Assembly: GCA_947381415.1 (NCBI GenBank)
Contig: CANCVB010000026.1
Span: 1-38,731, forward strand
DNA: 38,731 nt
Direction: 5' to 3'
From: Burkholderiales bacterium
Lineage (GTDB): Bacteria > Pseudomonadota > Gammaproteobacteria > Burkholderiales > Burkholderiaceae_C
Below the pieces are notes generated by a model, which was not told where the DNA came from, made no database searches, and worked only from the letters and a program-made list of their open reading frames with translations. Below are positions 1 through 38,731 of this stretch, piece by piece. Position 1 is the stretch's first letter. Each line of letters opens with the position of its first letter. The translations under genes were made by a program, and so were the position numbers.

Positions 1-144
1 GATGAAAAACCCAGAGACATTTGGGACCAGCACGAAGCTTTATTGCAATCCATCATCGAAGGCGATGCACAAACTGCTGAAGCCCACGCCAGAGAACATA
101 TTTTGGCGGCAGCCAATTTCATTATTGAACGTATTTCTGTTTAA
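1..144 (+). CDS. GntR-family regulator, FCD domain, C-terminal fragment
   Basis: An open frame enters from the left edge in frame 1 and ends at TAA 142-144, giving the last 47 residues of a protein. They read as amphipathic helix followed by a short loop and a final helix: DQHEALLQSIIEGDAQTAE, then AHAREHIL. The pattern H-x-A-(I/L)-x-x-(S/A)-I-x-x-G-D-x-x-x-A-x-x-x-x-x-x-H is typical of the last helices of the FCD ligand-binding domain of GntR/FadR-type transcription factors. The DNA-binding domain lies outside the window, so the effector and target genes cannot be named. Its end lies 6 nt from the convergent end of the glyoxalase II gene, with no visible terminator between them. Confidence 0.7.
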   Translation, partial: DEKPRDIWDQHEALLQSIIEGDAQTAEAHAREHILAAANFIIERISV

Positions 145-150
145 TGGGTG

Positions 151-942
151 CTACCAATCGTTGCGCAATTCGCGCAGCTTTGTAAACACTGTGTGAGCAT
201 CGGGTTGCTCTGGCAGGTCGGGGAAATTTTTCCTGAGTTCAGTCACCACTTGCTGATTCCCTAAGCGAAAAAACGTATTCACCTCCTGCTCTACGCTGAG
301 CGTGGAAACAAAGGCGTGGTTCACATCTTGGCCACTGACTTGGTTGAGCAAATGTTGGGCGGCTGTGTTGTCGGGTTCTCGGTTCAGCGTGAAGCGTAAA
401 TTGTTTTCAATGTAATCATGACCGGGGTAAATCAAGGTATTGATGGGCAAGCGACTGAGCTGCGTTTCAAAGGTTTGGAACAGTGCATCGACATTGCCAC
501 CGTTGTGACAATTGCCTGCACCTGCATTGAATAAGGTGTCACCCGAAAACAAAGCAGCTTGATCGGTGTGCGAGCGCAAACAAATATGGCAATAGGTATG
601 GCCAGGGGTGTCTAAAGCTTCTAGCTCAACCGTTTTACCCACTTTGATGATGTCGCCCGCCAACAAGCCGCGAAACACACCAGGGATGGTCCCAGCCGCT
701 TTGGCATGCGCCAACACTTTGGCACCGGTCGCCTCGACTACCGCTTGGTTGCCACCAATGTGGTCATGGTGCTCATGGGTGTTCAATATCTGTGTGATCT
801 CCCAACCCTCGTTTTTGGCCGTTTGCAAGCATTGGGCGCTGTCCAAAGGGTCGATGGCCAAAGCCTCGCCCGTTTGCGCACAGGCAATCAGGTAATTGAA
901 GTTTCTGTAAGCATTGGCAGTCCATATTTGTTTGACCAGCAT
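151..942 (-). CDS. gloB: hydroxyacylglutathione hydrolase (glyoxalase II)
   Basis: A 263-residue metallo-beta-lactamase-fold enzyme that hydrolyses S-lactoylglutathione to lactate and glutathione, the second step of methylglyoxal detoxification in the cytosol. The metal-binding signature THEHHDHIGG is at about residues 55-64. Further ligands are in the GHTYCH stretch, the Asp of FSGDTLFNAG and the His of YPGHDYIENN. The C-terminal half carries the glyoxalase II substrate domain, with NLRFTLNREPDN and a final KLRELRNDW. Length matches the usual 250-265 residues. The ATG at 942 is the only sensible start, although its ribosome site is weak. It is divergent from the small secreted-protein gene, with 89 nt between the two starts. 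The family call is firm; substrate preference is assumed. Confidence 0.93.
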   Translation of the reverse strand: MLVKQIWTANAYRNFNYLIACAQTGEALAIDPLDSAQCLQTAKNEGWEITQILNTHEHHDHIGGNQAVVEATGAKVLAHAKAAGTIPGVFRGLLAGDIIKVGKTVELEALDTPGHTYCHICLRSHTDQAALFSGDTLFNAGAGNCHNGGNVDALFQTFETQLSRLPINTLIYPGHDYIENNLRFTLNREPDNTAAQHLLNQVSGQDVNHAFVSTLSVEQEVNTFFRLGNQQVVTELRKNFPDLPEQPDAHTVFTKLRELRNDW

Positions 943-956
943 GATGTCAAAGACCC

Positions 957-985
957 TTGAATGTGCTTGTAAGTCTGGGTAAATT
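957..985 (+). promoter_or_regulatory. candidate sigma-70 promoter of the small secreted-protein gene
   Basis: TTGAAT at 957-962 and TAAATT at 980-985 are separated by 17 nt, a fair match to -35/-10 boxes. They lie about 50 nt before the ATG at 1032. This is a weak single-site prediction in the divergent gap with gloB. Confidence 0.4.
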
Positions 986-1031
986 GATTTGTTCTAAACT
1001 GAATCGGTTAGACAACAAATTTAGCGAGGAA

Positions 1032-1277
1032 ATGATGAAGCAATTATGGTTGATCTTGGTTTTGTCCATGCATTCATTGGCATTTGCCCATTGCCCAGGT
1101 CCCGTCCCCTGCGAAATGAAATATGTAGACAACGCTTTTGGCAAAACCACCAAAACCGGTGCAGAACTTGAAAAAGCCAAGGCCATGCGCGAAGAAGGCG
1201 AACGACTTTTCAAAGAAGGCAAAGAAGACGAAGCCTTGAAAATCTTGAAAGAAGCCAAAAAACTTTTGCTGGATTGA
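1032..1277 (+). CDS. small secreted/periplasmic protein, hypothetical
   Basis: An 81-residue product. Two tandem ATGs (1032 and 1035) follow GAGGA at 1026-1030; the second has the better spacing, and the longer upstream in-frame start at 957 lacks a ribosome site. Residues 1-19 look like a Sec signal peptide (KQLWLILVLSMHSLAFA) with cleavage after AFA, followed by a short segment containing two cysteines, HCPGPVPC. The rest is a charged helix pair, MREEGERLFKEGKEDEALKILKEAKKLL, resembling a single TPR-like hairpin. I do not recognise the family. It is a single-gene unit between gloB (divergent) and the PH-domain gene (convergent). Function is unknown. Confidence 0.65.
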   Translation: MMKQLWLILVLSMHSLAFAHCPGPVPCEMKYVDNAFGKTTKTGAELEKAKAMREEGERLFKEGKEDEALKILKEAKKLLLD

Positions 1278-1379
1278 AGCGGTAACAGAGCGATGCTGTC
1301 GTCAGTTCATTCAGAATTGACCTCAGCATTCATGCCTTCAAATAGCTGTTTCTCGTCTCAATGTGGCGATGACTTTGGT

Positions 1380-1760
1380 CTAGTGTTCGTTGTTTTGCAC
1401 TTCTTGAAATATTCTTCTGAACTTGATGGGGTCAGAAATTTGTTCAAATGTTTCTCTTGAGGCACCAGTACCAACGACAGTAATGTCTCCATATCCCAAA
1501 ATTCGACCCATGATTGATTGGTCGACTGCAATTGACTCCACTTTTTGCGCATTCATTTCTATCGTTCGTCGTCTAATCAATCCCACTTTGATAATGACGC
1601 GCTTGTTTGTTATAGCGTACTCACTGGTCCAGTTATCGATAAGTGGCAGTAAAAAAAATGAAAAGATTGCTCTTAATGAAATGAAGTTAATCCAATGGTT
1701 ATGCGCTTCATAAACAACATGCTCATCTTTGACCAAATTTGAATCTACATATGAACCCAT
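1380..1760 (-). CDS. PH-domain (bPH2/YdbS-like) membrane protein
   Basis: A 126-residue protein. Residues 10-24 are soluble, a hydrophobic segment around 27-45 (FISLRAIFSFFLLPLI) is probably membrane-associated, and the rest is a bacterial PH-like domain. The recognisable core is EYAITNKRVIIKVGLIRRRTIEM, then QKVESI, and GRILGYGDITVVGTGA, the usual signature of bPH2 proteins. Family members often have two transmembrane helices before the PH core; here the stretch is short and may be a hairpin. The ATG at 1760 is preceded by a strong GGGAGG site. It lies downstream of tRNA-Ser on the same strand, 101 nt away. Role in the cell is unknown. Confidence 0.78.
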   Translation of the reverse strand: MGSYVDSNLVKDEHVVYEAHNHWINFISLRAIFSFFLLPLIDNWTSEYAITNKRVIIKVGLIRRRTIEMNAQKVESIAVDQSIMGRILGYGDITVVGTGASRETFEQISDPIKFRRIFQEVQNNEH

Positions 1761-1861
1761 ACATCCTCCCTATCAATTAGTCCCTAGCGCTAAGGCTTTA
1801 CGTTTCGAAAAAATATCTGTATGAAGGAATTTTCGCTTGAAATGAGGAATATTGTTGGGTC

Positions 1862-1953
1862 TGGCGGAAAGAGAGGGATTCGAACCCTCGGTACAGGAGA
1901 ACCTGTACGCCGGATTTCGAATCCGGTGCATTCGACCACTCTGCCATCTTTCC
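1862..1953 (-). tRNA. tRNA-Ser(CGA)
   Basis: The minus strand folds as a class II tRNA of 92 nt including an encoded CCA. The acceptor stem GGAAAGA pairs with TCTTTCC, followed by discriminator G and CCA at 1864-1862. The anticodon stem CCGGA/TCCGG holds the loop TTCGAAA, giving anticodon CGA, which reads UCG. A long variable arm (GTACAGG..CCTGTAC) is present as expected for serine, and the T arm is GAGGG-TTCGAAT-CCCTC. It lies 32 nt after the lipoprotein gene in the serS transcript direction. Confidence 0.97.
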
Positions 1954-1985
1954 TAACTGTCGAACAGTGCTGAAATTCTAAAGCT

Positions 1986-2477
1986 TCAAGGCTTGGTGGG
2001 CACGGCGTCCTCTATTGGCACAGGCTTTTTGGCAACCGAGGGGGATGCCACATTGGCGTTACGCGGTGCCAAGGTCAATATCACCACGGCCGCACCACCG
2101 GCCAATGGATTGCCTTCTTGGATTTCAATGGTGACATTGCGTTCAGCTTTGCTGAACACCAAGACGCTGGACTTGGCGCGAATGGCTGACAACAAGGTCC
2201 AGCCTTGGTTGGGGTAGTTGTCCAAAAAATAGCTGTAAGCCGACGTGGTGTCTCGGGCCGAGTCCATCACCACACGACCCACCCAGTTGTCGCCCGTGCC
2301 GATGACCAAAGATTGCTCATGCAAGATGCGTGCGCCAGGTGGTAATTGGGTAGGCCCCAGCAAATCTGCCCCTGACATATCGACACTGGAAGATGTTCTG
2401 CCAGCACCCATGGGCATGTTGGCGCAAGCCACCAGCATCAGCATGAAAGTACTTACAAGCACAGGCAAAAAGCGCAT
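1986..2477 (-). CDS. putative lipoprotein downstream of serS
   Basis: A 163-residue product starting at the second of two nearby ATGs. AAAGGA lies six bases before the ATG at 2477, whereas the ATG at 2483 directly abuts it. Residues 1-17 are a lipoprotein signal ending in the lipobox LVAC, so Cys18 would be lipidated. Asn at +2 is not the inner-membrane Asp retention signal, so sorting to the outer membrane is likely. The mature part has a region with GARILHEQSLVIGTGDNWVGR and a beta-rich end (AAVVILTLAPRN). No named domain is recognised. It starts 18 nt after the serS stop and is probably cotranscribed with it. Confidence 0.75.
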   Translation of the reverse strand: MRFLPVLVSTFMLMLVACANMPMGAGRTSSSVDMSGADLLGPTQLPPGARILHEQSLVIGTGDNWVGRVVMDSARDTTSAYSYFLDNYPNQGWTLLSAIRAKSSVLVFSKAERNVTIEIQEGNPLAGGAAVVILTLAPRNANVASPSVAKKPVPIEDAVPTKP

Positions 2478-2495
2478 GAACATTCCTTTGGGAAA

Positions 2496-3830
<1,335 letters not shown>

Positions 3831-3838
3831 CTAAGGTG

Positions 3839-4777
3839 TCAATCATTTCGCAAGCCCTTGGGCAAAGGAAATTTCACAGTTTCTTGCACACCATCGAGGG
3901 TACGCACCGAGGTGGCTCCCAACTCGCGCAGACGGCTGATGACTTGCTGCACCAAAATATCTGGCGCAGACGCGCCAGCGGTCAGGCCTATGCGTTGCTT
4001 GCCATTCAACCAAGCAGGGTCGAGTTCTCCTGCATGGTCGACCATGTAACTGGGTGTGCCGTATTTGGCTGCCACATCGCGTAATCGGTTGCTGTTAGAG
4101 CTGCTAGGGCTACCCACCACAATCACCACATCGACCTGCGGGCTCAACACCTTGATGGCATCTTGGCGGTTTTGGGTGGCATAGCAAATGTCTTGCTGTT
4201 TGGGTTCACGCACTTGGGGAAAACGTTTTTTGACCGCCGTCATGATGTCAGCCGCATCATCCACACTCAAAGTGGTTTGCGTGACCACGGCCAGCAAAGC
4301 CGTTTGTGAGGGCGAGACTTTCCACACATCGTCGGCGTCTTCCACCAAGTGAATGCCATGGGGCAATTGACCCATCGTGCCTTCCACCTCGGGGTGCCCT
4401 TTGTGGCCAATCATGATGAATTCATAGCCTTCCTTGTGCAATTTGGCCACTTCCACATGGACTTTGGTCACCAAGGGACAGGTGGCATCAAAGATGCGAA
4501 AGCCGCGACGCACGGCTTCATGCTCGACTTCTTTGGGCACACCATGGGCACTGAAGACCAAGGTGGCGCCCTCTGGCACATCGTTCAAATCCTCAATGAA
4601 AATCGCGCCTCGTGAACGCAAGTCGTCCACCACATGGGTGTTGTGCACAATCTCGTGGCGCACATAAATGGGCGAGCCAAATTTAGCCAATGCATGCTCA
4701 ACGATGTCGATGGCACGGTCCACGCCGGCACAAAACCCACGCGGCTCGGCCAACAGAATTTCTTGAAGATCAGCCAT
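3839..4777 (-). CDS. ispH: 4-hydroxy-3-methylbut-2-enyl diphosphate reductase
   Basis: A 312-residue [4Fe-4S] enzyme of the MEP isoprenoid pathway that converts HMBPP into IPP and DMAPP. The three cluster cysteines are visible in GFCAGVDRAI, DATCPLVTKVH and DICYATQNRQ. The conserved His-Pro-Glu-Val-Glu-Gly stretch and the SSNSNRL substrate loop are also present. Length is typical. Its ATG at 4777 directly abuts the TGA of the FKBP gene (4778-4780), so translational coupling is likely. The slpA-ispH pairing is a common gammaproteobacterial and betaproteobacterial arrangement. Confidence 0.98.
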   Translation of the reverse strand: MADLQEILLAEPRGFCAGVDRAIDIVEHALAKFGSPIYVRHEIVHNTHVVDDLRSRGAIFIEDLNDVPEGATLVFSAHGVPKEVEHEAVRRGFRIFDATCPLVTKVHVEVAKLHKEGYEFIMIGHKGHPEVEGTMGQLPHGIHLVEDADDVWKVSPSQTALLAVVTQTTLSVDDAADIMTAVKKRFPQVREPKQQDICYATQNRQDAIKVLSPQVDVVIVVGSPSSSNSNRLRDVAAKYGTPSYMVDHAGELDPAWLNGKQRIGLTAGASAPDILVQQVISRLRELGATSVRTLDGVQETVKFPLPKGLRND

Positions 4778-5227
4778 TCACATTACCCCTATCACTTGGA
4801 CTTCCATACTGACAGGCTGCCCTGCCAACGGATGGTTGAAATCAAACAAGATGGCATCGTCACCGATTTGCACGACAGCACCTGCATACTTGCCCCCGTT
4901 GTTGGGCGCAGGAAATTCCACCACCTCACCCAACAGGTAGGACGCATCTGCATCGCCAAAAGTGGCTAACAACTGCTTAGGCACCCATTGCAACATATCC
5001 GGGTTGCGCTCACCAAAGGCCTCGCCTGCGGCCATGTGCAATGTGACATGCTCGCCTTCCGCCAAGCCCAGCAGTCGCGCTTCGATGGCGGGTGCCAACT
5101 CAGCGTTACCCAAGGACAAGGTGGCTGGCGAACCGCCAAAAGTGTTGATGATGTCGCCTTGCGGCCCACTCAAACGGTAGTGCAATGTGAGAAATGAGCC
5201 GGCTTCGATCGTAGGTGTTGCTTGCAT
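4778..5227 (-). CDS. slpA: FKBP-type peptidyl-prolyl isomerase, SlpA-like
   Basis: A 149-residue cytosolic prolyl isomerase/chaperone of the SlyD/SlpA group. The FKBP half-strands are at the N-terminus (LTLHYRLSGPQGDIINTFGG), then LGNAELAPAIEARLLGLAEGE. An inserted flap domain containing FGERNPDMLQWVPK follows. The closing FKBP strands include the diagnostic DFNHPLAGQPVSMEVQVIGV. The metal-binding His-rich tail of SlyD is absent, favouring SlpA. It heads the ispH-serS transcript. The adjacent abutting ispH start is the classic neighbour. Confidence 0.9.
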   Translation of the reverse strand: MQATPTIEAGSFLTLHYRLSGPQGDIINTFGGSPATLSLGNAELAPAIEARLLGLAEGEHVTLHMAAGEAFGERNPDMLQWVPKQLLATFGDADASYLLGEVVEFPAPNNGGKYAGAVVQIGDDAILFDFNHPLAGQPVSMEVQVIGVM

Positions 5228-5251
5228 AAGGGTCTTTTGTAAACTGAATCT

Positions 5252-5257
5252 ATTGTA
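5252..5257 (-). promoter_or_regulatory. candidate -10 element for the slpA-ispH-serS unit
   Basis: TACAAT on the minus strand, 25 nt before the slpA ATG, lies in the 143-nt divergent gap with radC (slpA start 5227 to radC start 5371). No convincing -35 box is seen at 16-18 nt, so the call is tentative. Confidence 0.3.
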
Positions 5258-5370
5258 GAAAGGCCATGGATCACATCAGCCAACGGGCGTGGCGCACTTG
5301 GCGTACCCTCTATCAGCCGTGATGATCCAACCTGATTGACCCACTGATGTGCTTGCCCCATCCCTTTGCC

Positions 5371-6048
5371 ATGCAACTTCAAGACTTGCCCAAAGCCATG
5401 CGCCCGCGCGAGAAACTGCTTGCGCTGGGCAGCCAGGCGCTCACCGATGTGGAGTTGCTCTCGGTCTTGCTGGGCAGTGGTTTGCCCGGTCAAAGCGTGC
5501 TGCAACTCGCGCAAACTTTGCTTGACCGGTTCCAAGGCTTGGCGGGCTTGTTGCATGCCAGCCCAGAGCATTTGCGCAGCACCAAGGGTTTGGGTGGCTT
5601 GGCAAGGCGTTCGCAGTTGTTGGCGGTGGTCGAGTTATCGCGCCGCGCCTTGCTGCAAAAAATGCAGGCGCGCGACATCATGGCCGACCCCAACAACGTC
5701 AAGCAATTTTTACAACTGCAACTGGGCCAACAACAGCGTGAGGTGTTTGGAGTGTTGTTTCTGGATGGTCAAAACCGCTTGTTGCGCTTTGAGGAAATGT
5801 TCAGCGGCACCTTGAACCAAACTTCGGTCTACCCTCGCGAGGTGGTCAAGCTGGGGCTTTTGCTGGGTGCAAGTGCGGTGATTTTTTCGCACAACCACCC
5901 CAGCGGCGAGGTACGGCCTTCACAAGCAGATGAAAAGCTCACAACTGCGCTGCGTACGGCTTTGGCCTTGGTGGATATTCGGGTGCTTGATCATGTCATT
6001 GTGGGCCCAGGTCGAAGTTGGTCTATGGCGGAGAACAGTCCATGGTGA
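5371..6048 (+). CDS. radC: RadC/UPF0758 family JAMM-domain protein
   Basis: A 225-residue protein from the ATG at 5371, which gives the family-typical opening MQLQDLPKAMRPREKLL. An ATG at 5347 would add eight residues without support. The N-terminal half carries a helix-hairpin-helix-like region (LTDVELLSVLLGSG, STKGLGGLARR). The C-terminal half is the MPN+/JAMM metalloprotease-like domain with the zinc signature SHNHPSGEVRPSQAD (His-x-His...Asp). The historic link to DNA repair is not upheld in most studies, so a role should not be assumed. It overlaps the Smr gene by the ATGGTGA junction at 6042-6048, so the two are likely coupled. Confidence 0.93.
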   Translation: MQLQDLPKAMRPREKLLALGSQALTDVELLSVLLGSGLPGQSVLQLAQTLLDRFQGLAGLLHASPEHLRSTKGLGGLARRSQLLAVVELSRRALLQKMQARDIMADPNNVKQFLQLQLGQQQREVFGVLFLDGQNRLLRFEEMFSGTLNQTSVYPREVVKLGLLLGASAVIFSHNHPSGEVRPSQADEKLTTALRTALALVDIRVLDHVIVGPGRSWSMAENSPW

Positions 6049-6674
6049 AAGCGCGCAGTATGCAAGATCTGACAACGATCAAAGCCCAGCTCAAAGCCAA
6101 GGCTGAAGAGGCTGCTGCGCTTGAGGCGCAGCGGCAAGAGGCTCTGCGGCGCGCCAACGCAGAGAAAAACCTCTTCATTCGTGCCATCGGCAAGGTCACC
6201 GCACTGGACCATGAACCCAGGGTGAGCCTGACACCGCTTCCCGCCAAGCCCTTGGCGCAGCAACAGCGCATCGATGACGCCAATGTCCTGCGCGAAAGCC
6301 TGAGTGACGATTTTGATGTCTCGACCCTGCTCGATACCGACGATGAGCTCAGCTACCGCCACCAAGGCATTGGTACCGATGTCACCCAAAAATTGCGCAA
6401 AGGCCATTGGAGTTTGCAAGGCCAAATCGATTTGCATGGCTTAAGAAGCGATGAAGCCCGCGAGGCCTTGAGCCAATTCATTCGCGAGGCCAGCAAACGC
6501 GGCTGGCGTTGTGTGCGGGTGGTGCATGGCAAAGGGCTAGGCTCGCCTGGCAAAACGCCTGTGCTCAAAGCCAAAGTGCAACGCTGGTTGGTTCAAAAAA
6601 CCGAGGTACTGGCGTTTGTGCAAGCCAAAGCGTCTGAAGGCGGTGCAGGCGCTTTGGTGGTGCTGTTGAAATAG
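6042..6674 (+). CDS. Smr-domain protein
   Basis: A 210-residue protein from the ATG at 6042. GGCGGAG upstream supports this start over the in-frame ATG at 6018. The N-terminal third is a basic/coiled helix (LKAKAEEAAALEAQRQEALRR). The C-terminal Smr domain holds the signatures QIDLHGLRSDEA (LDxHG) and VVHGKGLGSPG (HGxG). The same fold occurs in the C-terminus of MutS2, where it has endonuclease activity, and in stand-alone YdaL/SmrB-type nucleases; SmrB acts on collided ribosomes. Substrate here is unknown. It is cotranscribed with radC and its end abuts the convergent permease gene at 6674/6675. Confidence 0.92.
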   Translation: MVKARSMQDLTTIKAQLKAKAEEAAALEAQRQEALRRANAEKNLFIRAIGKVTALDHEPRVSLTPLPAKPLAQQQRIDDANVLRESLSDDFDVSTLLDTDDELSYRHQGIGTDVTQKLRKGHWSLQGQIDLHGLRSDEAREALSQFIREASKRGWRCVRVVHGKGLGSPGKTPVLKAKVQRWLVQKTEVLAFVQAKASEGGAGALVVLLK

Positions 6675-9188
6675 TTAAAGCGACTGTCTTAAGGTTTGCA
6701 CCACCGGTCGACGCAGCACCTCTCTCAAGCCCCACCAGCCTGCACCCCAAGCCAATAAGGCGCCACTCAGCACCCCCAGCAAGGGCACCCAGGGTGAGGC
6801 TGTCCATGTGAACTCAAACACATAGTGGGCCAAGCCCCACCCCATGGCGACGGCCACCACCGCCGCCAAAGCACCGGACAAGGCACCCACCCCCAGCAGT
6901 TCTGCGGTTTGCACTTGGCGCAACAACTGGTTGCCAGCGCCCAGCGCGCGCAACACCGCATACTCGCGGGCACGTTCTTCGCGCGTGGCTGTCACGGCGG
7001 CAAACAACACCACCAAGCCTGCAGCCAAGGTAAACGCAAACAAAAATTCGACTGCACTGATAACCTGCCCCAGCACCTTTTGTATTTGGTTGATCGTGGC
7101 ACCCATGTCTACATTGGTGATGTTGGGATAGCGGTTGACCAAGGCGTTGTCAAAACCTGCTTGGGCAGGCGCACGGTAGGCGGCGATATAAGTCATGGGC
7201 ATGTCGGGCATGGCTGACACCGGATAAATCGCAAAGAAATTGGCCCGCATGGACGTCCAATCCACCTTGCGAAGGGAGGTGATACGCACATCCACCACCA
7301 CACCCGCCATGTCAAAACGCAATTGGTCACCCAGCTTGAGCCCCAAGGTTTTGGCAATGCCTTCTTCCATGCTGATGGCGTTGGCTTCTTCAGGTTGCCA
7401 AGTGCCTTGCACGATCTGGTTGTGTGCAGGCGCCTGTGCGGTGTGTGAAATATTGAACTCGCGCTCGACCAAGCGCTGCGCGCGCTCGTCGGTGTAACGC
7501 TCAGCACGCACATTTTCACCATTGATTTGAATCAGTCGGCCCCGAATCATGGGGTACCAGTCCAGTTTGGCGATGCCTGCGTCGCGCAGGGTTTGCAAAA
7601 AATCTTGCGACTGGGTGGGTTGGATATTGATGACAAAACGGTTGGGCGCATCCGCAGGCGTGGCATTGCGCCAGCTGTCGACCAAATCGGTACGCAACAA
7701 AACCAACAGCATCAAGGACAACAACCCCACCGACAAGGCACTGACCTGGACCACGGTATAGCCAGGGCGCGCGCTGATTTGGCGGGTTGCCATGCGCAAC
7801 CATACCGGCAGGCCACTGAGCCGCATGGCGCGCCGCAGGCCCATCACACCCAACCAAGCCATGCCAGCAAACACCAACACCGCGCCAGCGAACCCGCCCA
7901 CCACCATCAAACCCAACCAGAGGTCGCGGCTGGCACTCAGCAAAAGGGCAGAGAAACCCAACAACCCCAAGCCCATCACACCCACCGAGGCCGCCCGCAA
8001 GGGGCCCAAATCACGGCGTATCACGCGCAAAGCAGGGACTTGGGCCAATTGCAAGATAGGCGGCAAGCCAAAAGCCGCCAACAAAGTCAGGCCGGAGCCC
8101 AAACCTTGCCAAAAAGGGGCCGTACTGGGCGGGGGTAAATCGGCATCGACCAAGCCTGTCAACAAAGACATGAACACTTGGTGCAAGCCAAAACCCAACA
8201 GCAATCCCAACAGGCTGGCCAGCAAACCCACGGTGAAAAACTCCAGCACATAAACCGTCAAGATATGTCGCTGGCTTTGTCCCAGCACCCTAAGCATGGC
8301 GCAATCGTCCAAATGGCGGGCGGCAAAACCCCTGGCGGCCAAGGCCACCGCCACCGCGCTCAGCAATGCCGCCAACAAGGCCACCAAGTGCAAAAACTTT
8401 TCTGCGCGGTCCAAGGTTTGCCGCATCTCCGGTCGCCCCGCCTCCAGGCTTTCCACCCGCATGCCACGCACATCGGCCTGCTTGACATAGGCGTTGGCCC
8501 AAGTCAGCCAGTCGCTGACTTTTTCAGGCGCACCCACCACCGCGAGTCGCCAATTGATACGGCTGGCGGGTTGAATCAACTGGGTCGATGGCAAATCTGC
8601 CTGGTTCATCATCACCCTTGGTGCGAAATTCATGAAACCAGCACCCCGATCGGGCTCGTTGAGCAGCACCTCGGCAATGCGAAGCCTGCGCTCACCTAGC
8701 AAAATGTCTTGACCCAGCTTCAGTTCCAAGGCATCCATCAATGCGGGCTCGACCCATACCTCGCCAACCGCTGGCAAGCGGTCGGTGACAGGCTCGGGTC
8801 GGTCAATCTGCAAACGACCGCGCAAAGGGTAGCCCTCTGCAACGGCTTTCAAGGCCACCAACCGACTGGCCCCAGAACCCGAGCGCGCCATGGTGGGAAA
8901 GCTCAGGGTGGTGGCCGAGCGCAAACCCAACTGCTCCAGCTTGCGAAGCACGTCGGCAGGAATGTCGTGGTCACTTGCCAACACGGCGTCACCGCCCAGC
9001 AATTGCCGCGCATCGCGCTGCAAGCCACCCTCGATGCGATCGGCCAAAAAGCCCACCGAGGTCAACGCCGCCACGCCTAAAGCCACCGCCACCCATAGCA
9101 AGCGCAGCTCGCCCGCCCTTGCGTCACGCCATAAAGCGCGCCATGCCATCGCCCACACATTAATCAATTGAAGCGCTCCATCGGTCAT
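6675..9188 (-). CDS. FtsX/YbbP-type ABC transporter permease
   Basis: A large inner-membrane permease of about 837 residues. It starts with the family-typical MAWRALWRDARAGELRLL, then a first transmembrane helix (VAVALGVAALTSVGFLADRIEGGL). A periplasmic domain (GGDAVLASDHDIPADVLRKL..) precedes two FtsX-like three-helix cores, the last near residues 700-825 with FAAVTATREERAREYAVLRALGAG. This YbbP-like layout is normally paired with an ATPase (YbbA) for lipid or lipoprotein-type export. No ATPase gene is adjacent, so the partner must be elsewhere. The start is uncertain: ATG 9188, ATG 9197 and ATG 9149 are all in frame, the first two overlapping the S4 gene. An upstream start at 9368 lies entirely within the S4 gene and is unlikely. 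Confidence 0.85.
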   Translation of the reverse strand: MTDGALQLINVWAMAWRALWRDARAGELRLLWVAVALGVAALTSVGFLADRIEGGLQRDARQLLGGDAVLASDHDIPADVLRKLEQLGLRSATTLSFPTMARSGSGASRLVALKAVAEGYPLRGRLQIDRPEPVTDRLPAVGEVWVEPALMDALELKLGQDILLGERRLRIAEVLLNEPDRGAGFMNFAPRVMMNQADLPSTQLIQPASRINWRLAVVGAPEKVSDWLTWANAYVKQADVRGMRVESLEAGRPEMRQTLDRAEKFLHLVALLAALLSAVAVALAARGFAARHLDDCAMLRVLGQSQRHILTVYVLEFFTVGLLASLLGLLLGFGLHQVFMSLLTGLVDADLPPPSTAPFWQGLGSGLTLLAAFGLPPILQLAQVPALRVIRRDLGPLRAASVGVMGLGLLGFSALLLSASRDLWLGLMVVGGFAGAVLVFAGMAWLGVMGLRRAMRLSGLPVWLRMATRQISARPGYTVVQVSALSVGLLSLMLLVLLRTDLVDSWRNATPADAPNRFVINIQPTQSQDFLQTLRDAGIAKLDWYPMIRGRLIQINGENVRAERYTDERAQRLVEREFNISHTAQAPAHNQIVQGTWQPEEANAISMEEGIAKTLGLKLGDQLRFDMAGVVVDVRITSLRKVDWTSMRANFFAIYPVSAMPDMPMTYIAAYRAPAQAGFDNALVNRYPNITNVDMGATINQIQKVLGQVISAVEFLFAFTLAAGLVVLFAAVTATREERAREYAVLRALGAGNQLLRQVQTAELLGVGALSGALAAVVAVAMGWGLAHYVFEFTWTASPWVPLLGVLSGALLAWGAGWWGLREVLRRPVVQTLRQSL

Positions 9189-9570
9189 CCCAGCCATGCT
9201 GGGCTTGTTGTAAGTCACGTCTGTCGCGCTTGGTAGGGCGGCCATGCGCGATGGAAAGCGCAGGTTCCTTGGCAAAACGACGCTGTTGCACATAGGTCTC
9301 TTTGGCGCGGATGCTCTCTGGGGTGTCCGCGTACAAGGCCTGGGCAACTGGGGCTGCCCCGCGCACATCGCTCAAACCCAAAACCGTCACTGTGCGAAGC
9401 AAGCCCTCGCGCAACAGGGTCACGGTATCGCCAACTTTGACTTCTCTGGAGGGTTTGGCGGTTTGTTGGTTGACCCCAATACGGCCTTTATTGATCTCGT
9501 CTGTGGCCAATGAGCGGGTTTTGTAAAAGCGCGCCGCCCACAGCCATTTATCGATGCGAATTTTGTCCAT
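9160..9570 (-). CDS. hslR: S4-domain RNA-binding protein, Hsp15-like
   Basis: A 136-residue protein. The ATG at 9570 gives the canonical beginning MDKIRIDKWLWAARFYKTRSLA. Longer in-frame starts up to 9657 would run through a strong outward promoter and are rejected. Residues 4-65 are the S4 fold (IDKWLWAARFYKTRSLATDEI, then GRIGVNQQTAKPSREVKVGDTV). The rest is a basic helical tail (ETYVQQRRFAKEPALS..RPTKRDRRDL). Family members such as Hsp15 and RqcP bind stalled 50S subunits carrying peptidyl-tRNA. It overlaps the permease start and is probably cotranscribed with it. Confidence 0.88.
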   Translation of the reverse strand: MDKIRIDKWLWAARFYKTRSLATDEINKGRIGVNQQTAKPSREVKVGDTVTLLREGLLRTVTVLGLSDVRGAAPVAQALYADTPESIRAKETYVQQRRFAKEPALSIAHGRPTKRDRRDLQQAQHGWDDRWSASID

Positions 9571-9644
9571 TGACAGCGATTGTGCGGCAAAGCCGAACGG
9601 GGCATACGAGTAGCAGCAAAACAACAGCGAATAAACCATCAAAT

Positions 9645-9672
9645 TTGACATAAACACAAAAAAAGCTAATAT
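9645..9672 (+). promoter_or_regulatory. strong sigma-70 promoter for the parA-like gene
   Basis: A perfect -35 TTGACA (9645-9650) and -10 TAATAT (9667-9672) are separated by 16 nt in an A-rich spacer. The predicted transcript start is near 9679, giving a leader of about 84 nt before the ATG at 9763. Its position upstream of the S4 gene also argues against the longer S4 frame being used. Confidence 0.75.
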
Positions 9673-9762
9673 CCATCCCCCCTTACGGAAATTTCCTCAT
9701 TTGGTTTCTGCGTTGTGCACAAGCCCCTTGCGGACGACACCCCGTTATTTTTGGAGCGACAG

Positions 9763-10689
9763 ATGGCATTCAAGATTTTGGTCACAAGTCAAAAAGGTGG
9801 CGTAGGTAAAAGCACGCTGTCAGCCAATTTGGTGGCCTATCTGAGCCGAACCATGAATTTGGGTGTGACCCTGATCGACTGGGACCCGCATGGCTCCTCC
9901 AGTACATGGCTGAACCAAGCGCCCGATGTCGGTGCGGTGATCAAGCATTTGGCATTGCCCGTCGACCAAGGCGGTAACCGCCCCATTTTTGAAGCACGTT
10001 TGCAAATGCGCCGTGCTGCCAGTGAATGCGACATCTTGGTTTGCGACCTGACTTGGTCGGATTCTTTGGCGGGTGAATTGATGTTCGAATTCGATATGGT
10101 ACTGGTGCCTACCTCGGTCTCCGAAATCGAATTGGCTGCCACCTCCGGCTTTTTAAATCGCAACCGCTGGGTGTTTGACTCAGCATCCGAGCGCCGACCC
10201 ATGTTGGTGGTTTGCCCCACCCGCGTGCTCAACGAACAACTCAATTCAGATGTCTTCACGCGCCAGCGCTTCCCCGTCAGTTTCATGCTGGCACCACCCA
10301 TTTTGGAATCGCAGTCTGCCCGTGATTTGTTTGAACGTGGCTATTTGATGGATGCCCAAGACATTGGCGGCGAGTCCTTCCGCGAATTCGGTGAAGCCAT
10401 CTGCGCTGCGCGTGAAATCCGCATGGCACAAGCCAACCAACCGCGCAAACCTGCGCCAGCCAAGCTGACCGAACAAGACACCAGCCGAGTTCGCGTGCCA
10501 CTGGTGGCTACCCGACCCAGCGTGCTGGAGAGCATTCCCAATGCTTCTCAGTATTCGGTGTTGGGACGCTATCGCCAACGCAAAACAGCAGAGAACGACG
10601 AAGCCATTGTGAACAGCCGCTCTCTTTCGCAAATTGGCATTCCTGAATTTCTGAAACGCTTGGCACGCGGCAACGCGGCCAAGTTGTAA
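9763..10689 (+). CDS. orphan ParA/MinD-family ATPase
   Basis: A 308-residue ATPase. GGAG six bases before the ATG at 9763 fixes the start. The deviant Walker A motif KGGVGKST (residues 11-18) with the signature lysine, the IDWDPHGSSSTW switch (about 38-47) and DILVCDLTW as a Walker B-like strand are visible. Such ATPases bind nucleoid DNA or membrane as ATP dimers and position plasmids, chromosomes, chemoreceptors or other cargo. The last 90 residues form a divergent tail (VPLVATRPSVLESI..., then SLSQIGIPEFLKRL). No ParB or parS site is seen. A 182-residue coiled-coil protein follows at 24 nt and is the likely partner. It is not obviously FlhG: flhF is not adjacent and FlhG's N-terminal DQAxxLR-type motif is missing. 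Confidence 0.88.
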   Translation: MAFKILVTSQKGGVGKSTLSANLVAYLSRTMNLGVTLIDWDPHGSSSTWLNQAPDVGAVIKHLALPVDQGGNRPIFEARLQMRRAASECDILVCDLTWSDSLAGELMFEFDMVLVPTSVSEIELAATSGFLNRNRWVFDSASERRPMLVVCPTRVLNEQLNSDVFTRQRFPVSFMLAPPILESQSARDLFERGYLMDAQDIGGESFREFGEAICAAREIRMAQANQPRKPAPAKLTEQDTSRVRVPLVATRPSVLESIPNASQYSVLGRYRQRKTAENDEAIVNSRSLSQIGIPEFLKRLARGNAAKL

Positions 10690-10713
10690 AAACAAAACCC
10701 ACGCGGTCCAGAC

Positions 10714-11262
10714 ATGGCTGAAGAAAAATTCCTCGCATTCAAGGGTCTGAAGCAATACGACCCTGGCATGGGCTGGGCACAAGTGCATAACTTCGCCCAT
10801 GGCCCCAGCATGCCCATGCAGGACGCCACACCTGCAGATCACACCGCTGATGCAGGTTTGGATGAGCAACAAGGCTATGCGGGCCAGACCTACAGCGAAA
10901 TCAACCAGCAAGCGGCAGCCACCATCGCCAAAGCCTCCAGCGAAGTGCTGCACGATCCCTTGCTGGGCGAATTGTTTGAACAACTCAATCGCCCTGCGCA
11001 AGACGAGTTGTCACAAAACTGGAAAGTCATCGCGGGCAGTGTGAGCTTGCTCAGTCAGCGCATGAACCAGCAACGCGAGTTGCGCAAGCGTTTATCGACC
11101 ATTGATGTCGAGTTGGATGCCTTGCGCCAGACCATCCTCAAAGACTTGCAAGAAATTCAACGCGCGGCAGACCAACAACTGTCCATGGCCCGTCTTCGTG
11201 CTGAGGTATCCTCATTGGCGCAAGCACGATTGGCCTCACGTTTGCGTCACTCACCACCCTGA
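10714..11262 (+). CDS. hypothetical coiled-coil protein, putative partner of the ParA-like ATPase
   Basis: A 182-residue protein, 24 nt after the ParA gene on the same strand. The first 60 residues are low-complexity and probably disordered (HNFAHGPSMPMQDATPADHT). Residues 60-100 are Ala/Gln-rich helix. Residues 110-175 make a strong heptad-like coiled coil (MNQQRELRKRLSTIDVELDALRQTILKDL, split by QQLSMARLRAEVSSLAQARL). There is no signal peptide or membrane helix. Disordered N-terminus plus coiled-coil C-terminus is the general plan of ParA-cargo adaptors such as McdB. The pairing is an inference from gene order, as I do not recognise the family itself. Confidence 0.72.
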   Translation: MAEEKFLAFKGLKQYDPGMGWAQVHNFAHGPSMPMQDATPADHTADAGLDEQQGYAGQTYSEINQQAAATIAKASSEVLHDPLLGELFEQLNRPAQDELSQNWKVIAGSVSLLSQRMNQQRELRKRLSTIDVELDALRQTILKDLQEIQRAADQQLSMARLRAEVSSLAQARLASRLRHSPP

Positions 11263-11298
11263 CGCCTTCGGACGGGTGGAGCCCCAGGAGATCTTCCC

Positions 11299-12975
11299 AT
11301 GCTCAATCTGTCCCACATCCTCCAGCGCATAGATGCTGTTCGCGTGCCCTACCCGGTGCGCTACACCACGTTTTTCATCGCCTTAGGCGGGCTGTGTTTA
11401 AGCCTGCTGGTTTTGCTCGCCGGTGGTCAGCTGTCGTGGTGGTTGCTGTTGTTTGCGCTGCTCAGTGGCCTAGGCGTGCACGATTTGCTGCAAACCCAGC
11501 ATGCTATCTTGCGCAACTACCCCATCTTGGGCCATTTGCGGTTTTTGCTCGAATTCATTCGGCCAGAAATTCGCCAATATTTCATCGAAGCTGAAAACGA
11601 AGCCGCCCCCTTCTCGCGCGCACAACGCACGCTGGTTTATGCCCGTGCCAAAGGCCAATCCGACAAACGCCCGTTTGGTACACAACTCAATGTCATGGGC
11701 GAGGGCTATGAATGGTTGACCCATTCCATGGCACCTAGCCAGATTGAAAGCCATGATTTTCGGGTGCGCGTTGGCGACAAACAAAGCAGCCAGGCGTATG
11801 ACCTGAGCGTGTTCAATATTTCCGCCATGAGCTTTGGTGCTTTAAGTGCCAATGCCATCATGGCTTTGAACCAAGGTGCACAGCTAGGTGGCTTCGCCCA
11901 TGACACGGGCGAAGGATCGATTTCGCGTTACCACCGCGTCCATGGCGGTGACTTGATTTGGGAAATTGGCTCAGGCTATTTTGGTTGCCGAGACAGCCAA
12001 GGCCGTTTTGACCCCGAGGGCTTTGCCCGTCAAGCCCTTGAGCCCCAAGTGAAGATGATCGAAATCAAACTCAGCCAAGGCGCCAAACCGGGGCACGGTG
12101 GGGTTTTACCAGCGGCCAAAATGACCGAAGAAATCGCCCAAGCGCGTGGCGTGCCACTCGACCAAGACTGTGTCTCCCCCGCCGTCCACAGCGCATTCTC
12201 AACCCCCATCGAACTGCTGGCATTTGTCGCGCAACTGCGTACTTTGAGCGGTGGCAAGCCCACGGGCTTCAAGTTTTGTGTCGGTCATCCTTGGGAATGG
12301 TTTGCCATTGTGAAGGCCATGCAAGAAACCGGCATCACACCCGACTTCATCGTCGTTGACGGTGCCGAAGGCGGCACGGGCGCAGCACCCTTGGAGTTTT
12401 CTGATCACATGGGCATGCCCATGCTTGAAGGCTTGCGCTTGGTACACAACACCTTGGTGGGTGTGGGTCTGCGCTCGCAAATTCGATTGGGCGCAAGCGG
12501 CAAAATCATCAGCAGTTTTGACATCGCTCGCGCCCTTGCGCTCGGCGCGGATTGGTGTAACAGTGCGCGCGGTTTCATGTTTGCCTTGGGCTGCATACAA
12601 GCGCAAACCTGTCACACCGGCAACTGCCCCACGGGCGTAACCACCCAAGACCCCCAGCGGCAAATGGCCTTGGTGGTGCCCAACAAAGCCCAGCGGGTGA
12701 AAAACTTTCACCAACACACCTTGGTGGCATTGCAAGAAATGTTGCAGGCAGCGGGGTTTCAAACGCCAGACCAGTTACAAGCCAAACACATCATGCGGCG
12801 TGTCAGCGCGCATGAAACAGCCTCATTGGAAGACCTGTACCCAAGCTTGACAGAAGGCAGTTTGCTGAAAAAACCCACTAAAGGCATGCCAGCGGTTTTC
12901 ACGCAATTTTGGCCTTTGGCCAGCGCCAAGCACTTTCAGCTAGAAGAACAGCTCGCGCTGGAACTCTTGCCTTAA
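11299..12975 (+). CDS. FMN-binding glutamate synthase-like protein
   Basis: A 558-residue membrane-anchored flavoprotein. AGGAGA lies seven bases before the ATG at 11299. Residues 15-70 hold two hydrophobic helices (TTFFIALGGLCLSLLVLLAGG, WWLLLFALLSGLGVHDLL). The rest is the FMN/Fe-S domain of the glutamate synthase large subunit (GltB central region): NISAMSFGALSANAIMAL, then GEGSISRYH, GAKPGHGGVLPAAK, DGAEGGTGAAPLEFSD, and a cysteine cluster in CIQAQTCHTGNCPTG. It lacks the glutaminase domain, so it is not a complete GOGAT. YerD-type homologues have no settled function. Its stop codon overlaps that of the convergent 411-residue protein in a shared TTAA (12972-12975). Confidence 0.9.
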   Translation: MLNLSHILQRIDAVRVPYPVRYTTFFIALGGLCLSLLVLLAGGQLSWWLLLFALLSGLGVHDLLQTQHAILRNYPILGHLRFLLEFIRPEIRQYFIEAENEAAPFSRAQRTLVYARAKGQSDKRPFGTQLNVMGEGYEWLTHSMAPSQIESHDFRVRVGDKQSSQAYDLSVFNISAMSFGALSANAIMALNQGAQLGGFAHDTGEGSISRYHRVHGGDLIWEIGSGYFGCRDSQGRFDPEGFARQALEPQVKMIEIKLSQGAKPGHGGVLPAAKMTEEIAQARGVPLDQDCVSPAVHSAFSTPIELLAFVAQLRTLSGGKPTGFKFCVGHPWEWFAIVKAMQETGITPDFIVVDGAEGGTGAAPLEFSDHMGMPMLEGLRLVHNTLVGVGLRSQIRLGASGKIISSFDIARALALGADWCNSARGFMFALGCIQAQTCHTGNCPTGVTTQDPQRQMALVVPNKAQRVKNFHQHTLVALQEMLQAAGFQTPDQLQAKHIMRRVSAHETASLEDLYPSLTEGSLLKKPTKGMPAVFTQFWPLASAKHFQLEEQLALELLP

Positions 12976-14207
12976 TTGTCGGTATTGGGGCGAGGGAAAA
13001 CCACCCTGTCTTCCTTGGGCGAAGCACGAGGGGGAATTGCTGGCGGCTGGGCTGCCGCTGCAGCAGCCTTGGCCTCGGCAGCGGCCTTGGCTTCAATCGC
13101 TTTGGCGCGTGCTTCGGCAGCTTTGGCTTCTGCTTTGGCCTTGGCTTCGGCGGCCTTGGCTTCTTCTGCCGCTTTGGCTTCAGCCGCTGCCTTGGTTTGG
13201 GCTTTTGCTTCAGCAGCTTTGGATTCAGCCAGTTTGGCTTCAGCCGCTTTCAGCGCCGCTGCCTTGGCCTCTGCAGCCTTGGTTTCGGGGGATTTGCCCT
13301 CGGGGGTACCCGGTAAGGTCAGCGGTGGGTTGCGCGAGGCAGCGATGGCTGCCTTTTCTGCCGCTTTTTCAGCGGCTTTTTCTTGCTCACGCGCGGCTTT
13401 GGCGGCCGCTTGGTTGGCAGCCAATGCGGCCTCCAAGTCTTTCTTGAGCTTTTGAATTTCAGCAATCACGGCTTGGTTGTTTTGCGGCGGTGCAGCGGCT
13501 GGGGCTTTGGCACTTGCCAAGGCCTGCACTTTGGCTTCTACCGCTTGAATGCTTTTTTGCAGGTTTTGCAATTTCGCATCCAGGCTTTTCTCGCTTTGAC
13601 CATTGACCTGACCAGCGATTTGATCTGGCATTTTGTTGAATAACTTGGTCAAGTCTTCCATCTTGGATTCGACTTTGCTGTCCAGCTTGATTTGGCGCTC
13701 TTCCATGCCATCGAGTTTTTCAGTGGTATCGCCCAGTCCATGGGTGGCGTCACCAAAGGCGGCCAATGTGGCGTCGAGTTCGACCACACGCTTGCCCACT
13801 GCCAACGACAGCGTGTCAAGTTGGCGAATGTTTTGTTGCAAGCGGGTAGAAATGGCAAAAAAACTTCCCACGGCAATCATTAAAAAACTGAGCAAGCCAA
13901 TGAGCATGACGCGCGAATGCAGCACATTGCGCTTACCCATCTCATCAACCTTGACCATCACATTGCGCATTTCCTCGCTGATGGTGGCAGCGACTTCCGC
14001 CGAGCGGGTAGAGACCTCTGCCGAACTGAGCACCACACCGGTGAGGTCTTCGAGTTGACGAGAGACTTCGCTGCCGTCCAATGCCTGCGATTGCAAAGTA
14101 TCGATAGCTTCGGCCAAGGCCTCACCCTCCAGCATTTCTGGCGCAGACGGCTCGGCCAAAACCGCGCCAGCTTCGGCGGTTTTTGCGTTTTCCTGTTCTT
14201 GCGCCAT
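12972..14207 (-). CDS. single-pass membrane coiled-coil protein with TolA-like Ala/Lys tail
   Basis: A 411-residue protein of no recognised family. AAGGA lies eight bases before the ATG at 14207. Residues 1-100 are acidic and helical (EGEALAEAIDTLQSQALDG). One transmembrane helix follows (VMLIGLLSFLMIAVGSFFAI, about 102-121). Then come a coiled coil (about 122-225; KVESKMEDLTKLFNK), a short Ala/Pro hinge, and a long Ala/Lys/Glu helix (about 250-385) of the KAAEAKAKAEAK type, ending in a Pro-rich tail (PPAIPPRASP). This plan resembles TolA or chemoreceptor-like stalks, but no defining domain is seen. It starts 11 nt after the acidic protein gene and is the last gene of the fliO...flhB run. Confidence 0.78.
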   Translation of the reverse strand: MAQEQENAKTAEAGAVLAEPSAPEMLEGEALAEAIDTLQSQALDGSEVSRQLEDLTGVVLSSAEVSTRSAEVAATISEEMRNVMVKVDEMGKRNVLHSRVMLIGLLSFLMIAVGSFFAISTRLQQNIRQLDTLSLAVGKRVVELDATLAAFGDATHGLGDTTEKLDGMEERQIKLDSKVESKMEDLTKLFNKMPDQIAGQVNGQSEKSLDAKLQNLQKSIQAVEAKVQALASAKAPAAAPPQNNQAVIAEIQKLKKDLEAALAANQAAAKAAREQEKAAEKAAEKAAIAASRNPPLTLPGTPEGKSPETKAAEAKAAALKAAEAKLAESKAAEAKAQTKAAAEAKAAEEAKAAEAKAKAEAKAAEARAKAIEAKAAAEAKAAAAAAQPPAIPPRASPKEDRVVFPRPNTDN

Positions 14208-14218
14208 GGCTTTTGTCC

Positions 14219-14830
14219 TTATCGGTTTTTACGTTGGGGTGTCGTCAATTGGTCAAGCCGAACATTCACTTCATCAATTTGCGCATGCAAACTGTCTATC
14301 CTCGGCTTGAACTGCTCACCCCATGTATCGGCGTCAGCCAGTCCAACTTGAGCCAAATGGGCTAAGTGCGGTTGCAAAACCAGTCCTTCTGACGACTTTT
14401 CTCCAAATGCCATCTGTTCTGACGCATGGGGGGTTTCAGCCGCAGAACCCAGCGCCGCATCCGCTAGCGCCTGGGTTTGCGCTGGGCCCAGCTGCGCATC
14501 TTTGAGCGCACCAGAGCCTGCAGCAACCAAACTTGCAGGGTCGGTATGACCATAGCTGCTTTGCGGGGCATGACCGTTTTCCGCAACGACAGACAAGTCT
14601 GGGTGTGCAGGATCCACAACCTCAGCATCCAGTGGCTGGGGTTCTGGCATGGGTTCAGGCTCAGGTTCAGGTTCGTCGGGGAAGGCGTCGGTACTCGATG
14701 CTGAGGGTATGGGGTTTGAAGGTGGCGCACTGCTGCGCTCGAACACATGTTCGCTGTCCAGCGCCTTGGCCACGGCGCTTTCATCAATGTCAGCCACAGG
14801 CTTGTCGTCAAAAGTATCTTCACTGCTCAT
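14219..14830 (-). CDS. acidic Pro/Glu-rich protein, hypothetical
   Basis: A 203-residue protein with GGAG seven bases before the ATG at 14830. It is strongly acidic and probably disordered, with a Pro-Glu stretch at about residues 54-70 (PDEPEPEPEPMPEPQP). A short predicted helix lies at the C-terminus (RIDSLHAQIDEVNVRLDQLTTP). It has no signal peptide and no membrane helix. The C-terminal helix ends near the start of the next gene (11 nt gap), and the two proteins may act together. No function can be assigned. The gene starts 61 nt after the SPOR gene stop. Confidence 0.65.
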   Translation of the reverse strand: MSSEDTFDDKPVADIDESAVAKALDSEHVFERSSAPPSNPIPSASSTDAFPDEPEPEPEPMPEPQPLDAEVVDPAHPDLSVVAENGHAPQSSYGHTDPASLVAAGSGALKDAQLGPAQTQALADAALGSAAETPHASEQMAFGEKSSEGLVLQPHLAHLAQVGLADADTWGEQFKPRIDSLHAQIDEVNVRLDQLTTPQRKNR

Positions 14831-14891
14831 TACATTTCTCCGCAGATGAAGTCGACTGGAAAACGCATAACTTGAAAGATGCTTGACATCG

Positions 14892-16364
14892 TCAGTCCTG
14901 AAACTGAGCTTTTAACGACTTTGATGTGCGCAACCAGGCTTTGGCCATGGCGGGGTTTTGTCGTATTTGAGCCTCTGCGGTGGCTTTATCGGCATAAGGA
15001 CCTGTCAAGACGATGTAGAACGACTTACTGTTCTTTCGCTGGCTAAACAAAACTTGTGCCGACTTGAACAAACTGGAGTTGGCTTGAAATGCCCTGGCCT
15101 CGGCCAAGCTATCAAAAGCCCCATGCTGCAACACCCAAGAATCGGCATCGAGTTTCACCACCCATGCGGGATCGTCTGCACCCGCGGTCTTGTCAGCCAC
15201 TGTCTCTGTGGGTTTCTCCACGGGTTTTTCTGGTTTCTTCTTCACGTCAGCAGCGGCCGGTGGAGGCGCCGTTGCAGATGCCGCTTCGGGTGGGGGTGAG
15301 GACGGCTGCGGCGCGGAAGCAGGCGCAGCCGTCACAGCAGGCGCAGGACTCACCACTTCTTCTTTTTCGCTGATCACAATATCCGGCGATTTCGGCGAAG
15401 ACGTGTTGCTTGAAGACATGGCAACGGTTGCTGCAGGCGCAGCAGCTGGTTCTGGTTTTGTGACTGCCGCTGGTTTTTTGCCCGCCAAGTACTCTTGCAA
15501 AGACGCGGCCTCCTCGCGAATCAGGTCTTGGTAGACAAACCCAAAGCTTGCCAGACTGCCAATGACCGCCACCAACAAAATAGCAGCAATTTTGGTGCCT
15601 CGCTTGGAAGCAGCGGCATTGTCAGCCCATTCTTTGGCCAATGCCTCGCCACTCAAGGTGGTGCCCACAGGCACCTCTTCACCCATGACCGGCTCGATGG
15701 GATCGGCCAAACCGGGTTCTGGCGCCACCGAGGCAGGTGCGGCTTTGGCGGCCGTCTTTTCAGAGGGCAGTTCTAGCGGCGGCAAAGGCGCTGGGGGCAA
15801 GCTAAATTTTTTGTCCAACCCAGCTGCTTGCGTTTTTTGGCTGGCTGAAAAGTCATCCCTCGTTTCGATACGCTGTGGCTTGCTTGGCGTCGGGTCTTCA
15901 GACTCCAAAACCCATTGCAACAAATTTTTACCAAAAGTGGCCAGTTTTTTCTCGTAAGCACTTTGGTTATTGACCAACAAAATCAGGTTGATATTGCTGG
16001 CGGGAAAACCATTGACCAAGCGCGCGAGCAGTTGCAACTCGAATTCTTGAATGGCCTGTGTATCTGGGAAGATCATGAAGCGCTTGGGTGCAGTTTTGTT
16101 GCCTTTGTCGACCGCTTCGTCCACCGTCAGTTCAGACAATATTTCGTTGAAGCGATCAACCAACTTTTCCGAGTCAGCAGAAGTCCATAACTCCACATGT
16201 GGCTCGCCCTGCTCTTTCAAATGCTGAAAAATGCGCCTGCCGTAATAGGTCAGCGCCACCTCATCATCGCCCAGGATGGCCAAGTTAAGTCGCCCTTCAC
16301 GCAGTGACTTGAGCAAAATTTCAAACCGTAATTTGTCTGCAGGGCTTTGGTAAAAATCACTCAT
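14892..16364 (-). CDS. SPOR-domain membrane protein, DamX-like
   Basis: A 490-residue protein. Residues 1-165 look like an AAA/DamX-type N-terminal domain that has lost its P-loop: the position reads LNLAILGDDEVALTYYGRR instead of GxxGxGKT. Residues 166-265 are Pro/Ala-rich. One transmembrane helix follows (GTKIAAILLVAVIGSLASFGFVYQ), then a disordered Pro/Ala linker and a C-terminal SPOR domain (WVLQHGAFDSLAEARAFQANS, ending YIVLTGPYADKATAEAQIR). SPOR domains bind denuded septal peptidoglycan, and DamX acts in cell division. It lies 24 nt after flhB, which ties it to the flagellar transcript. The N-terminal assignment is less sure than the SPOR one. Confidence 0.82.
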   Translation of the reverse strand: MSDFYQSPADKLRFEILLKSLREGRLNLAILGDDEVALTYYGRRIFQHLKEQGEPHVELWTSADSEKLVDRFNEILSELTVDEAVDKGNKTAPKRFMIFPDTQAIQEFELQLLARLVNGFPASNINLILLVNNQSAYEKKLATFGKNLLQWVLESEDPTPSKPQRIETRDDFSASQKTQAAGLDKKFSLPPAPLPPLELPSEKTAAKAAPASVAPEPGLADPIEPVMGEEVPVGTTLSGEALAKEWADNAAASKRGTKIAAILLVAVIGSLASFGFVYQDLIREEAASLQEYLAGKKPAAVTKPEPAAAPAATVAMSSSNTSSPKSPDIVISEKEEVVSPAPAVTAAPASAPQPSSPPPEAASATAPPPAAADVKKKPEKPVEKPTETVADKTAGADDPAWVVKLDADSWVLQHGAFDSLAEARAFQANSSLFKSAQVLFSQRKNSKSFYIVLTGPYADKATAEAQIRQNPAMAKAWLRTSKSLKAQFQD

Positions 16365-16388
16365 GGTCGATTCGTCTTCCTGGACTCA

Positions 16389-17531
16389 TCATTGAAAGAG
16401 AAAACCGTTTTCGTCATAGCGCATATTGTCGGGGATACGCAAGGTAGGTTTGATAAAGCTTTCACCAGGCGCATATGACTGGTTCAGGCTAAACACATAG
16501 GCAATGACTTGCGCCACCGCATGGTAGAGCGCCTCGTGAATCGGTGCATCCAGCTTGGTGGTGAAGTACAAGGCGCGGGCGAGTTCAGGGGCTTCAAAAA
16601 TATAAACCCCTTCTTCTTTGGCCAAATCGCGGATACGGTGGGCCAAATCATCGGTGCCCTTGGCGATCAAGGTTGGGGCGCCATCGGAATGGGGGTCGTA
16701 ACTCAAAGCCACTGCAAAGTGCTGGGGGTTGGTAATGACCACGTCAGCGTCTTTGACTTTGGACATCATGCGGTTATTGGCCATCTCACGCTGCCGCCTG
16801 CGGATCGTGGCTTTGACCTCGGGACGACCTTCGGAGTTCTTCATTTCGTCTTTGATCTCTTGACGCGTCATCTTGAGTTTTTTATTGACCTGGTATTGTT
16901 GCAATGGCACATCAAACAAAGCAATCAAGACCAAGCCCATGCTCATCCAAAAGCAGGCATCCAAAATCATGGTGCCCGCATGCTGAACCGCGGTACCCAA
17001 ATCCAAACGGTTAAGCGTCACCAAGTCATCAATATTGTTGGACACCGAATTCCACAAGATCAAGCTGATGAGGGCAAATTTCAAAATCGATTTACCCAAC
17101 TCGATCAAAGCCCGCGTGCCAAACATGCGACTCAAGCCTGACATGGGATTGAGCTTGCCAAAGTTGGGGGCCAGCATGCCCAAAGAAAACACCAAACCCC
17201 CACTCAGCACGGTTGAAATGACAGCCACCACCGCCAACACAATCATCACAGGCAATACCAAGCTGTAGCCATCGACCACCGATTGGAAAAAAATCGCAGG
17301 TAGCAACTCGGCTTTGTCCATCACCTTGCGGTCAAACTGCAACTGGGAGGTGAACAAACCACCCAAACGGTGAAACATGTAACTGCCAGTTAAGCTAAAA
17401 AACATGGTAGCGGTCACCAAGATGGCCGCGGTAGACAACTCGACCGAGCGGGCAATCTGGCCTTCTTCGCGCGCTTTTTTAAGTCGCTGCGCCGTCGGTT
17501 CTTCGGTGCGTTCGGAGGAATCGTCTGCCAT
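16389..17531 (-). CDS. flhB: flagellar export switch protein FlhB
   Basis: A 380-residue inner-membrane component of the flagellar type III export gate that switches export from rod/hook to filament substrates. The N-terminus DDSSERTEEPTAQRLKKAREEGQIARS is diagnostic. Four transmembrane segments precede the cytosolic linker (KMTRQEIKDEMKNSEGRPEVKA). The autocleavage site reads NPQH at 16719-16730 rather than the usual NPTH, followed by FAVALSYDP. The C-terminal FlhB domain continues to IPDNMRYDENGF. It starts 4 nt after fliR and is followed at 24 nt by the SPOR gene. Confidence 0.97.
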   Translation of the reverse strand: MADDSSERTEEPTAQRLKKAREEGQIARSVELSTAAILVTATMFFSLTGSYMFHRLGGLFTSQLQFDRKVMDKAELLPAIFFQSVVDGYSLVLPVMIVLAVVAVISTVLSGGLVFSLGMLAPNFGKLNPMSGLSRMFGTRALIELGKSILKFALISLILWNSVSNNIDDLVTLNRLDLGTAVQHAGTMILDACFWMSMGLVLIALFDVPLQQYQVNKKLKMTRQEIKDEMKNSEGRPEVKATIRRRQREMANNRMMSKVKDADVVITNPQHFAVALSYDPHSDGAPTLIAKGTDDLAHRIRDLAKEEGVYIFEAPELARALYFTTKLDAPIHEALYHAVAQVIAYVFSLNQSYAPGESFIKPTLRIPDNMRYDENGFLFQ

Positions 17532-17535
17532 GGCC

Positions 17536-18306
17536 TCAACCGCCCGTCAAGATACTGCGCATTTGGCCAAAGGTTTGCACCCACAACCAAGCTATGCGTT
17601 GAACCACACTGGGGATAGACAACCACAGCACCACAAAACCTGCGATCAACAACGCCGGCAAACCGACGGAAAAGATGTTCAAACTGGGCGCTGCACGGGT
17701 GATGAAGCCCACCCCAATATTGACAAACAACAAGGTAATCACCACCGGCAGAGAAATCAGCAAAGCAGAGACAAACATCAGCGCGCCCCATGCGGTGATT
17801 TTGCCCAGCAAGTCTTGCGACATAAAGTCTTTGCCGATGGGAAACAAGGTAAATGATTCCAGCAACAGACCAAACACAATCAAGTGTCCGCCAATGGACA
17901 AAAACACCAAGGTGCCCAAGATGGTGAAGAGCTGTGAAATGACTGGCACGTTACCCATGGAGGGGTCGACCATGTTCGCCATGGACAAGCCCATAGAGCC
18001 CGACACCGCTTGGCCCGCCACCACAATGCTGGAACTGGCCAATTGCATGATCATGGCCATTACCAAGCCAATGAACAACTGGTTCACGATTTCCTTGAGA
18101 CCTTCTGCGGTGATGGGGTCAATGCGCGGAATGTCCATGTGCAAGGACAGGAACAGGGTTAATACGATGGAAATGGAGACACGTATGCGAAGACTCACCG
18201 CCCGAACAGAAAAAATAGACGAGAAGGCCAAAAAAGCAGAAATGCGCAGCATGGGCCAGATCAAGGCAAAAAACCTGTCCAGCAGATTGAGCATCTCTAG
18301 GTTCAT
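17536..18306 (-). CDS. fliR: flagellar export gate protein FliR
   Basis: A 256-residue polytopic membrane protein that forms part of the FliPQR export gate. Typical stretches are FFALIWPMLRISAFLAFSSI, then EGLKEIVNQLFIGLVMAM and MGLSMANMVDPSMG, and ITAWGALMFVSALLISLPVV. It has about six membrane helices and family-normal length. The ATG at 18306 lies 6 nt after fliQ, and its stop is 4 nt before the flhB start. Confidence 0.96.
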   Translation of the reverse strand: MNLEMLNLLDRFFALIWPMLRISAFLAFSSIFSVRAVSLRIRVSISIVLTLFLSLHMDIPRIDPITAEGLKEIVNQLFIGLVMAMIMQLASSSIVVAGQAVSGSMGLSMANMVDPSMGNVPVISQLFTILGTLVFLSIGGHLIVFGLLLESFTLFPIGKDFMSQDLLGKITAWGALMFVSALLISLPVVITLLFVNIGVGFITRAAPSLNIFSVGLPALLIAGFVVLWLSIPSVVQRIAWLWVQTFGQMRSILTGG

Positions 18307-18312
18307 CGCAGC

Positions 18313-18582
18313 CTAACCAAACAAACCGGGAATGCGGCCGTACAAAATCTTGGTGTAGTCCACCAAGCTATTGATCATCCACCCGCCAAAAATGGCGGCT
18401 GTCAATCCCAGCGACAAGAGCTTGGGAATAAAGCTCAAGGTTTGTTCATTGATAGAGGTGGCCGCTTGGAAAATACCTACCACCAAACCGACCACCAAAG
18501 CCACCAACAACATGGGTGCAGAAATCAGCATCGTCATCCACAAAGCCTGTCGCCCCAAATCCACCACCATGGATGTGTCCAT
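18313..18582 (-). CDS. fliQ: flagellar export gate protein FliQ
   Basis: An 89-residue, two-helix membrane protein, the standard FliQ length when the ATG at 18582 is used. The in-frame upstream extension to 18654 overlaps fliP and is rejected. Features are VDLGRQALWMTMLISAPMLLVALVVGL, the conserved GIFQAATSINEQTLSFIPK, and a second helix ending in ILYGRIPGLFG. Four copies surround the FliP-FliR core of the gate. It lies between fliP (7 nt) and fliR (6 nt). Confidence 0.97.
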   Translation of the reverse strand: MDTSMVVDLGRQALWMTMLISAPMLLVALVVGLVVGIFQAATSINEQTLSFIPKLLSLGLTAAIFGGWMINSLVDYTKILYGRIPGLFG

Positions 18583-18589
18583 TGCTACC

Positions 18590-19342
18590 TCACTTGTAAA
18601 TAAAACTCGATGCGAGTGAACCCATGACCAGCGTCCACCCATCGACCAACACAAACAGCATCAACTTGAATGGCATGGAAATGATCATGGGCGACAGCAT
18701 CATCATGCCCATGGACATCAACACACTGGCCACAATCAAATCAATCACCACGAAAGGGATGTAAATCATGAAGCCGATCATGAATGCGCTCTTGAGTTCA
18801 GAGGTCATGAAGGCAGGTACCAGCGTGGTGAAAGGCACTTCCGCTGCGCTGGCGATTTCTTTTTTCTGACCAATTTGCATGAACATCGCAATATCGTCTT
18901 CACGGGTTTGCAGCATCATGAAGTTACGCACAGGCACCTCCGCCACCGCCAAGGCTTTGTCAAACGGCATGGTGCCGTTCATATAAGGCGCAATCGCTTT
19001 GCTGTAAACCTCATCAAACACAGGCGACATGATGAACAAGGTCAGGAACAAAGCCAAACCTACCAATACGGTATTGGGTGGCGTTTGCCCCGTACCCAAT
19101 GCCTGACGCAAGATCGACAAAACAATGATGATGCGCACAAACGAGGTCATCATCAACAACAAAGAAGGCAAGACGGTCAATACCGTCATCAAGCCCAACA
19201 GTTGCATCGTCATGCTGTACTGTTGCCCGGCTTTGCCACTGTTGACCGTCACCAAGGGCAAGCCCTGTGCCATGGCCACATCGGGCAATACCATGACCAG
19301 TAACCACAGTGCTAAGCACCACCATCCATGTTTAGTGCGCAT
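18590..19342 (-). CDS. fliP: flagellar export gate protein FliP
   Basis: A 250-residue protein. An AAGGTG site six bases before the ATG at 19342 supports this start over ATG 19360, giving an 11-nt overlap with fliO. FliP carries a cleavable signal sequence, here about residues 1-26 (GWWCLALWLLVMVLPDVAMAQ). Family signatures are MMTSFVRIIIVLSILRQALGTGQTPPN, FLTLFIMSPVFDEVY, then PFTTLVPAFMTSELKSAF and GMMMLSPMIISMPFKLMLFV. FliP is the core of the FliPQR pore. Confidence 0.97.
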   Translation of the reverse strand: MRTKHGWWCLALWLLVMVLPDVAMAQGLPLVTVNSGKAGQQYSMTMQLLGLMTVLTVLPSLLLMMTSFVRIIIVLSILRQALGTGQTPPNTVLVGLALFLTLFIMSPVFDEVYSKAIAPYMNGTMPFDKALAVAEVPVRNFMMLQTREDDIAMFMQIGQKKEIASAAEVPFTTLVPAFMTSELKSAFMIGFMIYIPFVVIDLIVASVLMSMGMMMLSPMIISMPFKLMLFVLVDGWTLVMGSLASSFIYK

Positions 19343-19628
19343 CGGAAACACCTTGCTCAACGGGGGGGGAAGAATCTGCCGGCCATGCGTGCAGTGTTTG
19401 AATATCGTTGGGGTTGACCGCCAACAACAACCTCTGAGAGTCCACTTGAACCAGCAACAACTTGTGCCGCATGCCCATGGGGTAGGCCTCTAGAATTTGA
19501 ATTCGGCGTTTGGCAGAAGGGAGGAGAAAGCCCTTGTTGCGACGCGACAGCCACCAAAGGACCGCCGCCAACAGCAACAAGACGAATGTCATACTGAGAG
19601 AATACTGAACCCAGTCTTGGTTTGGCAT
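19332..19628 (-). CDS. fliO: flagellar biosynthesis protein FliO
   Basis: A 98-residue protein with one transmembrane helix (SMTFVLLLLAAVLWWLS, about residues 12-28). A basic cytosolic domain follows (KRRIQILEAYPMGMRHKLLLVQVDSQRLLLAV), the FliO signature. FliO helps FliP assemble into the gate. GGGGA precedes the ATG at 19628. It heads the fliO-P-Q-R-flhB run. The divergent plus-strand gene starts only 33 nt away (19662), so any promoter must overlap one of the two coding regions. Confidence 0.92.
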   Translation of the reverse strand: MPNQDWVQYSLSMTFVLLLLAAVLWWLSRRNKGFLLPSAKRRIQILEAYPMGMRHKLLLVQVDSQRLLLAVNPNDIQTLHAWPADSSPPVEQGVSDAH

Positions 19629-19661
19629 GGTTCCCCATTATCCACGCGGAAGCGTCAATTC

Positions 19662-20069
19662 ATGAAAAAACTTGATCATTCATACAAATTATTGGTTTGC
19701 TTGACTTTGCTGGCCTTGTCCTTGAGCGCAAGCGCTGCCGACTGGGTCGCTTTGGGACTCGCCGACCTGGGCACTTACGGCATCGACCGCGCCTCCATTG
19801 AAAAGGACGGCTCGCTGCGTCGCGTCTGGACCATGTTGGATTACCGTGAACCGCAAAAATCTTCCCAAGGTAAAACTTATCTCTCCAGCCGAGCGCTGAT
19901 GGAAATGGAATGCAGCAAACGCCAAGTGCGCACCCGTTCCATGGCCTTGTACAGCGGTCACAACTTGGGCGGAGAAGCACTGACCAGCGAAGGTATTTTT
20001 GACCAATGGCAGGCGGTGCCGCCACATTCGCCTGTGTTCACCATGTTCAAGGTGGTGTGTGAACACTAA
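19662..20069 (+). CDS. surface-adhesin E-like secreted protein
   Basis: A 135-residue protein with GGAAG nine bases before the ATG at 19662. Residues 1-25 are a Sec signal peptide (LLVCLTLLALSLSASA, cleavage before ADW). The mature part has a beta-rich pattern: ADWVALGLADLGTYGIDRASI, then RRVWTMLDYREPQ. Two cysteines in MECSKRQVRTRSM and the end VVCEH could form a disulphide. This matches the small surface-adhesin protein E-like family that is common and multicopy in Comamonadaceae. The role is unknown; family members occur outside flagellar clusters too. It sits on the opposite strand inside the fli cluster. Confidence 0.72.
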   Translation: MKKLDHSYKLLVCLTLLALSLSASAADWVALGLADLGTYGIDRASIEKDGSLRRVWTMLDYREPQKSSQGKTYLSSRALMEMECSKRQVRTRSMALYSGHNLGGEALTSEGIFDQWQAVPPHSPVFTMFKVVCEH

Positions 20070-20877
20070 GCCCTCACCCAATTTGGCTTGGGCCACTTGG
20101 ATACGCGATCTCGCCAATGCCGGTGGTACGGGGGGGTTGAACTGGCACGTGCATGCACTGCGCTCCTTGAACCGCTGGCTGCCTACGCGTGAACGCATCG
20201 CACAATTCTTGGCCGGCATCGAGCCCCGTCAAACGCATTTGTTGCTGATTGGCCCCAGCGCTGGTTGGATGTTGCCCACCCCGTGGTTGACACGTTTCAA
20301 AGAGGTGGATGTCTTTGACATCGACCCTTTGGTGCCCTTCTTGTTTGGTGTGCGTCATGGCAAAGTGCTGCGCGAACACGGAACACAGCTTCGTTTCCAT
20401 CGCCAAGATGCGATTGCAGGTTTGCCGCAACTCCTGAAAGATCACCCCAACGCATGTTTGTGGTTTGACAATGTGTTGGGGCAGGTCAGTGTGCGCTTGG
20501 GCGACGAAGACATTGCTGAGCGTCAACTGCGCCACCTCAAGCAGTTGATGCAAGGACGGTCGTGGGGAAGTTTGCATGATGTTTACTCAGGCCCTGTCGA
20601 TACAGACATGGCCTTGCCCTTGGTACAAACCTGTGCGCTCAAGCGCTTAAACGCCACCGGCGACAACAGCGAGCAAGTGGAACTCGACGGGCGTATTCAA
20701 ACCTTAGACGTCGCCGCGCAAAGTTTGTTGACACGTTTGAATGCGAAAGGGGTATGGCACGACCATGCAACCTCGGGCGTGTTTGCGCCCCACACGCCAA
20801 CCACCTTGATGGCATGGGCCTTCAAGCCGCACTATTGGCATTGGTTAGAGGCTGGCTGGGTTAACTCTTCAGGTTAA
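20059..20877 (+). CDS. hypothetical protein with methyltransferase-like N-terminal motif
   Basis: A 272-residue protein. The GTG at 20059, preceded by AAGGTGG and overlapping the adhesin-like gene by 11 nt, is preferred over an ATG at 19999 that would overlap that gene further. Residues about 60-90 include HLLLIGPSAGWMLP and then VDVFDIDPLVPFLF. This is a Gly-rich loop followed by an acidic-ended strand, as in Rossmann-type methyltransferases. A later LWFDNVLGQVSVRL could be a catalytic-domain strand. There is no signal peptide. Its stop overlaps the convergent fliJ end by 17 bp. I do not recognise a named family, and the methyltransferase idea is only a fold impression. Confidence 0.6.
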   Translation: MNTKPSPNLAWATWIRDLANAGGTGGLNWHVHALRSLNRWLPTRERIAQFLAGIEPRQTHLLLIGPSAGWMLPTPWLTRFKEVDVFDIDPLVPFLFGVRHGKVLREHGTQLRFHRQDAIAGLPQLLKDHPNACLWFDNVLGQVSVRLGDEDIAERQLRHLKQLMQGRSWGSLHDVYSGPVDTDMALPLVQTCALKRLNATGDNSEQVELDGRIQTLDVAAQSLLTRLNAKGVWHDHATSGVFAPHTPTTLMAWAFKPHYWHWLEAGWVNSSG

Positions 20878-21301
20878 ACAGCGTCAAACCCAAGGCGTCC
20901 ATTTCCTTTTGATCGCGTTTGCGCTCCCAGGTCTTGACCGCTTTCTCATCCTTTTCTTGCATGGTCTCCATCTTCATGCGTTGGTGAGTGGCTTGCAACA
21001 AGGCCAGTTTGATGCCTTCCAATTCTGCCGAGGCTTTGGCAACGTCTGCGTCTATGCGGTTGACCAGGTCCTGCAAATGCAAGACAAATTGACGTTGGTT
21101 GGTGGCATCTGCCATGCTGTGCAGCGCGGCTTGTGCTTCAAACGCCCGCTTTTTGTAATCGGCGAGCAGCGTGTCCATGCGTTCACGGCTTTCTTGCAAT
21201 GCGCGGAATTTCTTTTGGGCCTCGGCATACGAACGAACCAATATCTCCTCGGTATCCTTGGCTTTTTTGGTCAGTACTGCCCAACAACTGCGAACCTGCA
21301 T
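20861..21301 (-). CDS. fliJ: flagellar export chaperone/stalk protein FliJ
   Basis: A 146-residue, almost entirely alpha-helical coiled-coil protein, the expected size for FliJ. It contains the amphipathic helix KKAKDTEEILVRSYAEAQKKFRALQESRERM and a second long helix (QDLVNRIDADVAKASAELEGIK). FliJ inserts into the FliI hexamer and promotes export. It starts 12 nt after the fliI stop. After it the usual fliK-L-M-N genes are replaced by two convergent plus-strand genes, and its stop overlaps the second of these by 17 bp. Confidence 0.86.
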   Translation of the reverse strand: MQVRSCWAVLTKKAKDTEEILVRSYAEAQKKFRALQESRERMDTLLADYKKRAFEAQAALHSMADATNQRQFVLHLQDLVNRIDADVAKASAELEGIKLALLQATHQRMKMETMQEKDEKAVKTWERKRDQKEMDALGLTLFNLKS

Positions 21302-21313
21302 TGTGTCGTTCCA

Positions 21314-22639
21314 TCAAGATTGGTTAAGCAACTCACGCAATTGCGCACGCGTCACGTCGTAGTCCTGGCTGATGTGCATATCTTGCCGCAAAAAATTGAC
21401 AATGCGGTCATTCAAGCGAATCGCTTCATCCAATTCTGGGTTGGAGCCATGTTCATAGGCGCCCACCTGAATCAGGTCGACATTTTGCTGGTATAGGGAC
21501 CACAGTCTGCGCAATTTATTGGACAAGCGCAAGTCTTCACTGCTCAACAAGGTTTGCATCAACCGAGAGATAGAACCGGTCAAGTCAATCGCTGGATAGT
21601 GCGCAGAGTCGGCCAGTTTGCGTGACAACATGACCTGCCCATCCAAAGAGGCACGTGCAATGTCCACGATCGGATCGGCTGCGTCATCGCCTTCAGCCAA
21701 CACAGTGTAGATGGCGGTGATCGATCCATGTCCATGCCGGCCTACGCCACCGCGTTCAATCAAATTGGGTAACAAACCAAACACCGAGGGCGGGTAACCC
21801 TTGGCGGTCGGTGGTTCGCCAATGGCCAGGCCAATTTCTCGCTGGGCATGGGCCACACGCGTCAAACTGTCACACAGCATCAGCACATCTTTACCTTGGT
21901 CACGAAAATATTCTGCGATGACATGGGTGAGGTGGGTGGCCTTTAATCGCAACACCGGCGAGACATTGGCAGGTGCCGCAACCACGACAGATTTGGCCAA
22001 ACCCTCTTCACCCAATGACTCTTGAATAAACGCTTGCACCTCGCGGCCACGCTCGCCAATCAAACCAATGATGACAATATCGGCTTTGGTAAACCGCGTG
22101 AGCATGCCCAACAACACACTTTTACCCACACCAGAGCCTGCAACCAAGCCCAGGCGTTGGCCACGACCCAAAGTGAGTATGCCGTTGATGGCCTTGACAC
22201 CGACGTCAAGTATTTTGTTGATGGGGCCGCGCTCCATGGGATTGATGGGGCGACCCAAGAGGCTGAGCAAGTCTTTGCAAACCGGCGCAGGTTTTCCGTC
22301 CAGGGGTTGGCAGCGCCCATCAATGACGCGACCTAAGAGTTCAGGACCCAAACTCACCAAAGAAGAATTGCTGACCACGCGAACCATGTCGCCTGGGCCT
22401 ACCCCTGCAGGCTCGGTGAATGGCATCAAGAACAAAACCTTGTCATTGAAACCCACCACCTCGGCCTCGACACGGTGACCATGGCGACCCACCACTTCGC
22501 AGCATGCACCCAAAGGTGCCATCACGCCACGGGCCTCTAAGGTCATACCCACCAAGCGCACCAAAGTACCGCTGCGCTGCGGTTGTGGCGTGCGCAAGCC
22601 TGAGAGGCTTTGTTCGACTTCCTGGGCAAAATCCATCAT
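21314..22639 (-). CDS. fliI: flagellum-specific ATPase FliI
   Basis: A 441-residue F1-beta-like ATPase that powers flagellar export. The Walker A motif is GSGVGKS (in RLGLVAGSGVGKSVLLGML). Other markers are GLIGERGREVQAFIQ, VLMLCDSLTRVAHAQREIGLAIGEPPTAKGYPPSVF and SLYQQNVDLIQVGAY. The N-terminal FliH-interacting domain is of normal length. Its start at 22639 follows the FliF-tail paralogue by only 3 nt, and fliJ follows at 12 nt. Confidence 0.98.
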   Translation of the reverse strand: MMDFAQEVEQSLSGLRTPQPQRSGTLVRLVGMTLEARGVMAPLGACCEVVGRHGHRVEAEVVGFNDKVLFLMPFTEPAGVGPGDMVRVVSNSSLVSLGPELLGRVIDGRCQPLDGKPAPVCKDLLSLLGRPINPMERGPINKILDVGVKAINGILTLGRGQRLGLVAGSGVGKSVLLGMLTRFTKADIVIIGLIGERGREVQAFIQESLGEEGLAKSVVVAAPANVSPVLRLKATHLTHVIAEYFRDQGKDVLMLCDSLTRVAHAQREIGLAIGEPPTAKGYPPSVFGLLPNLIERGGVGRHGHGSITAIYTVLAEGDDAADPIVDIARASLDGQVMLSRKLADSAHYPAIDLTGSISRLMQTLLSSEDLRLSNKLRRLWSLYQQNVDLIQVGAYEHGSNPELDEAIRLNDRIVNFLRQDMHISQDYDVTRAQLRELLNQS

Positions 22640-22642
22640 GGC

Positions 22643-23254
22643 TTAGGGGGTGATCTGAATCATGGATCGAATGGTATTGGCCACCCGGTTTTGTTCTTGT
22701 TCGGCAACAAAACGCACCACCATGAGTTTGTCTTCGTAGCTGTTGCCAGCCAAGAGTTCTGCGGGAATCACTGGTTTTTTCTTTTGCTTCTTCATGTTTT
22801 CACGCATTTTCTTCAACTCGTCATCGCCTTCATCTTCGACACCTGCTTCAAGGTCGGCCAACAGCTGGGCTTCGTGCGCCAAACGCTGTGCCTCCTCTTG
22901 TGCCACCAATGCGCGCCGTGCCAATTCTGCCTCGTGGCCTTTGTAACGCAAATCCATGGCCTCTTGTTGCTCGGCGAGCAGCCGTTGCTCCTCTTCACTG
23001 AGCACCACCGGGGCAGGTGCTTCAGGCGCCACTTCTTCAAGCTTGGGCAGGGCTGATTTCTCGGCGGGCTTGGGCAAATAAAAACTGGCGAATTGCTGGC
23101 GGTACGCACTGTTGACAGCGAGTTGCGCCATTTCTTCCAACTCCAAATAGTTGGGCTCGCGCCTGACCATGGACATCAGCATGGGTCTGACGACCCAGGC
23201 CAAAAAGGCCAGGCACATGAGTGTGCGCAACGCAATGTTGGTGAAATCAAGCAT
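22643..23254 (-). CDS. membrane-anchored paralogue of the FliF C-terminal (FliG-binding) tail
   Basis: A 203-residue protein encoded between fliH and fliI. Residues 6-27 form a membrane helix ending WVVRPM, which matches the FliF second helix ending FVVRPM. Residues 86-150 are a charged coiled coil (SEEEQRLLAEQQEAMDLR). Residues 157-203 align with the last residues of FliF: KKKPVIPAELL versus PKKQAIPADLL, NSYEDK versus NSYDDK, and RVANTIRSMI versus RVAGVMRGMI. The FliF N-terminal region and all periplasmic ring domains are absent. It overlaps fliH by 8 nt and lies 3 nt before fliI, so it is translationally tied to the operon. It could offer extra FliG-binding sites. Neither a truncated fliF fragment nor a known fli gene explains it. 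Confidence 0.82.
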   Translation of the reverse strand: MLDFTNIALRTLMCLAFLAWVVRPMLMSMVRREPNYLELEEMAQLAVNSAYRQQFASFYLPKPAEKSALPKLEEVAPEAPAPVVLSEEEQRLLAEQQEAMDLRYKGHEAELARRALVAQEEAQRLAHEAQLLADLEAGVEDEGDDELKKMRENMKKQKKKPVIPAELLAGNSYEDKLMVVRFVAEQEQNRVANTIRSMIQITP

Positions 23255-24485
23255 GGGTATCCCCGTCCAAAATATCGGAATCGTTATCGGTTAACGGATC
23301 TTGGTAGGTGACGCGTTCTGCGACGTCTTGCGCCTGACCTTCACGTTGCGCCAAGGGTTGACGGAAAAAGACGGATTCCTCGCGCCATGCCTCGGGTTGG
23401 GTCAACAAACTGTTGGCCAAGGTTTGCATGCGGTTTTGCACCAAATCTTCGATTTGCGTATCGTTGACCAGCACACGCACACTGCCGGGTTGCAAGCTAG
23501 AAACCGCTTGGATTTGCATTTGGCCCATCACATCGCCAGCCATTTCCTGCAAGCGCGCTTTGTCTTGGGGGTTGAGTTCAATCACCACCTGCGATTGACC
23601 GTGCAAATCGATTTCATCTAAACACCGCTGCACCAAACGCTCAATGGCTTGGCCTGAGAGATTGAGTTCAGCCAACACCATGTGTTCGCTGATATGCAAG
23701 GCCAAACGTTTCAAGGGTTCAAACAAAGCCTGTGGGTTATCGCTCAACGCCTGCAATTTGTCTGTCACTTCTTGGAGCAGCTGCTTTTGGTCATCCAGCA
23801 CAGACATGATTTCATGGCGTTGTGCATCCAAGGCTTGGGTTTGTGCCGCTTGTGCTTGCGATTGGGCAGCTTCCTGACCGTCTTTCTGGCCTTGCGTCAA
23901 ACCGACTGACTTGCCCTGGGCATGTCCTTGGGCATGACCTGCCTCATAACCTTCGGCACGGCCTGCCGCAAAACCTTCTTGGTAAGCAGCCTCACGGGCA
24001 GCAGCCCAATCGGCCGAATTAAAACGCGCATCTTCTGGGCTTTCATCACCCAGGGCGTCCCAAATATCGGGGTTGGCACTGGCCCAAAAACTTTCGTGAC
24101 CGTACAAAACCGAAGGGTCGGGCTTTTCTGTGGCCGCAACGGCTTTCGGGGGGGCTGCGACTTCAACACCTGTGTCAACTGCTTGGACGGCCAGCTCTTC
24201 AGGTTCTGGGTTTGCCACATCGCTTTTCTTTGCAGATCGCGGCGTAGGCAAGGGCGAACCAAAAGTCTCTAAAACAAAGCCATCGCTGTTGTCAAACACT
24301 TTGGCAGACTCGGGGATGGCCAATTGCTTGAACAAGACCGAGGCAAAGTCAAGTTTGGGCACTTGTGCCCAATCCACTTCACCAAACTGCGCGGTGAGTT
24401 TGTCCGACGAGTGCAACCACGTATCGTGAAGCCAATGCCTGGGTGCAGGCTGATGCGTATCGGGTTTAAACAAAATCGGCTCCAC
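23247..24485 (-). CDS. fliH: flagellar export regulator FliH, long form
   Basis: A 412-residue protein, well above the roughly 230-290 usual for FliH. It starts at GTG 24485, overlapping fliG by 20 nt; no nearby ATG is in frame. Residues 1-165 are a weakly conserved acidic/Pro region. Residues 171-203 carry the GxxxG-type repeat of FliH (GFAAGRAEGYEAGHAQGHAQ), followed by a long helix. The C-terminal V-ATPase-E-like domain has AERVTYQDPLTDNDSDI at the end. FliH dimers bind FliI and dock it at the export gate. It overlaps the FliF-tail paralogue by 8 nt. Confidence 0.88.
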   Translation of the reverse strand: MEPILFKPDTHQPAPRHWLHDTWLHSSDKLTAQFGEVDWAQVPKLDFASVLFKQLAIPESAKVFDNSDGFVLETFGSPLPTPRSAKKSDVANPEPEELAVQAVDTGVEVAAPPKAVAATEKPDPSVLYGHESFWASANPDIWDALGDESPEDARFNSADWAAAREAAYQEGFAAGRAEGYEAGHAQGHAQGKSVGLTQGQKDGQEAAQSQAQAAQTQALDAQRHEIMSVLDDQKQLLQEVTDKLQALSDNPQALFEPLKRLALHISEHMVLAELNLSGQAIERLVQRCLDEIDLHGQSQVVIELNPQDKARLQEMAGDVMGQMQIQAVSSLQPGSVRVLVNDTQIEDLVQNRMQTLANSLLTQPEAWREESVFFRQPLAQREGQAQDVAERVTYQDPLTDNDSDILDGDTHA

Positions 24486-25503
24486 CCAAGATCAATTCGC
24501 CGGTGTCCGAGAGCTTGCGTGCCAGACGCATGATTTTCTTTTGGGCGTCTTCCACATCGGCCACACGCACAGGTCCGCGTGCGTCCATGTCGTCTTTGAA
24601 CATACCGCGGGCACGTTCGGACATGTTGTCCAAGAACCGCGCCAACACCTCGTCTGGCGCACCTTTGAGTGCCACCATCAACTGATCGGGCTCGACATTG
24701 CGCATCAACACTTGGATACCTTTGTTATCGACGGTCACCAAGTTATCGAAGGTGAACATCTGGTCTTGGATTTTGAGCATCAAGTCGACGTCGAGTTCTT
24801 CCAAACCATCCATGACCGAGCGTTCCAAATCGGTTTTGGTTTTGTTCATGATGTCGGCAGCGGCTTTGATACCCCCAAAACTGGAGGACTTGGAAGAAGA
24901 GCTCTTGGCGAACTGCTGCTTCATGATTTGTTCAAGCTCGGCCATGGCGGAGGGTTGCACCGTGTCCATGCTGGCCACACGCTGAATCGCCTCTGGTCGC
25001 ACCTCTGGGGGCAGGTAGACCAACACGTCGGCAGCGACACTGGTTTCCAGCAGCGACAAAATAATGGCAATCACTTGCGGATGCTCGGTGCGAATCATCT
25101 CGGCAATCGAACGCGGATCCATCCAGCTGAGAATATCCAAGCCTTTGGTACCTTGACCAGGCATGATGCGGTTCAGTACTGAATTGGCTTTATCGTCACC
25201 CAAAGCCAAGCGCATGACTTTGTCCACATAGTCAGAGCCACCGAGTCCCACGCTGTTTTGTTTTTTCAGCATATCGACAAACTGGTCTAGCACCACGTTG
25301 ACCGCGTTTTGCGACAAGCTAGAGGCTTGCACCATGGCAGCTCCCAAAGCTTGAACTTCCTTGGGGCTGAGGTATTTCACAATCTCTGCGGCTTGTTCTT
25401 CGCCCAGCAAGAGCATCAGCACTGCAGCGCGTTGGGTGGACGTCATCGCGGCCATTTCGGCGCGCAACTCTGGTGTCCATTGAATCGAATCGTTATCAGC
25501 CAT
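24466..25503 (-). CDS. fliG: flagellar motor switch protein FliG
   Basis: A 345-residue protein from the ATG at 25503, which has AGGA six to seven bases upstream; the in-frame start at 25524 has no such site. The N-terminal domain (FliF-binding) includes TSTQRAAVLMLLLGEEQAAEIVKYLSPKEV. The middle domain has the EHPQVIAIILSLLE stretch, and the C-terminal torque domain ends FKDDMDARGPVRVADVEDAQKKIMRLARKL. The conserved charged residues for stator interaction are in DNMSERARGMFKDDMD. It lies between fliF (39 nt upstream) and fliH (20-nt overlap). Confidence 0.98.
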   Translation of the reverse strand: MADNDSIQWTPELRAEMAAMTSTQRAAVLMLLLGEEQAAEIVKYLSPKEVQALGAAMVQASSLSQNAVNVVLDQFVDMLKKQNSVGLGGSDYVDKVMRLALGDDKANSVLNRIMPGQGTKGLDILSWMDPRSIAEMIRTEHPQVIAIILSLLETSVAADVLVYLPPEVRPEAIQRVASMDTVQPSAMAELEQIMKQQFAKSSSSKSSSFGGIKAAADIMNKTKTDLERSVMDGLEELDVDLMLKIQDQMFTFDNLVTVDNKGIQVLMRNVEPDQLMVALKGAPDEVLARFLDNMSERARGMFKDDMDARGPVRVADVEDAQKKIMRLARKLSDTGELILGGADFV

Positions 25504-25542
25504 GTTGGTTCCTGGTTTTCTCAATCTTCATCAAGGTTCACA

Positions 25543-27648
25543 TCAAGTTTCGATCATGCCGCGCATCACGCCAGCCACACGGCCGGAGTTGTCTGACACG
25601 ATCATGCGAATCAGTGCGACTTTATCGTCATACGAATTGGCATTGTTAAGCAAATCGGCGGGAATGGCTTGCTTCTTGGGTTTGAGGTTGCCCATGCGTG
25701 CTTTGAGGTCTTCCAAGGTTTCACCCTCTGCAAGTTCAACATCGGTAGGCTCCTCGGCTTGCTCGCTGGCTGCGGCCAAGCGCTCGGCTTCACGCGCCGC
25801 CTCTTCTTCGGCCATGCGCACAGCTTCGGCAGCGGAGGCTTCTTCGGCCATTTGCAATTGCAAGAGTTCTTCTTCTTTGGCTCTGCGTGCATTCTCTTCG
25901 GCTTCTTCGCGGGCCATGCGTTCTTGGGTGGCTCGAACCGCCGCTTCGGCTTCGGCTGCAGCGATACGTTCTGCACGCATTTTTTCTGCACTGGCGGCTT
26001 CGGCGGAGGCTGCGGCCAAGGCGGCGGCGGCCAAGCTGGCAGGGTCGATCTCGGGTTTGTTGAGTTTCTTGATCATGGGGCGAACCACGAACAACAAGAA
26101 TGTCAGGAACAAGGCCGCAACCACACCGCTGTTGGCCAGTGAAGCCAATGCTTCGTCTTTGTACCAAGGCACGGCATCAGGGTCGATTGTTGGCTCAAAG
26201 CGGGTAGCCACCACGGTGACGACGTCGCCACGTTTGTCATTAAAGCCCACCGCACCGCGCACCAATTGGTTCAAACGGTCGAGTTCTTCTTGGGTGTAAG
26301 GAATGGTGGTGGGTGCAGGTGAACCATCGGCGGGTTTTTCCACCTTGGTCCCTGGCGGGATAGGACGTTCATTGATCAGCACGCCCACGCCCAATTTTTG
26401 GATATTGCCCATGGCGCTTTTGGTGTGGCGAACCGCACGGTCAAGCTCATAGTTCTTGGTGGAACGCGCCACCACTTGCACGCCTTTTTCACTCACGCCC
26501 TTGTTGGGATCCGCCACCGATGTTTCTGAGGATGCGGGATTTTGCGGAGGGTTGGGAGGGGTGTTGGACAACGAGCCTGGCACACCAATCGCATCCTTGA
26601 AGGAGTTGCGGTCTTCCACATACAACTCAGAGCGGGTTTTGGGGCCTTTGTCACGTTGGTCAAAGTCTTCGGTGGTGATTTCTTCTTGGGTGAAATCCAA
26701 TTGCAAGCTCACCTGTGCGCTGACATTGACCTCGCCCACGATGGGGGCCAGCAATTGAATCAAACGGGTACGGTACAGGTCTTCCATTTGTTGCTTTTGT
26801 TGCAACTGTGCACCTGTGAGACCCAAAGGCGCTTCACCCAGCATTTCGTTCATCAAGGTGCCGTAGTTGTCCACCACCGACACGTTTTCAGGCGCCAAGT
26901 AAGGCACGCTGGAAGCCACCAAGGAGATGATGGCTTGCACATTGGCCGACGACACTTGCTTGCCTGGTGCGCGGGTGATGATGACCGAGGCCTTGGTTGG
27001 TACGCGGTCGCGCACAAACACGCTTTGTTTGGGCGCAGCCAAATGCACACGGGCACTGCGGATGCCGGCAATTTGCGAGATGGTTTTGGCCAACTCTTGT
27101 TCCATGGCGTTGTTGTAACGAACCTGCTCCATGAACTGACTGGTGGTCATGGCAGGCATGTCTTTCAAGGTGTCCATGCCCTGGGCTTCGGTGCGGGGCA
27201 AACCCTTGGAAGCCAACAGCATGCGGGCTTCTTGGTATTTATCACCAGGCACCATGATTTGGCCAGTGTTGTTATCTATTTGCGGATTAAAGTTGCCTGT
27301 TTTCAAGGTCTCAATCGCCAACTGTTTATCCGCCTCTGGCAGCATCATGGTCAATGCGCGGTAGCTTGGCGTCTTCATGGACATGGAGGCCAAGCCAAAA
27401 GCCGCCACCACCATCAAGATCACGATGATGGGCAAGGCTTTTTTCACAGACGGTTGACGTACCAAATCACGCACCATGCCCATGGGGTCGCTGAGTGCGG
27501 TGTTGGCGACAGAGCGTGCCAAGTCGTTGCTTCGCAACGGCGTGCCACTTGTCACCATAGAGGTTCCTGTGCTGGAGCCGTCAGAGGTGGTCAATGCGTT
27601 GTTGCTGGTGCCCAGCGGGGTATTGAGTGTTGCGCTTGCGGTGGCCAT
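25543..27648 (-). CDS. fliF: flagellar MS-ring protein FliF, extended
   Basis: A 701-residue protein versus about 550-570 in most species. Residues 1-70 are an extended cytosolic Ser/Thr-rich N-terminus. TM1 is about 71-90 and TM2 about 506-525 (ALFLTFLLFVVRPM). The periplasmic ring-building regions lie between (RTEAQGMDTLKDM..., RIQLLAPIVGEVNVSAQVSL). Residues about 536-640 are an Ala/Glu/Arg-rich predicted coiled coil not usual in FliF. Residues 655-701 are the FliG-binding tail (KKQAIPADLL, NSYDDK, RVAGVMRGMIET). It starts 17 nt after fliE. The extra tail length matches the unusual FliF-tail paralogue in the same operon. Confidence 0.97.
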   Translation of the reverse strand: MATASATLNTPLGTSNNALTTSDGSSTGTSMVTSGTPLRSNDLARSVANTALSDPMGMVRDLVRQPSVKKALPIIVILMVVAAFGLASMSMKTPSYRALTMMLPEADKQLAIETLKTGNFNPQIDNNTGQIMVPGDKYQEARMLLASKGLPRTEAQGMDTLKDMPAMTTSQFMEQVRYNNAMEQELAKTISQIAGIRSARVHLAAPKQSVFVRDRVPTKASVIITRAPGKQVSSANVQAIISLVASSVPYLAPENVSVVDNYGTLMNEMLGEAPLGLTGAQLQQKQQMEDLYRTRLIQLLAPIVGEVNVSAQVSLQLDFTQEEITTEDFDQRDKGPKTRSELYVEDRNSFKDAIGVPGSLSNTPPNPPQNPASSETSVADPNKGVSEKGVQVVARSTKNYELDRAVRHTKSAMGNIQKLGVGVLINERPIPPGTKVEKPADGSPAPTTIPYTQEELDRLNQLVRGAVGFNDKRGDVVTVVATRFEPTIDPDAVPWYKDEALASLANSGVVAALFLTFLLFVVRPMIKKLNKPEIDPASLAAAALAAASAEAASAEKMRAERIAAAEAEAAVRATQERMAREEAEENARRAKEEELLQLQMAEEASAAEAVRMAEEEAAREAERLAAASEQAEEPTDVELAEGETLEDLKARMGNLKPKKQAIPADLLNNANSYDDKVALIRMIVSDNSGRVAGVMRGMIET

Positions 27649-27665
27649 GGTGTTCTCTTAAATAG

Positions 27666-28028
27666 TTAAACCGGCATGTTCATGATTTCTTCATAGGCCT
27701 TGAGCACTTTGTTGCGTACCTGTACGGTCGCTTCAAAGGCCAGGGAAGACTTTTGCATTCCCAAAACCACATCGGTCAAGGGAATGTCTTCGCCACGTTG
27801 ATACGCTTCTTGCATCGTTGTGGACTTGACTTGAACGTCGTTGACTTTGGAGAGCAGGTTCTTCACCGACTCGGTGAAATTGGGCAGCTCTGTTTTGGGC
27901 GCTTGTATGTCATCAACAACCGGCGGCTTGATGTTGAGTTGTTCAACACCATTGGCTGCTTTGTTTTGGTAAGCACGGATGGTTTCCATCATGCTGTTGA
28001 CACTGCCGGCGGAAATTCGATCAATCAT
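27666..28028 (-). CDS. fliE: flagellar hook-basal body protein FliE
   Basis: A 120-residue protein that joins the MS ring to the rod. The C-terminus VVLGMQKSSLAFEATVQVRNKVLKAYEEIMNMPV is the FliE signature (helical rod-like domain). The N-terminal half is variable and carries the weak helix IDRISAGSVNSMMETIRAYQ. The start is 16 nt after the stop of the sigma-54 activator gene, so it may be cotranscribed with it. A sigma-54-like match in the gap was rejected for wrong spacing. Confidence 0.95.
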   Translation of the reverse strand: MIDRISAGSVNSMMETIRAYQNKAANGVEQLNIKPPVVDDIQAPKTELPNFTESVKNLLSKVNDVQVKSTTMQEAYQRGEDIPLTDVVLGMQKSSLAFEATVQVRNKVLKAYEEIMNMPV

Positions 28029-28044
28029 GGTGTGTGCGCCTCAA

Positions 28045-29520
28045 TTACTCTGCGAAGGACAATGCCATGCCGCGCTCGCGCAACTGGGCTAACTTGTAGC
28101 GCAGCGTACGGGGGCTGATACCCAATTTCTTGGCGGCTTCGATACGGCTTTCACTGGCTTGCAAGGCAGCCAGAATCACCTGGTGTTCACTGCTCTTGAC
28201 TGCCGACAGCAAGTCGCGTGGCAGCAAACTGTCACTGCTGGCAGGCGCCATGAAACTGTCAGGGGAAGGGCTGGCAACCACCACTTCCACTGGCAAGGTC
28301 TCGGCGGTCACAGGTGTGGGCACAGGCGCTGTAGGCGCCAAGTCCAGCACGGTGTCTTGCAAAGAGGACATGTCCATGGATTGGGCGTCGTCAAACATCA
28401 GGTGTGAAGGTGTAATCACCCGACCTGTGCACAAGACCACGGCGCGTTGCACCACATTTTCAAGTTCACGCACATTGCCAGGCCAAGGGTATTGCAGCAA
28501 CATCTGTTGGGCTTGTGCATTCACAGACAAAGGCACGGAACCCTTGGTGTGGCGTGACAAGGACTGTGCGACCAAAGGCAAAATATCGCCCGTACGCTCT
28601 TTCAGTGGTTGAATCCGCAAGCGGAAGGTGCTGATACGGAAATACAGGTCTTCGCGAAACTCACGGTCTTGGATGGCTTGGCGCAAATCTTTGTTGGTAG
28701 CGGCAATCACGCGCACATCCAAATCAATCGGTGTTTCACTGCCCAAGCGGTTGAGTTTTTTCTCTTGCAGCACGCGCAGCAACTTGGCTTGCAACTGAAT
28801 AGGCATTTCGCCGATTTCATCCAAGAACACCGTGCCACCTTGGGCCTGCTCGAACAAACCTTTGTGCTCTTTGTGTGCGCCTGTGAAAGCCCCTTTTTCG
28901 TGGCCAAACAGCATGTCTTCAATCAAATGCTCTGGCAATGCAGCACAGTTCATGGCCACAAAGGGGCCCTTGGCTCTGAGCGATGACTCGTGCAACACAC
29001 GGGCCAACACTTCTTTACCCGCGCCCGTTGGGCCCACCAACAAGGCCGCCACTTCGGTTTGCGCAACGCGTTGTGCCAAAGCCAGCAAATGTTGGCTGAT
29101 GGGGTCGACAAACACATAGCTGCGGGGTTTGTTCTTGTCGGTGTTGAGGCTCTCGGTAGCCAAGCGCCATGCATCTTCGCTCCACTCGTCTGCAGGCAAT
29201 ACATGCAAAGCGCCGTAGCGCATCGCGTCCACAGCCACTTCCATGCGACGGCGTTCAACGCGGCAAATCACCGGTGTATTGAATCCCAACTGGCCAATCA
29301 ATGTTTGCACTTCGCGCAACAGGTCTGCGCTGTCGCCCAACCGGATCACCAGCACATGTGCGCGTCGCAATGCCAAAGTCAAGTCACCCAAGGTGTTGAT
29401 GGCATTGAGTTCTATGCCATATGCACTCAGTTGGGTTTGCTCGGACTCACCCAAAGAACTGAAGGGGTCCAACCAGACGGCTTGAAGGGCGTTAACAGTG
29501 GTAGGTTTCACATTGATCAA
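28045..29520 (-). CDS. sigma-54-dependent flagellar activator (FleQ/FlrC-like)
   Basis: A 491-residue enhancer-binding protein. Residues 1-125 are a degenerate receiver-like domain (AVWLDPFSSLGESEQTQLSAYG) without a clear phospho-acceptor context. The AAA+ domain has Walker A GPTGAGKE (163-170), the sigma-54 contact loop GAFTGA (210-215) and Walker B GGTVFLDEIGEM (about 228-239). A C-terminal Fis-type helix-turn-helix follows (SEHQVILAALQASESRIEAAKKLGISPRTLRYKL). The start is a TTG at 29520, or GTG at 29511. Exact assignment to FleQ, FlrA or FlrC is not possible from sequence alone. It has its own sigma-54 promoter at 29545-29560 and precedes fliE by 16 nt. Confidence 0.93.
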   Translation of the reverse strand: MINVKPTTVNALQAVWLDPFSSLGESEQTQLSAYGIELNAINTLGDLTLALRRAHVLVIRLGDSADLLREVQTLIGQLGFNTPVICRVERRRMEVAVDAMRYGALHVLPADEWSEDAWRLATESLNTDKNKPRSYVFVDPISQHLLALAQRVAQTEVAALLVGPTGAGKEVLARVLHESSLRAKGPFVAMNCAALPEHLIEDMLFGHEKGAFTGAHKEHKGLFEQAQGGTVFLDEIGEMPIQLQAKLLRVLQEKKLNRLGSETPIDLDVRVIAATNKDLRQAIQDREFREDLYFRISTFRLRIQPLKERTGDILPLVAQSLSRHTKGSVPLSVNAQAQQMLLQYPWPGNVRELENVVQRAVVLCTGRVITPSHLMFDDAQSMDMSSLQDTVLDLAPTAPVPTPVTAETLPVEVVVASPSPDSFMAPASSDSLLPRDLLSAVKSSEHQVILAALQASESRIEAAKKLGISPRTLRYKLAQLRERGMALSFAE

Positions 29521-29544
29521 CCAGTAACAAAGGTTTGGTTGATA

Positions 29545-29560
29545 AGCAATGCATGTGCCA
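29545..29560 (-). promoter_or_regulatory. sigma-54 (-24/-12) promoter of the flagellar activator gene
   Basis: On the minus strand the sequence reads TGGCACATGCATTGCT. The GG at 29559-29558 and GC at 29547-29546 are separated by exactly 10 nt, a near-perfect match to TGGCAC-N5-TTGC. Predicted transcription starts near 29534, only about 15 nt before the TTG start, so the leader is short. Confidence 0.8.
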
Positions 29561-29656
29561 GCTTTATATGTGGCTACTTTATGGTTCTATTGTTAAATTT
29601 AATCGCTTTAAAAATAACACTTTAATGTAATTAGTCGGCATTTCGACAGAAAGGGC

Positions 29657-29926
29657 TCAGGCTTTCCACACAAAACGCGACGTGGGTTTGACGCTGCGCT
29701 GAATAGGCACGACTTTTTCTTCTTTCTGCACGTCGGCTTTGGGCGCAAAACCCCTGCAATGGTTGCCATCAGCTCTGAAGACCTCGAAAGAAGGCACCAT
29801 TCGGCTCTTAAAACCCATCATCCGACACACATAGGGGACCTTGGGATCCCAACTGATGGCAAAGTGCCGACATTGCCAACAATTGGGCGCTTGTGTCGTA
29901 CTTTCGTGTGAATGTGCGTTGTTCAT
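29657..29926 (-). CDS. Cys4 mini-protein, possible metal-binding, hypothetical
   Basis: An 89-residue protein 34 nt downstream of the flagellin gene on the same strand, probably read from the same transcript. Four cysteines stand in the pattern CWQCRHF...PYVCRMMGFKSR...GNHCRGFAP, that is C-x2-C, then C and C, with a Trp-Asp-Pro between the first two. This is the composition of small zinc- or iron-sulfur-binding proteins. The C-terminal tail is basic (VVPIQRSVKPTSRFVWKA). No named family is recognised with certainty. Small cysteine proteins of this general sort are often seen in Betaproteobacteria. Confidence 0.65.
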   Translation of the reverse strand: MNNAHSHESTTQAPNCWQCRHFAISWDPKVPYVCRMMGFKSRMVPSFEVFRADGNHCRGFAPKADVQKEEKVVPIQRSVKPTSRFVWKA

Positions 29927-29960
29927 GTGGCCCCAAACAAATACTCAGTTCAAGGCTTTA

Positions 29961-32900
29961 TCAACCACCCAGTAATTTCAAGACCGACTGTTGGCTGGTG
30001 TTGGCTTGGGCCAGCACCGCTGTCGCGGCTTGCTGCATGATTTGCGTCTTGGCCAATTCGGTGGATGCCGAAGCGTAATCTGCGTCTTCGATCTGGCTGC
30101 GCGATGCAGACATGTTCATAGACACATTGGTCAAGTTGTTGATCACATGGTCGAGACGGTTCATCACCGCACCCATGGTCGCTCGGGTGGCATTGACCTT
30201 GTCCATCGCCTCATCCAACAGGTTGAGCACAGCGGTCGCGCCGTCTCGGGTGTTGATGCGCACGGCACGGTTTTCTACCGCCTGATCCACGTCGCCAGTG
30301 ATTTCACCAGTGATGGGACCGCCTTTACCGAAATCGGCCAAATCGATGGTGACCATCTGACGGGCAGACGAGCCCACTTGGAAAGCCAGTCGGCCAACCC
30401 GAGGAGGATCCATGTCTGAGCTTGAACGTCCGCCAAAACTGCCGACAGAGAAACCCAAATCTGCAAAGTTACTGGCGGAGCCGAAGCCGTCATCACCGGT
30501 TTTGATGGTGATGGGTTTGCCAGAGATTCCCGTCAAGTTTGGTGCTTTGCCGTCCGTGCCGGGCAAAGCAGGCAATTGGGCGGGTGTGGCAATCAGGCGT
30601 ACCGTGCCATAGACGGTTCGGGCATCTGTGGAGTTTTCGCTGGCGGCCACGATACCGGTGATTTGGTTGCTGCCAAAACTGTTGTCGCGCAATGTGCCAA
30701 TGGACAAGGTTTGGTCCGAGCCTGTGTTCAAGGCCGCCGCACCCAACATCACAAAAGGTGAACCAGGCACTTTGGATTGCACCAACACCGAGGTGGCATC
30801 GTTAGGGTCGATGTAAGCAATCAAGTTGCTTAAATGGGTGCGATCAGACGGAGGGGTGGTCGAATCCGCGTCCAAAGCCACACTGGCAGCGATCGCGGAA
30901 TTGATGGCGGTCATCATGGCTGTAGCCATGCCTGCCGGTGTCTGCATATCTGTTGTTGGATCGGTGGTGATGGTGGTGCCGTTGATGTTGACAGACAGCG
31001 TATCGCCTACAGCAATAGTACTACCGCCCATCTTCACCTTGGAAATTTGGCTTTCTGAATTGCCTTCTTCCAAACCAAAGCTGGCTGGTGACAGGCCTTC
31101 AATGCTGGCGTCGTACCAGACAGACACGTTGCGGCCATCGGGAGCTTCCAAGGTCAAGCCCTTGCCATTGTCGGTGGCCACAATGCCGTGGGTGCCAGAG
31201 TAGGTGTTGATGGCCCGAACCAAATTGATTCGACGGTCTGAGGGGGTGTCATCCGCCTTGAATTCCACCTTGATTTCGGTGCCATTCAGGTACAGCGACT
31301 GGAAACCTTCAGGTTGGTTAACCGCCTTCACGTTGTTGGGTGGCGCGTCCCTGGTTTCAAGTTTGGTCGATCCTGTCGAGGTGTGACCACCTTTCAACAC
31401 CACGGGATTGGCAATCGCACGCACACCTGTTTCAGAGCTGTGGGTATTGATGGCATGGGCCATGGCGATGGCACTGGCTGCAGGGTTGCTGCTGCTGGCC
31501 ACTTGGTTGGAGTCGATGTCGTCGGCTGAATTGGTGGCGCGAATTTTCACACCATTGATCTCCAAGTCATCGGTACCCAATGATTTGAAAGGCGAAATTT
31601 TGTTTTCAACTTCAACCTGAACCGCAGATATATCGGCGGTAGGCGGGTCTGCCGCAGGAACCATGGCTGTTGCGGCAGTGAAAGAACGCCCAGCGGTTTT
31701 GGCGCGGATGATCAATTCACCCACGGTATTGCCTTTGAGCACTTCCACGTTTTGGTCGTTGTCGAGCTCCGCAACCATCAGGTCACGCAACTCTTGGGCG
31801 CTTTCGCCACCAGTAGCGGTAATGGTGTGTTCTTCACCGTTGACCACCAAGGTGAATTTGTCATCGGCAGTGGCAGGACCCGTGAAAGTCAAACTGCTGA
31901 CTTGCTTGACAGCGGGGTCCACCAAAGGACGTTCCTTGGTATTGAAGACCGCCTGGTTTTTGCTGTAGTTGCCCTCAAGGAAACCCACGCGTGAAATGTC
32001 GCCCACGGCCGAGCTGGTCAAGACCACCGCGTTGGGAATCTTGGATTCCAACGAAATCGTGGCGCTTTGCACACCTTCACGCATACCAATGCGGTTGCCA
32101 AATTCTTTGGCAGTGGCCGTGGTTTCAAAAGTCACTTCGATGTTGCGACCGTCTGCAGCCGTCAGCGTGACACCCAGCAAATCTGAGCCGGTATCTACCG
32201 CTTTCACGCCTGTTTTGTCGCTGATGAGGTTGATGGCGCGAACCACATTGGCACGGGTATCGCGGGGGTTGTTCATCAAGGTTTCAATTTTTGCCGAGGC
32301 TACGCCGTTGACAAACACCACACCCGAGACGACGGAATTACCGCTCATGGACTTACCCGTGAAGATGTTCTCATTCACTTTGGCAAACACGCCAGTACCG
32401 CTGGACGATGAACTGAAACGGCGGGTGGTGTCCGTCACGCTGGCCAAATTGGTGTCGCGCTGCTGCACATCAATGGCACTGACTTCGCCATCGGTGACGG
32501 GAAAGTCGACATTGATCACAGTGCTGCCTGGGGCATACGACACGGTGCGGCCTGAGCCTTCACCAAACTGTGCACTGGTGCGCATCGCTTGCGCAATTTT
32601 GGCGGTAGCCAATGCGGGCGTGTTGTCCATGGCCGTGAGTTCAACACTCACACCACCGACGGTGATGACACCTGGGATGGGGTTGCCAGAGAAAGTCACA
32701 GACTGCGACTCACCCACGGGGCCTGAACCTACCGCGGCTTTGCGGTTGATCGCTGCTGCCTTGGCAATCGCCGAACCGGCTGCGTTGTTGATGGGAGAGA
32801 ACGGGTCATCGACTGCAAAAGAGCCGCCAATTTCAACGCCGTTGATGAGCAAGTCGCCTGCACGCATGGCAGGGATGCTGCCAGAGACGTCAATCGACAA

Positions 32901-34112
32901 TTTAAAGTGTCTGTCAAGCAAGTCGTTGGTGAAATCGCCGTTTGCATTGGCATTGCTGCCGTCAAACACCGAGCTGACCGAGTCTTTCAAGAAGTATGTC
33001 AGGTTGTCAGAGATGACCGAGCTGTTGATGCCTTGTTTGGCGTCAAAGGTAACCGTGCCTTTGGTGGAATCGAAACTGCCCACCAAATTCACACTTTTGT
33101 TATCGGGGGTGACAAACGTGGCCTTGATGTCACGGGTGCCATCGTTGTTGGTGTCGACATGCTCGATCACCAGGTTGCCGCTGCGCAGAAAACGGCCGTT
33201 GTTGTCAAATTTTTCTTGGGTCTGTGTAATCGCATCGCGACTGACCACGACGGGGTCCAGCACAAAATACCCATCATTGGATTTGTCTGTCAATTGGATG
33301 TCATGCACATCGCCGTCATTGGCGGAATAGGTGATGACGAGTTGATTGGTTGCGCCATCGACCGCCACGGTGCGGCCAGAGCCCGCGCCAAATTGTTCGG
33401 TCGCTTGCAATTGCGTCTGAATTTGGGCGGCCAACTTGGCAGGGTCAACGGCACCGCTGCCGTCATTGATGTCATTCCATTCCAAGCTGATGTTTTCGCC
33501 TGCAAATTTGAAAGTGCGTTTATCGGCGAAACCATCGCTGGGAATGCCAGTGGTATTGATAGACACCACTTGTTGCTCACCCGAACCAGCGCCTTCAATG
33601 ACACGGGTGGTGGTGGGGCTTAACAAAACATTGCCAAAAGCGTCGTTCGAGGTGGCTTTGTAAACAGGCATTTCACCGACTTGTTCACCAGCCTTGCCGT
33701 TCAACACAGGGAAACCGTTCCACTCGGTGTTGTCAGCAATCTGCACAATTTGTTGTTTGAGCTGCTGAAACTCCAAGTCGAGGTAGCTGCGTTGGGCGCT
33801 GTCGTTGGTGTCGTTGACCGCCTGGATCGCCAACTCACGCATGCGTTGCATCATGTCGGTGATTTCGTTGGTTGCACCCTCAGCGGTTTGAATCAAGGAG
33901 ATGGCGTCACCCGCATTGCGCACGGCTTGGTTCAAGCTGCGTATTTGATGCGTCATCCGTGTGGCAATGGCCATACCGGCGGCATCGTCTCGTGCAGAGT
34001 TGATGCGCTTGCCTGTCGACAATTGCTGCATGGCTGTGCTTTGCGCAAGGCCCGTGTTTTTTAAAGCCATCTGTGAGAACAGCGCTTTGACGTTGGTGTT
34101 AATTACTGCCAT
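29961..34112 (-). CDS. fliC: giant flagellin
   Basis: A 1383-residue flagellin, about three to five times the usual 270-500. AGGAGA five bases before the ATG at 34112 fixes the start; an in-frame start at 34139 is not used. The N-terminal D0/D1 region (about 1-145) is MAVINTNVKALFSQMALKN, then TGKRINSARDDAAGMAIATRM and LDLEFQQLKQQI. The C-terminal D1/D0 region (about 1285-1383) includes MGAVMNRLDHVINNL and ASTELAKTQIMQQAATAVLAQANTS. Between them lie more than 1100 residues of surface domains. At least three to four resemble Flagellin_IN hairpins, and there are two related GSGRTV-containing segments (near 241 and 514). A sigma-54 promoter precedes it. A terminator hairpin is not visible. Confidence 0.95.
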   Translation of the reverse strand: MAVINTNVKALFSQMALKNTGLAQSTAMQQLSTGKRINSARDDAAGMAIATRMTHQIRSLNQAVRNAGDAISLIQTAEGATNEITDMMQRMRELAIQAVNDTNDSAQRSYLDLEFQQLKQQIVQIADNTEWNGFPVLNGKAGEQVGEMPVYKATSNDAFGNVLLSPTTTRVIEGAGSGEQQVVSINTTGIPSDGFADKRTFKFAGENISLEWNDINDGSGAVDPAKLAAQIQTQLQATEQFGAGSGRTVAVDGATNQLVITYSANDGDVHDIQLTDKSNDGYFVLDPVVVSRDAITQTQEKFDNNGRFLRSGNLVIEHVDTNNDGTRDIKATFVTPDNKSVNLVGSFDSTKGTVTFDAKQGINSSVISDNLTYFLKDSVSSVFDGSNANANGDFTNDLLDRHFKLSIDVSGSIPAMRAGDLLINGVEIGGSFAVDDPFSPINNAAGSAIAKAAAINRKAAVGSGPVGESQSVTFSGNPIPGVITVGGVSVELTAMDNTPALATAKIAQAMRTSAQFGEGSGRTVSYAPGSTVINVDFPVTDGEVSAIDVQQRDTNLASVTDTTRRFSSSSSGTGVFAKVNENIFTGKSMSGNSVVSGVVFVNGVASAKIETLMNNPRDTRANVVRAINLISDKTGVKAVDTGSDLLGVTLTAADGRNIEVTFETTATAKEFGNRIGMREGVQSATISLESKIPNAVVLTSSAVGDISRVGFLEGNYSKNQAVFNTKERPLVDPAVKQVSSLTFTGPATADDKFTLVVNGEEHTITATGGESAQELRDLMVAELDNDQNVEVLKGNTVGELIIRAKTAGRSFTAATAMVPAADPPTADISAVQVEVENKISPFKSLGTDDLEINGVKIRATNSADDIDSNQVASSSNPAASAIAMAHAINTHSSETGVRAIANPVVLKGGHTSTGSTKLETRDAPPNNVKAVNQPEGFQSLYLNGTEIKVEFKADDTPSDRRINLVRAINTYSGTHGIVATDNGKGLTLEAPDGRNVSVWYDASIEGLSPASFGLEEGNSESQISKVKMGGSTIAVGDTLSVNINGTTITTDPTTDMQTPAGMATAMMTAINSAIAASVALDADSTTPPSDRTHLSNLIAYIDPNDATSVLVQSKVPGSPFVMLGAAALNTGSDQTLSIGTLRDNSFGSNQITGIVAASENSTDARTVYGTVRLIATPAQLPALPGTDGKAPNLTGISGKPITIKTGDDGFGSASNFADLGFSVGSFGGRSSSDMDPPRVGRLAFQVGSSARQMVTIDLADFGKGGPITGEITGDVDQAVENRAVRINTRDGATAVLNLLDEAMDKVNATRATMGAVMNRLDHVINNLTNVSMNMSASRSQIEDADYASASTELAKTQIMQQAATAVLAQANTSQQSVLKLLGG

Positions 34113-34157
34113 TTTTCTCTCCTGACCTTTCTTGGTCAATCAAACTTGCAACTGACT

Positions 34158-34175
34158 AAGCACATCCCGTGCCAA
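34158..34175 (-). promoter_or_regulatory. sigma-54 (-24/-12) promoter of the giant flagellin gene
   Basis: On the minus strand TTGGCACGGGATGTGCTTA gives GG (34173-34172) and GC (34161-34160) separated by exactly 10 nt. The -12 part is GTGC rather than TTGC, a small deviation. The predicted start is about 12 nt downstream of the GC, near 34148, leaving a leader of about 36 nt. No sigma-28-type box, the usual flagellin promoter, was found. Confidence 0.78.
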
Positions 34176-34278
34176 TTTGTTTTGATGCCTTTTTCGACAT
34201 GAAGTAAGGCCATTAAAAGCATCAAAGTGTTCATTTAAGTATTCACTGGCAAGGGTTGGTTGTTGAGGTGGCAAGTGA

Positions 34279-34302
34279 TTGCCGCCGAATTGCCGGCGGC
34301 AA
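34279..34302. repeat. inverted repeat upstream of the flagellin promoter, candidate activator site
   Basis: Two perfect 9-bp arms, TTGCCGCCG (34279-34287) and CGGCGGCAA (34294-34302), flank a 6-nt spacer. It is centred about 140 bp upstream of the predicted flagellin transcript start, where an enhancer-binding protein would bind. A further TTGCCGC half-site is at 34308-34314. No T-tract follows on either strand, so a terminator is unlikely. Confidence 0.6.
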
Positions 34303-34314
34303 ATACCTTGCCGC

Positions 34315-34782
34315 TTACTGGTGACTGAATACCGTGGGCATCATGGAATCGCTGTAGTCGTCCAAGGACAACTTCTCTGCCAACAATTCCACTTGCTGCG
34401 GATACAGGGCCAGCCCTTGATTGGCCACTTCCAAGGCACGGGCTGGGTCGAGGTTGCAACGCAAAGCGCGCACAAACATCACAAAAGTGAAGGGAGGGGT
34501 GGTATTGCCCTGCTTCTTCATCAAGTCTTCAAGCAGTTCCACGGCCAAAGGCCAATCCTGGTTCATCATGGCCAATAAGCTGGTGATGGCCAAAATATCT
34601 TCACTGTCGGGATACAGGCTCATACCAGCGTCGCCCAAGGCATTGGCCAATTCGATTTGCTCGGTAGCCACCAAGGATTGAATGGTTTCGCGAATTTCAG
34701 CGGGGCTGAAGCGCTTGATCGTCAATGTGTTCAACAAACTGCCAGTGGCTGCTTGGTTCATCAATTCTTGAATGAGTGTCAT
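34315..34782 (-). CDS. TPR-like helical protein upstream of the giant flagellin
   Basis: A 155-residue protein from the ATG at 34782, with AGGA seven bases upstream. The in-frame ATG at 34848 overlaps the sigma-54 promoter and is rejected. Residues 30-150 form helix pairs: FSPAEIRETIQSLVATEQIELANALGDAGMSLYPDSEDILAI, then DWPLAVELLEDLMKK and NLDPARALEVANQGLALYPQQVELLAEKL. These are TPR-like in size and hydrophobic pattern. Small TPR chaperones act on secreted subunits in some export systems, so a flagellin-handling role is plausible but not shown. It is 202 nt upstream of the flagellin start and has its own sigma-54 promoter. Confidence 0.72.
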   Translation of the reverse strand: MTLIQELMNQAATGSLLNTLTIKRFSPAEIRETIQSLVATEQIELANALGDAGMSLYPDSEDILAITSLLAMMNQDWPLAVELLEDLMKKQGNTTPPFTFVMFVRALRCNLDPARALEVANQGLALYPQQVELLAEKLSLDDYSDSMMPTVFSHQ

Positions 34783-34850
34783 GTGGGTTCCTGCGAAAGA
34801 GTCTGAAAAATTGCCCATGCCATGCTTGCCATGGACTCTCACAGCCATTT

Positions 34851-34866
34851 AGCAAAAACGGTGCCA
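34851..34866 (-). promoter_or_regulatory. sigma-54 (-24/-12) promoter of the TPR-like gene
   Basis: The minus strand reads TGGCACCGTTTTTGCT. GG (34865-34864) and GC (34853-34852) are separated by exactly 10 nt, and both boxes are near consensus. Predicted transcription starts near 34840, about 57 nt before the ATG at 34782. Confidence 0.85.
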
Positions 34867-34883
34867 CCCGTTAAAAGCGCATG

Positions 34884-34918
34884 TTTTTGCCGCCAAGGCC
34901 GAGGACAAGCGGCAAAAA
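34884..34918. repeat. inverted repeat between divergent sigma-54 promoters, candidate activator site
   Basis: Perfect 10-bp arms TTTTTGCCGC (34884-34893) and GCGGCAAAAA (34909-34918) flank a 15-nt spacer. The inner TTGCCGC and GCGGCAA are the same half-sites as in the repeat at 34279-34302. It is centred about 60 bp upstream of the TPR-gene start and about 220 bp upstream of the predicted plus-strand start. Arm order (T-tract outside on the left, A-tract on the right) is the reverse of an intrinsic terminator. Confidence 0.6.
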
Positions 34919-35092
34919 ATCGCCAATTCATACACCTAAAGAATCTTTAATTTATAGAAAAGAGCCTAAAAGAGTTCAAAAGAAGATGGCAAAGTTTTGT
35001 TCGGTTTTTTCTTCCATGGCGACTCAAGCTTTGTGGTTTCAGGCCGAAACACATAAGACCAGCCATAAGCCCATGCCTCGTGTATGTGCGAA

Positions 35093-35109
35093 TTGGCGCA
35101 AAGAACGCA
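35093..35109 (+). promoter_or_regulatory. candidate sigma-54 promoter of the octapeptide-repeat gene
   Basis: TTGGCGCAAAGAACGCA has GG (35095-35096) and GC (35107-35108) with exactly 10 nt between them. TGGCGC and ACGCA differ from consensus TGGCAC and TTGCA at a few positions, so it is weaker than the other sites. The predicted start, about 35120, would leave a very short leader before the ATG at 35136. Confidence 0.45.
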
Positions 35110-35135
35110 ATGGATACAACTTTCAAAGGCCAACC

Positions 35136-38100
35136 ATGACATCACATATTCAACTCGGCAACCAGGCCCTCAGCAGTCGCCATGCGAAAGCCACGCCCGT
35201 GGTGATGTCAACCACCACTTGGCCCCCCACCAACGCCACAGGGGTCATGGCGCTTAAATTGGCGGATATTCAGGGCTTAGACCAGACCAAGGTTCAAGCG
35301 GTTTCTGACAATTTGATACCCAGCTTCAGCGCGGCACAGCTCAAACTGTTCACACCCACACAAATCTCGTATTTCAGTACCTCGCAAGTGGCGTCCATGA
35401 CGGTGGCGCAGCTCAACGCCTTGTCCACCGCCCAGGTGGGGGCCATGTCCGAGGGACAGATCAATGCCCTGACCGACGATCAACTCGCGGGTATCAAAGG
35501 CACCCAAATTGGCGCCATCAACAAAACCGTGTTTGGACAAGCCAATGAACACCTGATTTCCAGCCTGAGCTCCGCCCAGGTACAGGCTTTGACCACTGAC
35601 CAGCTGAAAAATTTGGTTGAAGACCAAATCAGCTACCTTAAAACCGAACAAATTGCCAGCCTGACCGCCAAGCAAATGATCGGTTTTGAAGCGGCAGACC
35701 TGCAAGCCTTCAGCACCGACCAGATCGTGGCTTTGTCATCCACACAAATTGTGGGGCTGAGCGCCGCCCAAGTCTCGGCACTGGGTACCGCGCAAATTGC
35801 GGCCATCGAATCGCTGGACATCAAGGCCTTGACCACTGCCCAAGTACAAGCCCTCTCCTCCGAGCAAATCAGTGCACTGGACGTCAACCAAATCACTATG
35901 ATGTCTGACCTGCAAATCGCAGCCATTGGCGTGACTGGCGACAACGCAGGCATCAAAGGTCTCAAACCTGAGCAAATTCAGGCGCTGAACAAAGTCCAAT
36001 TGGGCGGGCTCAAGCCAACCCAAATTTCGGTTTTCGACACCGAGCAAATCAAAAGCTTGGATGTAGAGCAAATCGGTTGGCTCAATGACGGCCAAGTCAA
36101 AGCACTGCAACCCAGCCAAATCGCAGACTTAGAGGCCTTCCAAGTGGAGGCTTTGTCAGCCAAGCAAATTGCCTTGTTCTCCACCCAACAAGTGGCTGCA
36201 CTGACCGACGAACACGTGGCCACGCTGAGCGCAGACCAAATCAAAGCCTTGGCACCCGCGCAAGTCACAGCGTTGGTAGACCATCAGCTTCAATCCATTT
36301 CCACCGAGCAGTTGGCCAACTTCAGCACAGGGCAGATCGCGGCCTTGTCGGTGAGCCAAATACAAGCACTGACCGCTGAACAAGTCGGCAGTTTGACCCT
36401 CAACACCACCCAAAACAACAAAACCGTCTCAGGCCAGTTGTCGGCACTGAGCAGCGTGCAAATTGCGGCGCTGGATTCCGAGCAACTGGCGGCTTTGTCG
36501 GGCGACCAAGTGGCGGCTTTGACCACCAAGCAACTCATTGCCATCAACACCAACGAGATCACTGGCATCGATGCGGCCGATTTCGAAGGCTTGAGCGCGT
36601 CACAAATTGCCGCCTTCACCACGGCCCAAATCAAAGCCTTGTCAGGCGAACAATTGGCAGCGCTGGGAACCACACCGACAGGCACCGAACAAGCGCCGTT
36701 GCCCAGCCAACTTGAAGCCTTGACCACCGCACAGATCAGCAGCCTTAGCTCGGACCAGTGGGCGGCCATGAGCACCGACCAAGTAGCGGATCTCACCACA
36801 GCGCAATTGGTTGCCATCAAAACCGATGTGATTTCAACCCTGAGTTCAGAGCAAATTGCGGCACTGACCGAGGTACAGGTCAAAGCCTTGACCGTGACCC
36901 AAGTGGGCAAGATGACGTCTGAGCAAATTGGCGCCATCAATGTCGACTATGTAGACAACATGAGCGTAGCGCAAGTGGGCGCCATGACGGCCACGCAAGT
37001 GCAAGGCTTGACTGTGGACCAAATTGCCGTCATGGGCACCGCGCAAATTGCGGGTCTGCGCACCGACGTGATTGCACAACTCAGCACCGAACAAATTGCA
37101 GCATTGGGCACGCAAGCCACTGGCGATGCAGGCAACCAACCCAGCCAATTGCAAGCCCTCAGCCCAGCCCAAGTCACCAAACTGACCGATGTGCAACTGC
37201 AAGCACTGACGACCGGTGAAGACGGTCAAGTGGCCAACCTCACCAACAAACAATTGGCAGCGCTGAGCGTGACACAGCTCAATGCCATGAGTACCGACCA
37301 ATTCGCCAGCATCACTGCCGGGCAGGTAACGGCCTTCACAGCCAACCAAATCGCTGGCCTGAACAAAGACCTGTTTGCCGCCATCGCCCCTGAGGTCATG
37401 AGCGAGATCTCGGTGGCCCAATTCAAGAGCTTGACCGGTGAACAACTGGCCACGCTCAGCACCGACCAAATAGCCAACTTCAAGGTCGAGCATTTGGCAG
37501 CCTTGAGCACAGACCAAGCTGCCAGCATGAGCGGTGACCAATGGGCAGCCCTGTCTGGCGATGGACAGGTCGAGGCGCTCAAAGGCACTGTATTGGCCAG
37601 TTTGAACCCTGAAGACCAGTTGAGTGCTTTCACAGCAGAACAAGTTGGCCGCTTGGATGTCAAACAAATTGCCGCCTTGAGTGGCGCGCAAATCTCCAAC
37701 CTCTCCAGCGAAGGCGTGGCCAGTTGGGACACCGCGCAAATTCAGGCGATCAGCCTGACCGCCATTCCCACCCTCACCACCGACTTTGTGGCTGCTTTGG
37801 GCACCGACCAAGTCACGGACTTGACCGACAAACAGGTCAAAGCGCTAACCGTTGAGCAACTGGCGGCCATGGGTACCGACCAAGTGGGCGCCATTGACGG
37901 CAAAGACCTGCTGGGATTGAGTGCAAGCAAACTCAATACCTTGAGCTCTGATCAGTTCAATGCCATGAGCAAGGCACAAATTCAAAGCCTGAGTGCCGCA
38001 CAAATCAGCAACTTGGATGACGAAATCATCCAAGGCATGGGCGAAGATCAAATCAAAGCCTTGACCGCTAACCAAATCAAGGCACTGACCGTCGATTCTT

Positions 38101-38731
38101 CAGGCGTTCAAACCGTTGCCGCTTCACGCAAAGCGCCGCACGGTCGCTCCAAGGTCATGGCAGATGGCCCCCCGCCCTCTCCTGGCCAAATCACCAAGTT
38201 CAGCGCCGAGCAAATCGCCATGTTCAGCCACTCCACGGCTGACGGCAATACCAACCAAATGGCTGCCTTCTCTGTGGCCCAACTCTCCGCCCTCTCCGGC
38301 GAGCAGGTTGCTGGTATGGGCGTGGCTCAGATCACCGCCATGTCTGCCACACAAGTTGCAGCATTCACCGAAGACCAAGCGGCATCCATCACCACCGACC
38401 AAGTTGGCGCCATGAGCGCGGCCAAGGTCGCTGCCCTCAACGTCAACACCTTTGCCGCCCTCTCCACCGAGGTCATTGCCAGCCTCAGCGTCACGCCAGA
38501 AGCGGGCAACAAGCCCAGCCAGCTGGCTTCACTGACCACCTCACAAATCCAAGCGATGAGCGACGAGCAGGTGCAAGCCCTCACCACAGGCGAAGACGGC
38601 CAAATCGCCGCCTTCACCGGCAAGCAGCTTGCCGCCTTCAGCAAAGACCAGCTCAATGTGATGACGACCGACCAAATCGGCAGCATCAAAGCCAGCCAAG
38701 TCATTGCACTGACCTTCGCTGGCAATACCGG
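35136..38731 (+). CDS. giant octapeptide-repeat protein, partial (runs off the window)
   Basis: An open frame from ATG 35136 (AAAGG six bases upstream) continues without a stop to the window end, at least 1198 residues. The first 85 residues (MTSHIQLGNQALSSRHAKAT..) contain no Sec signal or membrane helix. From about residue 85 the protein is a near-continuous tandem of octapeptides of the form (L/F/M)-(S/T)-x-x-Q-(I/V)-x-A, e.g. LSSEQISA, LTTAQVQA, FSTDQIVA, at 24-bp period and well over 100 copies. The array is interrupted by short linkers such as GVTGDNAGIK, TGEDGQV and a basic Pro-rich break near 38090-38190. Similar Ala/Gln/Thr-rich repeats occur in very large Betaproteobacterial surface or secreted proteins, often with C-terminal type I export signals, but the end is not visible. 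The closest named relationship is uncertain. Confidence 0.9.
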   Translation, partial: MTSHIQLGNQALSSRHAKATPVVMSTTTWPPTNATGVMALKLADIQGLDQTKVQAVSDNLIPSFSAAQLKLFTPTQISYFSTSQVASMTVAQLNALSTAQVGAMSEGQINALTDDQLAGIKGTQIGAINKTVFGQANEHLISSLSSAQVQALTTDQLKNLVEDQISYLKTEQIASLTAKQMIGFEAADLQAFSTDQIVALSSTQIVGLSAAQVSALGTAQIAAIESLDIKALTTAQVQALSSEQISALDVNQITMMSDLQIAAIGVTGDNAGIKGLKPEQIQALNKVQLGGLKPTQISVFDTEQIKSLDVEQIGWLNDGQVKALQPSQIADLEAFQVEALSAKQIALFSTQQVAALTDEHVATLSADQIKALAPAQVTALVDHQLQSISTEQLANFSTGQIAALSVSQIQALTAEQVGSLTLNTTQNNKTVSGQLSALSSVQIAALDSEQLAALSGDQVAALTTKQLIAINTNEITGIDAADFEGLSASQIAAFTTAQIKALSGEQLAALGTTPTGTEQAPLPSQLEALTTAQISSLSSDQWAAMSTDQVADLTTAQLVAIKTDVISTLSSEQIAALTEVQVKALTVTQVGKMTSEQIGAINVDYVDNMSVAQVGAMTATQVQGLTVDQIAVMGTAQIAGLRTDVIAQLSTEQIAALGTQATGDAGNQPSQLQALSPAQVTKLTDVQLQALTTGEDGQVANLTNKQLAALSVTQLNAMSTDQFASITAGQVTAFTANQIAGLNKDLFAAIAPEVMSEISVAQFKSLTGEQLATLSTDQIANFKVEHLAALSTDQAASMSGDQWAALSGDGQVEALKGTVLASLNPEDQLSAFTAEQVGRLDVKQIAALSGAQISNLSSEGVASWDTAQIQAISLTAIPTLTTDFVAALGTDQVTDLTDKQVKALTVEQLAAMGTDQVGAIDGKDLLGLSASKLNTLSSDQFNAMSKAQIQSLSAAQISNLDDEIIQGMGEDQIKALTANQIKALTVDSSGVQTVAASRKAPHGRSKVMADGPPPSPGQITKFSAEQIAMFSHSTADGNTNQMAAFSVAQLSALSGEQVAGMGVAQITAMSATQVAAFTEDQAASITTDQVGAMSAAKVAALNVNTFAALSTEVIASLSVTPEAGNKPSQLASLTTSQIQAMSDEQVQALTTGEDGQIAAFTGKQLAAFSKDQLNVMTTDQIGSIKASQVIALTFAGNT
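37131..38731 (+). repeat. higher-order repeat block within the octapeptide-repeat gene
   Basis: Two copies of a longer module are aligned. One is around 37130-37320 (AGNQPSQLQAL..., LTTGEDGQVANLTNKQLAAL, LNAMSTDQ). The other is around 38500-38695 (AGNKPSQLASL..., LTTGEDGQIAAFTGKQLAAF, LNVMTTDQ). The CCC codons of their PSQL motifs are at 37140 and 38514, exactly 1374 bp (458 codons) apart. A related PSQL linker is at 36702. The array thus grew by duplication of long blocks, not only single octads. Confidence 0.7.

Follow-up and report, generated by a model that had tools for sequence, protein, structure and literature searches.

In a freshwater genus of the Burkholderiales, the flagellar operon encodes a small membrane protein, here called X, that by its sequence is a FliF-derived protein cut down to the second transmembrane (TM2) helix, the linker, and the FliG-binding tail. 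The reading toward which the evidence leans is that X acts as an auxiliary rotor subunit that docks FliG in the same ring as FliF, which suggests a second type of FliG-ring docking site in the motor of this genus.

The gene and its operon

Gene X occupies positions 22,643 to 23,254 on the minus strand of the window, i.e. the whole stretch of 38,731 nucleotides that was analyzed, and is defined by its open reading frame, its homology to the FliF tail, and its conservation in the genus. A preliminary description made from the DNA letters had proposed a product of 203 residues at this place, and the frame was confirmed, with ATG as the start codon. The protein is composed of three parts, all encoded on the minus strand. 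Residues 2–36 (23,147 to 23,251) comprise a single TM helix that resembles FliF TM2 and ends in VVRPM, as delimited by AlphaFold2 (AF2), hydropathy, and dN/dS. Residues 37–151 (22,802 to 23,146) make up a charged, mostly helical linker that is defined by dN/dS, AF2, and the linker lengths, and residues 152–203 (22,646 to 22,801) harbor the FliG-binding tail motif (IPAELL, NSYEDK, and RVANTIRSMI), which is recognized by homology, dN/dS, and AF2. The helix end WVVRPM and the tail motifs shared with the FliF of the same operon read exactly as first quoted.

The genes on the minus strand follow the order fliE, fliF, fliG, fliH, X, fliI, and fliJ. Both spacings that had been given for X hold: it overlaps fliH (23,247 to 24,485, minus strand) by 8 nt and lies 3 nt upstream of fliI (21,314 to 22,639, minus strand). 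Beyond fliJ, an Adhesin_E gene and a further plus-strand ORF are followed by fliO, fliP, fliQ, fliR, and flhB, while fliK, fliL, fliM, and fliN sit on a separate contig with flhA adjoining. The genes fliF (25,543 to 27,648, minus strand; 701 aa, with a tail of its own) and fliG (24,466 to 25,524, minus strand) encode the only FliF and the only FliG found in the genome. Since the genome has one of each, both tails face the same FliG, which is the presumed partner of the two. FliH ORFs vary widely in length, from 284 aa in a locus outside the genus (L107) to 722 aa in one inside it (L066), with some starts possibly set too early.

Relationship to FliF

The likeness of the X C terminus to the tail of its own-operon FliF was recovered by BLASTP at 40% over 62 aa (E = 3e-9), and a whole-genome search aligned residues 6–200 of X to FliF at E = 9.7e-11. 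A comparison of the C-terminal part of X with FliF had been set beforehand as a refutation test. The match was significant (hhalign, 99.5% probability, E = 2.5e-22), with X 136–202 aligned to the end of FliF, when a profile built from 42 of the 56 X proteins of the genus (A1) was compared with a profile of 13 FliFs (A4), none of which comes from the genus. A control with 2000 shuffles gave the same picture. X against its own FliF, from TM2 to the end, scored 167 (shuffled X 51 ± 8, maximum 96), and with the FliF of L108, a locus outside the genus, the score was 108 (shuffled 34 ± 6, maximum 60). The TM segment by itself reached a score of 46, compared with 32 at the top 1% of shuffles. Chance similarity within the charged coil is ruled out by these shuffles together with the profile comparison with FliFs from outside the genus.

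The two signature regions of FliF are retained. The VRP signature, which was read off the FliFs of this analysis with that of Escherichia coli included, is present in X with an invariant P24 and with V22 and R23 in at least 90% of the 42 rows of the profile. The tail consensus of the 56 X proteins (tipPelLnnaNSYEDKlmVVRmvvqqdQsRVAsvIrsMIq) can be laid beside that of FliF (sIsADLLntANsYDDKVALIRMIvaedStRVAgVlknlIe), which was taken from 40 of the genus's 50 FliFs after the sequences whose tail contains a short insert had been set aside. The two periplasmic FliF domains PF01514 (YscJ_FliF) and PF08345 (YscJ_FliF_C) are both present in the FliF of the window and were not found in X, as the preliminary description had held for the ring regions.

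No Pfam family matched X above the cut-off (best E = 0.55, CHIP_TPR_N), and no NCBIfam model matched the X of the window up to E = 0.1; a known family under another name is thereby ruled out. A search of the A1 profile against solved structures returned chance matches only (best E = 0.4), and FliF–FliG structures were not among them. A close relative of X (83%) is carried by a metagenome-assembled genome (L017).

Conservation and selection

X is matched in 70 of 84 genomes of the genus and FliG_N in 62. A free-standing X frame is present in all 62 FliG-bearing genomes. For 55 of them (the window plus 54 more) the locus was read; the remaining seven rest on listed open frames of 164–271 aa, in the shortest of which (in G331) the match is confined to the tail. 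None of the 14 genomes that lack an X match has a FliG match either. Eight genomes show an X match without a FliG match, and seven of them are less than 90% complete. G351, which makes up the eight, has a listed completeness of 100%; its X match, like that of G314, lies at a contig start in a frame of about 120 aa and could be a cut FliF. The co-occurrence of X and FliG is significant when kinship is ignored (Fisher p = 1e-10). A second, divergent FliG occurs in two members of the genus (G333:C44 and G362:C118).

The position of the gene is equally stable. All 56 loci that were read, which comprise the window plus 55 relatives selected for matching X, have X between fliH and fliI as an open frame with an ATG start, the overlap with fliH is 8, 14, or 17 nt, and the distance to fliI ranges from −4 to +18 nt. 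In each of the 12 loci from outside the genus that hold both genes, fliH lies directly next to fliI or overlaps it.

The TM helix and the tail of X are under strong purifying selection. Among 13 genome pairs of the genus, dN/dS was 0–0.06 for the tail in all 13 and for the TM part in 12 of the 13 where it was defined, and 0.06–0.25 where defined for the middle part, the sequence of which changes fast; these values come from short segments, and synonymous changes are saturated in some pairs. The comparison values, where defined, were 0.009–0.17 for fliF, 0–0.05 for fliG, and 0.009–0.026 for fliI. It could be argued that X is the decaying remnant of a duplicated fliF, as it is derived from fliF and is shorter. 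Selection on the TM helix and the tail, however, means that X is not debris, no frameshifted or stopped copy was found in the 56 loci, and X accompanies FliG in every genome that bears it, being found in none of the 14 genomes that lack both. These observations rule the decaying fragment out and leave it a negligible probability. The initial view of X as an integral member of the operon thus stands, and its presence throughout the FliG-bearing relatives, which had been named as a check, was borne out.

The same distribution bears on the idea that X is a competitor of FliF that occupies FliG and thereby limits the assembly of the C-ring or the number of flagella. A free tail anchored in the membrane would compete with FliF for FliG. 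A pure inhibitor, however, would more likely be regulated apart and sometimes be lost, whereas X overlaps fliH in the operon and has been kept alongside FliG throughout the genus, which renders the competitor improbable.

Predicted structure and topology

The AF2 model on the A1 alignment consists of extended helices (mean pLDDT 77.9, pTM 0.32) that span residues 2–31, 36–59, 87–138, 144–156, 166–169, 173–186, and 188–199. The membrane helix (pLDDT 87–97 in the blocks of residues 1–30) and the long helix 87–138 are predicted with confidence, while residues 61–80 are not confidently modeled. The tail, which includes helices 173–186 and 188–199, is modeled with intermediate confidence (pLDDT 50–73 by block), and this would fit a segment that folds on binding. 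X has one strongly hydrophobic region, in which 19-residue windows above 1.6 start at positions 4, 11, and 12. Because of the FliF topology and the basic residues that follow the helix, X is expected to have its TM helix in the inner membrane and its C terminus in the cytoplasm.

Linker lengths of X and FliF

The linker was measured from the end of the last TM helix, determined by hydropathy, to the YxDK motif in 56 genomes that comprise 50 of the 56 genus loci and six genomes of other families; six genus loci in which FliF or FliG is missing or cut were left out. The FliF linkers range from 90 to 201 aa and those of X and its counterparts from 93 to 182 aa, with 146 aa for FliF and 150 aa for X in the window. 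In the family f47, the free-standing tail protein has a linker of 93 aa and FliF one of 90 aa. Where no second tail was found, the FliF linker measures 63–76 aa in all eight genomes measured. An exception among the genomes without a clear second tail is G728 of the family f18, which has a FliF with a linker of 121 aa and only a weak second match of 103 aa.

Across the 56 genomes, the linker lengths of X and FliF are correlated (Spearman 0.71). Contrasts on a FliG tree gave r = 0.72, a value that was reached in none of 20,000 sign flips, and the two lengths changed with the same sign in 33 of 42 non-zero contrasts. Within the genus alone the correlation was r = 0.63 (p = 0.0003, 24 of 34 signs). 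Control pairs in the genus were weaker: the length of FliH correlated with the X linker at r = 0.28 (p = 0.05) and with the FliF linker at r = 0.40 (p = 0.0004), and the X linker correlated with the rest of FliF at r = −0.17 (raw Spearman −0.58). The link between the X and FliF linkers is thus the strongest of the six pairs, with FliH sharing some of it. Since FliH length also tracks the linkers, part of the signal may reflect a general length trend of the operon. With a cruder first measure of the linkers, no raw correlation was seen in X clade 1 (rho 0.15, n = 27), and rho was 0.67 in clade 2 (n = 23).

A match in linker length is expected of two tails that start from one membrane and have to reach one and the same FliG layer, and the data therefore favor a place for X in the same FliG ring as FliF. 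They also bear on the main alternative, in which X is an assembly factor that binds FliG at the membrane, either to pass it on to the MS-ring as this grows or to keep it at the site of assembly, and is absent from the finished rotor. Such a factor could use the same contact between tail and FliG, and the overlap of fliH with X implies coupled production. A transient holder, on the other hand, would have no obvious need for a linker that tracks that of FliF, and no chaperone-like domain was found in X by Pfam or NCBIfam. The assembly factor is therefore considered unlikely, yet it deserves to be kept in mind.

Free-standing tails in other families and their origin

Free-standing membrane proteins with a FliF tail are also found in three other Burkholderiales families, f18, f47, and f19. 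Those of f18 (in G522, G617, G646, G674, G702, and G752) are 255–398 aa long and show at least two hydrophobic segments on visual inspection. At all six f18 loci, the stretch read around the tail gene yielded no fli gene, as might hold for an assembly factor. The f47 protein (in G635) has 156 aa, carries VVRP, and is encoded between fliF and fliG (L119). The f19 protein (in G703) has 283 aa and is encoded in a stretch with fliO–flhB. Searches of G703 (81% complete) and G702 (85% complete) yielded neither a FliF nor a FliG. An 84-aa frame in G037 was rejected as a free-standing tail, as it is the end of that genome's own FliF at a contig start.

These gene positions are also informative with respect to a link between the C-ring and the export ATPase complex (FliH/FliI), which could be provided by X. 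The evidence for such a link is the position of the gene between fliH and fliI in all loci read from the genus. Against it, the comparable proteins of the other families are encoded between fliF and fliG (L119) or in stretches in which no fliH or fliI was read, and X has no Pfam match to the FliH, FliI, or FliJ families. The export link is accordingly given little credence.

In a tree of 116 tails, which was built from 66 columns (few for this number of rows), all 54 distinct X tails from the genus fall on one side of a branch with a support of 100/99, which fits a single origin within the genus. Seven free-standing tails of other families are in the tree, and the five from f18 cluster with FliF tails of that family, forming two sets (97/89 and 92/79). 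The f47 tail has a weakly supported place beside a FliF from another genome (86/67), and the branch of the f19 tail is very long, so that both placements are unsure. As the f18 tails group with FliFs of their own family, the free-standing design probably arose more than once, although the same tree could result from tails that are kept alike by a shared FliG.

Database searches returned 674 relatives of X at E ≤ 0.001, and among the 120 listed, those that bear a name are called "hypothetical protein" or, once, "ribonuclease D." Eight relatives were found for the f47 protein and 73 for one f18 protein. Many of the latter carry PF08345 or match over a small part, and several full proteins of the f18 type were among the 20 relatives read. 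For some relatives of the f47 protein and of the f18 protein, the sources give the name "flagellar M-ring protein." The A1 profile matched 18 of 399 genomes of the family and 12 of 399 of the order, A3 matched 22 of 399 genomes of the order, and the single X sequence matched 13 of 299 genomes of the family; these searches mostly miss FliFs with ordinary tails, and the counts are thus no proof of absence elsewhere.

Genes in the neighborhood

The Adhesin_E gene between fliJ and fliO in the window (19,629 to 20,069, plus strand) is present in 29 of the 56 genus loci. A profile search also placed Adhesin_E-like genes beside free-standing tail genes (L115 11,309 to 11,788; L116 2917 to 3366; L117 8273 to 8719; and L118 9187 to 9666), and those of L117 and L118 were confirmed by Pfam. 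The association is not strict, since an Adhesin_E gene also occurs in L127, where no free-standing tail was found.

The neighbor of one f18 tail gene (L112 10,628 to 11,224) is homologous to the N-terminal part of the L141 9135 to 10,361 product (38%, E = 4e-28), which is encoded beside fliN in the genome of the window and is fused to a carbonic anhydrase domain. After flhB, the minus strand of the window (12,972 to 16,364) encodes a SPOR-domain protein (490 aa), a 203-aa protein, and a 411-aa protein. Relatives of the SPOR-domain protein and the 411-aa protein adjoin the FliF-tail gene of G703 (L118), and a relative of the 411-aa protein is also found in L129, which has no second tail. Further along, the window encodes a flagellin of 1392 aa (29,961 to 34,139, minus strand) with normal N- and C-terminal domains and a very large middle part, as well as a long protein built from short ALTTAQVQALSSEQI-type repeats (34,881 to 38,731, plus strand) that runs off the window end.

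Proposed role of X

The preferred reading, in which X is an auxiliary rotor subunit, can be laid out as a series of steps. X would have originated when part of fliF was copied. Its one TM helix, which is related to TM2 of FliF, would anchor it in the inner membrane, from where the tail would dock some of the FliG subunits of the ring that is docked by FliF. Binding of FliG by X is predicted from the likeness of the two tails. If X docks FliG in the ring of FliF, FliG need not match FliF one to one. The number of FliG subunits in the C-ring could then exceed that of the FliF tails, or vacant sites would be filled, and X would add membrane anchorage.

A wider proposal is put forward more tentatively. 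Several Burkholderiales lineages may independently have freed the FliF tail to obtain dedicated FliG-docking membrane subunits. Their rotors would contain two kinds of FliG anchor per ring, the size of the C-ring would be uncoupled from the number of FliFs, and the two linkers would have grown in length jointly so as to span the distance to a FliG ring that is wider or lies lower. If such proteins arose repeatedly, the release of the FliF tail may be a general way in which motors alter their rotor.

Comparison with known systems

How the copy numbers of the MS-ring and the C-ring are matched has long been debated, and X bears on this question. No second or free-standing FliF piece, and no gene intervening between fliH and fliI, appeared among the literature matches listed (titles and abstract starts, with subscription papers mostly outside the scope). 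With FliF, X shares the C-terminal part, i.e. the VVRP signature of TM2, the helical linker, and the FliG-binding tail. It differs from FliF in that it has neither the N-terminal TM helix nor the ring-building periplasmic domains and is encoded by a separate gene beside an intact fliF.

The tail of FliF is described as its FliG-binding element (PMC11087270, PMC7355467), and FliF514–560 has been docked with FliG D1 (PMC11087270). In a review, the cofolding of the FliF tail with FliG is said to ensure the matching of the rings (PMC7355467). For Salmonella, a ring of 33 FliF with 34 FliG has been proposed, and it was argued that the ratio is not necessarily 1:1 (PMC11087270). Salmonella FliF–FliG fusions and the 33:34 rings agree with the proposed role of X in that they indicate that FliF and FliG need not be 1:1 and that their contact affects the size of the C-ring (PMC7355467, PMC11087270). 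A second docking protein, by contrast, is not described in the portions available of these two sources. A natural second membrane protein that bears the tail would give the motor an inherent means of breaking the match between FliF and FliG.

FlgV of the Campylobacterota is, like X, a small accessory protein of the inner membrane. It is located at the junction of the MS-ring and the C-ring in some lineages, where it is associated with FliF and lies near the FliG N-domain (PMC10655999). The two proteins differ in their build, which was compared by description. FlgV carries a GFFxG motif and is predicted to span the membrane with two helices, its modeled contact with FliF is made via the TM helices, and it forms a 21-fold ring beside a 39-fold C-ring (PMC10655999). 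The GFFxG motif is absent from the X translation, and neither hydropathy nor AF2 showed a second TM helix in X, which instead combines one TM helix with a tail of the FliF type. FlgV, as described in that source, provides a precedent for an accessory membrane ring at the junction of the MS-ring and the C-ring (PMC10655999).
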